This document shows positions 1 through 64,000 of a DNA stretch of 64,000 bases, piece by piece. Every line of letters begins with the position of its first letter. Within the stretch, counting starts at the first letter, position 1. Below the pieces are notes generated by a model, which searched no databases, had not been told where the DNA came from, and saw only the letters and a program-made list of their open reading frames with translations. The stretch is from Chitinophaga pinensis (GTDB taxonomy: Bacteria > Bacteroidota > Bacteroidia > Flavobacteriales_D > Crocinitomicaceae): positions 1 to 64,000 of the forward strand of contig CAMAZP010000002.1 in assembly GCA_945863605.1 (NCBI GenBank), written 5' to 3'. Made by a program: the position numbers and the translations under genes.

Positions 1-2370
1 GAGGGTGATCCTTTGATGTTTTACAAAAAAACACAAAAACTCATAGACCGTTTTCTTTTCATATTCTTTGCGGAAGACGCTGGATTGTTGCCGCCAAACT
101 CCATTTCTCGCATGGTTGAAAGATGGCAGATGTTGAAAGATGAAGATGCTTACAAACCCTTATATGATATTTTTAAACAATACTTTGGCTACATAAATAC
201 TGGAAGACCAGGCAAAACACCACAAGATGAAATTTTTGCATACAACGGTGGTTTAATGTTAGAAGATGATATTTTAGAAAGTATAACCATTTCAGATGAT
301 GTGTTATTAAAACACGTTTCAAGATTAACAACCTATGATTTTTCAAGTGAGGTGGATGTAAACATCCTTGGTCATATTTTTGAAAATTCATTAAACGATA
401 TTGAAGCAGTAACAGCGGAATTAGAAGGGCAAGAAATTGATAAGTCTAAAACGAAACGTAAGAAGGACGGTGTGTTTTACACCCCAAAATACATTACTAA
501 ATACATTGTTGACAGTACCGTTGGAAAACTATGTGATGAAAAAAAGGTGGAGTTAAACATCATTGATGAAGAATATGCCAAAGGTAGAACCAACAGAAAA
601 AAAGAAACATTAAAGCAATTAGATGAAAATTTGCAGGCATACCGCAATTGGTTATTGAACATCACCATTTGTGATCCCGCCTGTGGTAGTGGAGCATTCT
701 TAAACCAAGCATTGGAGTATTTAATGGAAGAGCACCGCTACATTGATGAATTAGAATCTCAATTGTTAGGCGCTGGATTCACATTTCCTGGAGTAGAAAA
801 CCACATTTTGGAAAACAACATATTTGGAGTTGATATTAACGAAGAAAGTATTGAGATAGCCAAGCTGTCTTTATGGTTGCGAACTGCACAACGTGGTAGA
901 AAACTCACTTCACTGAACAATAACATCAAATGCGGTAACTCATTAATTGACGACCCTGCGGTTGCAGGTGCTAAAGCATTTAATTGGGTGCAAGAATTTC
1001 CAATAGTATTCATAAATGGTGGTTTTGATGTGATTATTGGAAATCCTCCATATACATATAGAAATGCCATAAGTTCTGAAGAACGCAATTATTTTAAGCA
1101 ATCATACTCATCAACTGAAGGTAATTTCGATTTATACAAATTATTTATTGAAAAAATAATTTTCATTAATAAAACAAATGGATATTCAAGTTTTATAGTT
1201 CCTAATACTTTTCTGAGTGCATTGACATATAAAAAGCTCCGTGAATTAATAATTAATCATTTTAGGGTAAGCGAATTTCTCGATTTAGGATTGGATGTTT
1301 TTGAAAATGTAGTTGTTGAAAGTGTTGTGTTCAATTTTCAAAAAACTTCTTCTAATGAGCAAAAAACTTTAATTAAAATAGATCACAAGAGACAGGGGAA
1401 ATATTTAAGTATCGAGTCTGAGTATACAATTGATTTATTAAAATATTACGAGAAGGATTCTACATTTAATATATATCTTTCCTCTGATTTCGACGATATT
1501 ATTTCAAAGTGCCAATATAACTCAATACCATTAGGAAATGTATCATATTGCACAGTGGGCATTAACACAGGTTATATCAAAGATGATTTAACATCAAAAG
1601 AAAAAATTGATGAACGTTATCATAAAATGTTAAACGGAAAAAATATCGGTAGAAATTTTGTGCTTTGGGATGGCGAATGGATAATGTACGATACAGAATT
1701 TGTTAAAAGTAAAGGAGATAGAGGTCGTTCCCTTCCGCCAGAATACATTTTTACTGATGATAAAATATTGGTACAACGTACAAGAAGAGGAATGAAACGA
1801 AAATTAGTATGCTATTATGACAATGAGCAATACTATAATCTAAACAGAATTTCCAATGTTATTCTTAAGGATAACGAGTTCAATCTTTTATACATTTATT
1901 CGCTTCTAAACTCTGAACTTCTTGATTTCTATTTTAACAAGTACTTCAACGAATATGAGGTAAAGCCGTTTCATTTATCAAAATTACCGATTAAGAAATT
2001 ACCAATTGACATCCAATCTTTATTTGCCGAGAAAGCTGTACTTGTTCTTTCTTTAAATAAAGATTTAGTTGATTTGTCAGAGAAATACCAACGAAGTATT
2101 AAAAGAAATTTTAATCTCGTAAGTCTTTCCAATAAATTAGAAGATTGGTATAAATTGCCTTATGCTGAGTTTATCAAAGAACTGGCTAAAAAGAAAGTGA
2201 AATTGTCTTTATCGCAAGAAGCAGAATGGGAAGATTACTTTATACAGGAGTCCAAAAAAGCACTTGATTTAAAATCACAAATAGATCAAACAGATAAAGA
2301 AATTGACCGTATGGTATATGAGTTATATGGTTTAACGCAGGAAGAAATACAAATAGTTGAGAATTCTTAA
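1..2370 (+). CDS. Eco57I-like (type IIG) restriction-modification methyltransferase, 5' end outside window
   Basis: The reading frame is open from base 1, so the protein begins upstream of the window; what is visible is about 790 residues. Counting from the TTG at base 13, it shows the S-adenosylmethionine-binding motif DPACGSGAF from about residue 221 and the catalytic adenine-methyltransferase motif NPPY at 344-347 (in IIGNPPYTY). The C-terminal 350 residues resemble a TaqI-like target-recognition region and end in the MVYELYGLT tail common in this family. Such proteins are usually 1000 residues or more with an N-terminal nuclease domain, which would lie outside the window. Known family role: N6-adenine methylation plus cleavage by one polypeptide. 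The yhcG-like gene follows 20 bp later on the same strand, so the two are probably cotranscribed. The family call is firm; nuclease activity cannot be judged here. Confidence 0.88.
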   Translation, partial: EGDPLMFYKKTQKLIDRFLFIFFAEDAGLLPPNSISRMVERWQMLKDEDAYKPLYDIFKQYFGYINTGRPGKTPQDEIFAYNGGLMLEDDILESITISDDVLLKHVSRLTTYDFSSEVDVNILGHIFENSLNDIEAVTAELEGQEIDKSKTKRKKDGVFYTPKYITKYIVDSTVGKLCDEKKVELNIIDEEYAKGRTNRKKETLKQLDENLQAYRNWLLNITICDPACGSGAFLNQALEYLMEEHRYIDELESQLLGAGFTFPGVENHILENNIFGVDINEESIEIAKLSLWLRTAQRGRKLTSLNNNIKCGNSLIDDPAVAGAKAFNWVQEFPIVFINGGFDVIIGNPPYTYRNAISSEERNYFKQSYSSTEGNFDLYKLFIEKIIFINKTNGYSSFIVPNTFLSALTYKKLRELIINHFRVSEFLDLGLDVFENVVVESVVFNFQKTSSNEQKTLIKIDHKRQGKYLSIESEYTIDLLKYYEKDSTFNIYLSSDFDDIISKCQYNSIPLGNVSYCTVGINTGYIKDDLTSKEKIDERYHKMLNGKNIGRNFVLWDGEWIMYDTEFVKSKGDRGRSLPPEYIFTDDKILVQRTRRGMKRKLVCYYDNEQYYNLNRISNVILKDNEFNLLYIYSLLNSELLDFYFNKYFNEYEVKPFHLSKLPIKKLPIDIQSLFAEKAVLVLSLNKDLVDLSEKYQRSIKRNFNLVSLSNKLEDWYKLPYAEFIKELAKKKVKLSLSQEAEWEDYFIQESKKALDLKSQIDQTDKEIDRMVYELYGLTQEEIQIVENS

Positions 2371-2390
2371 TGGAGAAATAGAAAAACAGC

Positions 2391-3407
2391 ATGCAAGAAC
2401 TCGAAAAATACATTGCTCCTGATTTGGTTCAAGAAATATCCTTGCTCATTGAGGAGAGTAAGCAACAGGTTGTCAGAACAGCGAATAGTGCTTTAACCAT
2501 GTTGTTTTGGCAAGTTGGCAAACGCGTCAATGATGAAATTTTAAAAAATGACCGTGCGCAATATGGGAAACAGATTATTGCCACTGTTTCCGCTCAATTG
2601 GAATTAAAATATGGTCGAAATTTTACTGAAAAGAATTTGAGACGAATGATTAAATTCTACCAAGAATTTTCTGATTTCAACATTTTGCCGCCACTGGTGG
2701 CAAAATTGAGTTGGTCTCATTTTATTGAACTTTTCCCTCTGAAATCAATCGAATCAAAAATATATTATGCCCAAAATGCCATTGAAAACAATTGGGGCAA
2801 ACGAGAATTGAGAAATCAAATTGAACGCAAAGCATTTGAGCGAAATGAAATTGCCAATATGCAACTTTCAGCAAGCCAACCCACTTTACTCAACACGTTC
2901 AAAGATCCTTACCTCTTGGATTTTCTAAATCTCAAAAACACCTACTTAGAAAATGATTTGGAAAAGGCAATTCTCCGAGAATTAGAATCATTTATATTGG
3001 AATTAGGTAAAGGCTTTGCTTTTATGGAACGGCAAAAACGAATGATTATCGACGGAGAAGACTTCTACCTTGACTTATTATTTTACAACCGAATGCTGAA
3101 ACGATTAGTAGCCATCGAATTGAAATTAGGTAAATTCGAAGCTAGTCATAAAGGACAAATGGAATTGTATTTAAAATGGCTCAATAAATACGAAAAACAA
3201 GAAGGTGAAAATGAACCCATTGGTTTGATTCTTTGCGCCGAAAGCAATAAAGAACAGGTAGAACTCCTTGAAATGCATAAAGATGGAATCATGGTTGCGG
3301 AATATTGGACTGTGATGCCTTCAAAAATAGAATTAGAAGCAAAGTTACACCAGTTACTCATTGAGGCAAAAGAAAGAATCGAGCGAAATAAACCCAATCT
3401 TATATAG
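2391..3407 (+). CDS. PDDEXK nuclease domain protein, YhcG/DUF1016 family
   Basis: The 338-residue protein has the DUF1016 layout. An N-terminal helical part (about 1-170) carries the family pattern around NSALTMLFWQVGKRV and LSWSHFIELFPLK. A C-terminal PDDEXK-type nuclease fold (about 175-330) has candidate catalytic residues D228 (in DFYLDLLFY) and E243-x-K245 (in AIELKLGKF). It starts 20 bp after the RM gene, and members of this family often sit beside restriction-modification genes; their role there is not established. The last codons overlap a 90-bp copy of the RM gene 3' end, so the gene is sandwiched between two versions of the same sequence. This looks like a cassette exchanged into an RM locus. 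The length is close to the usual 330-350 residues and the gene appears intact. Confidence 0.88.
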   Translation: MQELEKYIAPDLVQEISLLIEESKQQVVRTANSALTMLFWQVGKRVNDEILKNDRAQYGKQIIATVSAQLELKYGRNFTEKNLRRMIKFYQEFSDFNILPPLVAKLSWSHFIELFPLKSIESKIYYAQNAIENNWGKRELRNQIERKAFERNEIANMQLSASQPTLLNTFKDPYLLDFLNLKNTYLENDLEKAILRELESFILELGKGFAFMERQKRMIIDGEDFYLDLLFYNRMLKRLVAIELKLGKFEASHKGQMELYLKWLNKYEKQEGENEPIGLILCAESNKEQVELLEMHKDGIMVAEYWTVMPSKIELEAKLHQLLIEAKERIERNKPNLI

Positions 3408-3493
3408 ACCAAACAGACGCAGCAATTTACCGTATGGTTTATGAACTGTATGGTTTAACGGAGGAGGAAATACAAATTGTTGAAGTGAGTTAA
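3404..3493 (+). pseudogene. remnant of an RM-gene 3' end (diverged copy of 2281-2370)
   Basis: Reading in frame to the TAA at 3491-3493 gives a 29-residue tail containing RMVYELYGLTEEEIQIVE. It aligns without gaps to the C-terminus of the upstream RM protein (RMVYELYGLTQEEIQIVE). The 90 bases match bases 2281-2370 at 71 of 90 positions by my count. It has no start codon of its own and overlaps the yhcG-like stop codon by 4 bases. It is best read as the scar of an earlier or related RM gene from which all but the last 90 bp were replaced, or as one arm of an imperfect duplication flanking the yhcG-like gene. Confidence 0.8.
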
Positions 3494-3501
3494 ATTCATT
3501 T

Positions 3502-3744
3502 TCAAAGTTTACTCCCTATTGAATCGATATAATCAGCCAACGAGTAATCTAATTCTGTAATCTGATTTTTATCGTGGGTAAATAATTCAATCTTCATCCT
3601 GCTGCATTTAAAAATAGTCACATCTGGATGATGTCCAAATTCATCGGCATGTTTAGCAATCTTCAACAAAAATTCAGCTAACTCAGTTTGATTTACAAAC
3701 GAAAAAGACTTGGTGAGTCTATTGTTTTCTGTGTTCCAACTCAT
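3502..3744 (-). CDS. phhB: 4a-hydroxytetrahydrobiopterin (pterin-4a-carbinolamine) dehydratase
   Basis: The 80-residue protein matches the small PCD/DCoH family: an N-terminal helix-strand containing FSFVNQTELAEFL, the HHPDVTIF segment, then IELFTHD and LADYIDSIG at the end. The enzyme dehydrates 4a-hydroxytetrahydropterin so that the cofactor of aromatic amino acid hydroxylases can be recycled. It is slightly short (family usually 90-110 residues), with a short N-terminus, but all core elements are present. It is transcribed divergently from the giant gene; the 63-bp gap between the two starts must hold both promoters. No hydroxylase gene is visible in the window. Confidence 0.85.
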   Translation of the reverse strand: MSWNTENNRLTKSFSFVNQTELAEFLLKIAKHADEFGHHPDVTIFKCSRMKIELFTHDKNQITELDYSLADYIDSIGSKL

Positions 3745-3807
3745 TATTTACATAGTTTGTAATTATTTATTAAATAGTTTAATTAATTTTGACTAACATT
3801 ATTTGTA

Positions 3808-6800
3808 ATGAAATTAATTTATTTTCAATTATTTCTTTCTTTTTTTTCTTTTATTAGTGTCGGATTAACTCAAAATTGCGATAATGACGCTGTTGATTTA
3901 GGCTCAGACTTAATATTATGTTCGGGCTCAACAGTGAATCTTGTAGCAAATATATCGAATGTTTCTAATTCCAACATTTCCGATTATACATGGGAACTTC
4001 TTGGACAAGGTATAATTCCAAATGTAAATTCATCAAATTACAACTTTACATTAACCAATTCGACGCAAGGAACCTATGTGGTCACTGTGAATTTTGATAA
4101 TAATTATAATTGCCCTTCAATAACAGACACTATTGTTTTAACTGGAGTACAATTAACTCCCGGAACAATTAGTGGAAATTTAATGATCTGTGATGGGTCT
4201 AATCCTCCTGCTTTCACAAGTATCACTCCAGGAACAACGGGTTCAAATATTAGTTACCAATGGCAATCTTCGACCGACAACACGAATTGGAATGATATTA
4301 ATGGTGAAACAAACGCCACCTATAATCCCGGAACGATAAATTCAATAATGTATTATCGCCGACTGGTGATATTTAACGGTCCTGGAAATAATAATTGTCA
4401 AGTTGCTTCCAATGTAGTTTCGTTACAAGAAGTTTCAGGAAATATAAACATTCTAGGGAATAGTTCACTTTGTGTCAATCAAGGTTCTACAAACCCGTTA
4501 ACCACAACTTTTTCAAGTACTCCAAACAACTTATCTCCAACCTATTCCTGGTCGGGCCCCAATGGGTTCTCAAGTACAATTTTAAGCCCGACATTGAGTG
4601 CTTTTAACTCAAATCAAGCAGGCACATATACCGTAACAGCAACAATTCCCAATGTATTTTCATCAACAAACAATGGCCTATGTCAGGTCACTGATAATGT
4701 TACCATTAACCTTAATCCAGTTACGCCAACATTTTCTATTCCGGCAACTGGTTGTCCAGGAGTTTCTTTCACCCCAACAGGTTTTACACCTCAATCTGGT
4801 ATGAATTATCAATGGTCGATATCTCCATCTATTGGTAATAGTACTGGGTTGAATACGGCTACACCAACTTTTTTGTTAAATAGTGGCGGCACATATACAA
4901 TTAATGTTACTGCTACCAATCCAATTGGGAACTGTTCTCTGACATCATCAAACGCTATTATTACTATATCAAATTTTGGAATTGATGTTCCAACTATTGA
5001 AATTGGAGGAACATATTATAATGTTACATCTTCAAATCCAACAACAATTGCTATTTGCGCGGGACTTAGCACAAGTGCAGTTAATATATTTAACAATAGT
5101 GTTCCTGAGAATGGGGGAAATAATCCAGCCGGTGTTTCTTACTCTTTTTCTATGAACGGATCCTCTCCCTCAACGATTTTAGATGTTGCTTCAAGTAATA
5201 TTAATTATGGAAATAATCCGCTAATTATAACCGCTAATTTCCAAGGATGTTCTTTATCACTTACAACAAATGTGTATTCTGGTTCAAATCCATTTGTCTC
5301 ATTTGGAACAAGTAATTCAATCGGTCTTTGTCCGGGGAATTCACTTTCATTAAGTATAATTCCAACCCCTCCAAATGGACAAAATAATCCGCCCGGAACA
5401 ACATACACAGTAACATATAGTGATGCATCTGGAGTTACTGATAATTTTATAGATTTAAATACTACAACAACGGTTAATCATACTTATTCTTATACTTCGT
5501 GCGGTATGACATATCCAGGGAATTTATATCCTGCGAACACTTTTTATGCTCAAGTAACTGCACAAAACTTCTGTGGACAAACTTCAAGTACGGTTTCTCC
5601 CATTACAGTGAATAATTTTCCAACGGCCAACTTCACTGTTTCAGACTCAACAATTTGCGTAGGTCAAAGCATTACAGTTACCAATATCGGTTCAGGTGGA
5701 AATGTAATTGGTAACACATCGCCTTACAATTGTTCTTCCCAAGGTAAATTTTATTGGACAATTACAGGTGGAGTTGCAGGTGTTGATTATACAGTTACAG
5801 GTGTATTAGGGAATTATTCAGCTATTTATTCCAATCCAAATGGATCTCCAAATATTTCGGGCAACGGCAGTAATACACTTATAATTACCTATAATAACCC
5901 CGGGTATTACACAATTACTCAACATTACTACAATAGCTGTGGTATAAAAACTAAAGTACGAAACATTTGTGTAATCAACCCTCCTATTTGCCAGTTCACA
6001 ACTACTCCGCAAAATGGTTGTTCCCCTTTAGCAGTAAATATAAATAATTCATCTGTCGCTCCAACTTGCAATGGAAGTCCTGTTCCTTTAAATTATGTAT
6101 GGACGATTTCGAATCCAATTACAGGAACCACTGCAACTATATCTTCGAATACTATTCAAAATCCTACATTGAATTTCACGAACACCACTACAACACCCCA
6201 AACATTTACAGTTGGGTTAAATGTAATACCGATGGAACCCGCTGCACCAACAATTCCTTTTTCGACCGCTTTGCAGACTTGTCCCACCACTATTAGTTTA
6301 ACTGGAACGGTTGGTTCAATTACGAGCACAACAACCGGAAATTGGAGCGCTACAATTACTGGCTTGACAAGTACAGCAGGTGTATTTCCAGGTGGGGTTA
6401 TTAGTGCTACCGCTGGTTTAGGAAGCATTGGCACGGGAGGTACATACACGGTAATAAGCGTAACAGCAACTACAATTACCTATTCGGCCTCAGGTGGAAC
6501 GGTACCAATTGCGGGCTCAATATCAAATATTATTCGTTATAATACTGGAACTGTTGGGTCGATTACAAATCTTGGAAATGGCAATTGGTCTGCAACCATT
6601 ACCGGCCTATGTAGTACAGCAGGAATTTCCGTAGGTTCGATCATTTACGCAACAAATGGCACCGGAAGTATTGGTAGTGGCGGGACATATACCGTAACAG
6701 CCGTAACACCAACCAGTATTTCATACACAGCAGTGGGAGGCACAACTCCAATAGCTGGAACACTATCAAACATTTACATCCCAACTTGTACCTCAACGTG

Positions 6801-9800
6801 TACTCAAGTTGTAACAGTTTATCCCGAAGTGAATTTCACAAATCCAACTACTGCGACATTGTGTAGTGGAGCGACTTTAGGAGTCAATATTACGACGAAT
6901 GTTTCATCCACATATACTTGGATTGCAACATCAAATCCAAATGTATCAGGAGAAAGTACGACCCTTCAAAATGGAGCAATTATCAATGATCAATTAGTAA
7001 ACCTTACCAATTCAGTTCAAACGGTTACTTATACGGTAAATGCTACTTCCATACCCGCGTTAGGATCTTGTACGAAAACTCAAACAATAACGGTTACCTT
7101 ATATCCTAATGTTACCCTTACTGATCCGGTGGATTTAGTTTTATGTCCTGGGATTGCTCAATCCTCCATTTCTTTTGTTAGCAATCCTTCATCAGGTGTT
7201 ACATTTTCTTGGACCAACAATAACACAAGCATAGGACTTGGCGCCTCAGCAAATGGTATAATTCCTTCTTTCACTCCTGTAAATAATACAAATACAAACG
7301 TCGTTGCCACTATTACTGTTACTCCGTTTTGGTTAACTTGTGCTGGCACACCCCAAACTTTCAGCATTACGGTAAAACCTATGCCAACGGTTGCTGATCC
7401 TGCAAATCAAACAGTTTGTTTGGGAGCGACCACAAATGCGGTGATTTTTACCTCTCCTACCAACGTAAGCGGAACCGTTTTTAATTGGACAAATACAACT
7501 TCTTCTATTGGATTAGCTGCAAGTGGAACTGGAGATATAAATGCTTTCACAACTACTGGCGCGGGAACAGCAACAATAACAGTGACACCATCTGCAAATG
7601 GATGTTCTGGAGCATCGCAAAGCTTTACAATTTTGGTAAAACCAATTCCGGTGATTTCTCCTATTACTAATCAAACGGTATGCGCTGGATCCAATACAAC
7701 ACTAATTACGTTTGGAAGCTCAGTTACAGGTACTACTTATTCATGGGTAAATTCTAATGCTGCAATAGGATTATCCGCATCAGGAAATAGTGCTACAATC
7801 CCCTCCTTTTTGACCACAAACACTTCTAATTCAGCTATTTCTGGCACCATTACGGTAACTCCTACATTCAATAGTTGCCCAGGCTTACCTATTTCGTTTA
7901 CTATAACCGTGAATCCTCGGCCTACAGTGGATGCTATTGCTAACCAAGTTATTTGTAATGGTGGATTGACAAATCCTGTGATTTTTTCATCTGCATTAAA
8001 TGTGGCAGGAACAACCTTTAATTGGACGAATAATACTACATCAACGGGTTTAGCATCAAGCGGAACTGGTGATATCAGTCAATTTACAGCGGTAAATAAT
8101 GGGAATACTAACCTCGTTTCAACAATAACGATAACTCCTGTTGCTGGCGGATGTAATGGAATTACTGGAAGTTTTACAATTACAGTAAAGCCAACACCTA
8201 TAGTCAATAGTATTTCAAATCAATCTATTTGTGCAGGAGCAAATTCAACCCCAGTTAGCCCAGGCTCTGCCACAGCGGGAACTACTTACAGTTGGACTAA
8301 CTCGAATCCATCTATTGGTTTAATCGCTTCTGGAAATGGCTCAATCCCTGTTTTTACTGGACAAAACACATCCAATTCTTCTAACATTGCTACTATCACC
8401 GTAACACCTACTGCGAACGGTTGCGCTGGAAGCCCATTAAGTTTTACAATTACCGTTAAACCAATTCCAACAGTAGATGCCATTACAAATCAAACTAATT
8501 GCAATGGAACGGCAACAACAGCAGTTTCGTTTAGTTCAGCATTTGGTGTTTCCGGAACATCGTTTACCTGGACAAATTCTAATTCATCGATAGGTTTAGC
8601 AGCTTCTGGATCAGGAAATATCTCATCATTTAATGCAATCAACACAACTGCCAATCCTATAACATCAACAATAACTATAACACCTAATGCCAACGGGTGT
8701 AATGGTACTCCTACTACATATACATACACCGTAAATCCCACACCAAGTGTTTCTGCAATCCCAAATCAAGTAAAGTGTGCTGGAACGCAAACTAATGCTG
8801 TTAACTTTTTAAGTAGTCCAACGGTTTCAGGAACCCAATACAACTGGGCTAATTCAACTACTTCAATTGGTTTAGGTGCTAGTGGAACAGGAAACATCTC
8901 TGCATTTCCTACTGTAAACACAGGCGCTACTCCTGTTGTTGCAACAATTACTGTTACTCCTACTGCTAACAATTGTTCTGGAAATCCTATTTCTTTTACA
9001 ATAACCGTCAACCCTACTCCTCAAGTATTAAACTTGAACAATTTAACGGTATGTCCTCAATCCATTGTACCTGCCAATGTATTGACATCCAATGTTGCCG
9101 GCGCAACCTATTCTTGGAATGTAAGTAATTCCAATCTTGGTTTAACACCAATTAGTGGAACAACAAACAGCATCCCTGGATTTACTGCTATCAACAATAC
9201 CACATCACCTGTCACCGGAACAGTAACAATAACACCAAGTGTTTTATTAAATGGTGTAACATGTGCTGGCCCACCTGCAACCTACACGATAACAGTAAAC
9301 CCAAAACCAATAATGACTCCATATAATCCACAATTATTTGTGTTTTGTGAGGCATCAACAGCAACCGTTAATTTTAATTCAAACATTTCCTCAAATATGT
9401 CCTATACATGGACAAATGATAATACAGCTATTGGAATCGGGGCATCTGGCACAAGTAGCTCACCTGGAGCAGGACTTTCATTTACAGCAGTGAATAATTC
9501 AAATCAACCATTGACATCCAATTTCATTTCGACCCCTTTTTACACCAATAATGGGGTTTCGTGCCCTGGAAATCCAGTTTCATTTGCTATTACAATTAAT
9601 CCACTTCCTGATATTATTCCGCTTAATTCATATACAATTTGTGCTACGAGTACGGGATCGAATTTATATTCCAGTTTAAATCCTATTGTTGGTTTGGGGA
9701 CTACTTACGTTTGGACAAATTCGAATACCGCAATTGGAATGATTTCATCAGGCACTGGATCAAATTTCTTTACTGCTACAAATACTACTTTGAGTCCTAT

Positions 9801-12800
9801 TTCGGGAACGGTAACAGTAACCCCAACTTATACAAATAATAATGTTGCGTGTACAGGAACGCCAATATCTTTTACTATTACAGTTACCCCAATGCCAACA
9901 GTTAATCCAATTGCGAATCAAAGTTTGTGCGTTGGAAGTTCAACTACAGCAGTTCAACCAACTGGAAATATACCAAATACTGTTTTTACATGGAATAATA
10001 ACAATACAACTACTGGTTTAGGATTAACTGGACAGGGACAAATTCCTTCATTTATTGGCTTAAATCCTACCAATCAACCAAATGTTTCAACAATAAATGT
10101 GGTTCCAAGTTTCACCTTTAATAATATAACATGTACTGGAACTGCAGGCCAATTTGGAATAACAATTAATCCAACACCAATATTAGACACAATCATTGAT
10201 TATCAAGTTTGCTCAAATTCAAATATAAATGTTGCTTTTACTTCTGCTTCAAATATTATAGGAACCAATTATCAGTGGTCAAATACGAATGCCAATATCG
10301 GGTTAAGTTCAGCAGGAAATGGCAATTTATCATTCAGTGCTACTAACACATCAAACACCCCTATTACTGGACAGATAACGGTTACGCCAAGTTATACAAA
10401 TGCAGGAATCACTTGCACAGGAAATCCTCGAACTTTTAATATAACAGTCCTACCTACTCCAATTGCCACTGCTATTTCTAATCAAACATTTTGTAGTGGT
10501 AACGCATCTAACCCGATCAATTTTAGTTCAAATTTGGTTGGAACTGTTTTTGATTGGACTAACTCAAATAATACTATAGGACTAGGGAGTAATGGAACTG
10601 GAACGATTCCAAGTTTTATCGGATCAAATACGACAAATCAACCTATTCAAGGAATTATTACTGTTTCACCTTCATTAACAACAAATAATCAAACTTGTTC
10701 TGGGGTTCCTGTTACCGCTACCGTTACAATAAATCCGGTTCCTGTAATGTCACCTATAAGTAGTCAATCGTATTGTCAAGGTGCATCAGTGAATTTGATT
10801 TTAAATTCAACAATAACAAATGGCGTAATTTATAATTGGACAAATTCTAACACAGCAATTGGGCTAGGAAGCGCAGGTACTGGAAATATTAATTTTACCG
10901 CACTCAATTCAACAAATAACTCAATAACGAGCGTTATAAGCGTTTCTCCTGTTTATACATATAATGGTGTATCTTGTACTGGAAACCCTTTAGTATTTAA
11001 TATTCAAGTTGTTCCTGCTCCAACTGTAAATCCAATACCTGACTTAGTAATATGTAATAACTCATTAACAAATCCAATCGTTTTTGGCAGTAACGCAGCA
11101 AATACAACATTCTCTTGGGTAAATGGCAATACATCTATCGGTCTTAGCTCAAGCGGAGCTGGAGACATTCCAGGTTTCACATCAATTAATCCTAGTTCAA
11201 ATACTCCATTATCCTCCATTATTTCAGTAACTCCCACGCTGTCTACAGGAGGTTCAACTTGTGTCGGTCAAACCCTCAATTTTACAATTACTGTAAATCC
11301 GACAACTACTGTTAATACAATACCTGACGTGACATTATGCAATAATTCAAACAGTTCAGGTATTAATTTTTCTGGAACGGGAAATAATTATACCTGGAAT
11401 AATAACAATACTAGCATTGGACTTGGGGCAACCGGAATTGGGAATATTCCTTCATTTAACGCAGCTAATTCAGGCACATCAATAATAACATCTACTATTT
11501 CCGTATTATCGCAATATACAGGAGGAGGAATAACGTGTAATGGTGCAAGTAATACATTTTTAATTACTATTAATCCTAGCCCAACGGTAATTGCACCACC
11601 AAACCAAATTTTATGTAATGGCTCAACATCAAATCTTATAAGTTTATCTGGCAATGCTACAAACTTTACTTGGACAAACTCTCAACCCAATATAGGATTA
11701 GCGAATTCAGGAGTGGGGAATGTTCCTGTTTTTACAGCGATTAACAATACAAGTAATCCTATTGTCGCAACGATTGATATTACACCAATCTATCAATACG
11801 GAATCACTTCCTGTACTGGCCCTGTTCAAAGTTTCACAATCACCGTCAATCCTGCACCTGCAGTATCTTTTAGCATTGGTAGTCAAACTATTTGTTCAAA
11901 TTCATCTAGTGCACCCGTCACCATTTCGTCGACGACAACAAATGCATTAATTTCTTGGACAGCTACATCCGTTCCCGCTTCTATTTCAGGGGTAAATACG
12001 ACCTCTGGAAATACGAATATTCCGGTTTTTAATATAGTTAATTCATCGAATAATCCTCAAACCATTACTTTTCTCGCCAATGCAACCACTTCTGGTAATT
12101 TAAGTTGTCCAGGAGGCGGAATTCCATATACAATTACTGTTAATCCAACAGCGACGATAGATCCAATTGGAAGTCAAGTAATTTGTGCCGGAACGTTAAG
12201 TTCAGCTATAAATTTCAGTGGTAATGCGACAAATTACATATGGACAAACAATACAACATCTATTGGACTAGGAGCAACTGGAAACGGAAATATAGCAGCT
12301 TTTCAAACAATAAATAATGGTTCAACTGTTGTCACATCAACTGTAGTTGTGACTCCACAATACATTTTAAACAACACAACATGTAATGGTTTACCGACAA
12401 CTCTAACACTTACCATAAACCCAATTCCTATTGTAAGCTCTCTTTCAAATTTAACCTATTGTAATAATTCCACCTCTCAGTTAATTTCCATATCGGGAAC
12501 AGGAACATCGTATGACTGGTCAAATTCAAATATCCAAATTGGTTTAGGTGCAACCGGATTAGGAAATATTAATCCCTTTACTACTCAAAATTCAACTAAC
12601 AATCCAATCAGTGGTACGATAAGTGTTTTGCCAACCTATACAAATAGCGGTTTATCCTGCCTAGGGGCAGCACAAACTTTTTCAATTACAGTAAACCCAA
12701 CATCAGTGGTGAACTTAGTTTCAGATCAAGTTGTTTGTAATAGCGCAAATACAAGTGCCATTCAATTTATTGGAACAGGTACATCTTATAATTGGTCAAA

Positions 12801-15800
12801 CTCAGAACCAGGAATTAATCTTGCTAATTCAGGAACTGGAAATATTCCCGTATTCACAGCAACAAATAATGGAAACACTCCTTTAATTAGCACATTAACT
12901 TCTACACCAGTTTTCACAAATAATAATGTTTCTTGTCAGGGCTCACCAATTTCATTTACAATTACAGTAAATCCTACCCCTATTGTAAATCTTCCGCAAA
13001 ATCAAGTTATCTGTAATGGAACTTCCACTAGCCAAATTGTATTCACTGGAACGGGAACATCATATAATTGGACGAATAGCAATAGTACAATTGGATTAAT
13101 TTCATCTGGAACTGGGACGATAAATTCTTTTACTGGGATTAATAATTCACTTGTAGCTTTGTCTGGTCAGATTAGTGTTACCCCCGAATATTTTGGTAAT
13201 TCAGTGTCATGCCAGGGTAACCCTCAATTATTTTCAATCACAATAAATCCATCTCCTTCAGTTGTAGATCCATCTGATCAAGTTATTTGCAATGGATTGG
13301 CCACAACTTCGGTTAATTTCACAGGTAATGGTTCTTCTTACAATTGGACAAATAACAATACAGCTAATGGGTTAGCTGCCGCAGGAACTGGTAACATTAC
13401 TAGTTTTAATGCTCAAAATAATACGAATTCCCCTATTTCTTCAACTATTACGGTTCAACCCATTTTTACAGGTGGAAATTTGAATTGCCCAGGTGTATCT
13501 CAAACATTCTCCATAACGGTTAATCCGACTCCCTCATTAAGTTCTGTAAGCAGTCAAGTAGTTTGTAATGGAACATCCACTAATCCGATTGCATTCAGTG
13601 GTAATAGCACTACTTTCTCTTGGGTAAATAATACACCTAACATTGGATTAGCTTCTAATGGAATGGGAAATATTGCATCATTTACTGCATTAAACTCAAG
13701 TAACACTTCACCATTAACAGGTACAATTACGGTTACTCCTCAATTTTCTAATAGTGGATTAACGTGCAATGGATTAGCACAACAAATAACGATAATAGTT
13801 AATCCAACACCGATTGTTTCATCAATTCCCGATTATACGCTTTGCAATGGAACAGCATCTACGCTCATATCCTTTAGCGGAACGGCTACATCCTACACAT
13901 GGTTAAATAACAATACAGCTATAGGCTTAACTACTAATGGGATCGGAAATATCGCATCGTTTATACCTACAAATGGGGGTATTCAACCTATCACAAGCTC
14001 CATTTCTGTAACTCCCACTTATAGTGGAAATGGGTTAAGTTGCATTGGTACAGATGAAGTTTTTGATATAACAATAAATCCAACACCAACTTTAAACCCA
14101 ATTGCGAATCAAGTGATTTGTAACGGAAGTCCTTCAACTTCTGTAGGATTTAGTGGAAGTGTTCCGAATTCTATTTTTAACTGGACAAATAATACGCCTT
14201 CAATAGGTTTGACCAATAGTGGATCAGGAACAATTGCATCATTTACAGGTGTAAACAGTTCTACAAACCCTGTTGTTGCACTAATCAATGTAACCCCTGA
14301 ATTTACAAATAATAATGTAGCATGTATTGGTTCAGCTCAGAACTTTACAATTACTGTAAATCCTACTCCATTAGTTAATTTTGATTTATCAAATCAAACC
14401 ATTTGCTCACAAAACAGCAATTCGTCAGTTACAATTAGTTCACCAACTTCAGGAGCAGTAATTACATGGAATTCAGTTACTATACCGTCTAATATTTCGG
14501 GATTTGTGGCAACTAGTGGTGGCTCAACTATTCCGTCTTTTAACTTAGTAAATTCAAGTTCTACTCCACAAATCATACAATTAGTAGCCAATGCAACTAC
14601 GGGTGGGAATTTAACTTGTCCTGGAGGAGGAACTCCTTATACGATTACTGTAAATCCAACTCCACTAGTTATAGACCCAAGTGATCAAGTAGTTTGTCAT
14701 AATACAACAACATCTCCTGTAATTTTTAGTGGTACAGGGACATCCTATACATGGTCAAATAATACCCCTTCAATAGGATTGGCAAATTCAGGACAAGGAA
14801 ACATCAATGCTTTTTCGGTTATTAACGGAACCAATTCAGTAGTAACGGGAACAGTTACTATTACTCCACAATATACTTTCAATAATACAACATGTCCTGG
14901 AGCAAGCGAAAACTTTACTATTACCGTTAACCCAATTCCATTGGTTAATCCTATTGCTAATGCTACATTTTGTAACGGTGGATCCACTTCATCAATTCCA
15001 ATTACAGGAACGGGTACAGCTTATTCATGGAATAATAGTAATCCTTCTATTGGATTGTCATCTTCAGGCACTGGAGCCATATCACCTTTTAATGCTGTAA
15101 ATACAGGACCAACTGCAACTAACGCAACAATTTCAGTTACACCAAGCTTTTTAAATTCTGGTGTAACATGTACTGGAAATAATGTAAATTTTACAATTAC
15201 TGTGAACCCAACACCATTAATTAATGGTATAACGAATCAAGTTGTTTGTAATAATACCCAAACAAGTTCAGTTAATTTTTCTGGAACTGGAACTTCATAT
15301 AATTGGACCAATGATAACCCTAATATCGGATTAGCGCTTTCAGGCACAGGGAATATTAATAGTTTTACAGCAACCAATAGCGGTAATCAAAATGATATTG
15401 TCACCACGATTACAGCAACGCCAATTTACACGAATAATTCAATTGCATGTCCAGGAGCAACCACTTCTTTTACTATAACCGTTAATCCGACACCAATAGT
15501 TAATGCTCCATTTAATCAAACCGTTTGTAATGGAGCATCAACATCACAGATTGTTTTTTCAGGTACTGGAACATCATATACGTGGACTAATAGCGATCCT
15601 TCTATTTCTCTTCCTGCAAATGGCAATGGGACAATTAATTCATTCGTAGCGACAAATAATGGATCGTCTCCATTAAATGCTCAAATAGCTGTAACCCCTC
15701 AATTCTTAAGTAACAATGTTAGCTGTTCAGGTAATTCACAAAACTTCACGATAACTGTTAATCCAACTCCAACGCTATTAGACCCGACAGATCAAGTTGT

Positions 15801-18800
15801 TTGTAATAACACACTAACAAGCGGTGTTAATTTCTCAGGAAATGGCACATCTTATTCTTGGACAAATGACAATCCATCAATCGGCATTGGAGCTACAGGA
15901 ATAGGAAATATTCAAGCATTTAATGCAATTAATTCCTCTCCTACTCCAGTGGTTGCAACTATTGCTATTACACCGAATTTTACGGGAGGAACTGCAAGTT
16001 GTCCGGGAGTTGGACAATCATTCACTATTACGATTAATCCTACTCCTCAGTTGTCTCCATTGAATTCAGAAGTGCTTTGTGATGGAAATACGACCAATCC
16101 GATTAATTTTTCTGGTAATGGAACTTCGTATTCGTGGACAAATAATTCACCTACAGTTAATTTAGCTGCATCTGGTATAGGTGACATTGCAAGTTTTATC
16201 GTTGATAATCCAAGTTCATCAAATGTTCTAGTATCAACAATTAGTGCGACACCCGTTTATACCAATGCTGGCTTAAGTTGCCAGGGAACACCTCAACAAA
16301 TGACTCTTACAGTTAATCCAACACCTATTATTTCACCAATTAATGACATTACTAATTGTAATAACTCAAATACACAAATAATCAATTTTGCTGGTACAGG
16401 CACAACCTATATTTGGACAAATAATAACACAACGATTGGTTTAAACACTAACGGTAATGGTAATTCAATAGGTTCTTTTAACTCAGTCAATCAAAGTACT
16501 CTGCCTGTTGTCTCATCAATTGTAGTTACTCCACAATATATAGCTAATGGCATTACATGTCCAGGAAATTCAACTAATTTTTCGATAACAGTCAATCCTA
16601 CGCCAACTGTAAATCCATTAAATAATCAAACAATTTGCGATAATACAACAACTAATACTGTCTTATTCACTGGATCTGTTCCTAATACCATTTACAATTG
16701 GACGAATAATATATCTACTATAGGTCTTTCTAATGCAGGTACAGGGGATATTCAATCATTCAATGCACAAAATAATGGAACAACGCCATTAACAGCACAA
16801 ATTACTGTCACACCAGTTTTTACATTCAACAATGTTAGTTGTTTTGGGAGCTCTCAGTCATATTCTTACATAATAAATCCAACGCCAACTGTAAACAATC
16901 CTGGAGATCAATTTTCATGTGAGGGTATTAACACATCTAATTTGGTATTTGGTGGTACGGGTAATAGCTATAGCTGGTCAAGTTCAAGTCAAAGTACAGG
17001 TATCCCACAAAATGGGTATGATAATATTGCTTCCTTCTTTACTCAAAATGGAAGTACAGGTCCAATATCTAGCATAATAACTGTAACACCATTTTTTAAT
17101 TCAACCAATTCTTCTTGTCCAGGATCTCCGCAACAATTCACTTATTTTGTATTACCTAATCCACTCGTTACTGCAATCCCGAACCAAAGTTATTGCCATC
17201 AATCGCTTGTACCAGCAACCCAAATAAATGGAACAGGAACTTCGTATTCATGGTCAAACAACAATACAACCACTGGATTAATATCGAATGGTTTAAATAG
17301 TGTTCCTAGTTTCACGGGTGTTAATCCTTCTTCTATTCCAAATATTAGTGCAATCACAGTTACACCTGTTTATTCTTTTCAAGGGAACTCGTGTAATGGC
17401 CCCAACTCCTCTTACTCCATAACCATCAATCCTTTACCACATGTAAACTCCATAAATGATACTGTGATATGTAATTATGAAAGCTTGGCTACCACATTAG
17501 GATCCAATATTCCAGCTAATTTCACTTGGAGTGCAATATCTAATAATAATGTCAATGGAGAATTAACTACAACTCAAACTTCAAATTTCATAATAGATTC
17601 TCTTGCTAATTTATCAAATTCACCACAATTTGTAACCTATACCATTACTCCAACTTCGTTTCCGGAGGGATGCATTGGACCGGATTCTTCATTTATTGCC
17701 CAAGTTCAACCTGATGTTGTTCTTTCAATTCCAACCAATTTAGAAATATGCAGTGGATCTCCAGTTAATGCTATTTTAAATTCAAATATTCCTTCCAACT
17801 TCCAATGGTTTGTATCTATAAATAATCCAAATGTAATTGGGGAGTCATTACTAACTAATACCAATAATGTAATTGCTGATGTGTTAATTAATAATGCAAA
17901 CACAGATCAAGTTGTAATTTATTCAGTTTTTCCAACCTCAATTCAAGGTAATTGTATTGGTGCTGCACAAACAATAACTGTTATTGTTAAACCTCCACTT
18001 GCCTTGTTAAATACTGACACATTAACAATTTGCAGTAATGACAACGTAAATTTAAATTTAGTAGCAAATACAAATGTCACTTTTAATTGGTATGCAGATC
18101 AGTCACTTAATGTTTTGAATGAAAGCACCTCTATTACAACCTCATCCATAATTAATGATGTTTTATTAAATCCTACAGGTAATGTAGAAGAAGTAACCTA
18201 TCATGTTATCGGAACCTCAGCCGTCAATGGATGTTCCAGCCCTATTATACCGATTACTGTATTTGTAAATCCAACACCAATTGTAGACCCAACGCCAGAT
18301 TTAAACTTATGTCATAATTATTCAAACCCACCAATTCTATTTACTGGAAATGTTACAGGTGCTGAATACAGTTGGACATCTTCAAGTGTTGCAATTGGTT
18401 TACCTTTTTCAAATGGATTAAATTCAATACCTGGATTTTCCACTACAAACCTAAGTTTATCGACTGTTTCAGCAATTATAGATGTAGAGCCAGTATTTAC
18501 CAATAATAATATTTCTTGTTATGGAACAATTGATCAATTTACAATTGTAATTAATCCTGAACCATCCATTTATCCTTTGTCCGCTATATCGCTTTGTCAT
18601 GGAACTGCATCTAATTTAGTTCAAATAGCAGGCCCTATCAGTGGTACAACATATACATGGACAAATTCTAATCCTGCAATTGGATTAGGAGGGAACGGAA
18701 TAGGTAATATCCCTTCATTTTTCGGAACTAATTTGACAAATTCTACTATTCAATCTACAATTTCTGTTACTCCTGCTTATGTTAATAATGCAACTATTTG

Positions 18801-20154
18801 TTATGGTCAAGTAGTTACAATAGGAGTTACTATTCATCCATTGCCAAATATTCTAAATGATGATATTACTATTTGTTCTGGAGAAAACACAAACATTACC
18901 TTACTTTCAGATATAGCGAGTACATTCGAATGGGAAGCAATTCCATCGATGAATGTATATAACGAGACGTCTTATCCTATGCAAACAAGTTCTTTAATTT
19001 CTGATAATTTGGTTCAATTAGGGAATATTCAAGAAGTAGTGCAATATCAAGTTACCCCAATTTCAATTCCATTTGGTTGTGTAGGTCCAAATTCTACAAT
19101 TTCTGTATATGTAAATCCACTACCTTCTGTAAATTTTGCTGTTATTAATCCTCCTTTTTGTGATCTAAGCCCTATTACTTTTCAAAATAATTCATTAGGA
19201 ATTTTGGATTTTGTATGGGATTTCGGAGATGGTACAATTTCTTATTTAAATAGTCCGACCCATCAATTTCTATCAGTAGGTAGTTTTAATGTACAATTAA
19301 ATGCAACAAATCCTTTAACAGGATGTACAGATAGTATAATGCTACCTTTAGTTATTTCTCCATCTCCAAATGCTAACTTTAATTATTCAGATTCCATTGG
19401 TTGTGATGTGTTAGACGTAATTTATACAGCATCAACATCAAATCCCTCATGGAATTATTTATGGGATTTTGGAAATGGACAAACAACACAACAGGTAGGT
19501 GCTGTTGGCTATCAATTTAACCAAGAGGGCTGCTACGATGTAAGCCTTACAGTAACTAATGATCAAGGATGTACTTCTTCTGAAACATATTCAAATATTG
19601 CTTGTGTTTTCGACAGTCCAATAGCCAGTTTTATTGCTAGTCAAATGAATTTAAGCGTAATCGAACCTTTAGTTTATTTTTATAATGAATCTCAAAATAC
19701 AACATCATTTGAATGGGATTTTGGTGACGGTACCATCGGATTTGCTGAAAATCCAATTCATACTTTCCCCGGAGAGGCTGGAGATTATAATGTAATTTTA
19801 ACTGTGTATAACCAAATTGGTTGTATTGATACAGCATCTATTTATATTAATATTTTTCAAGATTTAATTTTTTATGTTCCAAATAGTTTTACACCTAATG
19901 GTGATGAAGAGAATCAGATTTTTCTTCCCATACTTACCGCAGGATACAAAAAAGATACGTATAGATTAACTATCTATAATCGCTGGGGAGAAATGGTATT
20001 TGAATCAAGAGATGAAAATTTGGGATGGTATGGTTCTTATGGAACTTTAGGAAAAGATTGTCAAATTGGAACTTATACTTGGATCATTGAAGTTGAAATG
20101 TTACAGAGTCAAGAAGTAAAGAAATTTATCGGTCACGTTAATTTAATTAGATAA
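3808..20154 (+). CDS. giant secreted PKD-like repeat protein with CHU_C (T9SS type B) sorting domain
   Basis: One uninterrupted frame of 5448 codons. Residues 1-21 form a signal peptide ending before QNCDNDAVD. Residues about 22-1098 are Ig/PKD-like segments, including an 81-residue tandem duplication at 833-989. Residues 1099-5101 hold about 43 units averaging 93 residues. Each opens with a VNPTP-like linker and a Cys about 15 residues later, has an aromatic-W-T-N core followed by IGL and SGxGNIxxF, and closes with a second Cys and FTITVNP. This matches the PKD-like domain family seen in Bacteroidetes. PKD domains with WDFGDGT cores follow (about 5102-5340), then a CHU_C domain from about 5356 starting PNSFTPNGD. 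The two regular cysteines per unit suggest one disulphide per domain. It is probably a T9SS-exported, surface-displayed filament or adhesin in the size class of SprB. No PorP/SprF-like partner lies next to it. Confidence 0.9.
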   Translation: MKLIYFQLFLSFFSFISVGLTQNCDNDAVDLGSDLILCSGSTVNLVANISNVSNSNISDYTWELLGQGIIPNVNSSNYNFTLTNSTQGTYVVTVNFDNNYNCPSITDTIVLTGVQLTPGTISGNLMICDGSNPPAFTSITPGTTGSNISYQWQSSTDNTNWNDINGETNATYNPGTINSIMYYRRLVIFNGPGNNNCQVASNVVSLQEVSGNINILGNSSLCVNQGSTNPLTTTFSSTPNNLSPTYSWSGPNGFSSTILSPTLSAFNSNQAGTYTVTATIPNVFSSTNNGLCQVTDNVTINLNPVTPTFSIPATGCPGVSFTPTGFTPQSGMNYQWSISPSIGNSTGLNTATPTFLLNSGGTYTINVTATNPIGNCSLTSSNAIITISNFGIDVPTIEIGGTYYNVTSSNPTTIAICAGLSTSAVNIFNNSVPENGGNNPAGVSYSFSMNGSSPSTILDVASSNINYGNNPLIITANFQGCSLSLTTNVYSGSNPFVSFGTSNSIGLCPGNSLSLSIIPTPPNGQNNPPGTTYTVTYSDASGVTDNFIDLNTTTTVNHTYSYTSCGMTYPGNLYPANTFYAQVTAQNFCGQTSSTVSPITVNNFPTANFTVSDSTICVGQSITVTNIGSGGNVIGNTSPYNCSSQGKFYWTITGGVAGVDYTVTGVLGNYSAIYSNPNGSPNISGNGSNTLIITYNNPGYYTITQHYYNSCGIKTKVRNICVINPPICQFTTTPQNGCSPLAVNINNSSVAPTCNGSPVPLNYVWTISNPITGTTATISSNTIQNPTLNFTNTTTTPQTFTVGLNVIPMEPAAPTIPFSTALQTCPTTISLTGTVGSITSTTTGNWSATITGLTSTAGVFPGGVISATAGLGSIGTGGTYTVISVTATTITYSASGGTVPIAGSISNIIRYNTGTVGSITNLGNGNWSATITGLCSTAGISVGSIIYATNGTGSIGSGGTYTVTAVTPTSISYTAVGGTTPIAGTLSNIYIPTCTSTCTQVVTVYPEVNFTNPTTATLCSGATLGVNITTNVSSTYTWIATSNPNVSGESTTLQNGAIINDQLVNLTNSVQTVTYTVNATSIPALGSCTKTQTITVTLYPNVTLTDPVDLVLCPGIAQSSISFVSNPSSGVTFSWTNNNTSIGLGASANGIIPSFTPVNNTNTNVVATITVTPFWLTCAGTPQTFSITVKPMPTVADPANQTVCLGATTNAVIFTSPTNVSGTVFNWTNTTSSIGLAASGTGDINAFTTTGAGTATITVTPSANGCSGASQSFTILVKPIPVISPITNQTVCAGSNTTLITFGSSVTGTTYSWVNSNAAIGLSASGNSATIPSFLTTNTSNSAISGTITVTPTFNSCPGLPISFTITVNPRPTVDAIANQVICNGGLTNPVIFSSALNVAGTTFNWTNNTTSTGLASSGTGDISQFTAVNNGNTNLVSTITITPVAGGCNGITGSFTITVKPTPIVNSISNQSICAGANSTPVSPGSATAGTTYSWTNSNPSIGLIASGNGSIPVFTGQNTSNSSNIATITVTPTANGCAGSPLSFTITVKPIPTVDAITNQTNCNGTATTAVSFSSAFGVSGTSFTWTNSNSSIGLAASGSGNISSFNAINTTANPITSTITITPNANGCNGTPTTYTYTVNPTPSVSAIPNQVKCAGTQTNAVNFLSSPTVSGTQYNWANSTTSIGLGASGTGNISAFPTVNTGATPVVATITVTPTANNCSGNPISFTITVNPTPQVLNLNNLTVCPQSIVPANVLTSNVAGATYSWNVSNSNLGLTPISGTTNSIPGFTAINNTTSPVTGTVTITPSVLLNGVTCAGPPATYTITVNPKPIMTPYNPQLFVFCEASTATVNFNSNISSNMSYTWTNDNTAIGIGASGTSSSPGAGLSFTAVNNSNQPLTSNFISTPFYTNNGVSCPGNPVSFAITINPLPDIIPLNSYTICATSTGSNLYSSLNPIVGLGTTYVWTNSNTAIGMISSGTGSNFFTATNTTLSPISGTVTVTPTYTNNNVACTGTPISFTITVTPMPTVNPIANQSLCVGSSTTAVQPTGNIPNTVFTWNNNNTTTGLGLTGQGQIPSFIGLNPTNQPNVSTINVVPSFTFNNITCTGTAGQFGITINPTPILDTIIDYQVCSNSNINVAFTSASNIIGTNYQWSNTNANIGLSSAGNGNLSFSATNTSNTPITGQITVTPSYTNAGITCTGNPRTFNITVLPTPIATAISNQTFCSGNASNPINFSSNLVGTVFDWTNSNNTIGLGSNGTGTIPSFIGSNTTNQPIQGIITVSPSLTTNNQTCSGVPVTATVTINPVPVMSPISSQSYCQGASVNLILNSTITNGVIYNWTNSNTAIGLGSAGTGNINFTALNSTNNSITSVISVSPVYTYNGVSCTGNPLVFNIQVVPAPTVNPIPDLVICNNSLTNPIVFGSNAANTTFSWVNGNTSIGLSSSGAGDIPGFTSINPSSNTPLSSIISVTPTLSTGGSTCVGQTLNFTITVNPTTTVNTIPDVTLCNNSNSSGINFSGTGNNYTWNNNNTSIGLGATGIGNIPSFNAANSGTSIITSTISVLSQYTGGGITCNGASNTFLITINPSPTVIAPPNQILCNGSTSNLISLSGNATNFTWTNSQPNIGLANSGVGNVPVFTAINNTSNPIVATIDITPIYQYGITSCTGPVQSFTITVNPAPAVSFSIGSQTICSNSSSAPVTISSTTTNALISWTATSVPASISGVNTTSGNTNIPVFNIVNSSNNPQTITFLANATTSGNLSCPGGGIPYTITVNPTATIDPIGSQVICAGTLSSAINFSGNATNYIWTNNTTSIGLGATGNGNIAAFQTINNGSTVVTSTVVVTPQYILNNTTCNGLPTTLTLTINPIPIVSSLSNLTYCNNSTSQLISISGTGTSYDWSNSNIQIGLGATGLGNINPFTTQNSTNNPISGTISVLPTYTNSGLSCLGAAQTFSITVNPTSVVNLVSDQVVCNSANTSAIQFIGTGTSYNWSNSEPGINLANSGTGNIPVFTATNNGNTPLISTLTSTPVFTNNNVSCQGSPISFTITVNPTPIVNLPQNQVICNGTSTSQIVFTGTGTSYNWTNSNSTIGLISSGTGTINSFTGINNSLVALSGQISVTPEYFGNSVSCQGNPQLFSITINPSPSVVDPSDQVICNGLATTSVNFTGNGSSYNWTNNNTANGLAAAGTGNITSFNAQNNTNSPISSTITVQPIFTGGNLNCPGVSQTFSITVNPTPSLSSVSSQVVCNGTSTNPIAFSGNSTTFSWVNNTPNIGLASNGMGNIASFTALNSSNTSPLTGTITVTPQFSNSGLTCNGLAQQITIIVNPTPIVSSIPDYTLCNGTASTLISFSGTATSYTWLNNNTAIGLTTNGIGNIASFIPTNGGIQPITSSISVTPTYSGNGLSCIGTDEVFDITINPTPTLNPIANQVICNGSPSTSVGFSGSVPNSIFNWTNNTPSIGLTNSGSGTIASFTGVNSSTNPVVALINVTPEFTNNNVACIGSAQNFTITVNPTPLVNFDLSNQTICSQNSNSSVTISSPTSGAVITWNSVTIPSNISGFVATSGGSTIPSFNLVNSSSTPQIIQLVANATTGGNLTCPGGGTPYTITVNPTPLVIDPSDQVVCHNTTTSPVIFSGTGTSYTWSNNTPSIGLANSGQGNINAFSVINGTNSVVTGTVTITPQYTFNNTTCPGASENFTITVNPIPLVNPIANATFCNGGSTSSIPITGTGTAYSWNNSNPSIGLSSSGTGAISPFNAVNTGPTATNATISVTPSFLNSGVTCTGNNVNFTITVNPTPLINGITNQVVCNNTQTSSVNFSGTGTSYNWTNDNPNIGLALSGTGNINSFTATNSGNQNDIVTTITATPIYTNNSIACPGATTSFTITVNPTPIVNAPFNQTVCNGASTSQIVFSGTGTSYTWTNSDPSISLPANGNGTINSFVATNNGSSPLNAQIAVTPQFLSNNVSCSGNSQNFTITVNPTPTLLDPTDQVVCNNTLTSGVNFSGNGTSYSWTNDNPSIGIGATGIGNIQAFNAINSSPTPVVATIAITPNFTGGTASCPGVGQSFTITINPTPQLSPLNSEVLCDGNTTNPINFSGNGTSYSWTNNSPTVNLAASGIGDIASFIVDNPSSSNVLVSTISATPVYTNAGLSCQGTPQQMTLTVNPTPIISPINDITNCNNSNTQIINFAGTGTTYIWTNNNTTIGLNTNGNGNSIGSFNSVNQSTLPVVSSIVVTPQYIANGITCPGNSTNFSITVNPTPTVNPLNNQTICDNTTTNTVLFTGSVPNTIYNWTNNISTIGLSNAGTGDIQSFNAQNNGTTPLTAQITVTPVFTFNNVSCFGSSQSYSYIINPTPTVNNPGDQFSCEGINTSNLVFGGTGNSYSWSSSSQSTGIPQNGYDNIASFFTQNGSTGPISSIITVTPFFNSTNSSCPGSPQQFTYFVLPNPLVTAIPNQSYCHQSLVPATQINGTGTSYSWSNNNTTTGLISNGLNSVPSFTGVNPSSIPNISAITVTPVYSFQGNSCNGPNSSYSITINPLPHVNSINDTVICNYESLATTLGSNIPANFTWSAISNNNVNGELTTTQTSNFIIDSLANLSNSPQFVTYTITPTSFPEGCIGPDSSFIAQVQPDVVLSIPTNLEICSGSPVNAILNSNIPSNFQWFVSINNPNVIGESLLTNTNNVIADVLINNANTDQVVIYSVFPTSIQGNCIGAAQTITVIVKPPLALLNTDTLTICSNDNVNLNLVANTNVTFNWYADQSLNVLNESTSITTSSIINDVLLNPTGNVEEVTYHVIGTSAVNGCSSPIIPITVFVNPTPIVDPTPDLNLCHNYSNPPILFTGNVTGAEYSWTSSSVAIGLPFSNGLNSIPGFSTTNLSLSTVSAIIDVEPVFTNNNISCYGTIDQFTIVINPEPSIYPLSAISLCHGTASNLVQIAGPISGTTYTWTNSNPAIGLGGNGIGNIPSFFGTNLTNSTIQSTISVTPAYVNNATICYGQVVTIGVTIHPLPNILNDDITICSGENTNITLLSDIASTFEWEAIPSMNVYNETSYPMQTSSLISDNLVQLGNIQEVVQYQVTPISIPFGCVGPNSTISVYVNPLPSVNFAVINPPFCDLSPITFQNNSLGILDFVWDFGDGTISYLNSPTHQFLSVGSFNVQLNATNPLTGCTDSIMLPLVISPSPNANFNYSDSIGCDVLDVIYTASTSNPSWNYLWDFGNGQTTQQVGAVGYQFNQEGCYDVSLTVTNDQGCTSSETYSNIACVFDSPIASFIASQMNLSVIEPLVYFYNESQNTTSFEWDFGDGTIGFAENPIHTFPGEAGDYNVILTVYNQIGCIDTASIYINIFQDLIFYVPNSFTPNGDEENQIFLPILTAGYKKDTYRLTIYNRWGEMVFESRDENLGWYGSYGTLGKDCQIGTYTWIIEVEMLQSQEVKKFIGHVNLIR
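6304..6774 (+). repeat. 81-residue tandem duplication in the giant protein, unlike its other repeats
   Basis: Two adjacent copies encode residues 833-913 and 914-989. Shared pattern: GTVGSIT, GNWSATITGL, STAG, GSIGxGGTYTV, a xTxITY/SY stretch, then GGTxPIAG and SNI. The pair sits as an insert in an Ig-like segment bounded by CPTTISLT and PTCTSTCTQ, and has no VNPTP linker or SWTN core. From memory, the pattern resembles repeats in phage structural and tail-fibre-like proteins from marine data sets; that resemblance is not verified here. Confidence 0.75.
7102..19110 (+). repeat. array of about 43 PKD-like domains (residues 1099-5101)
   Basis: I counted 43 units by their linker plus first cysteine (for example VNPTPIVNLPQNQVIC and VNPTPLINGITNQVVC). 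Mean spacing is about 93 residues. The units fall into subtypes. One common form has SGTGTSYTWTN after the first cysteine. An earlier form has a longer pre-core such as SATAGTTYSWTN. Two units (starting near residues 2690 and 3520) are a variant with ISWTA or ITWNS and TSGNLSCPGGG-like ends. Three late units (near 4560-4830) have FTWSA or FQWFV cores. The DNA repeats are diverged rather than identical. Confidence 0.85.
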
Positions 20155-20253
20155 AACATATATATACTTGTAAATCTAACCTAGATAGTTATCAATTAAG
20201 TGAAAAAAATAAAGTAATTCTTGATACATAAACTAAATTTTCATCTAAATTGC

Positions 20254-20275
20254 AAAAATCGCTTTTAGAAGCAAT
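20254..20275 (-). terminator. rho-independent terminator of the GT9 operon
   Basis: On the minus strand ATTGCTT and AAGCGAT pair over 7 bp (one G-U) around a CTAA loop, followed directly by TTTTT. It lies 28 bp beyond the end of the GT9 gene, between convergent genes. The plus strand has no T-run after the hairpin, so it should serve the minus-strand operon. Confidence 0.55.
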
Positions 20276-20303
20276 ATACTTGTTGAGGGTAAACGGAAAA
20301 ATA

Positions 20304-21290
20304 CTACAAAGCTCTTTTTATCTCCTCCACAATCTTCCTTGCATCTTGCTTTAGCATACAGTCAAAATGCTTTTTGGGGCAAGATTGAAAACCAATTTTT
20401 GAGCAAGGTCTGCAAGAGAGATTCGGAACTTCAAATTGGGAGATTTTCACATCTTTTTCGGGTTTGTAGGCGTACATTCCTAAGGCGGGAACGGTATTGC
20501 CCCAAACCGTAATGATTGGCACAGTAAAGCAAGAAGCAATATGCATCAATCCTGTGTCGTTGGTCAAAAGTACTTTTGCTTGGTTCACCAAACTTGCAGA
20601 TGCCAATAAAGAATGTTTCCCACAGACATTGTGAATGGAGGGATTGCTCAACTTTTGACAAATACGTTCAGCTTGTGCAAAATCCTCTTTTCCTCCAAGT
20701 AAAACGATTGGCAAACTCACTTGACTCAAGATTTCCAAGAGCTTTGATTCGGGAATTCTTTTGGTAGCGAACTGAGCGCCGATGGCAACAGCTAAATAAC
20801 TTTTTGGTGCTAAGTTATAGGTTGTTGTGCAATCTACTGTTTCAGAGGAAGGAATATAAAATTGATTGTTTCTGCCATTGTTTTTCACGCCCAAAGCAGC
20901 TACTGCTTCGAAATAGCGATCTACAACGTGTTTTTCGGGTAAACGATTGATTTTAAATTGAGTTAGTAACCATTTCTGAATATTTAACTTCGGAAAGCGA
21001 TGTGTTTTTACGCCTAATTTAAAACCTAAAATATGGGTTCTTAAATTGTTGTGTAAATCTATGATTACGTCAAATTTTTCTTTTTTTAATGCTGCAATTG
21101 TTTCATTTAAATCGTTTGCAAGAAAGTGCTTTTTGTCAACGTATGTTGAAGCAAGCGTCAAGGATTCAAACGATTTTTTGGTCAAGAAGTGAATTTCAGA
21201 ATGGGGTACTTGTTCTTTCAAGCAACGAATCACTGGAAAAGTCAAAACGATGTCACCAATAGAAGAAAAACGAACGACGAGTATTTTCAC
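20304..21290 (-). CDS. glycosyltransferase family 9 (heptosyltransferase-like)
   Basis: The 328-residue protein opens with MKILVVRFSSIGDIVLTFPV, the classic GT9 N-terminus, and has the C-terminal nucleotide-sugar-binding signature LLTNDTGLMHIASCF plus TVWGNTVPA. GT9 enzymes add heptose or related sugars to the lipopolysaccharide core at the cytoplasmic face of the inner membrane. The C-terminal CRPCSKIGFQSCPKKHFDC segment is Cys-rich, as in many Bacteroidetes GT9 members. It is last in the operon with the membrane protein upstream (28-bp gap), the DUF349 protein and the PfkB kinase. Substrate cannot be told from sequence. Confidence 0.9.
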   Translation of the reverse strand: MKILVVRFSSIGDIVLTFPVIRCLKEQVPHSEIHFLTKKSFESLTLASTYVDKKHFLANDLNETIAALKKEKFDVIIDLHNNLRTHILGFKLGVKTHRFPKLNIQKWLLTQFKINRLPEKHVVDRYFEAVAALGVKNNGRNNQFYIPSSETVDCTTTYNLAPKSYLAVAIGAQFATKRIPESKLLEILSQVSLPIVLLGGKEDFAQAERICQKLSNPSIHNVCGKHSLLASASLVNQAKVLLTNDTGLMHIASCFTVPIITVWGNTVPALGMYAYKPEKDVKISQFEVPNLSCRPCSKIGFQSCPKKHFDCMLKQDARKIVEEIKRAL

Positions 21291-21318
21291 AAGCGTCTAA
21301 ATTAGTTCAAAATGAGCT

Positions 21319-21981
21319 TTAATCTACATTTTTGAATAGTACTTTATCGCGGTTGACTTGTTCTTTGAGTGTATTGAAGAATTGTTCACGCTCTTTTTCT
21401 TCCACGCAATCAGTTGGAAAAGTCAATTGTAAGTTTTCCAGATAATCAAAATAAACTGTTTGTTGACTAATGCTTACTTGACGTAAACCACTCAAATAGA
21501 TAAGAATAACTTCTCTGTCAGCAACTAAAATCGCTTTAGTGGTAATGCCAATTCTGAACAAATTTTTATGACAAACAATTAAGAAAAGTAAACCTTCTAA
21601 ACTGAAAAACAACATTACTAATGAAGGAAACCAAGCAAATGGCGTAAGGTAATAATAAGCTAAACCTAAACTTGCCATCACCGCAGACTCTAAGATTGTA
21701 TAAACTACTACTCGGATTTTTCTTTGTGCACTAACGGTCGAATTCCATTTGTATTTGGACTTTTGTTTTGTCATTCTAACTCCCATCCAACGACGAATCG
21801 ATCGACGCAATGAAATCACCAATAAAATTAATCCAAGTCCAAGAAAACCGTAATCGAGGTAGGGTAGTTGTGCAGTTGTAGTTCGAAGGAATTCAACCGG
21901 TAAGTCAAATCCAACGTAAATAGACAACAACATTGTTGGCAAAGTAAAAACGAGTAAGAGAACGTTTATAAAACTATTCAT
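21319..21981 (-). CDS. membrane protein of unknown function, four predicted TM segments
   Basis: I do not recognise this 220-residue protein by name. Hydrophobic helices lie at about residues 5-25, 44-60, 95-112 and 117-137. A basic loop (RRSIRRWMGVRMTKQKSKYKW) separates the second and third. The C-terminal 75 residues are soluble and alternate in a way that suggests a small beta-rich domain. Its first bases overlap the end of the DUF349 gene by 8 bp, so the two are translationally coupled. It may be an inner membrane protein working with the DUF349 protein or GT9, but that is inference from position. Confidence 0.7.
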   Translation of the reverse strand: MNSFINVLLLVFTLPTMLLSIYVGFDLPVEFLRTTTAQLPYLDYGFLGLGLILLVISLRRSIRRWMGVRMTKQKSKYKWNSTVSAQRKIRVVVYTILESAVMASLGLAYYYLTPFAWFPSLVMLFFSLEGLLFLIVCHKNLFRIGITTKAILVADREVILIYLSGLRQVSISQQTVYFDYLENLQLTFPTDCVEEKEREQFFNTLKEQVNRDKVLFKNVD

Positions 21982-23683
21982 TCGGAATGAGTTTCAATTT
22001 TTGTTTTAGTGTTTCAATTTTTGCGTTCGCGTGTGCTACTTTTTGTTCAACTTCTTTTTTCAATTGGTCGGCACCTTTTGATTTTGCAAAGAAACCAAGG
22101 TTGTTTTCCAACTGCATAATTTCTTTTTTCAAGGTGTCAATTTGTTTTCTAAGTTCATTTTTCTCGTTCGTCAAGCCTTTAGAACGATCAGGACTTGCCT
22201 GCATTGTCTCCATTTTCGCTTGGAAGAGAATCATTTCTTTTTCATTTGCCTCCAATTTCAAAGCGGCATATTTACTATCCAATGCTTTTTTGAAACGGTC
22301 GTAGATTTCATTTTTCTGCTTCATCGGTACGTGACCAATCGCATTAAATTGCTCAGCAAATTCTTTCAAAGTAGCTAACGTTTCTTGCTTATTTTCACTA
22401 ACAACAAAGGCTTCAATTTGTGCGATTAAATCTGTTTTTGCAGTTAAATTTTGAATTAATGCTTCATCTTGAGCAGCAAAGTGAGCATCTCTTGCATTGT
22501 AAAACACATCACAAGCGGCACGGAACTCAGCCCATAATTTATTCTCAAAACGATTTCCAGCTGATCCAATTTGTTTCCATTTTTTTTGAATAGTAATGAT
22601 TTTGTCAGCAGTTGTTTTCCAATCAGTTGAAGTATTAATAGCCTTGATAGCGTCAACAAGTGCGCGTTTTTGGTCGGCATTGCCTTTAAAAACATCGTCA
22701 ATTGATTTATTGAATTCTTTTTTTGCAGCGAAAAAGGTATCGCATACACCACGGAATTCTTGCCAAATCGCTTCGTTTTCCTTTTTCGGACCAAAACCAA
22801 TTTGTTTCCATGCTTCTTGAATGGCCAAAACTTTTTCTGTTTTTGCGTCCCAATCTTTTGATTTCTCAATACCTTCTAAATTGGAAACTTCGGCTCTTAA
22901 TTGTTCGACAAGTGCACGTTTTTTATTCAAATTTTCCAATAAAACACTGCGTTGTTCGTCGTAGAAGTGATTGATTTTTTCGTAAATAGATTTTACAGCT
23001 TCCCAATAACTTGCTTTTAATTCTTCCCATTGCTCATTGTGAACAGGACCAATTCCTTCCCATTCATCTTGTAAGGTACGCAAGGAAACTTCAATCTCGC
23101 GGATATTTTTGTTGCTGTTTCTCAAGGTTTTCAAATTGAAAATCACTTGTTCTTTCAGCTGTGTATTTTTCTTGTAATCGTTTTCTTTTAACTCTTTGTA
23201 AATGCTGATTGTGTGATAAAACAACTCCACATAACGCGAGTATTCTTTTTGAACTTCATCTCTTTTTTCACGTGGAATATCACCGATTTTTTTCCAAGTT
23301 TCATGAATTTCTTTCTGAGTAGCGAAAGCAGAACCGATGTTTTCTTCGTTTTCAATTAAGTCTTTCAAACGTGTAATTAAATCTCTTTTCTGTTTAAGAT
23401 TACCTGCTTCAAAAGCATTTTTAAGTTCTAGTTGAGCTTTTCGCTTTTCCTGAACTTCCTTGTAAACGGAATAAAATGCTTCTTTGATTGCTTTAAAATC
23501 TCTTTCTTCAATCGTTTCTCCTTTGTCAGCAGCTTCGAGGCGATTTACTTGATATATTCGTTCTTCTTCGATCATAAAATCTTCAAATGAAGTTTTTAAA
23601 GCGCTGATTTCCCGACCGCTACCAATCAAATCTTCCTGTGCTAAGAAAGCTGTAATTTGTTCTAGAAAATTCATGTTTTCCAT
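21974..23683 (-). CDS. DUF349 repeat coiled-coil protein
   Basis: The 569-residue protein is almost wholly helical and Lys/Glu-rich. It contains at least five DUF349-type modules recognisable by W-x-x-IG followed 15-20 residues later by W/Y-x-x-F or F-x-x-A (for example EAWKQIGFGPK, KKWKQIGSAGN, DEWEGIGPVHN). A C-terminal coiled coil follows from about residue 500. DUF349 proteins of this size are common in Bacteroidetes and have no settled function. The gene follows the PfkB kinase by 3 bp and overlaps the next gene by 8 bp, so it is the middle of a tight operon. Confidence 0.85.
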   Translation of the reverse strand: MENMNFLEQITAFLAQEDLIGSGREISALKTSFEDFMIEEERIYQVNRLEAADKGETIEERDFKAIKEAFYSVYKEVQEKRKAQLELKNAFEAGNLKQKRDLITRLKDLIENEENIGSAFATQKEIHETWKKIGDIPREKRDEVQKEYSRYVELFYHTISIYKELKENDYKKNTQLKEQVIFNLKTLRNSNKNIREIEVSLRTLQDEWEGIGPVHNEQWEELKASYWEAVKSIYEKINHFYDEQRSVLLENLNKKRALVEQLRAEVSNLEGIEKSKDWDAKTEKVLAIQEAWKQIGFGPKKENEAIWQEFRGVCDTFFAAKKEFNKSIDDVFKGNADQKRALVDAIKAINTSTDWKTTADKIITIQKKWKQIGSAGNRFENKLWAEFRAACDVFYNARDAHFAAQDEALIQNLTAKTDLIAQIEAFVVSENKQETLATLKEFAEQFNAIGHVPMKQKNEIYDRFKKALDSKYAALKLEANEKEMILFQAKMETMQASPDRSKGLTNEKNELRKQIDTLKKEIMQLENNLGFFAKSKGADQLKKEVEQKVAHANAKIETLKQKLKLIPNE

Positions 23684-23686
23684 AGT

Positions 23687-24613
23687 TTATATCAACTGAT
23701 TCAATTCAAAATTCGCCAAAGAAACAAACTGTTCCAAGCGATGATTTAAGTCATTTGTAGTTATTTGTGTTAATCGTTCTGTTCCAAATTTCTCAACACA
23801 AAATGAAGCTAAAGCTGAGCCAGAGATAATCGCACGCTTCATATTCTCGAATGAATAATCGTCGGTTGCTGCTATGTATCCCATAAAACCACCAGCAAAA
23901 GTATCACCAGCACCTGTTGGATCAAATACATCTTCTAAAGGCAACGCAGGAGCGAAGAAAATATTTTCTCCGTGGAATAATAAGGCTCCGTGTTCACCTT
24001 TCTTGATAATCAAGATTTTAGGACCCATTTCACGAATCACTTTAGATGCTTTCACCAAAGAATATTCTTTTGAAAGTTGGCGTGCTTCTTCGTCATTGAT
24101 AATTAAAACGTCAACAAGCGCCATCGTTTTTTTCAATTCGTCCATTGCGATATCCATCCAGAAATTCATCGTGTCCATTGCGATTAATTTCGGGCGATTT
24201 GGCAAACGCTCAATTACTTTACGTTGTACATCAGGACTTAGATTTCCTAGCATCAAGTATTCGACATCTGTGTATTCTGCTGGAATAATTGGATCAAAAG
24301 TTCCCAAAACATTTAATTCTGTTATGAGTGTATCACGCGAATTCATATCATTGTGGTATTTTCCTGACCAAAAGAACGTTTTTTCACCTTCTTTGATTTG
24401 AATACCCTTTGTATTGATCCCTTTTGAATTTAAATAAGCTAAAGTTTCGCTTGGAAAATCATCTCCAACGACTGAAACAATTCCTTGATTTTTAACAAAA
24501 AAAGAAGAAGCCAACGAAATAAAAGTTCCAGCTCCCCCAACAATTTTATCTGTTTTTCCGAAAGGCGTTTCAATCGCATCAAAGGCCACACTTCCTACAG
24601 TTAATAATCTCAT
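23687..24613 (-). CDS. PfkB-family (ribokinase-like) carbohydrate or nucleoside kinase
   Basis: The 308-residue protein has the N-terminal GGAGTFISLA substrate-side motif (about residues 26-35) and the C-terminal PfkB signature DPTGAGDTFAGG at 231-242, where D237 is the expected catalytic base and the glycines form the anion hole. It phosphorylates a sugar or nucleoside hydroxyl with ATP in the cytoplasm; the substrate is not decidable. It is the first gene of the operon, with a TATCTTTGC -7 element 18 bp before its ATG and the hpf terminator just upstream. Confidence 0.88.
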   Translation of the reverse strand: MRLLTVGSVAFDAIETPFGKTDKIVGGAGTFISLASSFFVKNQGIVSVVGDDFPSETLAYLNSKGINTKGIQIKEGEKTFFWSGKYHNDMNSRDTLITELNVLGTFDPIIPAEYTDVEYLMLGNLSPDVQRKVIERLPNRPKLIAMDTMNFWMDIAMDELKKTMALVDVLIINDEEARQLSKEYSLVKASKVIREMGPKILIIKKGEHGALLFHGENIFFAPALPLEDVFDPTGAGDTFAGGFMGYIAATDDYSFENMKRAIISGSALASFCVEKFGTERLTQITTNDLNHRLEQFVSLANFELNQLI

Positions 24614-24630
24614 AGTATTATTTTAAGGGT

Positions 24631-24639
24631 GCAAAGATA
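24631..24639 (-). promoter_or_regulatory. -7 element TATCTTTGC of the pfkB-DUF349-GT9 operon
   Basis: It fits the Bacteroidetes consensus TAnnTTTG exactly and ends 17 bp before the kinase ATG, giving a short leader of about 12 bases. It lies between the start codon and the upstream terminator, the only room for a promoter. No clear TTG -33 element is seen at the right distance. Confidence 0.5.
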
Positions 24640-24647
24640 GGGAAATA

Positions 24648-24684
24648 AAAAATGGGAGTTACTAATTTAGCTACTCCCATTTTT
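24648..24684. terminator. bidirectional rho-independent terminator between hpf and the pfkB operon
   Basis: AAAAATGGGAGT and ACTCCCATTTTT form a perfect 12-bp stem around a 13-base loop, with A/T runs on both sides. It lies 17 bp past the hpf stop codon and ends the rpsU-xerC-hpf transcript before the next operon. Confidence 0.85.
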
Positions 24685-24701
24685 ACTATTTTGTAAAGAA
24701 A

Positions 24702-24995
24702 TTATTCTGTTTTTTCTTTTTCTTTCAACAATTGTTTTCTCAAAGCTTCAATTGCTTCATCTGTTGACTCTTCAAAAGATTTCGTTTGTTTTTTTGCAAA
24801 CAATTCTTTACCAGGGACATTCAATTTAATTTCTGTGATTTTATTCTCTTTCTCTTTGTCCTTGTCTAACCTCAAGAATACTTCAGCATTGATAATTCGC
24901 TGACTGAAATGTTCCAATTTATCCAATTTTTCTTGAATGAAATCAAGCAGTTTTTGATCCGCTTTAAAATGGATAGAATGCATTTGAATTTCCAT
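24702..24995 (-). CDS. hpf: ribosome hibernation-promoting factor, short form
   Basis: The 97-residue protein has the HPF/YfiA fold pattern: MEIQMHSIHFKADQKLLDFI, a helix with KLDKLEHF, a strand AEVFLRLDKD, and a C-terminal helix TDEAIEALRKQLLKEKEK. The single domain without the long-form C-terminal extension is usual in Bacteroidetes. It binds the small subunit near the decoding centre and promotes ribosome inactivation in stationary phase. It follows xerC by 5 bp and is last in the rpsU-xerC-hpf unit. In many Flavobacteria a tRNA-tuf-secE-nusG run comes next; here a terminator and an unrelated operon follow. Confidence 0.92.
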   Translation of the reverse strand: MEIQMHSIHFKADQKLLDFIQEKLDKLEHFSQRIINAEVFLRLDKDKEKENKITEIKLNVPGKELFAKKQTKSFEESTDEAIEALRKQLLKEKEKTE

Positions 24996-25000
24996 GACTT

Positions 25001-25876
25001 TTACTTGTTGTGCCCACGTGGGTGAGCTTGTGAATAAATAGCATTTAATTTTGCAAACGAGTTGTGTGTGTAAATTTGAGTTGCAGAGAGATTAGCGTGC
25101 CCAAGCAAACCCTTCAAAGTTTCTAAACCTGAACCGTTGTTCAGCATGTGAGTTGCAAAAGTGTGCCTCAAAACGTGCGGACTCTTTTTATCCAAACTTG
25201 TCGTAAGACCAAGGTAATAATTTATTTTTCGGTAAACAAGCACTGAATATAATTTATTACCATTTAGAAGAACAAATAAGTGGGAAGTTTCACCTATTTC
25301 TTTGTGTTTCAAATTCAAATAAGTTTGAAATTTGTTACTTAAAGTTTGTGAAATTGGGATAATTCGCTCCTTATTTCTTTTCCCAAGGACTTTTATATGG
25401 TTGTGATTAAAATCTTTTTCTTTGAGTTCGATTAATTCATTTAAACGAATTCCAGTTTGATAGAATAATTCAAACATCAATTCATCGCGAATACCTTCAA
25501 AACTTGAGGCAAAAACTCCTTCTAATTTTTCACTTACCAAATCCGATTCTTTGGCAAAAACAGGAAGGCGTTTTTCGTTTTTCGGACCTTGAATTTTTTG
25601 CATTGGTGATGTAGAAATGATTCCTTCTTTTCTTAACCAACGGTAGTAGGTGCGTAAAGAAGCTATTTTTCGATTAACTGATTTACTTTTTAATCCGCTG
25701 TCGAACATTTGAACAATCCAAGAACGAATCGTACTAGATTTAATTTCGTAGGCTTCTGTTTCTGATTTAAAATCAAGAAATTTACCAAATTGCTTTAAGT
25801 CGTTTTGATAAGCTGTTAAGGTATGTTCTGAAAAACGTTTCTCAAAACGCAAATAATCTATGAATTTCTCGAACAT
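25001..25876 (-). CDS. xerC: tyrosine recombinase XerC
   Basis: The 291-residue protein has a SAM-like N-terminal core-binding domain (MFEKFIDYLRFEKRFSEHTL onward) and a catalytic domain with Arg in TGIRLNELIEL, HxxR in HVLRHTFATHML, the second His in LLGHANLSATQ and the Tyr in IYTH. It is full length for XerC/D. With a partner recombinase it resolves chromosome dimers at dif. Position between rpsU and hpf is the standard Bacteroidetes arrangement and supports the chromosomal Xer rather than a mobile integrase. The rpsU terminator hairpin and U-tract run right up to its ATG, so it has almost no leader of its own. Confidence 0.9.
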   Translation of the reverse strand: MFEKFIDYLRFEKRFSEHTLTAYQNDLKQFGKFLDFKSETEAYEIKSSTIRSWIVQMFDSGLKSKSVNRKIASLRTYYRWLRKEGIISTSPMQKIQGPKNEKRLPVFAKESDLVSEKLEGVFASSFEGIRDELMFELFYQTGIRLNELIELKEKDFNHNHIKVLGKRNKERIIPISQTLSNKFQTYLNLKHKEIGETSHLFVLLNGNKLYSVLVYRKINYYLGLTTSLDKKSPHVLRHTFATHMLNNGSGLETLKGLLGHANLSATQIYTHNSFAKLNAIYSQAHPRGHNK

Positions 25877-25905
25877 AAAAAAAGGGAGTCGTTAAAACTC
25901 CCTTT
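25876..25905 (-). terminator. terminator between rpsU and xerC, abutting the xerC start
   Basis: On the minus strand AAAGGGAGT and ACTCCCTTT form a 9-bp stem around a 7-base loop, followed by a T-run that ends at the xerC ATG. It should end most rpsU transcripts and let a fraction read through into xerC and hpf. Confidence 0.8.
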
Positions 25906-25931
25906 ACGTATTATATTACTTAAAGTTACAA

Positions 25932-26123
25932 TTAGATTAAATCTGACTGCATTCTTTGTTTGTAAGCAGCTCTAATTACAAGTTGACGACGAGCAATAGA
26001 CGGTTTTTCAAACTCTTTACGAGCACGCAATTGTTTCATTACATTCGTTTTTTCAAACTTTTTCTTGTATTTTTTCAACGCTCTTTCGATGTTCTCGCCT
26101 TCTTTAATTGGAATAATTAACAT
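25932..26123 (-). CDS. rpsU: 30S ribosomal protein bS21
   Basis: The 63-residue basic protein begins MLIIPIKEGENIERALKKYK and continues with RARKEFEKPSIARRQ, a textbook bS21. In Bacteroidetes bS21, with bS18 and bS6, covers the anti-Shine-Dalgarno end of 16S rRNA, and many Flavobacteriia keep a strong Shine-Dalgarno before rpsU for autoregulation. Here the 30 bases before the ATG are A-rich (AAAAAAGAAATTAT just before ATG) with no GGAGG. A good promoter lies 34-64 bp upstream of the start, and the gene has its own terminator. Confidence 0.95.
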   Translation of the reverse strand: MLIIPIKEGENIERALKKYKKKFEKTNVMKQLRARKEFEKPSIARRQLVIRAAYKQRMQSDLI

Positions 26124-26156
26124 ATAATTTCTTTTTTAAATTTTCAACTTGGGGAC

Positions 26157-26187
26157 GCAAAGATATACTAATTTCAATAAAACACAA
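26157..26187 (-). promoter_or_regulatory. rpsU promoter (TTG, 19 bp, TATCTTTGC)
   Basis: The -7 element TATCTTTGC (26157-26165) fits TAnnTTTG exactly. A TTG (26185-26187) lies 19 bp upstream of it, within the usual Bacteroidetes spacing. The transcript would carry a leader of about 30 bases. Confidence 0.65.
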
Positions 26188-26190
26188 GGA

Positions 26191-27330
26191 TTATTTTAAA
26201 ATTTCTCTTGAGATAACCACTTTTTGTATTTCTGAGGTTCCTTCGCCGATTGTCATTAAACGTGCATCACGTAAAAATTTCTCAGCTGGATACTCTTTTG
26301 TGTAGCCATAACCACCCATAATTTGCATTGCTTCGTTACCACATTTAACAGCAACTTCACTTGCATAATATTTTGCGAACGCTCCTTGTTTTGTCAGGTT
26401 TTGCTTTCTATTTTTCAAATCTGCAGCTTGGAAAGTCAATAACTCTGCGGCTTCTACTTCAGTTGCCATATCTGCCAATTTGAAGCCGATAGCTTGGAAT
26501 TTAGAAATTGATTGACCGAATTGTTCTCTTTCTTGTGCGTATTTCAAAGCTGCTTCATAAGCTCCTCTTGCCACACCACAACTTAAAGCTGCGATTGAAA
26601 TTCTACCACCATCCAAAATTTGCATTGCTTGTTTGAAACCCATTCCAACTTGACCAATTACTTGCGATTCGTGAACACGAACATTGTCAAAAATTAATTC
26701 AGCGGTTTCACTTGCACGAACACCAAATTTTTCTTTGATTTTCACAGCTGAAAAGCCAGGTGTTTCTTTTTCGATAATGAAAGCTGTAATTCCGTTGCTA
26801 TCCAATAATTCGCCTGTTCTAACTAAAACTACAGCAACATCGCCAGAGAGACCGTGCGTAATCCAGTTTTTTGCACCGTTAATAACCCAATGATCACCAT
26901 CTTTAACAGCGGTTGTTTTCATACGCATCGCATCAGAACCTGTGTTTGGCTCTGTTAGTCCCCAAGCTCCGATAAACTCACCCGAAGCTAAAAGTGGCAA
27001 ATATTTTTTCTTTTGTTCTTCAGAACCGTGGTAATATATATGACCTGTACACAAAGAATTATGAGCAGCAACACTCAAACCAACACCACCACACACTTTT
27101 CCAAGTTCCATAAGTGCTGTTGCATATTCAAAGTAAGAGAAACCTGAACCTCCATATTCTTCAGGGATGAAAATACCCAATAAGCCAAGTTCCCCCATTT
27201 TTTTCATCGTCTCTACTGGAAAAATTTCTTCATCGTCCCACTTTTTCATATTTGGTCGGATTTCTTTTTCTGCAAAATCACGCACCATTTGTGAGATCAT
27301 TTTTTGATTTTCGTTTTGTTCAAAGTTCAT
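26191..27330 (-). CDS. acyl-CoA dehydrogenase
   Basis: The 379-residue protein has the three-part ACAD fold: an N-terminal helical domain from about residue 5, a middle beta domain with [15 protein letters not shown] and [13 protein letters not shown] (flavin and substrate contacts), and a C-terminal helical domain with [20 protein letters not shown] and GEGTSEIQ. In the short-chain ACAD group the Glu of that last motif is the catalytic base. It oxidises short or branched acyl-CoA to the enoyl-CoA with FAD and passes electrons to ETF. It follows apt by 22 bp and is last in that operon; substrate length is not decidable. Confidence 0.93.
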
Positions 27331-27352
27331 TAGTTATAGATTTTGATAATAT

Positions 27353-27883
27353 TTAAAACGCAATTAAGCTACTTATGTTTTCTGTATGTTTGATTAGTTT
27401 GTTTTCTCCTTTTAGGAAACTCAATCCGACAAGGAAATTGAATCCGACAACTTCACCGCCACATTTTTTGATTAATTCTGCAGCAGCATCTGCTGATCCA
27501 CCAGTTGCCAATAAGTCATCGTGAATTAATATGCGTTGACCTTCAGAAACGGCGTCATTATGAATTTCTATTACAGCGCTCCCATATTCTAAATCGTATG
27601 AATGGCTGATTTTTTTGTAAGGTAATTTACCTTGTTTTCTGATAAGAATAAAAGGAATTCCCAAGCGCATCGCTAGTGGATAACCAAATAAAAATCCTCT
27701 GCTTTCAATGCCAGCAACTGCATCTATGTTTTGGTCACGATAGGATAGGTAAAGATTTTCAAGTACTTCATTTGAAAGTTGAGCATCTAACATAATTGGT
27801 GAAATATCTTTAAATAGTATTCCAGGTTTTGGGAAATCAGGAACATCGCGAATTGCTACGATTAATTTTTCTTGAAGTGTCAT
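27353..27883 (-). CDS. apt: adenine phosphoribosyltransferase
   Basis: The 176-residue protein shows the APT signature: FPKPGILFKDISPIM near the N-terminus, AGIESRGFLFG, the flexible-loop segment IRKQGKLPYK, and the PRPP-binding motif ILIHDDLLATGGSADA. It salvages adenine with PRPP to AMP in the cytoplasm. It lies 1 bp after the helix-hairpin-helix gene, so the two are cotranscribed. A TATCTTTG -7-like sequence sits 5 bp before its ATG (27888-27895), inside the end of the upstream gene, and could give an extra near-leaderless transcript. Confidence 0.95.
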   Translation of the reverse strand: MTLQEKLIVAIRDVPDFPKPGILFKDISPIMLDAQLSNEVLENLYLSYRDQNIDAVAGIESRGFLFGYPLAMRLGIPFILIRKQGKLPYKKISHSYDLEYGSAVIEIHNDAVSEGQRILIHDDLLATGGSADAAAELIKKCGGEVVGFNFLVGLSFLKGENKLIKHTENISSLIAF

Positions 27884-27884
27884 T

Positions 27885-28760
27885 TTACAAAGATAAGTAA
27901 GGGATTAATTTCTCAAAGGTTTCTGCATCAATTAATTTTGATTCTTGAATTTCATCGATTGCATTGAATTTGCCTCGCTGCATTCGCATTTTAATAATTG
28001 AGTTGACTTGATTCCAGTTTAGATAAGGGTGATTCTTCAATTCTTCTGGTGTTAATTCATTGATTTTGAGTTTTCTAATCTTTGATTTATCTATTTCTAT
28101 TTGAGGAATTAATTTATCATAAGTCTCAATAGTCATTTTCCAAACTTCTAAAATTTGTTCTTTGGATGCAAATCCTCCAAGTCTGTCTCGGTATTTAATG
28201 AGTTGCTTTGCGAAAAATGGACCTATTCCTTTTAGATTTTCTAAATCCTCAATACTAGCTGCATTTATCTCCAATTTTTTTACTTTCATTTCTTCGACAA
28301 CTTTTGGAGTATACTCTGTTTTTGGTCGTTCAGGATAATATGTTGAATCTTTTATGAGTGCGTATAATTCATCGGAAATGACGAAAATGCGCTTTAAATC
28401 TTCGTTTGAACGAATGCCATTTTTTGTAAATTTCAGTAAAACAGCAACTTGTTTCTTAGAAAGTCCAAGGTTCATCCAATCTTCTGCTGAGTACTCATTA
28501 GGATTAAATTTCTTTGGTGGTACTGAAAAGCGTTTTTTCTTTTCGTATTTAGTGTAATAATTCCGCTTTTTGTTTTGAAAATTCTTTTTTGCCTTTTCAA
28601 AAGCTTTCACATCCTCCGTTGAAACATCAAGTTCAACCTCGGAGTTGAATAATTGCGCAAAACGAGGAATAAAAACAATTATTACAGCTACAACAATAAG
28701 TGCAACAACACCTCTTCTATTTCTTTTGGAAACATAAAGTGGTTCGTCGTCTTGTTTCAT
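27885..28760 (-). CDS. membrane-anchored helix-hairpin-helix (ComEA-like) protein
   Basis: The 291-residue protein has a short basic N-terminus, one transmembrane helix at about residues 18-36 (VVALIVVAVIIVFIPRFAQ) and an external domain. That part contains at least two helix-hairpin-helix motifs of the ComEA kind, one with INAASIEDLENLKGIGPFFAKQ and a second before PYLNWNQVNSIIKMRMQRG, plus a weaker one around YSAEDWMNLGLSKKQ. Such motifs bind DNA without sequence preference, and ComEA-type proteins receive DNA during uptake. No other competence gene is nearby, so the role is open. It is first in the operon with apt and the acyl-CoA dehydrogenase. Confidence 0.8.
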   Translation of the reverse strand: MKQDDEPLYVSKRNRRGVVALIVVAVIIVFIPRFAQLFNSEVELDVSTEDVKAFEKAKKNFQNKKRNYYTKYEKKKRFSVPPKKFNPNEYSAEDWMNLGLSKKQVAVLLKFTKNGIRSNEDLKRIFVISDELYALIKDSTYYPERPKTEYTPKVVEEMKVKKLEINAASIEDLENLKGIGPFFAKQLIKYRDRLGGFASKEQILEVWKMTIETYDKLIPQIEIDKSKIRKLKINELTPEELKNHPYLNWNQVNSIIKMRMQRGKFNAIDEIQESKLIDAETFEKLIPYLSL

Positions 28761-28768
28761 AGAAAATA

Positions 28769-28909
28769 CTACTTTTCTTTGTCGTTTTCAGAATAAGAAT
28801 CCGTGTCTGTTTTTTGAGGAATGGTTAGAACTTTGTAGAAAAAGTAACCTGTCGCAAAAGTCACAATCGACCAAACAGAAACCAATAAAATAAGTGCTGA
28901 AGTGTTCAT
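28769..28909 (-). CDS. MetS-like small subunit of the NSS transporter
   Basis: This 46-residue gene runs from the ATG at 28907-28909 to the TAG at 28769-28771. It starts MNTSALILLVSVWSIVTF, one transmembrane helix (about residues 4-25), followed by a charged tail ending DKEK. It starts 4 bp after the stop codon of the sodium:neurotransmitter-symporter-type transporter. Small one-helix partners in exactly this position are known as MetS-family subunits, named after the methionine transporter MetPS of Corynebacterium, where the small subunit is needed for transport. The family call rests on position, size and topology. Confidence 0.75.
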   Translation of the reverse strand: MNTSALILLVSVWSIVTFATGYFFYKVLTIPQKTDTDSYSENDKEK

Positions 28910-28913
28910 AGAT

Positions 28914-30458
28914 TTAGTCTAAAATGGTTGGATTATCAAGTGGTTCGTCGGCAACATATTGTGGGTTGTTGCGTTTTTTGGCAATGTAAACCATCGCTGC
29001 AACACCAGCAAATAATCCGATTAGTAAAAAGCGAGCTAACCAACCATAAAATGAAGTTTCTTTCGTTGCATTTTCCCAAATTCCAGGAGCTGCACCAATA
29101 AATACTACTATTAAAAATAAAGGTGAAACGAATTGAATAATAAATTTAAAAATAGTCGGAACTTTTATGTCAGCCCCAGTATTTATTTCTCTCCATCCTT
29201 TGTCCATTCCGAACACCCAAGCAAATAAAACAATTTCAATCATTGCGAAAATTACTAAAGCAATTGTTCCAGCCCAATAGTCATATTCATTAAAAGCATC
29301 TTGTGATAAAACACAAGGAATTCCAAGTAATAAAATAATTGCTCCAAAAATCCAAGCACCTGTTGATTCTTTGATTTTAAAATTATCTTTTAAGAAGCCC
29401 ATTACAGGTGTACCCATAGCGAGAGAGGAAGTAATTCCTGCGAAGAAAAGAAGTCCGAACCACATCACTCCAGCAAAAATTCCAAATGTTCCCCAATCGG
29501 AGAAAAGTTTAGGAAGAACAGCAAATCCAATTCCTAATCCAGAACCTCCTGATACCATTTCGGAAACCGCCTCAATTCCTAAATATCCAATTGAAATTGG
29601 GATAATTACTGCAGAACCTAAAACTACTTCTACGAATTCGTTCATCCATCCAGCGCTCATTGCGTTAAGTGCTACATCTTCTTTTGAATTCAAATACGAT
29701 GCATAACAGTGAATACTTCCCATACCTAGAGAAAGTGTAAAGAATATCTGTCCTGCAGCTGCTACCCAAACTTTGAAACTCCAAATTGTATCGAAATCAG
29801 GTGTCCATAAATAATTTAAACCAACAATTCCGTCATTCAAAGCTCCACCTGGTTCTGCTTGTAAAGTGATTCCAGTTACTGCGAGAATTGTACCAAAAAC
29901 AAGTAGTAGTGGCATTCCTATTTTTGCAACTTTTTCAACGCCGCCGCTTAAGCCACGTGATAATATCCAAGAATTTAAAAACAAACAGATTATCCAAAAA
30001 ATAACTGGATGGTTGGTACCAAGTTCAATATAATTTTTAAAAAATGTACCAACTTCTGCTTGCGACATTCCTGTAAACGCGCCAGTTACCGAGTAATACG
30101 CCCAAGATAGTGCCCAAGATTCTAAGTAACAATAAAAAGCTGCTACTGCAATATTGGTGAAAATTCCGAAAACGCCGAAGTATTTCCAGTAAGGAGCTTT
30201 GCCCATCGCATCGAAAATAAAAGGAGTTGAATGTTGACCGTGTTTACCACCATATCTTCCCATCGACCACTCTACAAATAGAAGCGGTAAACCCATTAAT
30301 AAAAAACAAACTAAATATGGGATTATAAAAGCGCCGCCGCCATTTTCTATTGCTTGTGCTGGAAATCGTAAAAAGTTACCTAAACCAACAGCATTTCCTG
30401 CCATTGCTAAAATCAAACCTACTCTTGATCCCCAACCAGAAGATTGTGTATTCGCCAT
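28914..30458 (-). CDS. sodium-dependent transporter, NSS (LeuT-fold) family
   Basis: The 514-residue membrane protein opens with GWGSRVGLILAMAGNAVGLGNFLRFP (quoted in two parts: GWGSRVGLILAMAG, NAVGLGNFLRFP). This is the unwound TM1 region that carries the sodium and substrate sites in LeuT, followed by ENGGGAFIIPYL. About 12 hydrophobic helices follow. NSS proteins import amino acids or related compounds with sodium across the inner membrane; substrate is not decidable. A MetS-like one-helix gene follows 4 bp downstream, pointing to the MetP-type subgroup of amino acid transporters. Confidence 0.92.
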   Translation of the reverse strand: MANTQSSGWGSRVGLILAMAGNAVGLGNFLRFPAQAIENGGGAFIIPYLVCFLLMGLPLLFVEWSMGRYGGKHGQHSTPFIFDAMGKAPYWKYFGVFGIFTNIAVAAFYCYLESWALSWAYYSVTGAFTGMSQAEVGTFFKNYIELGTNHPVIFWIICLFLNSWILSRGLSGGVEKVAKIGMPLLLVFGTILAVTGITLQAEPGGALNDGIVGLNYLWTPDFDTIWSFKVWVAAAGQIFFTLSLGMGSIHCYASYLNSKEDVALNAMSAGWMNEFVEVVLGSAVIIPISIGYLGIEAVSEMVSGGSGLGIGFAVLPKLFSDWGTFGIFAGVMWFGLLFFAGITSSLAMGTPVMGFLKDNFKIKESTGAWIFGAIILLLGIPCVLSQDAFNEYDYWAGTIALVIFAMIEIVLFAWVFGMDKGWREINTGADIKVPTIFKFIIQFVSPLFLIVVFIGAAPGIWENATKETSFYGWLARFLLIGLFAGVAAMVYIAKKRNNPQYVADEPLDNPTILD

Positions 30459-30503
30459 ATTCGTTTTTTAAAGAATGTCAACGAAGATACAATTTTTTTC
30501 TTT

Positions 30504-31385
30504 TTAGAGAAATTTAAGTGTTTCTTCTAGTGTTTTTGGATTATAATCCAATTCTCTTCTAGCTTTTGTTAAATCAAAGCCTGTTTTAGGTGGTCTTTTT
30601 GCAGGTTGATTCAACGTAGAACTGTCTGTTTTTGTTAAACTTTCAGTAGATAATCCGTAAAAATGCGCAACGCGTTCAACAATTGAATATATGGAAAAAG
30701 TCTCTGGACCAGAAATATGATAAATTCCAGTTTTATTCAACTCACAAATTCGCAAACAAGCCCAAGCTAAATCATCTGCCCAAGTTGGCGCACGAAATTG
30801 ATCGTCAATAATATTCATTGGTTGACCTTTCGAAAGTGCTTCTTTTGCCCAGGAAACAATATTGCTTTTACTTAAATTATTGCCAATTCCATAAACAATT
30901 ATTGTTCTTAAAATGGAGTAATTATTATAATCTGAATTTAAAAGTAGTGTTTCTCCATCAACTTTAGATTTACCATAAACACTTAAAGGATTTGGTTCGT
31001 CAGTTTCTTTGTAGTTTCCTGTTTCGCCGTCAAAAACAAAATCAGTCGAAAGTAATTGGAAGTGTGCATTGATTTTTTGAGCTTCTTCAAACAAATAACG
31101 AGTTGCAGTTACGTTTACTAGTTCACATTCTTCTGGATTTAATTCACAAGTATCAACATTTGTAATGGCTGCTGTATGGATTATATGTGTTGGTTGAAAT
31201 TCTGTAAATACTTTTTTAATTTCGCTTAATTCACAGATGTCTAATGATTGAAAGTACTCACTTGGACAATCTTGATTTCTATTTTCTCCCTTAGAGGTAG
31301 CAAGAAATTTGATTCCTTTTTTTAATGCTTGACGAACGATTTTTTGGCCTAATAAACCGTTACTACCTGAAATTAAGATTTTCAT
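30504..31385 (-). CDS. SDR-family NAD(P)-dependent sugar-nucleotide reductase, RmlD-like
   Basis: The 293-residue protein begins MKILISGSNGLLGQKIV with the GxxGxxG dinucleotide-binding loop, has the STDFVFDG serine segment and the YGKSK catalytic Tyr/Lys pair. This matches dTDP-4-dehydrorhamnose reductase and close relatives. The other rml genes are not in the window, so the specific rhamnose role is not certain. It is the last gene of a four-gene minus-strand operon (DUF2851, PspC, K+ channel, this gene) with an 11-bp gap upstream. Confidence 0.82.
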   Translation of the reverse strand: MKILISGSNGLLGQKIVRQALKKGIKFLATSKGENRNQDCPSEYFQSLDICELSEIKKVFTEFQPTHIIHTAAITNVDTCELNPEECELVNVTATRYLFEEAQKINAHFQLLSTDFVFDGETGNYKETDEPNPLSVYGKSKVDGETLLLNSDYNNYSILRTIIVYGIGNNLSKSNIVSWAKEALSKGQPMNIIDDQFRAPTWADDLAWACLRICELNKTGIYHISGPETFSIYSIVERVAHFYGLSTESLTKTDSSTLNQPAKRPPKTGFDLTKARRELDYNPKTLEETLKFL

Positions 31386-31396
31386 TTATATTGATT

Positions 31397-32416
31397 TTAT
31401 GGTAAGTAGAATAATTGATTTACTTTCAAAATTTGTTCTGTGTTTCCAAGTACAAGTAAAGAAGATTTTTCCTCAAGTAAAGTTGAATCAGGTGGATTTA
31501 TTACAAATTCTCCATCATGTGACTTGAATCCTATAACTGTAGCTCCTGTTTTTTTTTTAATATCAAGTACTTCAAGTGTTTTACCACGATAATGTTTTGG
31601 TAATTCGTCAAAAGATATTGATTCTATGTTAGAGCCTGTTTTCCCCTCGAGTTTAATTTGATCTAAAAATTCAATGACATCAGGTGAAGAAACTAAAGAG
31701 GCCATGTGTGTGCCACCAATTGAATCAGGCATAATTACATGATGTGCTCCAGCTATTTTCATTTTGCTTATAGTCGCTTTTTGTGAGGCCCTTGAAATGA
31801 TTTGTAGATCTTTCGTGCACGCTTTGGAGGATAAAACAATAAATAAATTATCAGCATCATTCGGAAGGCAACAAATAATTGCTTTTGCCGACTTAAGTCC
31901 AGCTTTTAATAATATTTCATCTTTTGTAGCGTCTCCATATATAAGTATCAAACCGTCCAAATTAATATTGATTTCTTTTGATTTTTCTTCAATAGCTACA
32001 ACTCTACAGCCTGAGTTCAATAAATCTTGAGCCACTTGAATTCCTACTCTACCGAGCCCACACACAATAACGTGATTTTCAAGTCCATTCATAATTTTTA
32101 AAAGTCTAAAGTTTTTAATATTTCGTCCAAGTTCCCCAGATGCAATTAATGAAGTGATCAAAGAAATTAAGTATGTAAAAGTACCAAAAGTACTTAAAAT
32201 TAGAAAAGAGGTGAAAAGCCTTCCTGCTTCGGAGAGTGGGTGCACTTCACCAAAACCAACAGTTGTGATAGTTATCACCATCATGTAAAAAGCATCTAAA
32301 AAAGGCCATTTTTCGATCAGCATAAAACCGCTGATTCCGAAAATGAATATTAGTGTCAGTGCAAACGCAACTAGATAAAATTTACGAAAAATATTCCAAT
32401 GGCTTACAGGTCCCAT
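31397..32416 (-). CDS. potassium channel with TrkA-N (RCK) domain
   Basis: The 339-residue protein has two transmembrane helices (about residues 13-35 and 68-92) flanking a pore loop with the selectivity filter TVGFG at 52-56. A cytoplasmic Rossmann TrkA-N domain starts VIVCGLGRVGIQVAQDLL at about residue 115, and a TrkA-C-like domain covers about 255-339. It is a KtrA/MthK-like gated potassium channel of the inner membrane. Its start overlaps the PspC gene end by 13 bp. Confidence 0.9.
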   Translation of the reverse strand: MGPVSHWNIFRKFYLVAFALTLIFIFGISGFMLIEKWPFLDAFYMMVITITTVGFGEVHPLSEAGRLFTSFLILSTFGTFTYLISLITSLIASGELGRNIKNFRLLKIMNGLENHVIVCGLGRVGIQVAQDLLNSGCRVVAIEEKSKEININLDGLILIYGDATKDEILLKAGLKSAKAIICCLPNDADNLFIVLSSKACTKDLQIISRASQKATISKMKIAGAHHVIMPDSIGGTHMASLVSSPDVIEFLDQIKLEGKTGSNIESISFDELPKHYRGKTLEVLDIKKKTGATVIGFKSHDGEFVINPPDSTLLEEKSSLLVLGNTEQILKVNQLFYLP

Positions 32417-32643
32417 ATAGATTTTTTACGCTTTGGTTGAAAGGTGAAATAATGTTTATGTTCTAATATCCAAGCCATGATTAAGTAAAGTAAAACGGGA
32501 GAGCCTAATGCAACAAAAGAAAAATAAATAAAACCAAGCCGAACTTTAGAACTGTTAATTCCAAGTTTACGCGCCCACCAAGCACAAACTCCAAAGGATT
32601 GCATTTCAAAGAAAAAAACGATTTTTTGAAGGAGTCTTTTCAT
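32404..32643 (-). CDS. PspC-domain inner membrane protein
   Basis: The 79-residue protein matches the PspC domain: an amphipathic start, WWARKLGINSSKVRLGFIYF, a hydrophobic helix ending YLIMAWIL, and a basic tail. PspC domains sense envelope stress in the phage-shock response, but stand-alone versions in Bacteroidetes are uncharacterised. It overlaps DUF2851 upstream by 4 bp (ATGA type) and the K+ channel downstream by 13 bp, so translation of all three is coupled. Confidence 0.82.
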   Translation of the reverse strand: MKRLLQKIVFFFEMQSFGVCAWWARKLGINSSKVRLGFIYFSFVALGSPVLLYLIMAWILEHKHYFTFQPKRKKSIWDL

Positions 32644-33773
32644 GGGTTTAAAATTTTAATTCCAATAGTACAATTTAAACATTGTTTATTTACGCAAAAT
32701 TGCTGATAAATTTCCAAAGAGGCTTGCGAATCGAGAGCAGATTTGGGGTAAACATTAATATTTTCCCACTTCTTAACAAATATATTTGATTCACTTGGGA
32801 GAATGTTCAAAAGTGAAATTGCTTGTTCTTGAGAGCTTGTATTTTTGAATTCTGTAGTTGAAAGCCCAAATAAAAAAGGAGCAACAGCATTTATTATAAA
32901 ATTAGCAAAAAGTGATTTGTCATATATTCCATTTTGTTTGAAAAAACTTTTAAAATATTCAATTTGATCTTGTGGTTTTAAATCTAACCAATCACTTTTA
33001 AAATCAAAATTATAAATGAAAACGGCTAATTGCCCAATACGTTTGGGAGGGTTTGAGATGGACCGAAAGCCTTTGGATTTCCATTGATGTGACAAGTGAC
33101 TTTCATCTGAAAAAGCAAGAAAGTTAATTCTACTTACAAATTCATCTAATGTAAATTCATGTAGTGTTCTCCAATTAATTGAATTCAATAGCTGTTCAAA
33201 AGGCTGTTGATTTACATTTGAACCAAAAGCACGTGCAACAAATTGGAGGAATACATATTCCAACGTATTGACTTGATTTTTATGAAAATACGCAGCTTTT
33301 CTAGTCAAACGGTTAATGATTGCTCTGTTTTTCATGTTTTCCCAATACGAAATTGGAACTGAATGAAAAAGGCTTTTACAAGGGATAGTTGATTTGTTTT
33401 TTTGAAGGAATTGATACTGTTTGTAGTGGCTTTTATCTACCCAATTTTTAAGCTCAAGTGTTGGTATAATCCTTCCGTTTTGGATAACCTCGCTATCGGC
33501 ATTGTAAACAACATGCAAGATTACATTGTTATAATTTGGATCTGTGTGATGTTTGTGCTTATACCAATCAGAAGCGTTGACGTGCATTTCAATTGAACCA
33601 AACCAAGTTAATTCATCTAAAACAATTGAACCATTCTTAAAGTCTGGACCGTTTTCAAATTCGTTATAGCTTCCAAAGTCAAGCAAGTCAAATTTCTTTC
33701 CGTCTATCAATTTCATTTGGTGAATTGGCAAACGTTTTAATTTCCATAAATAGTGTAAGTAATGTTCATTCAT
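32640..33773 (-). CDS. DUF2851 family protein
   Basis: The 377-residue protein shows the DUF2851 pattern: an N-terminal HYLHYLWKLKRLP, then GSYNEFENGPDFKNGSIVLD and FGSIEMHVNASDWYKHKHHTD, where the D, E and H residues resemble a nuclease-like metal site. It ends with a Cys motif CVNKQCLNC. The function is unknown; the N-terminal ND-x(n)-GxIExH arrangement suggests a restriction-endonuclease-like fold, which is inference. It is the first gene of the operon with PspC, the K+ channel and the RmlD-like reductase. Confidence 0.85.
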   Translation of the reverse strand: MNEHYLHYLWKLKRLPIHQMKLIDGKKFDLLDFGSYNEFENGPDFKNGSIVLDELTWFGSIEMHVNASDWYKHKHHTDPNYNNVILHVVYNADSEVIQNGRIIPTLELKNWVDKSHYKQYQFLQKNKSTIPCKSLFHSVPISYWENMKNRAIINRLTRKAAYFHKNQVNTLEYVFLQFVARAFGSNVNQQPFEQLLNSINWRTLHEFTLDEFVSRINFLAFSDESHLSHQWKSKGFRSISNPPKRIGQLAVFIYNFDFKSDWLDLKPQDQIEYFKSFFKQNGIYDKSLFANFIINAVAPFLFGLSTTEFKNTSSQEQAISLLNILPSESNIFVKKWENINVYPKSALDSQASLEIYQQFCVNKQCLNCTIGIKILNP

Positions 33774-33796
33774 AACTATAGTACTTATGAATTTAA

Positions 33797-33825
33797 CAAA
33801 AAAAAAGCGTCCCGAGGAACGCTTT
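33797..33825 (-). terminator. rho-independent terminator after the OmpA/PD40 gene
   Basis: On the minus strand AAAGCGT and ACGCTTT form a 7-bp stem with an 8-base loop, followed by a run of nine T. It lies 17 bp after the OmpA-family stop and separates it from the DUF2851 operon. Confidence 0.8.
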
Positions 33826-33842
33826 CACTTATTTTTTAAATA

Positions 33843-36002
33843 TTATCTTGGAAGAGGATCGATATATACTTTGTATTTAGGATCAGCAGGCGGAGCAGTT
33901 GCAGCATCGAATTCTAATGGAACATCTGTTGTGCCTGGTTGGAAAATTACTTTAACGGTTGTTCTACGATTGATTTGGTGTAATTTTTCAAACTTTGGTT
34001 TATCGGTGGTTTTAAATTGATTGATATATGTCTCAGTTAAAACTTGTTCTATTCCATTTTCATCCATCCATTTTGCTGGTTCAGCTTCTCCACGTCCGAT
34101 CGGTTTAATTCTTCTAGGGTCGATTCCTTTTTGATCAACTAAGTAATTATAAACCGCTTTAGCACGATTTTCAGACAAAGCTTGATTGTGAATCTCTGTA
34201 TCACGAGCATCTGTGTGAGAATAAAGTTCGATTACCAAGGTTGGATTGTCTTTTAATAAATTCTCCAAGAATTTCAATGAATCTAATGACATACAAGTAG
34301 CATCATTAATAAAAGACCATTTGTCAAGTGGATATCGAACTTCAGGTGTTCTTATTTCAATTGGAATCAATGGAATTTCGATCAAGAAACTTTGGCTATT
34401 GTCCAACCCTTTTGTTGTAAATTTAGCGCCGTTTTTATCTGTAAAATAACGTGCTTTGCTTGCTTTGATTTGATAATCGTTTCCTTCTGTGATATAACGA
34501 GATTTGTCTTTTCTTTCAACCCATTTCTCAGTACGTCCACCTTCTTTTGTTGTACCTTCCCATGTTTGACCATTTAATTCAGTTACAACAACTTTTGCAC
34601 CTTCTATTTTTTTGTTTTTGTTTCCTAATTCATAAACAACAACTCTCAAATCGTATAAGTTTGGTGGAACATTATAGCTCCAGATATCTGGTGTATACTC
34701 TACACTAGTACTTGTTTTTCTTTCAGAAGTAAAGAAACCAGACTTACCATCAAAATCACACATTGCGTAATCGTTACCTGGCGAATTAAAAGGAGTTCCT
34801 ATATTTTTAGGATTAATCCATTTGTTTTCAGTACCAACTCTTTCAGTAGAAAAGATGTCAAGTCCACCGATTCCAGGTAGTCCATCGCTTGCAAAGAACA
34901 ATTGGCCTTTTGGCCCTAAAGATGGAAATAATTCATTTCCTCCGGTATTGTAAACGGGCCCCATGTTTTTAGGAACAGAATCCCATAACTTTTCTTTTTT
35001 GTTATAGTTTACATACCAAAGATCACGACCACCAAAACTTTTTTCACCAAGACTGTTTTCAACCATGTCTGAAGCGAAAATTAACATCATTCCATCTTCT
35101 GTTAAACAAGGATGACCAACAGAAATTGTATCATTAGCTTTTAGGTTAATTTTAGTAATGTTGTCAAAGTCTTCACCATTTAAATCAGCCATCCAAATGT
35201 TGCAGCCCAATTGTGCTTTTTCTTTATTCGGACATCTTGTGAAGTACATTGTTTTTTTCTTCGCATCAAAACAAACCGAACCTTCATTTTCAGCTGTGTT
35301 AATAATTCCTTTTGTGTCAATTGATTTCACATTAATTGGATTCATTTTGTCATCATATTCGGCAACAAAAATGTCCATGTATTTTTGACCAGTAATTGGA
35401 TCTCTATCATTACCAAAAGCTTCTTCTCTACTTGAAGAAAAATAGATTTTTTTTCCTTTTTTATCTGCGAAAGAAGGAGCCATATCAAATTCTTTTGTGT
35501 TGATTTTTGTCTCACATTTTGCAACTATTTTATTCTCTATTGCTTCAAAATCCTTAAAAGTTTCACAACCTGCAATTAAAGCATCAATTTCTTTATGTCT
35601 TGACTCAGGAGCAACTCGTTTGAATTCTTTGTAGGTTTTTGCTGCGCCTGTAAAGTCTTTTAACATTCTTTGCATATTTGCTTTGTAGTAATAGATATCT
35701 GGTTTTATATCAAAATATCTAAGTTCTAAACATACGCCATACCATTCATTAGCTTTCTCATAACGTTCCATATTTCTATAAGACTCTGCCACTTTGAATG
35801 CCATGTCACCTTTCTGTTTTAGAGAACCTTTAACACCTAATTTTTTGAAAGCGCTTTCGCATTTTGGAATTGCTTCAAAATAGTTTCCTGAATTAAAAGA
35901 TAAGTTTGCTTCACGAACATATTTTGGGTCTTGTTTTTCTTGTGAATAAATATTTACAATTCCTACTGCAAATAATGAAAATAACAAAATCAGATGTTTC
36001 AT
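33843..36002 (-). CDS. OmpA-family envelope protein with TPR and PD40 beta-propeller repeats
   Basis: The 719-residue protein has a signal peptide (MKHLILLFSLFAVGIVNIYS). A TPR-like helical part covers about 25-150. A PD40/WD40-like propeller covers about 170-420, with repeats such as KKIYFSSSR, KTMYFTRCP, MMLIFASDM, GQLFFASDG. A carboxypeptidase-like beta domain covers about 445-545, and an OmpA C-terminal domain about 575-700 has the peptidoglycan-binding pattern NQALSENRAKAVYNYL. The same architecture occurs in PorE of the P. gingivalis T9SS and in many paralogues, so a link to T9SS or cell-wall anchoring is possible but not proven. It stands 60 bp behind the pseudouridine synthase. Confidence 0.88.
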   Translation of the reverse strand: MKHLILLFSLFAVGIVNIYSQEKQDPKYVREANLSFNSGNYFEAIPKCESAFKKLGVKGSLKQKGDMAFKVAESYRNMERYEKANEWYGVCLELRYFDIKPDIYYYKANMQRMLKDFTGAAKTYKEFKRVAPESRHKEIDALIAGCETFKDFEAIENKIVAKCETKINTKEFDMAPSFADKKGKKIYFSSSREEAFGNDRDPITGQKYMDIFVAEYDDKMNPINVKSIDTKGIINTAENEGSVCFDAKKKTMYFTRCPNKEKAQLGCNIWMADLNGEDFDNITKINLKANDTISVGHPCLTEDGMMLIFASDMVENSLGEKSFGGRDLWYVNYNKKEKLWDSVPKNMGPVYNTGGNELFPSLGPKGQLFFASDGLPGIGGLDIFSTERVGTENKWINPKNIGTPFNSPGNDYAMCDFDGKSGFFTSERKTSTSVEYTPDIWSYNVPPNLYDLRVVVYELGNKNKKIEGAKVVVTELNGQTWEGTTKEGGRTEKWVERKDKSRYITEGNDYQIKASKARYFTDKNGAKFTTKGLDNSQSFLIEIPLIPIEIRTPEVRYPLDKWSFINDATCMSLDSLKFLENLLKDNPTLVIELYSHTDARDTEIHNQALSENRAKAVYNYLVDQKGIDPRRIKPIGRGEAEPAKWMDENGIEQVLTETYINQFKTTDKPKFEKLHQINRRTTVKVIFQPGTTDVPLEFDAATAPPADPKYKVYIDPLPR

Positions 36003-36062
36003 AATTGGGTTTTTTATTATAACTTTTATTTCAAAGTCAACAAAAATAATTAAAATTTTATT

Positions 36063-37091
36063 TTACGCGCTATATTTTCGCCATCTAATCAATAACTCTA
36101 TAAAAGTATCAGGTAATTCAGAATCAAAACTAATTTGTTTTTTACTTGTTGGCTGTATGAATCCGAGTGTTTTAGCGTGTAAAGCTTGACCAGGGATTAA
36201 CTCAAAACAATTTTCAACAAATCGCTTGTATGGTGCTGATTGTGTTCCTTTTAGGATTTTATTTCCTCCATATTCAGGGTCATTAAATAGAGGATGTCCT
36301 ATGTATTGAAAGTGTGCTCGAATTTGATGAGTTCGACCTGTTTCAAGTTTACATTCAACGAGTGTAACATATCCAAATCTTTCTAATATTTTATAATGTG
36401 TGATAGAAATTTTACCATGATCTCCATTTGGAAACACACTCATTACCTTTCTATTTTTCAAAGACCTACCAATATTACCAGTAATTGTAGCGTCTTTTGT
36501 TAGATCTCCCCAAACTAAAGCATAATATTGTCGATCGGTTGTCCTATCAAAAAATTGTTTCGCTAGATGGGTTAAAGCCATTTCAGTTTTCGCAACTACT
36601 AATAACCCAGTTGTATTTTTATCAATTCTATGCACTAATCCTGGTCTTCCGAAATAATCTGAAGGTGGTTTGGGAAGGTTATCAATATGGTAAACTAGTG
36701 CATTAACCAATGTGTCTTTGTAGTTTCCATATCCAGGATGAACAACCATATTGGAAGGTTTGTTTACTACCAACAAATCGTCGTCTTCGTAAGCTATTTC
36801 AATTGGTATATTCTGCGGGATCAATGTGATTTCCCTTACTGGATATGGCAAAACAATAGCTATTTCATCACCAGGTTTGACTTTGTAATTTTGTTTTACA
36901 GGCTTACCATTAACGTGTATATTACCATTTTTTGCAGAGCATTGAATCTTATTACGAGACGTATTTGGAACCCTATCTATTAAAAATTTATCTACACGAA
37001 TAATGACTTGACCGGGGTCGGCTTTGAACTTATAATGTTCGTATAATTCCTCTTCCTCAATTTCAATTTCAGCGTTGAAATCTTCTATCAT
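36063..37091 (-). CDS. RluA-family 23S rRNA pseudouridine synthase, RluD-like
   Basis: The 342-residue protein has an S4 RNA-binding domain (about 30-85, with RVDKFLIDRVPNTSRNKIQ) and a catalytic domain with HRIDKNTTGLLVVAKT, where D157 is the expected nucleophile. It isomerises uridine to pseudouridine, most likely in 23S rRNA helix 69 if it is a true RluD. Its start overlaps the T9SS cargo gene by ATGA, and PASTA, cargo and RluA-type genes in a row are a familiar Bacteroidetes arrangement. Confidence 0.9.
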   Translation of the reverse strand: MIEDFNAEIEIEEEELYEHYKFKADPGQVIIRVDKFLIDRVPNTSRNKIQCSAKNGNIHVNGKPVKQNYKVKPGDEIAIVLPYPVREITLIPQNIPIEIAYEDDDLLVVNKPSNMVVHPGYGNYKDTLVNALVYHIDNLPKPPSDYFGRPGLVHRIDKNTTGLLVVAKTEMALTHLAKQFFDRTTDRQYYALVWGDLTKDATITGNIGRSLKNRKVMSVFPNGDHGKISITHYKILERFGYVTLVECKLETGRTHQIRAHFQYIGHPLFNDPEYGGNKILKGTQSAPYKRFVENCFELIPGQALHAKTLGFIQPTSKKQISFDSELPDTFIELLIRWRKYSA

Positions 37092-39289
37092 AATTTAATG
37101 AACTTAGCTGTTTTTGAGCTGATTGAAGGAACAGAAACAAAATAGATGCCTTTAGTTAAATTACTTATAGCGATAGATTTTCCTATTTCTTTTTTTACAA
37201 TTCTACCAAAGCTATCGTAAATGATTATTTCTTCATTTTCATTTTCAAGTTGAATTGTAATGAAGTCGTTTGCAGGATTGGGATAAATCGTCAGTTTTTT
37301 TTCTTCTATTTTTGGAATTTTCAAGAAAGAATCAAGGCCAGTAGAAAAGATTGGACGAATCATTGCTGAACCTGCGAATGGAGATGTTAACCAAGTGCTC
37401 CCTCCATTTACACTATATTTGATTGCACTTGAATTATCAATATTTCGGTCTAATCCTAAATTCAAACGATCCCCTTCTAATTGTCTCCAACCAATAAAAA
37501 AAGAAGTTTCAACAGGCACTTTAATAGTGTCCATAAAATAATAATTTAAAAATTGGTTTGGACCATTTCCATACAATGGAGATCGGGGAAAGAACACATC
37601 ATCTTCATATAAAATTTCAGCAGGATTACCATTATTTTCTCCCCAAATAGTAAGCAAAAATAAATTATTACTAACATCATTTACAGATGGAACAAAACTC
37701 ATTGCAACACCGATTAATGAATCTATTTCATAAGCATCGTAACGAACTGCTAATCTTGCTTGAACACCAGTTGGACCAAATGCCGCTTCCGCTGAACCAT
37801 CATCGTAACTGTAATAGTTGTAAAATGCTTGTAAGAATTCAGTGGAGTCGTTTTGTGTGAGATTTGGGAATTGGGCTGATGCATTTGCTTTCACTTCAAA
37901 AACTTGTTGATTTCCACCCAATGATTTGTTGTATTCAGCTCCCGTTGAGAAATCGTGATAACTTGTATGTGTAGTTCTTGCGGAGAAGTTGATCTGTTGC
38001 TCTGCTAGAGTGAATCCCTGTAATGTGAATGCGTTTTGTTGTGTTCCATTTTGAGCAATTGTAACTTGACCATTCTGGTAATTCTCCGGATTTTGGCTTC
38101 CATTATGAACTAAAACTAAAAGTGAATCAGTCATTTTATTTGTTGAGGTGTTTTTATAATGATCCCATGGTACCGAAGTGTAAGTCTTTAATAATGAATT
38201 CAATGGATAAACAAATGCAAAATCCTTGAATAAAGTGTCATTAAAGTATGAAAGTGCCCTTAAATGAACGTAATCAATGTGGAAATGGTCTAAAGAACCT
38301 GAAAGTGACCCATAGTTTTTAAAGCGAAACTGAAAAGCTTTTTTGAGATATTTTGGATTTGTGACAGGAAGATGTACAGCTTTGAAAGGATGAACAGTAT
38401 CGCCATTTATACTCCAAACGTGGAACCATTGATCTAATTCAGGGGCATAAAATTCGAGCACCAATGAATCAGTTGCTTCAGGAATGTCTCCTAAACCTTC
38501 AGGTTGAAATAAAAAGCTAAAATAGATAGAGTCATTCGCTGTGTATGAACTTAAATCTAAGGGTTTTGATGTTAGTTTATCAGCATAATTTGTTATTGTT
38601 GAACCTATTTCATAAGGATAACCATTTTCATCTAAACCATCAAAAGTAACCACACCTAGAGTTCTAGGATTTACGGCATATCTATAATTATGGTAGGAAT
38701 AATTATCAATCCAAAGTTTTGAAGGATCGTTAACAGGTGCAAAAAATTGACGCGCAGAATCTTGGAAATAAGTTGGATTTGTTAACCAAACTGTATCTGG
38801 AGTGTCTTCAACCCCTAAGGTGTCGTAGATATAATAAGGAGGATACAAATCAAGCGTTTGGAAAACGACAGGATATTGACTTAAATCTCCAACTTTCACT
38901 GAAATTATGGGAAAAACAGTATCTGAAAATGTACTTGTTAGTGTATTGTAGTACCTTTTGAATGTTGGTTGCTCGGTAAATGATGCGCTAACTGGAAGTT
39001 CTTCTTGCGTTGCTGGATTTAATAAGCGATAATGAATAGTGCTATAAATTCCTGGTAAATTATAATCTAGTGTGTATTCTTGAAATTTATTTGTAGAAAA
39101 TTCATCCAAAAAAGGGAGTTGAAGTGTATCTGGAAGGAAAATTATTGTGCTGTCAAAAGTAGCACCTTCATTTTTAGTAATAAACGTAGAAACAGAAGAA
39201 ATGCTTGTATTTTGCATCAAAGGTCCGATTTCCATTCTTTGAGAAAACACGAAATTTGCAAATAATATAAAGACAAAAAGAAGACGCAT
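37088..39289 (-). CDS. T9SS type A cargo protein of unknown function
   Basis: The 733-residue protein has a signal peptide (MRLLFVFILFANFVFSQ). It has a large beta-rich body with no catalytic motif I can name and a C-terminal type A sorting domain of about 70 residues beginning LTIYPNPANDFITIQL and ending GIYFVSVPS with a KFIKL tail. It is therefore expected to be exported by T9SS and surface-attached or released. A SLDHFHIDYVHL segment in mid-protein resembles a MAM/jelly-roll strand pattern. It lies between the PASTA gene (23-bp gap) and the RluA-type gene (4-bp overlap). Confidence 0.85.
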   Translation of the reverse strand: MRLLFVFILFANFVFSQRMEIGPLMQNTSISSVSTFITKNEGATFDSTIIFLPDTLQLPFLDEFSTNKFQEYTLDYNLPGIYSTIHYRLLNPATQEELPVSASFTEQPTFKRYYNTLTSTFSDTVFPIISVKVGDLSQYPVVFQTLDLYPPYYIYDTLGVEDTPDTVWLTNPTYFQDSARQFFAPVNDPSKLWIDNYSYHNYRYAVNPRTLGVVTFDGLDENGYPYEIGSTITNYADKLTSKPLDLSSYTANDSIYFSFLFQPEGLGDIPEATDSLVLEFYAPELDQWFHVWSINGDTVHPFKAVHLPVTNPKYLKKAFQFRFKNYGSLSGSLDHFHIDYVHLRALSYFNDTLFKDFAFVYPLNSLLKTYTSVPWDHYKNTSTNKMTDSLLVLVHNGSQNPENYQNGQVTIAQNGTQQNAFTLQGFTLAEQQINFSARTTHTSYHDFSTGAEYNKSLGGNQQVFEVKANASAQFPNLTQNDSTEFLQAFYNYYSYDDGSAEAAFGPTGVQARLAVRYDAYEIDSLIGVAMSFVPSVNDVSNNLFLLTIWGENNGNPAEILYEDDVFFPRSPLYGNGPNQFLNYYFMDTIKVPVETSFFIGWRQLEGDRLNLGLDRNIDNSSAIKYSVNGGSTWLTSPFAGSAMIRPIFSTGLDSFLKIPKIEEKKLTIYPNPANDFITIQLENENEEIIIYDSFGRIVKKEIGKSIAISNLTKGIYFVSVPSISSKTAKFIKL

Positions 39290-39312
39290 CAGATTTTTTG
39301 TTTTAGTTCGAA

Positions 39313-40107
39313 TTAGTTACCAATACCAGATTTTGACATGGTAATTGTAAATTTTGTTGACTTTAGAACGGTTTTTCCTTCAATATATTCTGGTGATTGC
39401 CCAAAAATAATTGCAGCCATCGAATCTTCTTTTGTCAAACAATCCGGACAGATGAAAATATAAGATGTAAAACCAGTTGTATCCAGCTTCTCTTTTACTT
39501 GATCCATCGATAATCCTATTAAGTTAGGAAGAGGTAATGGTTCACCTAAGTCGTTTTGACCAACAATTAGAATTACAACTGCACCACGAGGAATTTTTTC
39601 ACCTTCTTGAATTCTTCTTCCTTTGTAAAGTTGTTCTAAAACAGAACCATTTTCTTCACTTGTTGATCGGTATCTTATATCGAAGCGCAATGAACGAGAC
39701 TCTAAAATACTTTCCGCAAATTGAACTTGTTTGTGGACAAGCGAAGGCATTTCAACTAACTCTGATTTTTTAGAAAGGCGTAAACCAATCGCTCTGCCAG
39801 TTTTTACATAAACTTTTGAGAAAGCTGTTGGTTCTACTAATTGCTCCACAACTGTTCCTTCGGGTAATTTTGGGTCATAAACACTATCCAAGATTTGAAA
39901 TTCTAAACCTAACTCTTCAATTTTTTGCTTTGCTTCATTACTTGACATTCCCGTAAAGTTAGGGACAGCAATTTTTTCACCGTGATTAGTCGCTAGATTT
40001 AGATAAATAACTGTAATTAAAACAGCTAACAAATAAAATAACACAACAAGTCCTAAATGTTTTAGAAAATGCTTTGTTAGAATAAAGTCTTTCAATTTTT
40101 TAATCAT
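39313..40107 (-). CDS. membrane-anchored protein with three PASTA domains
   Basis: The 264-residue protein has a short cytoplasmic N-terminus, one transmembrane helix at about residues 17-37 and three PASTA domains outside. These start IAVPNFTGMSSNEAKQKI, LVEMPSLVHKQVQFAE and LPLPNLIGLSMDQVKEKL. PASTA domains bind peptidoglycan precursors or muropeptides. No kinase or penicillin-binding domain is attached, which is normal for this Bacteroidetes family. The third domain carries a CPDC pair in an extra loop. A TATCTTTG -7 element lies 22 bp upstream of its ATG. Confidence 0.9.
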   Translation of the reverse strand: MIKKLKDFILTKHFLKHLGLVVLFYLLAVLITVIYLNLATNHGEKIAVPNFTGMSSNEAKQKIEELGLEFQILDSVYDPKLPEGTVVEQLVEPTAFSKVYVKTGRAIGLRLSKKSELVEMPSLVHKQVQFAESILESRSLRFDIRYRSTSEENGSVLEQLYKGRRIQEGEKIPRGAVVILIVGQNDLGEPLPLPNLIGLSMDQVKEKLDTTGFTSYIFICPDCLTKEDSMAAIIFGQSPEYIEGKTVLKSTKFTITMSKSGIGN

Positions 40108-40129
40108 AGTGCTTGGATAAATCGCATTA

Positions 40130-40137
40130 CAAAGATA
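40130..40137 (-). promoter_or_regulatory. -7 element TATCTTTG before the PASTA gene
   Basis: It is an exact TAnnTTTG match 22 bp before the PASTA ATG, in the 47-bp gap after the LOG-family gene. It would start the PASTA, cargo and RluA-type transcript. A well-placed -33 TTG is not seen. Confidence 0.42.
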
Positions 40138-40154
40138 ACAATCAAATCTAAAGT

Positions 40155-40838
40155 TTAGAAATTTGGCGAAAGCGAATGCGAACGGTAGAAATCTTCAATA
40201 ATTTGAGCAGCTTCATCTGCTGAGTCAACAATTTTTACTAAGTCTAAATCTAACGGTGAAATGTTGTGCTCTTCGTTCAACATCACTTCCTCAACCCATA
40301 GCATTAAACCTGTCCAATAGGATTTCCCCACAAGAACAACTGGACGTTTTGCAATTTTCTTAGTTTGGATCAATGTTAGCGCTTCAAAAAACTCATCTAA
40401 AGTTCCAAATCCGCCAGGTAGCACAACAAATGCTTGTGAATATTTAACAAAAATCACTTTGCGAACAAAGAAATAATCAAATTCTAAATTATGTTCTTGA
40501 TCGATGTATGGATTGTGGTTTTGCTCAAACGGCAAATCAATATTTAGTCCAACTGAAGCTCCTTTTCCTAATTGCGCACCTTTATTTGCTGCTTGCATAA
40601 TTCCAGGTCCTCCACCAGAAATCACACCATAACCTAATCGTGCGATCTTTTCAGCAATATCAACCGTTAACTGATAGTATTTGTTATCTTCTTTTGTACG
40701 AGCTGAACCAAAAATAGAGACACAAGGTCCAATTTTCGCCATTCGGTCATAGCCCTCCACAAATTCGGACATAATTTTAAAAACTGCCCAGCTATCGTTG
40801 CTTTTTATTTCGTTCCAATCTTTCTTAATATGTTCCAT
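40155..40838 (-). CDS. LOG-family (TIGR00730) nucleotide 5'-monophosphate phosphoribohydrolase-like protein
   Basis: The 227-residue protein has the Rossmann-like LOG fold with SIFGSART near the start, VISGGGPGIMQAANKGA and the family catalytic motif PGGFGTLDEFFE. LOG proteins cleave the N-glycosidic bond of nucleoside monophosphates, releasing ribose 5-phosphate; many are misannotated as lysine decarboxylases. A physiological substrate cannot be assigned. It stands alone, 61 bp from the YihY gene and 47 bp from the PASTA gene. Confidence 0.9.
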   Translation of the reverse strand: MEHIKKDWNEIKSNDSWAVFKIMSEFVEGYDRMAKIGPCVSIFGSARTKEDNKYYQLTVDIAEKIARLGYGVISGGGPGIMQAANKGAQLGKGASVGLNIDLPFEQNHNPYIDQEHNLEFDYFFVRKVIFVKYSQAFVVLPGGFGTLDEFFEALTLIQTKKIAKRPVVLVGKSYWTGLMLWVEEVMLNEEHNISPLDLDLVKIVDSADEAAQIIEDFYRSHSLSPNF

Positions 40839-40899
40839 GTTTCAAATAAAGTTATAAAGATATAATTTGATGATTGACTAACACTTTTATTATTGCTAT

Positions 40900-41814
40900 T
40901 TATTTTATTGGAACTCCAATTTTTTCACCTAGCATCTGCGTGAAACGTGCACCCAAAAAAACTATTTGAGCAGAATAATTAACCCACGCCAAAAAAATAA
41001 ATAATGATCCTACAATTCCTAAATTTCCAAGTGTGAAATAATTTTGTAAATAATATTTAATCAATAATTGACTAAAAAATAATAATATGGATGTTACAAT
41101 TGCACCTTTTATTGCCAATTTAATTTCCACTTTCCCATCATGGATATACTTAAATATTAAGGTGAAAATAATCGCGTTAGATAAAATAGAAATAACATAT
41201 TGTATCAATTTAAATGAAAAATCAACCAAAAAATTATTTGCATTCAAGTAGTATTCAAGCCCGGAAAACACAAATATTTGGACAAAGTAAAATAAGATAA
41301 CAACCAATGCAAATAACGCAAGTAAACCCAGTGAAAGAAAACGAAATCCAATAATATCTAAAATCAAATTTTCCTCTTTAATTTTAGAACGTTTTATTTT
41401 GAATAAATCATTGATACTTCTTTTTAAAGAAACTAAAAAAGCAGAACAGGTATAAATAACAATTGTTATGCTCAGAATTTCTAACCAAATACTAGGTTTG
41501 TCAAAATTTACGCCATTAAGTAAACTCATAATTCCTGTTGAATCATTTATACCCATTTGATTTTTAAATACATCGTCAATGATACTTTCCATTGTTTTTG
41601 CTCCAAATATTCTCCCGAAAATTGAAGTTGTCAAATAAACAATAGGAACAAAAGCAAACAAAGTATAATAAGCTAGTGCAGCACCATGATAGAAAGTGCC
41701 ATCTTTAATAAAAACGATTACAGACTTGTAGAATAGTATAAAAAACCAATACCATGGTTCCTTATTAACTTCTTTAGTATTTAGCTCTTTTAATTCCAAT
41801 TGATTTGATTTCAT
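40900..41814 (-). CDS. YihY/BrkB-family inner membrane protein
   Basis: The 304-residue protein has six hydrophobic segments in the YihY pattern, with the family motif FYHGAALAYYTLFAFVPIVY in the first and FLAWVNYSAQIVFLGARFTQ in the last. The function of the family is unsettled (it was long mislabelled ribonuclease BN). Its start lies 41 bp inside the ABC ATPase gene in another frame, so translational coupling is likely. Confidence 0.88.
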   Translation of the reverse strand: MKSNQLELKELNTKEVNKEPWYWFFILFYKSVIVFIKDGTFYHGAALAYYTLFAFVPIVYLTTSIFGRIFGAKTMESIIDDVFKNQMGINDSTGIMSLLNGVNFDKPSIWLEILSITIVIYTCSAFLVSLKRSINDLFKIKRSKIKEENLILDIIGFRFLSLGLLALFALVVILFYFVQIFVFSGLEYYLNANNFLVDFSFKLIQYVISILSNAIIFTLIFKYIHDGKVEIKLAIKGAIVTSILLFFSQLLIKYYLQNYFTLGNLGIVGSLFIFLAWVNYSAQIVFLGARFTQMLGEKIGVPIK

Positions 41815-42700
41815 TTAATTTTGTTAAACCATATAAAATGATAGTTTCGTTATTTGAATTTTTGAAATAATTAAGGTAGAAACCGCCTGCAAAAACTGCA
41901 TTTTGAAAGAAAAGATCAATTAGTCCATCTTTGGTTATCTCGTATTCATCTGGTCGAAAATTAATTTTATCACCATTTAATGTTATACTATTGACTGGAC
42001 CTAAAAGTCGAGCTAAATTAATGTTCGAACAATCATAATAAACTTGTTCTACTTTTTTCTTTTTGGTTAATTTTCCATTTTGAAGAAAACAGACGGAATC
42101 ACACAAACCCAAAACATCTTGACCATCATGCGACACTATTAATATTGCTGTTTCTTCCAATGTTCGAATTTGAAGTAGATAATGACTTAACTTTTGACGA
42201 AGCACACTATCTAAATGTCCAAAAGGTTCATCTAGAACTAGCAAACGTGGTCTTTTTGCGACAGCCCTAGCAATTGCTAATCGTTGTTGTTCACCACCAG
42301 AAATTAAATTAGCTTTTAACGCCGCAATTTTCTGCAATTCAAACAAACGCAATAAATTTCTAACCCTTTTATCTCTTTCAATAATTGGTAAACTCAACAC
42401 AGCTTCTCGGATATTTTCTTCAACTGTGTGATAAATATCCAATTTAAAATCTTGATTTACAATCGCAATATCTTTAAAACCCGGAATCAAAAGCGTTGAA
42501 GCCTTAGGTAATATTTTAGAATCAATTGTTAAGGTTCCTTCATCTGCTGAACTTATTCCTGCAATAATTTTCAATAGTGTCGATTTTCCAGCACCACTTT
42601 TCCCAACCACACCAACTATTTCAGCTTTTGAAATTTTGAAATTTATAGATTTAAGAATTGGCCGATCATAGCTTAACTCAATCCCTTTTAATTCAATCAT
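41774..42700 (-). CDS. ABC transporter ATP-binding protein without a visible permease
   Basis: The 308-residue protein has Walker A GKSGAGKST (33-41), the ABC signature ISGGEQQRLAIARA (133-146), Walker B LLVLDEPFG (153-161) and the switch His in VSHD (H191). This is close to the importer-type ATPases such as the CysA/OpuCA group. About 90 residues beyond the nucleotide-binding domain may form a small regulatory domain. No permease or binding protein is adjacent: upstream is an acidic orphan (1-bp gap) and downstream the YihY gene overlaps by 41 bp. It may partner an unlinked permease or work with YihY; the latter is speculation. Confidence 0.88.
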   Translation of the reverse strand: MIELKGIELSYDRPILKSINFKISKAEIVGVVGKSGAGKSTLLKIIAGISSADEGTLTIDSKILPKASTLLIPGFKDIAIVNQDFKLDIYHTVEENIREAVLSLPIIERDKRVRNLLRLFELQKIAALKANLISGGEQQRLAIARAVAKRPRLLVLDEPFGHLDSVLRQKLSHYLLQIRTLEETAILIVSHDGQDVLGLCDSVCFLQNGKLTKKKKVEQVYYDCSNINLARLLGPVNSITLNGDKINFRPDEYEITKDGLIDLFFQNAVFAGGFYLNYFKNSNNETIILYGLTKLNEIKSIGIKRAKY

Positions 42701-42701
42701 T

Positions 42702-43127
42702 TTAAATTAAGTCTTTAGGAAATTCTTTTGAAGCAATATAAATTCCTGGTGTAGGATTAGCATACGGTTCATTATCTTTTAGATAGATAGAAACTAGAAT
42801 TTCGTTATTTAATTTTTCAATGCACAAGGTATCAATCATTGTTTCTGAAGCACCTACAAAAACATCAGGAGCGTCACTAGATTTAATTTTTACTAGGCGC
42901 ATGTTAGGGATATCAGCATAAAAATAATCACCATTTCCATTTTCCCCCTCTAATTTATAGGAGGCATCACTAGACTCCTCTGTTGAAATTACATCGCTTG
43001 ATATACTTAATTCATCCTCCCAATCGAATTCTTTGTTGTCCTCAGTTGCATTTCCATTATGAAATTCGTCAGCAAATTCTTGTGAATAAAGTTCATTAAT
43101 TAGATAAACATGAATAGTACATTTCAT
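42702..43127 (-). CDS. acidic hypothetical protein
   Basis: I do not recognise this 141-residue protein. It begins MKCTIHVYLINELYSQEF without a signal peptide or membrane segment. A very acidic low-complexity stretch follows (about residues 20-65, rich in E, D, S, N), then a beta-rich half with MRLVKIKSSDAPDVFVGAS and PTPGIYIASKEFP. It sits 1 bp before the ABC ATPase gene, so it is probably cotranscribed with it and YihY. It has no cysteine pair or catalytic pattern that suggests a function. Confidence 0.6.
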   Translation of the reverse strand: MKCTIHVYLINELYSQEFADEFHNGNATEDNKEFDWEDELSISSDVISTEESSDASYKLEGENGNGDYFYADIPNMRLVKIKSSDAPDVFVGASETMIDTLCIEKLNNEILVSIYLKDNEPYANPTPGIYIASKEFPKDLI

Positions 43128-43213
43128 ATGTGTTTTTTTTAATGGTCATATACAATCGCCAATTTAACTTGCTGGTATCAAATCTCATTATGGCTTATTT
43201 TTATAAACTTAAT

Positions 43214-44482
43214 TTATTTTTCCAAATCGTTTTCCTTGAAAGATGAAGGTAATAAATCAGGCACAATTTTAAGAATTAATGGTAACAAAAGTGCACCACC
43301 TGGAAGTAAAAAGATAGCCATAGAAGGCATCGATTTTAGAATATCCATAAATTGTGACTTGACTTGTTCCTTCTCTTCTTTACTTAATTCGTGTTTGGTT
43401 GACTTTTGGATTAAGGCAATTAAATCCTTGCTTTCTTTTAATTCGTTTACCAATTTTTCTTTATTTCTCCCCAAAATACGCAACCAACGACTTGAAAAAT
43501 TTGTAATTCCATAATGTGTTTTAGAATCAGAACTAATCAAAGAGACAACTTTCTCGTTTTCCATTAAGTAAGAACTTACTAATTCGAAGGATTCATATAT
43601 TTCCTCATTATTAAGCTCAACTAATTTACCCAATTCAATAAGTTTTTCTACCTCTTTTTCAGATGTTTGGTGAGTTCCTTTGGTAATAAAAATACCCAAT
43701 TCAAGAGTTATTCTTGCAAGCATTGAATGTTTGAAAAGAACTTTTTCAAATTCTTGATTTGATATGCCATGCATAATAAATCCCTCAATTTTTTCACGTT
43801 CAAACTTTGGTAAATTAGCGGATGACAAAAATCGCCATAGCATTCTTTGTTCTTTTTCTTCTACCTGATTATCAACATAGGCTGCGTAAACAATTCCACA
43901 AAGTACAAAGTTGGCGTATTTAGTGTAGTTTTTATAAAAAGTAACTTTCTGATTTTTTAGAAATTCACAAAACAGAATTACATCTAAGAAAACAAAACAA
44001 TTAGAAAGGTGGTTCAACCAATAGTTTGTTCCAAAAATTGGTGATTTAACCTTTACACGCTCCTCTAATATATATTCTATTCTAGACTCTAAATTTTTGT
44101 CTTTAAATAATGTAAACCAATTTTCAATTCCACTAGCTATTGGCGCTTCTACATAAAATTCACCAAGTAATTCAAGAAAATGCAACAAGTTAAAGTCTTC
44201 TTTTGAATCTTGTTTGTAACAAAAAAGTAATGTTTCAAAAATTAGTAATTTTAATTTTTCGTCATTCGTATAATGTTTTGTATCTAAATGATTAGTATAT
44301 ATCAAAGAGCTTGGAATTCCATATACCAATCCTGTTTTATTTGATAGAAGATGTAATATTTCTAATTGATTTTCTTCAATTTCAAGAGATAAAGAAATAT
44401 CATTTGATTCTACCAAATGAAAATATTTTTTAATCCAGTTTTTAGCTCCTGGTGAAATTTTCAGTGGATTACTTGATGGCAT
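43214..44482 (-). CDS. LETM1-related protein
   Basis: The 422-residue protein is mostly helical. Its C-terminal 80 residues contain the LETM1-like segment SQFMDILKSMPSMAIFLLPGG and ALLLPLILKIVPDLLPSSF, a hydrophobic, membrane-associating region followed by a charged tail. Flavobacterial proteins of this length are annotated as LETM1-related, biofilm-associated; their molecular role is unknown. The N-terminal 300 residues have a TerB-like helical feel around YVDNQVEEKEQRML and ERMLxRFL-type helices, which I cannot confirm. The start overlaps the upstream outer membrane protein gene by 14 bp. Confidence 0.78.
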   Translation of the reverse strand: MPSSNPLKISPGAKNWIKKYFHLVESNDISLSLEIEENQLEILHLLSNKTGLVYGIPSSLIYTNHLDTKHYTNDEKLKLLIFETLLFCYKQDSKEDFNLLHFLELLGEFYVEAPIASGIENWFTLFKDKNLESRIEYILEERVKVKSPIFGTNYWLNHLSNCFVFLDVILFCEFLKNQKVTFYKNYTKYANFVLCGIVYAAYVDNQVEEKEQRMLWRFLSSANLPKFEREKIEGFIMHGISNQEFEKVLFKHSMLARITLELGIFITKGTHQTSEKEVEKLIELGKLVELNNEEIYESFELVSSYLMENEKVVSLISSDSKTHYGITNFSSRWLRILGRNKEKLVNELKESKDLIALIQKSTKHELSKEEKEQVKSQFMDILKSMPSMAIFLLPGGALLLPLILKIVPDLLPSSFKENDLEK

Positions 44483-44933
44483 ATCTTACTGCTAAACCGG
44501 CACCCCAGCCAAATCCAAGTGAATTGATTAATCTAAGGTTTGGGCCAGTGTCTAAGGCAACATTTAAAGGTAACTCTTCAAAAGTATATTCAATTCCAAC
44601 GATCCCGTTTAAGCCCAAAATCATATTACTTGTTCTTTCATTGTTGAATGGATTTTTGTAAGAATAGAAACCAACATTAGCTCCTCCACCGGCATACCAG
44701 CTCAACCCATCTTGTAAAGAAAAATTCAACTCATACAAACCTTGAAACCATAACATGTTTGAACCACCACCAATACTTCCTTCAATAGCAGTTTTTGTAT
44801 TTAGAAAATGTTTTCCGTTTAATGAACCGTATCCAGGATACCCTCCTTTAATCCCAATTGCAGTTTTATAATTTTGAGAATATGAAAAAGTCGAAACTCC
44901 TACAAACGCAAGTAATATTAGAATTTTTTTCAT
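44469..44933 (-). CDS. small outer membrane beta-barrel protein
   Basis: The 154-residue protein has a signal peptide (MKKILILLAFVGVSTFSYSQ). Alternating hydrophobic strands follow, including AIGIKGGYPGYGSL, GLSWYAGGGANVGFYSY and NMILGLNGIVGIEYTFEELP, ending in a strand with AGLAVRYAIK. This looks like an eight-stranded outer membrane barrel of the OmpW/OmpX size class. It overlaps the LETM1-related gene by 14 bp. A TAGCTTTG -7 element lies 17-24 bp upstream of its ATG. Confidence 0.78.
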   Translation of the reverse strand: MKKILILLAFVGVSTFSYSQNYKTAIGIKGGYPGYGSLNGKHFLNTKTAIEGSIGGGSNMLWFQGLYELNFSLQDGLSWYAGGGANVGFYSYKNPFNNERTSNMILGLNGIVGIEYTFEELPLNVALDTGPNLRLINSLGFGWGAGLAVRYAIK

Positions 44934-44949
44934 TTGATTTTATTTTTTA

Positions 44950-44957
44950 CAAAGCTA
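44950..44957 (-). promoter_or_regulatory. -7 element TAGCTTTG before the small barrel protein gene
   Basis: An exact TAnnTTTG match 17 bp upstream of the ATG at 44933, overlapping the last codon of the lamin-tail gene by 3 bp. The -33 side is not clear. Confidence 0.38.
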
Positions 44958-47528
44958 CAACTTACCTGCAAGCGTTACAGCTAATTTATTTGTAAAAAAC
45001 ACACCTCCTTTTGTTGAAAAGGCTTCAAAAATCAGCACATATACTCCAATGCTTGCCTTCACTTGTTCATCAGTGGTTCCATCCCACGTAAAAAATCCAG
45101 ATGTTGCTAATAATTCATTTGAAAAAAGAGTTCTAATCAATCGTCCTCTGTCGTCGTAAATTGTGATTTTCCCCAAAAGTCCTGGCTCACTCATTTGGTA
45201 ATTTATCTGCAAAATATCCTCAAACCCATCACTATCTGGTGAAATCACTTCACTAGTAAGGTTTATTTTTCCATTATTAAGTGTAGGCAAAAACTGCGAA
45301 TTTTTTCTTCCAGGTGTTGCAAAACCAATAGACTCAGCTGCTGAATGCCAATTAAATTCGCTTGAGGAAGCACCATTGGGGTCAATTCGCTCCAAGGAAA
45401 CACCATCTGTATCGTCCAATAAATCAAAATGCCAAGCATCTAAATAACTTACTTTGTCAATTACTTCTTGGTTATAAATTAAGTAAACAGTTCCTGAATC
45501 GTTGTTATAACTTGGTAATTCAGCGTATAAAAACCTTCCTGGAGCTGCAAAAGGATAAGTTAATTTCACAAAATTGGAATCTTTACCAACCACCACATAT
45601 TCGTTTGGTTCGAGAAGAAAATTATTAAATATCGTCTTAAAGTTGGCAATTGTATCATCATCGAAATTTGCTAACTGCCAATCCTTTAAATTGATCACTT
45701 TTGAAGAATTATTATATAATTCAATCCAATCTTGACCTCCATTCTTTGGATTTTGTAAAATTTCATTGATGATAATATCACCTTTCAAAGCCGGTTCAGG
45801 AAGTATAAATTGCCCACTAAAATTGGTTTCATTCATAGAACAATCCGCTACGTTTTCAAGTTGAAGATTATAAGTTAATGAACCAACCAACGTTTCATTA
45901 AACTGTAAAGTCATCAGCTTTGGAAATTCACCTTGAATAAATCGATTTTGAATAGTCAAATTTGGATTGATTGCTAAAATAGCTGTACTCAAGGAACTTG
46001 AATCCATTCCTTCGCTGAAATGAACTTCTAAAAAATTTGGAGCAAGTGCTAGTAACAAATCAACCATTGGTGCTTCGCTATCAGGTGTTAAATCATTCAC
46101 CGAATTAACTGCTCCAGGAGTTCCGCCAATTGTTGAATTTGAAGCAATCCAATTATCTTCATCCGAACAAGGATCGTTGGGGTTTATCAATTCTAGCGTA
46201 TATCCACCATCATTTTTGATTTCGTCTTTGTACCAATCATCGGTGAAAGATAATTTGTCTAAAACTAAACCAAAATTATCTTTCAAGACTACATCATCTC
46301 CTGCATTATTTAAACTTGGAAAACTTGTAACTCCAATCGCTTGTGATGAAAATAAAGGGACATTTGCTGTTGCCGTTAATACTTTATATTCTCCGGGAAG
46401 TAGCCAACCTATTCCAAGTGTACCTTCCGCAGAAGCATCGCCAATTTTCCAACCTTGTAAGTTGAAGATTTTGTTGCTTTTGTTGTAAATCTCTACAAAT
46501 TCTACTTCTGGCAAACCAATCACAGGACTTGGGTCTGGAAAAAACTCGGTGATTATTATGTCTCCTTTTTGTGCTAAATCACTTACTAAATACTGAAAAC
46601 TTTTTGTTTGTAATGTTGCGTTATTCCCCACTAAATCAACTATATTAGAAGCAGATAATGCATAAGTTGTACCATTTACCAAGTTGTTATTTAAAGTAAA
46701 ATGAAACAAGGAAGGATCAATTCCATCAATTGCAATAGAAGAGACGCCAATTGTTGGAGAAATTGAATAATTCGAGATTAACTCTCCACTTGCTTGTGTT
46801 ATTGCCTCATTAAACTTAACATCAATTTGACTTACTGAAATAACTGTAACTGTATCCAAAACGGGGGAAGTGACATCAAAAATTTCGTCTCCGATATAAA
46901 TGTCATCATAAAAGAATTTGGTGGCATTACTCGCTGTGTAAACATTCAAAAAACCAAAATTTGTTCCTATTAAGGAGGATGTTTCATTTCCTGTCGCTTG
47001 TAAAACATAACTATCTCCACCCGCAAAGTCTGCAAAAACACTCCAGTCTCCAAGCGCACTTCTTTTCACGCGTATACTTGCTGTAACACTATTTACAATT
47101 TGACCGTCTGAACCAGAACAAATAACTGATGAAGTTCCATTTTCTAATTTAAAAAGTCGAATAGCATCTGTTGAACCAGCTTCACCAAATAAAATATAAT
47201 ATCCATTTTGAGCTAAAGTTAAATCAGCATTATCAGCTGTTAAAAAAACCCTACCATAATTACTTCCTGAACCTGCAAACGATTGTTTGATATAAAATCT
47301 CCATTCTTTACTATTTAAAGTTGTTAATTGATGCGGAATCGAAAGAGAAGAGGTTGCAGCAATCGAATTGTTTAATTGCAATTGTTGACTACTATTTACG
47401 ATATAATCTGACGTAGATCCGATCCAAGTTGGATTACTAGTAAAATCGCCATCCGTAAAGTTTTCTGTAACCTGTCCAAATGCAATGGTTTTTAAAACCA
47501 CAATGCTGAAAAGTAAATATTGACGCAT
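44955..47528 (-). CDS. secreted protein with two lamin-tail domains and FlgD-like C-terminus
   Basis: The 857-residue protein has a signal peptide (MRQYLLFSIVVLKTIAFGQ) and a LamG-like beta sandwich (about 20-215). Two Ig-like segments of the SbsA/Big_5 type follow (starting around SPVLDTVTVISVSQIDVKF and SEAPMVDLLLALAPNFLEV), each followed by a lamin-tail domain (KGDIIITEFFPDPSP, KGDIIINEILQNPKN). The C-terminal FlgD-Ig-like module has SPDSDGFEDILQINY and ITIYDDRGRLIRTLF and probably acts as a T9SS signal. The order Big_5, LTD, Big_5, LTD shows an internal duplication. It is likely surface-exposed or released; no enzymatic domain is apparent. Confidence 0.85.
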   Translation of the reverse strand: MRQYLLFSIVVLKTIAFGQVTENFTDGDFTSNPTWIGSTSDYIVNSSQQLQLNNSIAATSSLSIPHQLTTLNSKEWRFYIKQSFAGSGSNYGRVFLTADNADLTLAQNGYYILFGEAGSTDAIRLFKLENGTSSVICSGSDGQIVNSVTASIRVKRSALGDWSVFADFAGGDSYVLQATGNETSSLIGTNFGFLNVYTASNATKFFYDDIYIGDEIFDVTSPVLDTVTVISVSQIDVKFNEAITQASGELISNYSISPTIGVSSIAIDGIDPSLFHFTLNNNLVNGTTYALSASNIVDLVGNNATLQTKSFQYLVSDLAQKGDIIITEFFPDPSPVIGLPEVEFVEIYNKSNKIFNLQGWKIGDASAEGTLGIGWLLPGEYKVLTATANVPLFSSQAIGVTSFPSLNNAGDDVVLKDNFGLVLDKLSFTDDWYKDEIKNDGGYTLELINPNDPCSDEDNWIASNSTIGGTPGAVNSVNDLTPDSEAPMVDLLLALAPNFLEVHFSEGMDSSSLSTAILAINPNLTIQNRFIQGEFPKLMTLQFNETLVGSLTYNLQLENVADCSMNETNFSGQFILPEPALKGDIIINEILQNPKNGGQDWIELYNNSSKVINLKDWQLANFDDDTIANFKTIFNNFLLEPNEYVVVGKDSNFVKLTYPFAAPGRFLYAELPSYNNDSGTVYLIYNQEVIDKVSYLDAWHFDLLDDTDGVSLERIDPNGASSSEFNWHSAAESIGFATPGRKNSQFLPTLNNGKINLTSEVISPDSDGFEDILQINYQMSEPGLLGKITIYDDRGRLIRTLFSNELLATSGFFTWDGTTDEQVKASIGVYVLIFEAFSTKGGVFFTNKLAVTLAGKL

Positions 47529-47544
47529 ATATTTATAAAGACTT

Positions 47545-47578
47545 CAAATATATTAAATTTGGCCCCAGAATAAAACAA
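47545..47578 (-). promoter_or_regulatory. promoter of the lamin-tail protein gene (TTG, 23 bp, TATATTTG)
   Basis: TATATTTG (47545-47552) fits the -7 consensus and ends 16 bp before the ATG. A TTG lies 23 bp further upstream (47576-47578), at the long end of the usual spacing. It is in the divergent gap shared with asd. Confidence 0.42.
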
Positions 47579-47616
47579 ATATAACTTTTAAGACTGATAA
47601 TTAATATTTTGTTAAA

Positions 47617-48603
47617 ATGAGAGTAGCTGTAGTTGGTGCAACAGGAATGGTAGGAAACGTGATGTTGCAAGTTTTACGTGAACAGAATTTCCCTATAACT
47701 GAATTGATTCCAGTTGCTTCTGAAAAATCGGTAGGCACAAAAATTAATTTCGGGGGTTTAGAATTTTCAGTTGTTGGTTTACATACGGCAGTTGAGATGC
47801 GTCCAGATATTGCAATTTTTTCTGCAGGAGGGGATACTTCTTTGGAATGGGCACCAAAATTTGCCGAAGTTGGTACAACAGTTATCGATAATTCTTCTGC
47901 TTGGAGAATGGACCCAACGAAGAAATTGGTAGTTCCTGAAATCAATGGCGCTATATTGACGAAAGAGGATAAAATCATTGCCAATCCAAATTGTAGCACA
48001 ATTCAGTTAGTATTAACACTTGCTCCTCTTCACAAAAAATTTGGTGTAAAAAGAGTAATCGTTTCAACCTATCAATCTATCACAGGTACAGGCGTAAAAG
48101 CGGTTCAACAAATGGAAAACGAGCGCAATGAAATTTCGGGTGAAATGGCTTACAAATATCCGATTGATAAAAATTGTATTCCACAATGCGATTCATTTTT
48201 GGATAATGGCTACACCAAAGAAGAAATGAAATTAACGAATGAAACGAAGAAAATTTTAGATCCAAAAATCAATGTAACGGCTACTGCTGTGCGTGTTCCT
48301 GTTGTTGGAGGTCATTCTGAGGCGGTAAATATTGAGTTTGAAAATGATTTTGATTTGAATGAAGTACGTCGCTTGTTGCACGAAATGCCGGGAATCACGT
48401 TAAAAGACGACCCAACGACTTATTCGTATCCAATGCCAAAATATGCGGAAGGAAAAGACGATGTGTTTGTGGGTAGAATTCGCCGCGATGAAAGTCAAGC
48501 GAATACTTTGAATCTCTGGATTGTTGCCGATAATTTACGCAAAGGAGCAGCAACGAATGCCGTTCAAATTGCGAAGCTTTTAATGGAAAAAGGGTTGATT
48601 TAA
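47617..48603 (+). CDS. asd: aspartate-semialdehyde dehydrogenase
   Basis: The 328-residue protein starts MRVAVVGATGMVGNVMLQVL with the NADP-binding GATGMVG loop. The active-site cysteine is C126 in IIANPNCSTIQLVL, followed by STYQSITGTGVKAV and the substrate-side segment RVPVVGGHSEAVN. It reduces aspartyl phosphate to aspartate semialdehyde in the lysine, methionine and threonine pathway and supplies diaminopimelate. It is a single gene, divergent from the lamin-tail gene. An 8-bp stem-loop follows directly after its stop codon. Confidence 0.95.
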   Translation: MRVAVVGATGMVGNVMLQVLREQNFPITELIPVASEKSVGTKINFGGLEFSVVGLHTAVEMRPDIAIFSAGGDTSLEWAPKFAEVGTTVIDNSSAWRMDPTKKLVVPEINGAILTKEDKIIANPNCSTIQLVLTLAPLHKKFGVKRVIVSTYQSITGTGVKAVQQMENERNEISGEMAYKYPIDKNCIPQCDSFLDNGYTKEEMKLTNETKKILDPKINVTATAVRVPVVGGHSEAVNIEFENDFDLNEVRRLLHEMPGITLKDDPTTYSYPMPKYAEGKDDVFVGRIRRDESQANTLNLWIVADNLRKGAATNAVQIAKLLMEKGLI

Positions 48604-48636
48604 TGAGGTTTTTTAATTATTCTAGTTCAAACCTCA
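48604..48636 (+). terminator. stem-loop just after asd
   Basis: TGAGGTTT and AAACCTCA pair perfectly over 8 bp around a 17-base AT-rich loop, beginning at the base after the asd stop codon. There is no T-run behind it. About 45 bp further (48679-48699) a weaker AGTTT/AAACT hairpin has seven T after it, and either could end the asd transcript. Confidence 0.4.
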
Positions 48637-49035
48637 AATTAAAATTCAAACTAAATTAACTTCACTAACAATAATCTCAGTTTGAGTTAAACTTTTTTTG
48701 CCTTTCTTTTTCCTTGATGAAAAAGAAACAAAAAATCAAGGCTCCGAATTTCTTTTTGTTCGCAAATCGTTATTCTATAATTATTTTTATCTCGTTGCGA
48801 ACAATTTTAACTCCTTTCTGAAACTGAAATTTTTTAAAAATGTTCTTACAGAAATTTTAAAAATTAACAGTTTCAGTGCAGTAGCTAAAACCTAGAAATT
48901 CAAGGCCAATCTGATTCGTCTACAATTATTAAATAGTTCTCACTTCGACTAAAAGCTTTTTTTAGTTTAGAATATTACCGGTACAGTTGCGAAAATTAAT
49001 TATTTTTAGGTTTGTAATCGTAATTCCTGATTTTA
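48604..49035. other. 432-bp intergenic region with inverted repeats, no convincing gene
   Basis: Besides the asd stem-loop it holds CCTTGAT/ATCAAGG (48712-48741), a 7-bp inverted repeat. It also holds a longer imperfect one, CTGAAACTG/CAGTTTCAG (48818-48876), whose inner arms continue as AT-rich pairing. A 65-codon open frame covers 48698-48895 (starting MPFFFLDEKETKNQG), but it is low-complexity, has no promoter or partner and spans both inverted repeats. I recall similar intergenic stretches in other Flavobacteriales and read it as a non-coding interspersed repeat. Confidence 0.5.
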
Positions 49036-49407
49036 TCATTTCGGGAAAATATGAATATAAATAATCCGAGATAGTTTATAGTTTTTCTTTGCTGCAATTA
49101 TCATTACAAAAGCAAGAATGGTAATTATCCAATTAAAAGATAGATTCGGAAAAAGAAAATAGAGCAAAGCAAAAGTTGTAATTCCTAAAAATACTGCAAT
49201 TGCATAACTGATGTACATTGCGCCTAAAAAATAACCTGGTTCTCTGTCGAATTTATAATTACAATTATCACATTTTACCTTCATTTCAGGCATATGAAAA
49301 ATGGATTTCGTTGGATAGTAAACAGCAGATATACGACAATTCGGACACATTTCGTTTAATATGCTAAAAAATAAATTTTCTTTTGAATTACTAATTTGTT
49401 TCATCAT
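49036..49407 (-). CDS. DUF983 family small membrane protein
   Basis: The 123-residue protein has the DUF983 layout: a zinc-ribbon-like pair of motifs CPNCRIS and CDNCNYKF, the EPGYFLGAMYISYAI segment leading into the first membrane helix, and a second helix (LSFNWIITILAFVMIIAA). The function is unknown. Two consecutive ATG codons are available at the start (49407 and 49404). It is divergent from the AraC-type gene across an 84-bp gap; a TACTTTTG -7-like element lies immediately before the start codons. Confidence 0.85.
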   Translation of the reverse strand: MMKQISNSKENLFFSILNEMCPNCRISAVYYPTKSIFHMPEMKVKCDNCNYKFDREPGYFLGAMYISYAIAVFLGITTFALLYFLFPNLSFNWIITILAFVMIIAAKKNYKLSRIIYIHIFPK

Positions 49408-49491
49408 TCAAAAGTAGATATAAGCATTGAGATTGCATTTCATATATTGCGCTAGTCGTGGTACAATTGAGACATTTTATTACTTTTACTT

Positions 49492-50406
49492 ATGTCTAAA
49501 TCGTTACCTATTTATTCGATAAATTCCTTTAAGAAAGAATTGACCCGAAAGGAATTCTATGCCAATAATTTTAGTGATCACGTTAAGGAACATCGTTTCA
49601 CGAATTTGCCACACAAACACGATTTCTTTCTAGTCGTTTTAGTGACAAAAGGTAGTGGTTGGCACGAAGTTGATTTTGTGAGATACGCTGTAAAACCAGG
49701 AAGTGTGTTCACATTACAACCCGGTCAAATGCACTTTTGGAATTTATCAGCAGATGTTGAAGGGTTTGTTTTTTTTCACACAAAATCATTTTACGAAGAA
49801 GCAAATAATACACTTAGAATTTATGATTTTCCATTTTTTAGTTCTTTTCAAAGCAACAAGGAATTCACAGTTTCGATTGAAAAAATAAACAAATTAATCT
49901 ATTGGATGACTGAAATAATTGAAGAAACAAGAACTATTCATTCCGACAGTAGATTAAAAATTCGGACACTTATAGATTTGATTTACATTGAACTTTCCAG
50001 AGATTTTGTTCACGAAAAAACAACTTCTCAATATACGTATCTTAGTAGATTGTCTGAATTTGAAAAACTGATTGAAGACAACTATAAAACAAACAAATCG
50101 ACTCAATTTTACGCAGACAAACTCCATATTTCAGGCAAACATTTAAACAGAATTGTGAAAGAATCGGTCAATAAAACAAGTTCGGAATTGATTGCAGACC
50201 GAATCATTCTTGAAGCAAAACGATTATTAATTCAATCAAAACTAAACGTTAGTGAAATTGGTTACGAACTTGGCTATTTCGATAAATCCTACTTCGTGAG
50301 ATTCTTCAAAAAACAAACGGGTGAAACGCCTTTGACTTTTTTGGAAAGGTATAAGAGTGATAATTCTTTGTTAAAAAAAAACGGATGCTTTCACACCCGT
50401 TCTTAA
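49492..50406 (+). CDS. AraC-family transcriptional regulator with cupin-like sensor domain
   Basis: The 304-residue protein has an N-terminal AraC-type ligand-binding beta-barrel (about 25-130, with HKHDFFLVVLVTKGSGWHEVD and VFTLQPGQMHFWNL). The C-terminal double helix-turn-helix domain (about 195-290) has KHLNRIVKESVNKTSSELI and the AraC signature ISEIGYELGYFDKSYFVRFFK-like stretch (VSEIGYELGYFDKSYF). It probably controls a nearby or unlinked catabolic or stress gene; DUF983 is the divergent neighbour. Its last ten codons are part of a terminator hairpin of the convergent phosphohexomutase gene. Confidence 0.9.
   Translation: MSKSLPIYSINSFKKELTRKEFYANNFSDHVKEHRFTNLPHKHDFFLVVLVTKGSGWHEVDFVRYAVKPGSVFTLQPGQMHFWNLSADVEGFVFFHTKSFYEEANNTLRIYDFPFFSSFQSNKEFTVSIEKINKLIYWMTEIIEETRTIHSDSRLKIRTLIDLIYIELSRDFVHEKTTSQYTYLSRLSEFEKLIEDNYKTNKSTQFYADKLHISGKHLNRIVKESVNKTSSELIADRIILEAKRLLIQSKLNVSEIGYELGYFDKSYFVRFFKKQTGETPLTFLERYKSDNSLLKKNGCFHTRS
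50375..50401 (-). terminator. terminator of the phosphohexomutase gene, inside the AraC-gene 3' end
   Basis: On the minus strand AACGGGTG and CATCCGTT pair over 8 bp (one G-U) with a 6-base loop and are followed by a run of T. It begins 24 bp beyond the phosphohexomutase stop and overlaps the last codons of the convergent AraC-type gene. Confidence 0.62.
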
Positions 50407-50424
50407 TTCTATTTGAAAAATCAA

Positions 50425-51834
50425 TTACTTACAAATCGTTTCCTCAGTCATCTTAAGAATTTTGCGAACTTCCTCCAAAGTTGGAGCTTCAGCATACGTT
50501 CTTAGAACAGGTTCTGTTCCTGAAGGGCGAATCATCATCCAACGGTTTTCATCGAAGAAATATTTGAAACCGTCAATTGTTTTCACTTCTTTCACTTCGT
50601 AATCGCCAAAAGCTTTATAGTTTCCTGCTTTGCAATTCGCAATAATGTTTTGTTTCATTTCTTCTGTGATGTGCAAATCACTTCTTTCAAATTTGAATGG
50701 ACCAACAATGTCATAAACTTCTTCGATTAATTCATCTAAAGATTTACCAGATTTAGCCATAAATTCCCAGATGATTAATCCCATCCAAATTCCATCGCGC
50801 TCAGGAATGTGACCTTTCACTGCAATTCCTCCGGATTCCTCTCCTCCTAACAAAACATCTTCTTTCACCATAATCGTAGCGATTTCTTTGAAGCCAATTT
50901 TTGTAGTGGTTACTTCTAATCCGTAATGTTCACACATTTTGTAAACACGAGGAGTCACACTAAATGCAATCGCTACTTTGCCCGTCATTTTTTTGTATTT
51001 CACCAAATAATGAATCAACAACAAAATGATATGATGCGAATCAATGAATTCTCCTTTTCCGTTGTATAAACCAATTCTATCCGCATCACCGTCAGTTGCT
51101 ATAGCACAGTAAACGCCCGGATTTGCATTGATATAAGCTTCTAATTCTTTCAAGTTTTTAGCAATCGGTTCGGGTGCTTGTCCCATGAATGATGGATTCG
51201 GGTCGCAATGCAATAATTCTACATTTGGTAAAATACGCGGCATCACACGTTGACCAGCACCATACATCGCATCGTAAACCAAACGCATTCCTGATTTTTC
51301 AATCGCTTCTAAGTCGAAGTTCTTTTTAACATGCTCCACATACAATGTTTCGATATCAATCACTTCTACTTTTCCAGCAGCCATTGCGTCTTCGATAGAA
51401 ATGTTTTCAAAATCGATACTACAAACTTCTGGGATAATGTCTTCCACTTCTTGAACGTGTTCTGGCGCCAATGGTCCACCGAAATCAGCTTTCAGTTTAA
51501 ATCCATTATATGAAGGAGGATTGTGACTTGCCGTTAAATCCACCCCAATTTCACATCCAAATTGATGAGCAGCCAAAGAAATCATTGGAGTTGAAACAAA
51601 GCCACGTGACATTTTTACTGAAATTCCTTGCGCAATAAATACTTTCACTGCTGTTTCCATAAACAATTCTCCTGCAAAACGACAATCGTGTCCAACAAAT
51701 ACAGTAGGATTTTCATGATTTTTTTTCAACCAGATTCCTGTTGCTTCTGTAACACGCGCTACGTTATCAACTGTGAATTCTTTTGCGATGATAGCTCTCC
51801 AGCCGTCGGTTCCAAATTTAATTTTTAAAGCCAT
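50425..51834 (-). CDS. phosphoglucomutase/phosphomannomutase-family phosphohexomutase
   Basis: The 469-residue protein has all four alpha-D-phosphohexomutase landmarks: the active-site serine loop LTASHNPPSYNGFK, the magnesium loop DGDADRIG, the sugar-binding loop GGEESGGI and the phosphate-binding loop RPSGTEPVLRTY. It interconverts hexose 1- and 6-phosphates for glycan or glycogen synthesis. Which sugar is used cannot be decided here. It lies 97 bp downstream of rocD with a large inverted repeat between them. Confidence 0.92.
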   Translation of the reverse strand: MALKIKFGTDGWRAIIAKEFTVDNVARVTEATGIWLKKNHENPTVFVGHDCRFAGELFMETAVKVFIAQGISVKMSRGFVSTPMISLAAHQFGCEIGVDLTASHNPPSYNGFKLKADFGGPLAPEHVQEVEDIIPEVCSIDFENISIEDAMAAGKVEVIDIETLYVEHVKKNFDLEAIEKSGMRLVYDAMYGAGQRVMPRILPNVELLHCDPNPSFMGQAPEPIAKNLKELEAYINANPGVYCAIATDGDADRIGLYNGKGEFIDSHHIILLLIHYLVKYKKMTGKVAIAFSVTPRVYKMCEHYGLEVTTTKIGFKEIATIMVKEDVLLGGEESGGIAVKGHIPERDGIWMGLIIWEFMAKSGKSLDELIEEVYDIVGPFKFERSDLHITEEMKQNIIANCKAGNYKAFGDYEVKEVKTIDGFKYFFDENRWMMIRPSGTEPVLRTYAEAPTLEEVRKILKMTEETICK

Positions 51835-51856
51835 AATAAATTAATTGCGAATTAAT

Positions 51857-51918
51857 AATTGCGAATTGCGAATAAAAAATTACAAGCTTCAAACAAAATC
51901 AGTTCGCAACTAGCAATT
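51857..51918. repeat. 16-bp inverted repeat with ATTGCGAA iterations between rocD and the phosphohexomutase gene
   Basis: AATTGCGAATTGCGAA (51857-51872) and TTCGCAACTAGCAATT (51903-51918) match as inverted arms at 13 of 16 positions with 30 bases between. A third ATTGCGAAT lies just outside at 51844-51852. It could fold into a long hairpin in the transcript. It resembles a small interspersed repeat more than a terminator, as no T-run follows. Confidence 0.6.
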
Positions 51919-51931
51919 CTATGTTAGCAAT

Positions 51932-53215
51932 TTATTTTTTAAAGTTTTTTATCGTTTTCTCAATAATCCCAACGCATTCCAATAATTGATCTTCTGTGAT
52001 TACCAAAGGTGGTGCGAAGCGAATGATGTTTCCGTGTGTTGGTTTTGCCAGTAAACCGTTTTCTTTTAAAGCTACGCATAAATTCCAAGCAGTTGGACTA
52101 TCTTCAGTGTCGTTTACAACAATTGCATTCAACAAACCTTTTCCACGAACTTTCACAACTAAATCGGAATTTTCAATGATTCGATTCATTTCTTTTCTGA
52201 AAAGCTGTCCCAAATGGCGTGCATTTTGAATCAAGCCTTCTTCTTCGACAGCATCTAATGCAGCAATCGCAACTTTCGCAGCAATTGGATTTCCTCCAAA
52301 AGTTGATCCGTGTTGACCTGGTTTTATAACCATCATAATTTCGTCGTCAGCCAAAACTGCTGAAACGGGATAAACACCTCCTGAAAGTGCTTTTCCTAGA
52401 ATCAAAATATCTGGACGGTTATACGTTTCTGTTTGACGTTCGCATTTATTTTCACACGTACAATTTCCACAAACAGCTAACAAGCTTCCTGTGCGCGCAA
52501 TTCCTGTTTGAACTTCGTCTGCAATGAAAAGGACACCGTTTTCAGTACACAATCTTCTAGCGTTAGTTAAAAAATCTTCTGCCGGTGTGTAAACCCCAGC
52601 TTCTCCTTGAATCGGTTCTACTAAAAATCCAGCAACGTTGGGTAATTTTAAAGCTGTTTCTAAGGCATTCACATCGTCGTAAGGAATAGCCACAAAACCT
52701 GGCGAATAAGGTCCAAAGTTTTTATTGGAATCTGGATCACTTGAAAAAGAAACAATTGTAGTTGTACGTCCATGAAAATTTCCTTCACAAACAACAATCA
52801 CCGCTTGGTTTTCAGTAATTCCTTTTTTCTCATACGCCCATTTACGACATAATTTTATAGCTGTTTCCACCGCTTCAGCGCCTGTGTTCATTGGCAATAC
52901 TTTGTCGAAACCAAAAAGATTGGTGACATATTTTTCATATTCCCCTAAAGAATCGTTGTAAAAAGCACGCGATGTCAACGCTAAAGTTTGCGCCTGATTA
53001 ATTAATGCCGCTGTAATTTTTGGGTGACAATGCCCTTGGTTCACAGCGGAATAAGCGGATAAAAAATCAAAATATTGTTTACCTTCTACGTCCCAAACAA
53101 ACACACCTTCACCTCGAGTTAATACAACTGGAAGTGGGTGATAATTATGCGCACCGAATTTGTCTTCGAGTGCAATAATTGATTGGGAAGTTGTGGCATT
53201 CATAGTTTCATTCAT
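51932..53215 (-). CDS. rocD: ornithine aminotransferase with a four-cysteine insert
   Basis: The 427-residue class-III aminotransferase matches ornithine-oxo-acid transaminase: [17 protein letters not shown] at the N-terminus, [29 protein letters not shown], and the PLP lysine K275 in [10 protein letters not shown]. It converts ornithine and 2-oxoglutarate to glutamate semialdehyde and glutamate, linking arginine breakdown to proline. Between RTGSLLA and RPDILILGK there is an insert of about 13 residues with C249, C252, C254 and C258 ([10 protein letters not shown]). Two in-frame ATGs lie near the start; the first (53215) has a TATATTTGC -7 element about 20 bp upstream. Confidence 0.92.
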
Positions 53216-53234
53216 AAAATGTATATAAAGGTCG

Positions 53235-53243
53235 GCAAATATA
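53235..53243 (-). promoter_or_regulatory. rocD -7 element TATATTTGC
   Basis: An exact TAnnTTTG match ending 19 bp before the rocD ATG. The -33 region has only TTTCG at a suitable distance, so the promoter may be weak or activated. Confidence 0.45.
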
Positions 53244-53520
53244 ATGAAATCAGTTGCTAAGCCGAAATTCTAAGGAGTAAATTTGACGACAAAGAGCATT
53301 TGGCAAAGCTGAAACAAATATAAAATTGACGGTATTAATTTACTTTTGAAATAATGATTGAAGGAATTTACTATTAGATAAGATTTTAAACATCGAACTT
53401 ACTAATTAAAAGTTAATTTTTTTTATCGAAATAAAATTCAGTTATATTTTAAAAATTGGGTTAAATTTTTTAATTTTTAATCTTCTATAAGTCAATATAA
53501 ATAATACTTACAGCGTTTTT

Positions 53521-53551
53521 TAGTTTACAGTAAACTATTTACAGTAAACTA
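53521..53551 (+). promoter_or_regulatory. two tandem operator-like palindromes, TTTACAGTAAACTA repeated
   Basis: TTTACAGTAAACTA occurs twice in direct abutment (53524-53537 and 53538-53551). Each core TTTAC-A-GTAAA is a perfect palindrome. The first extends to TAGTTTAC-A-GTAAACTA (8-bp arms, 53521-53537). The pair lies 3-33 bp upstream of a -7 element and 15-45 bp upstream of the GTG start of the HTH-PRTase gene, where a repressor would block the polymerase. Self-binding by the HTH protein is the simplest reading. Confidence 0.7.
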
Positions 53552-53553
53552 AC

Positions 53554-53561
53554 TATATTTG
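53554..53561 (+). promoter_or_regulatory. -7 element TATATTTG of the HTH-PRTase gene
   Basis: An exact TAnnTTTG match ending 4 bp before the GTG start codon. Transcription from it would begin at or within a few bases of the start codon, giving a leaderless or nearly leaderless message. The -33 position falls inside the operator repeats and has no TTG. Confidence 0.55.
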
Positions 53562-53565
53562 TAGA

Positions 53566-54543
53566 GTGAAAACGAAGGATAAAATACTTAGAATTTTAAA
53601 AAAGAGAGGTCAAGTTTCCATTCATGAATTATGTGAACTTTTGGGAGCTTCAAGGCAATATGTTCATCGAATGATAAGTGAACTTGAAGAAGAGAAAGTA
53701 GTCCAAAAATTGGGGAAAGCACCTCTTGTTTATTATTCCTTAATTCAAATTGAACTAGAAAAAGAAACTCCAATCATTTCTTATGAAAAGGAACAGTTTT
53801 TAAATCAACATTTTCTTTTAATTGATCCGCTTGGAAATTGCTTGGAAGGATTGAAAGCAATGAATTATTGGTGTGAAAAGCAACAACTTCAATTAACGAA
53901 AACTATTGATGAATACATTGAAACGCGCAAAAAATACTTGGATTATTTCAATGGAAACGGAATGATTGATGGACTTTCGAAATTGACAAATACAGCTGGA
54001 ATTGATCAAATCGGGGTTGATGCACTTTATTATTTAGATTTTTACGCCATTGAAAGATTTGGAAAAACACACTTAGGAACCTTGATGCACTATGCGAAAC
54101 AAGGGCAGAATAAACTGTTGATGAAACGAATAGCTGATGAAATAAAACAACGGATTTATAATTACATCAACGAACAAAATGTAGACGCTGTAGTATTTGT
54201 ACCACCGACGATTTCAAGAAAAATTCAGATTATGACTGAACTTGAAAAACTATTAAAAATAAACTTGCCACAAGTAAAAGTCAATAAGATAAAAACGCCA
54301 ATAATTATCCCGCAAAAAGCACTTTCTAAAATCTTTGAACGCCTTGCCAACGCTAGAAATACGTTCGTTGTTCCTCAACAAAAAAGCTACAATCACATTC
54401 TCATTATTGACGATGCCGTTGGAAGTGGTGCCACTATAAATGAAATAGCAATTAAACTAAAACAAAAAAAGATTGCTACAAAAATTACAGGTTTGGCTAT
54501 TACAGGAAGTTTCAAAGGTTTTGATGTGATTTCAGAATTGTAA
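53566..54543 (+). CDS. winged-HTH regulator fused to a phosphoribosyltransferase-like domain
   Basis: The 325-residue protein has an N-terminal winged HTH (about 1-60, with ILKKRGQVSIHELCELLGAS as helix-turn-helix). The helical middle region (about 70-200) I do not recognise. The C-terminal type-I phosphoribosyltransferase fold has VVFVPPTISRKIQIMTEL and the PRPP loop HILIIDDAVGSGATINE at 277-293. It uses a GTG start; the frame upstream gives no better choice, and the next Met would remove the HTH. The architecture recalls PurR of Bacillus (winged helix plus PRTase that senses PRPP), but it is not that family by sequence; the PRTase resembles ComF-type domains. The operator-promoter arrangement upstream suggests autorepression. 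Its target genes are unknown. Confidence 0.8.
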   Translation: MKTKDKILRILKKRGQVSIHELCELLGASRQYVHRMISELEEEKVVQKLGKAPLVYYSLIQIELEKETPIISYEKEQFLNQHFLLIDPLGNCLEGLKAMNYWCEKQQLQLTKTIDEYIETRKKYLDYFNGNGMIDGLSKLTNTAGIDQIGVDALYYLDFYAIERFGKTHLGTLMHYAKQGQNKLLMKRIADEIKQRIYNYINEQNVDAVVFVPPTISRKIQIMTELEKLLKINLPQVKVNKIKTPIIIPQKALSKIFERLANARNTFVVPQQKSYNHILIIDDAVGSGATINEIAIKLKQKKIATKITGLAITGSFKGFDVISEL

Positions 54544-54656
54544 CTTTCTACTCTTTATAAATCCTAGAATTTTTCGGCAAACATTCAATAGACAAGAAAT
54601 AAATACCGCAAGCGAAATTTGAAATGGAAAGCTTTTGATTTTCCGACGAAATAACA

Positions 54657-54693
54657 AAAAAGCCATTTATCTGAACAAGACAAATGACTTTCT
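54657..54693. terminator. imperfect hairpin between convergent genes
   Basis: AAGCCATTT and AAATGACTT pair with one mismatch around a 15-base loop, with an A-run before and T-rich sequence after. It is placed between the ends of the HTH-PRTase gene and the M14 peptidase gene and could serve both. Confidence 0.4.
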
Positions 54694-54712
54694 TAAATTT
54701 TGATTTTAGTCT

Positions 54713-57529
54713 TTATTTCTTAACAATCAGTTTCACACGATTTTCATTGATTTGAATGGTGTAAATTCCAGAAGCAACTGATTCAAGAGAAATGACTTGA
54801 TTTTCAGCTGTTATTTTTCCAGTTTTAATAAGTTGTCCTTTGATGTCGAAAATCAAAAATTCACTACCAACGATTGCATTTTTCAATGTTACACTACCTT
54901 CTGTAGGATTTGGGAAAATTTGCAAAGTTGAAGTTCCATTTTCGTCTAAACCTGAACATGGTTCTACTATTAAATTTACTGTAGCTGAAGCACTACACCC
55001 ATTTCCATCAGTATAGTTTGCTGTGATTACATTTAATCCAATTGAAGCATTTGCGGGATTGAAAGATAAATTGCTTACTCCATTTCCTGAGATGATTGCG
55101 TTTGCTGGATTAACAGTTAATTGGACCAAACCTTGATTATCGCAAACAACATTATCAGAATCATCAGAATTTAGACTTACTGTTGGATTAGCATTTACAG
55201 TAATTGATTGAGAAGTAGTGTTTGTACCAGCACTATTCGTAACGGTTAATTGAACAGTATATGTTCCAGTAGAAGCATAGGTATGTGATGGATTTTGCTG
55301 AGTTGAAGAATTGCCATCGCCAAAATTCCAAGCCCAAGATGTTGGAATGTTCGAAGAGAAATCTGTAAATGAGACAGAAGTACCTTCACAAGCGTTTTGA
55401 GTTGATGGCTGAAAAGAAGCAACAGGTTCAACGGGAGCACCTACTTCGTTGTAGAATATTTTGAAATCGTCAAAATAAAATCCATCTGCATTTGTTCCAC
55501 CATCTGCTCTAAGTTGGAAACGAACTTTAATTTGTTGTCCTAAATAATCACTTAAATTAAATTCTTCCAGCACCCAAGAAGATTGAACTCCTTCGTAAAC
55601 AGGTTGATTGTTTGGTTGAACGCTTCCGTTTGCGTTTGTACCATTAACAGTATAATTTCCGCATTGACCAATCCAAGTTGCTCCATTATCCGTAGAAACT
55701 TGAAATTGTACAAAATCATAATCCGCTTCAATGTTCCATTTAGCATAAAATGAAATCATAGCTGCGTTTGCATTTGTCAAGTCAATAACAGGAACATAAG
55801 TGTAGGTTCTATTTGCATTATTAGCATAATTTCCAGTTGGAGTATCTGTAAAAGACTTTGTGGCTGATACATAGGTTGAGGTAGTTGTATTCCAATTCCC
55901 TGTCCAATTTGTAGCAGTCGTTGCGTCTTCTAAAACTTGAAGAGTTACTGCCCCATATGTTTTGGTAATCGTATCTTTTTTTACCCACAATCCATTGTCT
56001 GTTTTTAAAATGTATTTAATTTGATCACCAAATTGAATAGATGGATTTAAAGTATAGGCAATTGTTCCAATTGTGGTTTGTTGTAGATTCAAGTTATAGA
56101 CTACTGGGTTTCCAACGGTTGAAATATTTAATATCGGTTCTATTGAAACCGTTACTGGTCCTGCCTCTCTCCCTAATCTCTTGATAGAATGATTAAAATC
56201 ACCAGAAAGTGTAGCTATTGAAGAGGGATCTGTATCAGTTACAACATTATAATTTCTAGCAATATGAGCTAGTACCAAGTTTGGAAAAACCATTTCAGCA
56301 GATGTCGAAATTATTTCAGCTGATGGTTGCCAAAAATCAGTTCCCACTTCTGGTGTGTGCGCAAAAATTGTATCTTTTTGTCCAACACCTATATCAACTT
56401 TATACATGTAATCATCAGAATCTCCAGATGCTGGGTATAAACCTGAACTTTTAATTGCTGAGTATCCGTTAAATTGAACCATGTGGTTGGTATAATCTTG
56501 AAAGTAGTCGTGATGTTCAGCAAATTCAGCGGTAGTCGTTCCAATTGGAAATAAAATTGATTCGGCATAAGTATGCGCGTTGAATGCAGAAATAAAATTG
56601 TGATTTTGGACTAACCAACGCATTGCTTGTGTTTCTGGTTCTGAAAATGCAGCAGTACCTCTATAAGTATCGTTACTTTGCGTTGCACTTGTTCCAGTTG
56701 TTCCCCATCCATACGAATAGTTTCTATTTAAGTCAACTCCATACGATCCTCCGCTATTTAATCTTCTGTTTTTGCGCCACATTCCACCACCATTAGGATT
56801 GGTTGATTCATTGTGTAAATAACCATCTGGATTAAGACAAGGAACAAAAAATAATTGTGTATTATTCACTAAATAAGTTATTTCATCATTCGTTCCATAA
56901 TTTTCTAAAACATACCACATAAAGAAAATAGTTTCCATCAAAGCCATTGGTTCGCGTGCATGATGAATTGCAGTATATAGAATTTTTGGTTCAGTTTCAT
57001 CCGTATTTGGATTATCTGAAATTTTAACATGATAAATCGGACGGTTGTTGTATGTAAGGAATGTTGAAATTGGAGCTTTTTGAGTTATTAAATTGGGGTA
57101 TTGCGCAAACATATCATCCAACTCTGCGAGCATTTCGTTGTATTTCAAGTAGCCACCCATCGTGCCCAAGTTGAAGTTTGAAGGAGTTGCAGGAGTAAAC
57201 CCATCGCTTCCGCCTGAACCTGTGCATGTTGTATTTTTAGTAACTTGAAAATTTTCAGGGTTGTTTAATCTATTCACGTAATATGCTTGCACATCAGGAA
57301 TAAGAATTTCATATTCAAACTCATAATCTTGCATTATTTGTATTTCTTCTTTTGAAAAGTCAGAAATAAAAAACACGCCCTCTTTTTTGATGCCATGATC
57401 TACGGTAACACCAAGTTGACTAAGTTGATATAAGTCCTCTGCGTTTCCGTAAACCTTAACGCGTGAATAATCTTGAGAAAAAAGAAACGTTGATAAAACC
57501 AACGAAAATAGGAGAAATAAAGTTTTCAT
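54713..57529 (-). CDS. secreted M14 zinc carboxypeptidase with PKD and T9SS type A sorting domains
   Basis: The 938-residue protein has a signal peptide (MKTLFLLFSLVLSTFLFS), a propeptide-like part to about residue 125 and an M14 catalytic domain to about 430. The zinc ligands are in AIHHAREP (H and E) and SAFNAHTYAE (H), and the catalytic Glu is in HTPEVGTDFW. A beta-sandwich of the MAM or jelly-roll kind follows, with AEADYDFVQFQVSTDNGATW-like strands (IEADYDFVQFQVSTDNG). A PKD domain comes next (SWAWNFGDGNSSTQQNPSHT) and then a type A sorting domain starting LQIFPNPTEGSVTLKN and ending RVKLIVKK. It is expected to be exported by T9SS and to trim peptides outside the cell for nutrition. Confidence 0.93.
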   Translation of the reverse strand: MKTLFLLFSLVLSTFLFSQDYSRVKVYGNAEDLYQLSQLGVTVDHGIKKEGVFFISDFSKEEIQIMQDYEFEYEILIPDVQAYYVNRLNNPENFQVTKNTTCTGSGGSDGFTPATPSNFNLGTMGGYLKYNEMLAELDDMFAQYPNLITQKAPISTFLTYNNRPIYHVKISDNPNTDETEPKILYTAIHHAREPMALMETIFFMWYVLENYGTNDEITYLVNNTQLFFVPCLNPDGYLHNESTNPNGGGMWRKNRRLNSGGSYGVDLNRNYSYGWGTTGTSATQSNDTYRGTAAFSEPETQAMRWLVQNHNFISAFNAHTYAESILFPIGTTTAEFAEHHDYFQDYTNHMVQFNGYSAIKSSGLYPASGDSDDYMYKVDIGVGQKDTIFAHTPEVGTDFWQPSAEIISTSAEMVFPNLVLAHIARNYNVVTDTDPSSIATLSGDFNHSIKRLGREAGPVTVSIEPILNISTVGNPVVYNLNLQQTTIGTIAYTLNPSIQFGDQIKYILKTDNGLWVKKDTITKTYGAVTLQVLEDATTATNWTGNWNTTTSTYVSATKSFTDTPTGNYANNANRTYTYVPVIDLTNANAAMISFYAKWNIEADYDFVQFQVSTDNGATWIGQCGNYTVNGTNANGSVQPNNQPVYEGVQSSWVLEEFNLSDYLGQQIKVRFQLRADGGTNADGFYFDDFKIFYNEVGAPVEPVASFQPSTQNACEGTSVSFTDFSSNIPTSWAWNFGDGNSSTQQNPSHTYASTGTYTVQLTVTNSAGTNTTSQSITVNANPTVSLNSDDSDNVVCDNQGLVQLTVNPANAIISGNGVSNLSFNPANASIGLNVITANYTDGNGCSASATVNLIVEPCSGLDENGTSTLQIFPNPTEGSVTLKNAIVGSEFLIFDIKGQLIKTGKITAENQVISLESVASGIYTIQINENRVKLIVKK

Positions 57530-57635
57530 AGTTTGAATTTAGCGGTACAAATTAAAGAAAAAGAATTGAATCTCAAAACTAAACGATTGATAATTAAAAC
57601 TAGCTAACATTTCTTTCGTAACTTGGCACCCCAAT

Positions 57636-58367
57636 ATGCCACGGTATTTTATAGAAATCGCTTACAATGGTGCTGACTTTCATGGTTGGCAAAAACAGCC
57701 CAACGCTCCTAGCGTTCAAGAAACAATAGAAAAATGTTTGTACAAGCAGTTTGCGAATACTGAGGTTCCGATCGTTGGGTGTGGACGAACAGATACAGGC
57801 GTGCATGCAAATCACTATATTTTTCACTTAGATTTAGAAAGTGATGTAGATGAAGTTCAATTCATTTACAAGCTCAATCGGATGTTTCCCAAATCAATCG
57901 CAGCTTATTCAATGCAAAAAGTTGAGGCATCATTTCATGCGCGTTTTGATGCTAAAAAAAGAACTTATCGTTACTTTATACACCAAAAGAAAAACCCTTT
58001 TCGCGAAGAGTTTAGCTGGTATTTCCCTCATTTTTTCGATATTGAAATGATGAACCAAGCAGCTCAATTACTTTTGGGAGAGAAAGATTTTGGATCATTT
58101 GCAAAAACGCATACAGATGTGAAAACAACGATTTGTACTGTTTTTTCTGCCGAATGGAGAACGGATGAAAATAGCTATTATTTTGAGATTTCTGCCAATC
58201 GCTTTTTGAGAAATATGGTGCGTGCAATTGTGGGAACTTTAATGGATATTGGGACAGGAAAATTGAAAGTAGAAGACCTTCCAAATATAATTGCAGCAAA
58301 AAACAGAGAAGAAGCATCCGTTTCTGTTCCGGGTCATGGATTATTTTTATGGAAAATTGACTATTAA
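57636..58367 (+). CDS. truA: tRNA pseudouridine(38-40) synthase
   Basis: The 243-residue protein begins MPRYFIEIAYNGADFHGWQ and has the TruA active-site motif GCGRTDTGVHA with D53 as nucleophile, followed by RFDAKKRTYRYFI and the C-terminal FLRNMVRAIVGTLMDIGTG. It modifies uridines 38-40 of the tRNA anticodon arm in the cytoplasm. Length is normal for the bacterial enzyme. Its stop codon is directly followed by the ATG of the next gene, so the two form an operon. Confidence 0.95.
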   Translation: MPRYFIEIAYNGADFHGWQKQPNAPSVQETIEKCLYKQFANTEVPIVGCGRTDTGVHANHYIFHLDLESDVDEVQFIYKLNRMFPKSIAAYSMQKVEASFHARFDAKKRTYRYFIHQKKNPFREEFSWYFPHFFDIEMMNQAAQLLLGEKDFGSFAKTHTDVKTTICTVFSAEWRTDENSYYFEISANRFLRNMVRAIVGTLMDIGTGKLKVEDLPNIIAAKNREEASVSVPGHGLFLWKIDY

Positions 58368-58949
58368 ATGAAAAAATTAATAACTTTTCTTTTTCTATTT
58401 TTTTACGGATACGCAATCATTCGTTATCATATCGGAAAAGAATTATATGGTTTGATAGAGTTTTATTTTGTGCTTAACAAGGCGTTCGCATGGACAGCTG
58501 GAACATTGTTGCTTTTAAGTGTCTTACCCACCAATTTTTTAGATAAATATAAAATTTCAAGAAGAGGAATTGGAACTTTTGGTTATAGCATTGGACTAAT
58601 TCATATATTTAGTTCAATTCTATTATTAAGTGAGAAATTTTATCCAAAGTTTTACACCAACGCAAGCTTAAACACAGATGGATGGCTTTATATTTCACTT
58701 GGAATTTGTTCAATTTTACTATTTACTATTCCGTTAATTGCGAGTAAGATAAATCTACCTAATGGAAATTTTTTGTATCAATTTGGACGCTACGGAATTC
58801 TGCTGAATTTATCTCACGTATTTGCAATTGGATTTAAAGGTTGGCTCAAATTTCAAGATTGGCCTTTTTTCATGCCGCCAATTACCTTGCTTTTTTTCGT
58901 AAGTGGATTAGTGATTTTAGTTTTTAGATACTTAATTTTAAAAAAATAA
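58368..58949 (+). CDS. membrane protein of unknown function (five or six TM segments)
   Basis: I do not recognise this 193-residue protein by family. It has hydrophobic segments at about residues 3-17, 33-55, 70-85, 103-122, 135-150 and 167-190, and a basic C-terminus. The first helix is preceded by MKK, and there is a RYHIGKELYGL segment between helices one and two. The overall shape resembles ferric-reductase-like or cytochrome-b-like small membrane proteins, but no paired histidines are obvious. It starts at the base after the truA stop codon. Confidence 0.7.
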   Translation: MKKLITFLFLFFYGYAIIRYHIGKELYGLIEFYFVLNKAFAWTAGTLLLLSVLPTNFLDKYKISRRGIGTFGYSIGLIHIFSSILLLSEKFYPKFYTNASLNTDGWLYISLGICSILLFTIPLIASKINLPNGNFLYQFGRYGILLNLSHVFAIGFKGWLKFQDWPFFMPPITLLFFVSGLVILVFRYLILKK

Positions 58950-58978
58950 AAACTAAGCTTGATTAATCAATTTAGAAA

Positions 58979-59836
58979 CTAATACTTAATTGTTAGTGCG
59001 CTGTATTTCGTCACCGCTTTGCCTTCCAAATCTTTAGCGGTAACGTAGTAAATATAATTTCCAGCAGGAAGTTTGTCACCGTTTAAATTTGTTCCGTCCC
59101 ATTTAAAATCAGCGTCTTCAGATTTGAAAACAACATTGCTTTTCGAGTCGAGAATAACTATCACAAATTCGTTAACGTTTTCAACATCTAATTTTAAATA
59201 GTCATTATTTCCGTCGCCATTTGGAGTGAAAATATTCGGAAGTTTAAACTGTAATTTGCTTTCCTCTGGTAATTTTTCGGTTTCAACATTTTGTTTAGAC
59301 TCTTGATTTTGAGCCGAAGTAGCTATTTCGACCTTCGGATTATTTTTTGGTGCTTTTAAATCTTCTTTTGTTTCTATTTGTGCGTAAGAAATAGGTCTTT
59401 CAACTAAAGCTGTGCTTTCAAAAGTAGTATTATCAATTATTGATTCAATTTGACTAATCGTTCCTATTACAGTATTCTCAGAAACACGATTTATAGGATT
59501 CGAATTGTTTACTTTAGAAACAGTTGAATTGTTTTCTACCTTATTTTCAGTTGGATTTGATTTAGATACCTTTTGTTTGTTGGCTTTTTGAACCTCAATT
59601 TTTGGAGTTTCCTTCGCCTCCTCTTTAGATAGAAAAATAATCGTTCCAGTAACACTTGCAGCAATGGTAATACCAATACTAATTTTTGCAAGAAGCGACA
59701 TTCCAGCAGTTGTTGCAACAGCTGAGGAACTTGCAATCGAAGAAGAAACCGCTGACCAAAGTTCAGGACGCACAGGTGTTTCCAACTGCGAAAGTTTTTC
59801 TTGAAACAAATCTTTAATACTGTCTTTTTCTTCCAT
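58979..59836 (-). CDS. anti-sigma-like membrane protein with C-terminal CHU_C (gliding-associated) domain
   Basis: The 285-residue protein has a 47-residue N-terminal part with LFQEKLSQLETPVRPELWSA, which matches the ExFxxKLxxxExxVpPxxWxxI pattern of Bacteroidetes anti-sigma proteins. One transmembrane helix lies at about 48-69. A Ser/Asn/Lys-rich linker covers about 70-195, and a CHU_C-type domain 199-285 starts LPNIFTPNGDGNNDYLKL and has FKWDGTNLNGDKLPAGNYIY. It lies 1 bp behind the ECF sigma gene, the usual sigma/anti-sigma order. A T9SS type B-like signal placed in the periplasm on an anti-sigma anchor is unusual and suggests it senses or competes for the T9SS machinery. It could also simply be a membrane-anchored structural protein. 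Confidence 0.78.
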   Translation of the reverse strand: MEEKDSIKDLFQEKLSQLETPVRPELWSAVSSSIASSSAVATTAGMSLLAKISIGITIAASVTGTIIFLSKEEAKETPKIEVQKANKQKVSKSNPTENKVENNSTVSKVNNSNPINRVSENTVIGTISQIESIIDNTTFESTALVERPISYAQIETKEDLKAPKNNPKVEIATSAQNQESKQNVETEKLPEESKLQFKLPNIFTPNGDGNNDYLKLDVENVNEFVIVILDSKSNVVFKSEDADFKWDGTNLNGDKLPAGNYIYYVTAKDLEGKAVTKYSALTIKY

Positions 59837-59837
59837 A

Positions 59838-60362
59838 TTATCTTTTTTCTAATCGGTCTCTCAAATATGCCCTTGCACGTAAATACTGTGATTTTGATGT
59901 GCTTTCTGTTACGCCAAGTGCTGCTGCAATTTCTTGATGTGAATAGCCTTCAATCGCAAACATATTAAAAACGACTTTATAACCTTCAGGCATACTTTGA
60001 ACGAGCTTCATCAAATCTTCTGCCATTAATCGCTCGGTAATAAAATCTTTGTGCTCAAGTTTGTATTCCACTTCTTCAGCTTGAATATCACCTTGAAATT
60101 TTACATTTTTACGAATTTGATCCAAGCAAGTGTTTACCATAATGCGACGAATCCAACCTTCCAAAACACCTTCATTTTTATAATCAGAGAGTTTTGTGAA
60201 AACCTTCACCAATCCATCTTGTAAAACATCTTCTGCTTGTTGGCTATTTTTCATGTAGCGCAGGCATACACTGTACATTTTAGGGGCAAATTTGTCAAAC
60301 AACGTTTTTTGCGCCTTCGGATTTCCTTTTATACATTCATTAACTAATGTGAAATCATCCAT
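59838..60362 (-). CDS. ECF-type RNA polymerase sigma factor
   Basis: The protein (174 residues from the ATG at 60360-60362; a TTG 12 bp upstream is also in frame but less likely) has sigma region 2 with RYMKNSQQAEDVLQDGLVKV and GWIRRIMVNTCLDQIRK. Region 4 has the helix-turn-helix YSHQEIAAALGVTESTSKSQ. It has no extra sensor domain, as is usual for sigma factors held by a membrane anti-sigma factor. The next gene, 1 bp away, encodes that presumed anti-sigma factor. It is divergent from the TlpA-like gene across an 88-bp gap, which may be one of its targets. Confidence 0.9.
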   Translation of the reverse strand: MDDFTLVNECIKGNPKAQKTLFDKFAPKMYSVCLRYMKNSQQAEDVLQDGLVKVFTKLSDYKNEGVLEGWIRRIMVNTCLDQIRKNVKFQGDIQAEEVEYKLEHKDFITERLMAEDLMKLVQSMPEGYKVVFNMFAIEGYSHQEIAAALGVTESTSKSQYLRARAYLRDRLEKR

Positions 60363-60397
60363 AACGCTTGACAATGACTTGTATAATTATTTAAAAG

Positions 60398-60429
60398 TTG
60401 CATTAATATTAGTTAATACCTTAAATTCG
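60398..60429 (+). promoter_or_regulatory. possible promoter of the TlpA-like gene (TTG, 21 bp, TAAATTCG)
   Basis: TTG at 60398-60400 and TAAATTCG at 60422-60429 have 21 bp between them and sit 21 bp before the ATG. The -7 element departs from TAnnTTTG at one position (TTCG), so the call is weak. Confidence 0.3.
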
Positions 60430-60450
60430 TTGTGAAATATAACCAATTTT

Positions 60451-61695
60451 ATGCGATCAATTTTTATTTTCTGTTTACTTTTTGTTGCCTCTTCTACATT
60501 TTCTCAAGGAATAAAAACGTTACAACCTGGTCATTGGCGGGCGGAATTAGCGATGAATGATCGTTTATTTATTCCCTTTTTTCTGGATATTTCTAAGAAT
60601 AAAAATCAGTTACGGTTAGAAGTTGTTAATGCCGATGAGCGAATTATATTGCGAGACATTTCGGTGAAACATGATAGTGTTTATGCTTATTTTCCAGAAA
60701 TGGATGCACAAATTATTTTCAAAGTTACTGAAATGGGTAATGAATTGCGAGGATATTGGATCAATTATGCGCGTAAAGAACCCATAAAAATTCCCTTGAA
60801 TGCTTATGTTTCTTCAGAAAACATGGAGCGTATTTCATTTACAGCAGCTGGAAACAGCAATGCCAACCAAAATTTAACAGGTAAATGGGACGTGACTTTT
60901 AACACAAAAGCAAAACCTCGAAAAGCTATTGGATCTTTTGAAGTGAAAAATACGAAAGTCACGGGTCCTTTTTTAACTGAAACAGGCGATTATCGATTTT
61001 TAGAAGGAAACATGAATGGAAATGAATTTGCGTTTTCAAGTTTCAATGGTTCTTGGGCGTTTTACTTTACAGGAACAATTTCGGGAGATTCTATTCAAGG
61101 AAAATATTACAGTGGTGTTTCGTTTTCAACCGATTGGATTGCCTCAAAAAATGAACAAGCGAAATTACGCGAACACGAAGAATTGACGTATGTCATTAAT
61201 GATGCTGCTTTCAATTTTAAAGAAATAGTAGAATTAAATGGTAAACCGTTTGTGTTTCCCGGAAAGAAATACAAAGACAAAGTAGTTATTTTTCAGATAA
61301 TGGGAACTTGGTGTCCTAATTGTATTGACGAGATTAATTATTTCAAAACTTTGTATACTCAATTCAACAAACAAGGTTTAGAAATTATAGCGCTAGCTTA
61401 TGAAGTGGGTGAAGATAAAAAAGCGCAACTTAAAAAACTCAAAGCATTTAAAAAACGAACTGGAATTACTTATAAGGTACTGTTGGCTGGAACATCAAAA
61501 ACAGAAGTTGCCGCGCGTCACTTTCCAATGTTGAATGGAGTTATGAGTTTTCCAACAACTATTTTCGTAAACAAAAAAGGTAAAATTCAAAAGATTTTTA
61601 CGGGATTTAGCGGTCCAGCAACAGGTAATGCTTACAAGGAAATTAAAGACGAAATTCAATACGAAGTAGAAATATTATTGGATTTGTTGAAGTAG
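60451..61695 (+). CDS. TlpA-like thioredoxin-fold protein with N-terminal beta domain
   Basis: The 414-residue protein has a signal peptide (MRSIFIFCLLFVASSTFS). A beta-rich N-terminal domain (about 20-235, with RDISVKHDSVYAYFPE and FAFSSFNGSWAFYFTG) looks like the DUF4369/lipocalin-like part of Bacteroidetes thiol-disulphide proteins. A TlpA/AhpC-type thioredoxin domain (about 255-395) has the redox pair C288 and C291 in GTWCPNC and the cis-proline in MSFPTTIFV. It probably reduces or exchanges disulphides in the periplasm. It is divergent from the ECF sigma gene. Confidence 0.88.
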   Translation: MRSIFIFCLLFVASSTFSQGIKTLQPGHWRAELAMNDRLFIPFFLDISKNKNQLRLEVVNADERIILRDISVKHDSVYAYFPEMDAQIIFKVTEMGNELRGYWINYARKEPIKIPLNAYVSSENMERISFTAAGNSNANQNLTGKWDVTFNTKAKPRKAIGSFEVKNTKVTGPFLTETGDYRFLEGNMNGNEFAFSSFNGSWAFYFTGTISGDSIQGKYYSGVSFSTDWIASKNEQAKLREHEELTYVINDAAFNFKEIVELNGKPFVFPGKKYKDKVVIFQIMGTWCPNCIDEINYFKTLYTQFNKQGLEIIALAYEVGEDKKAQLKKLKAFKKRTGITYKVLLAGTSKTEVAARHFPMLNGVMSFPTTIFVNKKGKIQKIFTGFSGPATGNAYKEIKDEIQYEVEILLDLLK

Positions 61696-61937
61696 ATTAT
61701 TGAGAATTACTGCAACTGATAGTAAACAAGTTTTCCTTAATAGAGTTTCACAATCGTACCAGTAAAATGCTTGAATATTAAAAATGAATAATTTAATCGA
61801 ATTTAGCAGGAACAATAAATGGAATGCTGAATCTAGGATTTTTAATTGTTGGGGAATTTTTTTATTCTTGAATCCTTATCTAATCTTTAATTTTTATTAA
61901 ATGGTACATAACATGGTCCCAAGTGTAATTATAAAAA

Positions 61938-61973
61938 ATAATCCCTTGTTTTACAAGGGATTATAAGTTTTTA
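61938..61973. terminator. strong hairpin terminator downstream of the TlpA-like gene
   Basis: ATAATCCCTTGT and ACAAGGGATTAT form a perfect 12-bp stem with a TTT loop, preceded by six A and followed by AAGTTTTT. It is about 240 bp after the TlpA-like stop codon. It is perfectly symmetric and should work on both strands. Confidence 0.7.
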
Positions 61974-62117
61974 AAAGAGGTCTCGTCCGAACCTAATAGC
62001 AGTTAATCTGTATTTATTGAATGATTACAATATAAACTTGAAAACCTAATAAAATATAGAGTTTTTGCAGTTTCTTAATTGTTTATAGTTAATTACAATT
62101 AATATTAATTAATGAAT

Positions 62118-62138
62118 GGTTGCACAACGGTTGCACAA
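62118..62138 (+). repeat. two direct GGTTGCACAA repeats overlapping the integrase promoter
   Basis: GGTTGCACAA occurs at 62118-62127 and 62129-62138, one helical turn (11 bp) apart. Each contains the interrupted palindrome TTG-CA-CAA. The position, 35-55 bp before the integrase start, fits an operator or an arm-type integrase binding site. Confidence 0.6.
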
Positions 62139-62152
62139 TTGTATTATCTTTG
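62120..62152 (+). promoter_or_regulatory. integrase promoter (TTG, 22 bp, TATCTTTG)
   Basis: TATCTTTG (62145-62152) fits the -7 consensus exactly. A TTG inside the first direct repeat (62120-62122) lies 22 bp upstream. The leader to the chosen ATG (62173) is about 15 bases. This promoter position argues that the start is 62173, not the ATG at 62116 which lies upstream of the promoter. Confidence 0.58.
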
Positions 62153-62172
62153 AGAATCAAATTATCAAAATA

Positions 62173-63492
62173 ATGGCAACAGTTAAGTATTTAGTGCGTG
62201 GCACTTCAAACCCCTCAAAGATTTATGCAAGACTTTCAGACGGTCGTACAGATAATGGAGGTATTCGATTAATAGCAGACACAAACATTTTAATTAATCC
62301 TAAATTTTGGGACACAAAAAAGGGAATGCCTAAACAAATGGCAGAAAACAGCGAGAAATTAAACCAAGAAACAGAATTAAAGGACTTAGATATTAAAATT
62401 CTCAAAGAATACGCAAAAGCCAAAGGAACTGGAGCAACCATAAACAAAGATTGGTTAATTGATGTAATTGCAAAATTCAAGAATCCACTACTGGAGCAAA
62501 AAACAGAATATTTGAAAGACTTAATCGAAGCCTATCAAACTGAAATGAAAACAAAGATTAATCCTAAAACTGGAAAACCAATTTCACACCTTACAATAAA
62601 AAGTTTTAGCACTACTTTGATGAGGTTAAAGAAATTTGAGGAATACAAAAACAAACGTTTTTCAATTAGCGATGTTGATTTGACTTTCAAAAATGAATTT
62701 GTAAAGTATGAAAGTGAAAAATTGTTGATTTCTCAAAATAGTATTTCAAAAGATATTCGACAAATAAAAACCGTTTGTTTGGATGCCAACGATAAAGGCT
62801 TTTCAATTAGCGAACAATTACGTTCAAGAAAGTTCTACATAAAAGAAGAGCAAACAGCATTCGTAACCATTACAGAAAGTGAAATTGAACTAATCAAAAA
62901 ATGCGATTTGAAAAAAGTCAACTACTTAGAGAATGCGAGGGACTGGCTAATTATTGGATGTTGGACTGGATGCCGTGTTAATGACTTAATGCAGTTGACA
63001 AATGATAATATTCAAATCACAACCAAAGGACAGAAATTTATTAGATACACCCAAAGCAAAACAAATAAACAAGTTGATATTCCTATTCATTCAGACGTTA
63101 ACGAAATACTGGAGCGTTTAGGAAATTTTCCCCGACCGATTTCAGACCAACGTTTTAACGAATGGATTAAAAAAGTATGTTTACAAAGTGGATTAGTTCA
63201 AGAAGTTCACGGAACAAGGCAAAACCCAACAACCCACCGCAAAGAAGTTGGAACGTTTCAAAAGTGGGAATTGGTACGTTCACACACTTGCAGACGTTCT
63301 TTTGCTACAAATCATTACAATAAGCTACCTAATAAATTAATAATGGCGGTTACTGGACATTCAACAGAAAAAATGTTGCTCAACTACATAGGGGAAACAG
63401 AAAACGACCATTTAGATGACTTTTTAAGCGTTTGGAACACACCAAAACCGAAAGACGAAAAGATTATTCAATTGAATGAGAAACAAGGTTAA
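62173..63492 (+). CDS. tyrosine recombinase / integrase of the Bacteroidetes mobile-element type
   Basis: From the ATG at 62173 the protein has 439 residues. An N-terminal arm-DNA-binding domain starts ATVKYLVRGTSNPSKIYARL. A SAM-like core-binding domain covers about 110-215. The catalytic domain has R268 (WTGCRVNDLMQL), H371-x-x-R374 (RSHTCRRSFATN), H396 (VTGHSTEKML) and the nucleophile Y405 (NYIG). These N-terminal features separate it from XerC/D and match integrases of conjugative transposons, genomic islands and prophages in this phylum. It lies at the left end of whatever element continues beyond the window. Confidence 0.9.
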   Translation: MATVKYLVRGTSNPSKIYARLSDGRTDNGGIRLIADTNILINPKFWDTKKGMPKQMAENSEKLNQETELKDLDIKILKEYAKAKGTGATINKDWLIDVIAKFKNPLLEQKTEYLKDLIEAYQTEMKTKINPKTGKPISHLTIKSFSTTLMRLKKFEEYKNKRFSISDVDLTFKNEFVKYESEKLLISQNSISKDIRQIKTVCLDANDKGFSISEQLRSRKFYIKEEQTAFVTITESEIELIKKCDLKKVNYLENARDWLIIGCWTGCRVNDLMQLTNDNIQITTKGQKFIRYTQSKTNKQVDIPIHSDVNEILERLGNFPRPISDQRFNEWIKKVCLQSGLVQEVHGTRQNPTTHRKEVGTFQKWELVRSHTCRRSFATNHYNKLPNKLIMAVTGHSTEKMLLNYIGETENDHLDDFLSVWNTPKPKDEKIIQLNEKQG

Positions 63493-63498
63493 TTATAC

Positions 63499-64000
63499 CT
63501 AATTATTCCAAATATCAATCACTCTGTTATTTTCATTATTAATTGAGTCAATTTTCATTAAATAAATGGATTCATTATTTTCTTTAATCGAACGTGATGA
63601 AATAAAACCCAATGTAATAGCTGAAAAGGTTCTTGTTTCACCATCACTTAATATCGTTGTCGAGGGAAAAGTATAGTAATAACCAAAGGATTTTTTGCCA
63701 ATTCGCCAACCTTTCAAATCAACCGAAGAACCACTATTATTTTTTATAGTAACAGATTCGTTTTCTGTAGGTGTTGATACAACCATCGAAATGTAAACTC
63801 TATTTTTTTCAATATTTTCACAACTACAATGTTGTACAGTCCAATTTCCATTACTTATTTGTTGCTGTAATCCGTTATTCTCGCAAAAGTCAAAGAAAAT
63901 ATTGGTTGTGTCTACATTTTCAAGTCTTGAAACGACAGATAAATTTTCAAGTGCTACAATCCATTGGGATTTAAAACATTTACAATTTGTACAATCAACC
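63499..64000 (-). CDS. 3' part of a Cys-rich protein with a C-terminal lamin-tail domain (gene continues past the window)
   Basis: Reading the minus strand from base 63999 gives 166 codons without a stop, ending at 63499, so the gene begins outside the window. The visible part has a Cys-rich segment (VDCTNCKCFKSQW, then FCENNGL and VQHCSCENIEKN) and a lamin-tail domain over the last 100 residues: VTIKNNSGSSVDLKGWRIGK, TILSDGETRTFSA and a final RVIDIWNN. Lamin-tail domains at the C-terminus often accompany secreted nucleases or ComEC-like proteins; the functional domain here is not visible. It is convergent with the integrase across 6 bp. Confidence 0.7.
   Translation of the reverse strand, partial: VDCTNCKCFKSQWIVALENLSVVSRLENVDTTNIFFDFCENNGLQQQISNGNWTVQHCSCENIEKNRVYISMVVSTPTENESVTIKNNSGSSVDLKGWRIGKKSFGYYYTFPSTTILSDGETRTFSAITLGFISSRSIKENNESIYLMKIDSINNENNRVIDIWNN

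Follow-up and report, generated by a model that had tools for sequence, protein, structure and literature searches.

An ECF sigma/anti-sigma pair whose anti-sigma-like partner ends in a type B T9SS sorting-domain fold, and its predicted tie to type B cargo genes

Introduction

How Bacteroidota adjust the output of T9SS cargo to what they can export is, to our knowledge, an open question. The window analyzed here, a stretch of 64,000 nt, contains an ECF sigma factor gene followed by a gene for an anti-sigma-like membrane protein with a C-terminal sorting-domain fold of the type B T9SS branch, raising the question of what a cargo-type domain does on a putative regulator. An earlier note on this DNA had proposed that the protein could sense the state of the T9SS, and do so through the sorting domain itself.

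The sigma gene and the architecture of its partner

The ECF sigma factor is encoded at 59838–60362 on the reverse strand, its stop ending at 59838; the product has 174 aa from an ATG at 60362, or 178 aa from an alternative TTG 12 nt upstream, at 60374. The ATG is the likelier start, since the promoter box at 60376–60402 leaves scarcely any space before the TTG. The sigma factor matches Pfam Sigma70_r2 (E 1.6e-15) and Sigma70_r4_2 (E 1.3e-14). The partner gene (58979–59836, reverse strand) starts 1 bp past the sigma stop, and its 285-aa product has four consecutive parts. Residues 1–35 (59732–59836) form a two-helix cytoplasmic N-terminus, presumed to bind sigma from the AlphaFold2 model and a profile match, with helices at 6–16 and 24–35 modeled at modest confidence (block pLDDT 57–69). 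They are followed by a single transmembrane helix at residues 51–70 (59627–59686), identified by AlphaFold2 and by hydropathy, the most hydrophobic 19-mer beginning at residue 52 (mean 1.90). By hydropathy and model, no N-terminal Sec signal peptide was found, the hydrophobic helix being that at 51–70. Residues 71–191 (59264–59626) make up a disordered periplasmic tether, with pLDDT in ten-residue blocks of 43–56 over 71–190; where measurable (35 of 40 orthologues), this tether spans 117–237 aa, with a median of 130.

The remaining residues, 192–285 (58982–59263), adopt a CHU_C/type B sorting-domain fold, with block pLDDT rising from 77 over 191–200 to 94–98 over 201–285. PF13585 (CHU_C) matches residues 198–273 (E 2.1e-16; 60.3 bits against a cut-off of 27) and TIGR04131 matches as well (E 3.6e-12; 46.3 bits against 35), so that the C-terminal domain of a type B substrate is recognized above both curated cut-offs and by fold. 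ORFs, profiles and AlphaFold2 thus bear out the layout given in the earlier note (an ECF sigma, a partner 1 bp behind it, one membrane helix, a disordered linker and CHU_C), and the model together with fold comparison places the CHU_C fold where it had been expected, at 199–285. Structure comparison also indicates that the Ig-like fold is common to many unrelated proteins, some with Z scores above those of T9SS domains.

Two other genes of the window were recorded. Near the pair, a 458-aa ORF (62116–63492, forward strand) appears by eye to be tyrosine recombinase-like and may be the integrase of a mobile element. At 3808–20154 (forward strand) lies a gene for a 5448-aa secreted-looking protein with many similar repeats (by eye), which terminates in a type B-like sorting domain with RWG.

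Conservation of the pair and kinds of partner

The earlier note had suggested looking for conserved sigma/CHU_C pairs across Flavobacteriales, and these proved to be frequent: 57 loci yielded 40 adjacent pairs, including that of the window, with intergenic gaps of −22 to +28 nt. The other 17 loci comprised 13 CHU_C cargo loci (L002–L008, L047–L049, L052–L054), three loci cut by contig ends (L015, L036, L038), and L046, which is a pair by eye. In nine pairs from other families, the partners are 361–391 aa long and carry a PKD-like segment ahead of CHU_C (by eye). Some CHU_C match is present in each of 150 genomes (window genome included), and a single query-spanning match in at least 65 of 85 same-genus genomes, by hand count among the matches listed.

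Named genomes were scanned with the sigma as query, taking the best 80 loci among the matches listed, 79 of which have a downstream ORF (none at L232). Among these 79 partners there are matches to CHU_C (39), OMP_b-brl_2 (19), PKD_4 (8) and OMP_b-brl (4). Both Crocinitomix catalasitica (L238) and Fluviicola chungangensis (L229) possess the pair; in the latter, the N-terminal helices are encoded in frame upstream of the called ATG, and so the start is probably not that ATG. In the sigma tree, one fork unites 42 CHU_C rows and one other (SH-aLRT 82) and a 21-row fork includes the window sigma (SH-aLRT 98); overall, the CHU_C label needs six changes. Related sigmas are paired with barrels or with bare tails, and in family f17 (presumed Flavobacteriaceae) no CHU_C match occurs among the 10 partners read, the seven complete ones looking barrel-like by eye. 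A profile built from the first 85 residues of the CHU_C-type partners and one built from 19 of the 24 long-type partners match at 98.4% probability. The N-terminus is thus homologous to that of long, mostly barrel-like partners, and the protein looks like a Dma-like anti-sigma in which the barrel has been replaced.

The window genome also contains a second sigma/anti-sigma pair (L333, G000:C5:87500-91500, 944–2698, reverse strand). Its 426-aa partner begins with an N-terminus of this kind and matches CHU_C weakly (E 1.8e-4); a similar box with shorter spacing lies upstream of the pair.

A conserved promoter box precedes the pair

An ECF-type promoter box, TGCAACTTTT-N14-GTC, is found as an exact site at 60376–60402 (reverse strand) and is presumably autoregulatory. 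Its short form, TGCAAC-N18-GTC, occurs in 38 of 40 pairs, no more than 200 nt upstream of the sigma gene or just inside its called start, and the longer form, TGCAACYTTT-N14-GTC, in 28 of 40. Among the best 80 named loci, the short box precedes 18 of 39 sigmas with CHU_C partners, 1 of 24 with long partners, and 3 of 16 with short ones; the exact box is thus absent upstream of 21 of 39 CHU_C-type named sigmas in that set, and 16 of the 18 CHU_C-class sigmas nearest to the window have it.

In the window genome, the long box occurs twice (reversed control, 0): one copy precedes the sigma gene and the other an 810-aa CHU_C cargo gene on contig C43. Relaxed boxes were not enriched in this genome (11 versus 16 for the reversed control; 32 versus 47 with one mismatch), and the regulon there may therefore consist of one operon and one cargo gene. 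Across 86 genomes of the genus, 189 long boxes were counted against 20 reversed controls, with at least one in 82 of 86. Seven named genomes hold 11 boxes, of which seven are the pair's own, two precede a small ORF and a secreted protein resembling target family L118, one precedes a secreted-looking ORF, and one precedes no ORF; the C-termini of these secreted proteins lie outside the fetched sequence. In Fluviicola chungangensis, no box was found besides that of the pair. In a second family (f3), 39 genomes contain 20 exact boxes, 12 of them sigma promoters. Among the eight non-sigma boxes, five lead into complete cargo genes of type B, all with RWG. Four of these genes belong to one orthologous family, and a sixth box precedes a contig-end-cut ORF of that same family (L212/L340); no cargo follows the other two (L206, L207).

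Type B cargo genes are enriched behind the box

Predicted targets were read from 80 stretches fetched around mostly non-sigma long boxes in genomes of the genus, out of the sites listed, the remainder of which includes four at G018:C38, one at G025:C29, and one at G030:C25. The length threshold was ≥200 aa for target ORFs and ≥300 aa for control ORFs from the same stretches; the type B domain was assigned to targets by profile searches. It was present in 31 of 55 unique ORFs downstream of the box versus 6 of 92 other ORFs (Fisher p 2e-11), counts that come from related genomes and are not independent; after collapsing to sequence families, the figures were 5 of 17 versus 2 of 51 (p 0.009). The type A domain was found in 5 of 55 and 12 of 92, respectively. 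Given this enrichment of type B cargo, the anti-sigma bears the same tag as the proteins whose genes its sigma may transcribe. No T9SS machinery gene was seen by eye behind the box in the fetched stretches.

Of 100 box rows classified by site and corrected by eye, 34 lead to type B cargo, nine to a NarL-like regulator, and 26 to short units that lack an ORF; other rows had no ORF (9), were cut by contig ends (8), or led to other ORFs (7) or sigma genes (2). The NarL-like regulator, of 214 aa, lies 106–108 nt past the box (L112–L114, L149, L161, L167, L175, L178, L181). A conserved secreted-looking ORF of 119–130 aa sits between the box and the gene for a large secreted protein at L107–L111, L118, L148, L163, L165, L184 and L194; the large protein is type B cargo at L118, L148, L163, L165, L184 and L194, and at L107–L111 its C-terminus lies outside the fetched stretch.

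In same-genus relatives, short transcription units are arranged in tandem, two to four per locus (L099, L101–L106, L145, L168); each unit carries the same box and lacks an ORF, and a terminator-like hairpin plus T run follows within ~100 nt (by eye). Those at L099 and L101–L106 lie ~1–2 kb upstream of a gene for an OmpR-like response regulator. Such box-bearing units are candidate sigma-driven small RNAs. Rfam gave no match at the gathering score for six array loci and the window. An sRNA-like class for L111, L147, L154, L169, and L174 was rejected because of their long ORFs, reducing these rows from 31 to 26.

A cargo-type domain that has lost RWG, and what it may do

The RWG motif of cargo CTDs is absent from all 68 anti-sigma domain rows (65 distinct) and from all 39 named CHU_C partners. 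By contrast, all 31 type B target cargos have it, as do six of seven type B controls and six of seven cargo segments from the window genome. The sensor idea of the earlier note is supported in part: a shared promoter box links the pair to type B cargo, whereas the use of a working sorting signal by the anti-sigma is not supported. Since RWG is missing, the tag may not be exportable. Secretion of the SprB CTD in F. johnsoniae is reported to depend on every one of five conserved type B motifs (PMC12618676); if RWG is among these five, as we infer, the anti-sigma tag cannot be exported. Loss of RWG could equally mean that recognition by the T9SS has been lost altogether. A tree in which the anti-sigma domains group together, separate from cargo, is not rejected (p-AU 0.56, with few columns and long branches), so the domain shows no sign of having been renewed from cargo.

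The reading to which we give most weight, at a little short of an even chance, is that the two genes constitute an autoregulated, Dma-like ECF module in which a probably non-exportable sorting domain docks at T9SS cargo sites and so sets how firmly sigma is held. The sigma factor would transcribe its own operon and type B T9SS cargo genes. Its partner would follow the plan of the Bacteroidota dual-membrane-spanning (Dma) anti-sigmas, with sigma-binding helices in the cytoplasm, one helix in the inner membrane and then a long, flexible tether, but would end in a type B sorting-domain fold where Dma proteins have an outer-membrane β-barrel. A tether with a median of 130 aa could span the periplasm, allowing the probably non-exportable domain to reach the outer membrane and to dock where cargo tags do, with a PorP/SprF-like shuttle or the SprA translocon as the putative partner; the window genome has a SprA match and 14 PorP/SprF matches, some of them partial. 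Free or blocked docking sites would then determine the tightness of the hold, and sigma would be released, probably by proteolysis. The fuller version, in which a disabled cargo tag held across the periplasm gauges free or blocked type B docking capacity and adjusts type B cargo transcription to it, together with that of short-RNA arrays in some relatives, is more tentative and somewhat doubtful. As many of the predicted targets share the tag of the anti-sigma, the cell may in this way match the output of secreted proteins to the export machine; if true, the pair would sense the type B branch directly, an idea testable in cultured hosts such as Crocinitomix catalasitica and Fluviicola chungangensis.

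A serious rival, although we consider it unlikely, is that the CTD fold has been domesticated as an ordinary periplasmic ligand sensor (of glycan, Ca2+, or envelope stress) with its T9SS contact gone. A generic sensor of this kind would fit the loss of RWG, an Ig-like fold that is widespread beyond T9SS proteins, and the barrels or bare tails found on the partners of related sigmas. However, proteins carrying this domain are over-represented in the predicted regulon within the genus, the box precedes type B cargo at five of eight non-sigma sites in the second family as well, and partners from other families have a PKD-like segment ahead of CHU_C, an order that is usual in T9SS cargo.

The flagellar FlgM/sigma-28 system, in which FlgM is soluble and exported, makes the transcription of late cargo genes depend on a secretion machine. 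An analogous scheme here, with a competent T9SS pulling or cleaving the sorting domain, destroying the anti-sigma and freeing sigma for cargo genes, appears improbable. It would suit a predicted cargo regulon whose regulator itself carries a cargo-type domain, and a tether of 117–237 aa, yet the domain rows are uniformly without RWG, the protein has an internal membrane anchor rather than an N-terminal signal peptide, and the anti-sigma domains, being compatible with one clade, give no sign of refreshing from cargo. Docking without export is favored over such export because the motif has been lost and the protein is anchored in the membrane.

Least likely is that the pair controls itself only, the boxes at cargo genes serving a different ECF sigma whose box is similar: another sigma could read the box, the paralogous CHU_C-type pair has similar, differently spaced upstream sequence, and the window genome has just one other exact long box and Fluviicola none, but the box stands before this sigma in nearly all pairs and is rare before related sigmas with other partners.

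Comparison with known systems

No description of an anti-sigma with a T9SS sorting domain was found in the literature searched, which covered few subscription papers. The docking module proposed here does have counterparts for several of its parts. In Porphyromonas, PorA, a CTD protein, affects PorXY-SigP (PMC7712824), so that in P. gingivalis, too, a CTD-bearing protein acts upstream of an ECF sigma controlling T9SS genes; in contrast, PorA is a separate surface protein operating through a two-component system, and its CTD is not part of an anti-sigma. The SM6 ECF regulon of Flavobacterium psychrophilum, whose reported targets include gldN, porU, a putative sRNA and an ECF/anti-sigma pair, shares a CGT-type −10 box with the present system and differs in having T9SS machinery among its targets (PMC9723704). 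A further difference lies in the partners, since in f17, presumed to be Flavobacteriaceae, CHU_C matches none of the 10 that were read.

The coupling logic, from a secretion machine to cargo transcription, is that of FlgM/sigma-28, from which the present protein differs in its membrane helix and in a tag that looks export-incompetent.

The closest likeness is to the Dma anti-sigmas, the barrel-ended form of this architecture being already described (PMC13088901). Common to both are an N-terminal sigma-binding domain (presumed here), one TM helix, a long disordered tether, an adjacent ECF sigma, and a C-terminal domain meant for the outer membrane, a likeness drawn from the long partners of related sigmas, with the sequences of Dma1-3 lying outside the comparison. 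They differ in that Dma proteins end in a C-terminal β-barrel, which is lacking here, where a type B sorting-domain fold takes its place and the predicted regulon consists of T9SS cargo. If the docking reading is true, the outer-membrane end of Dma-like anti-sigmas would be a swappable sensor slot, filled by a β-barrel in the known form and by a cargo-type sorting domain in this one.
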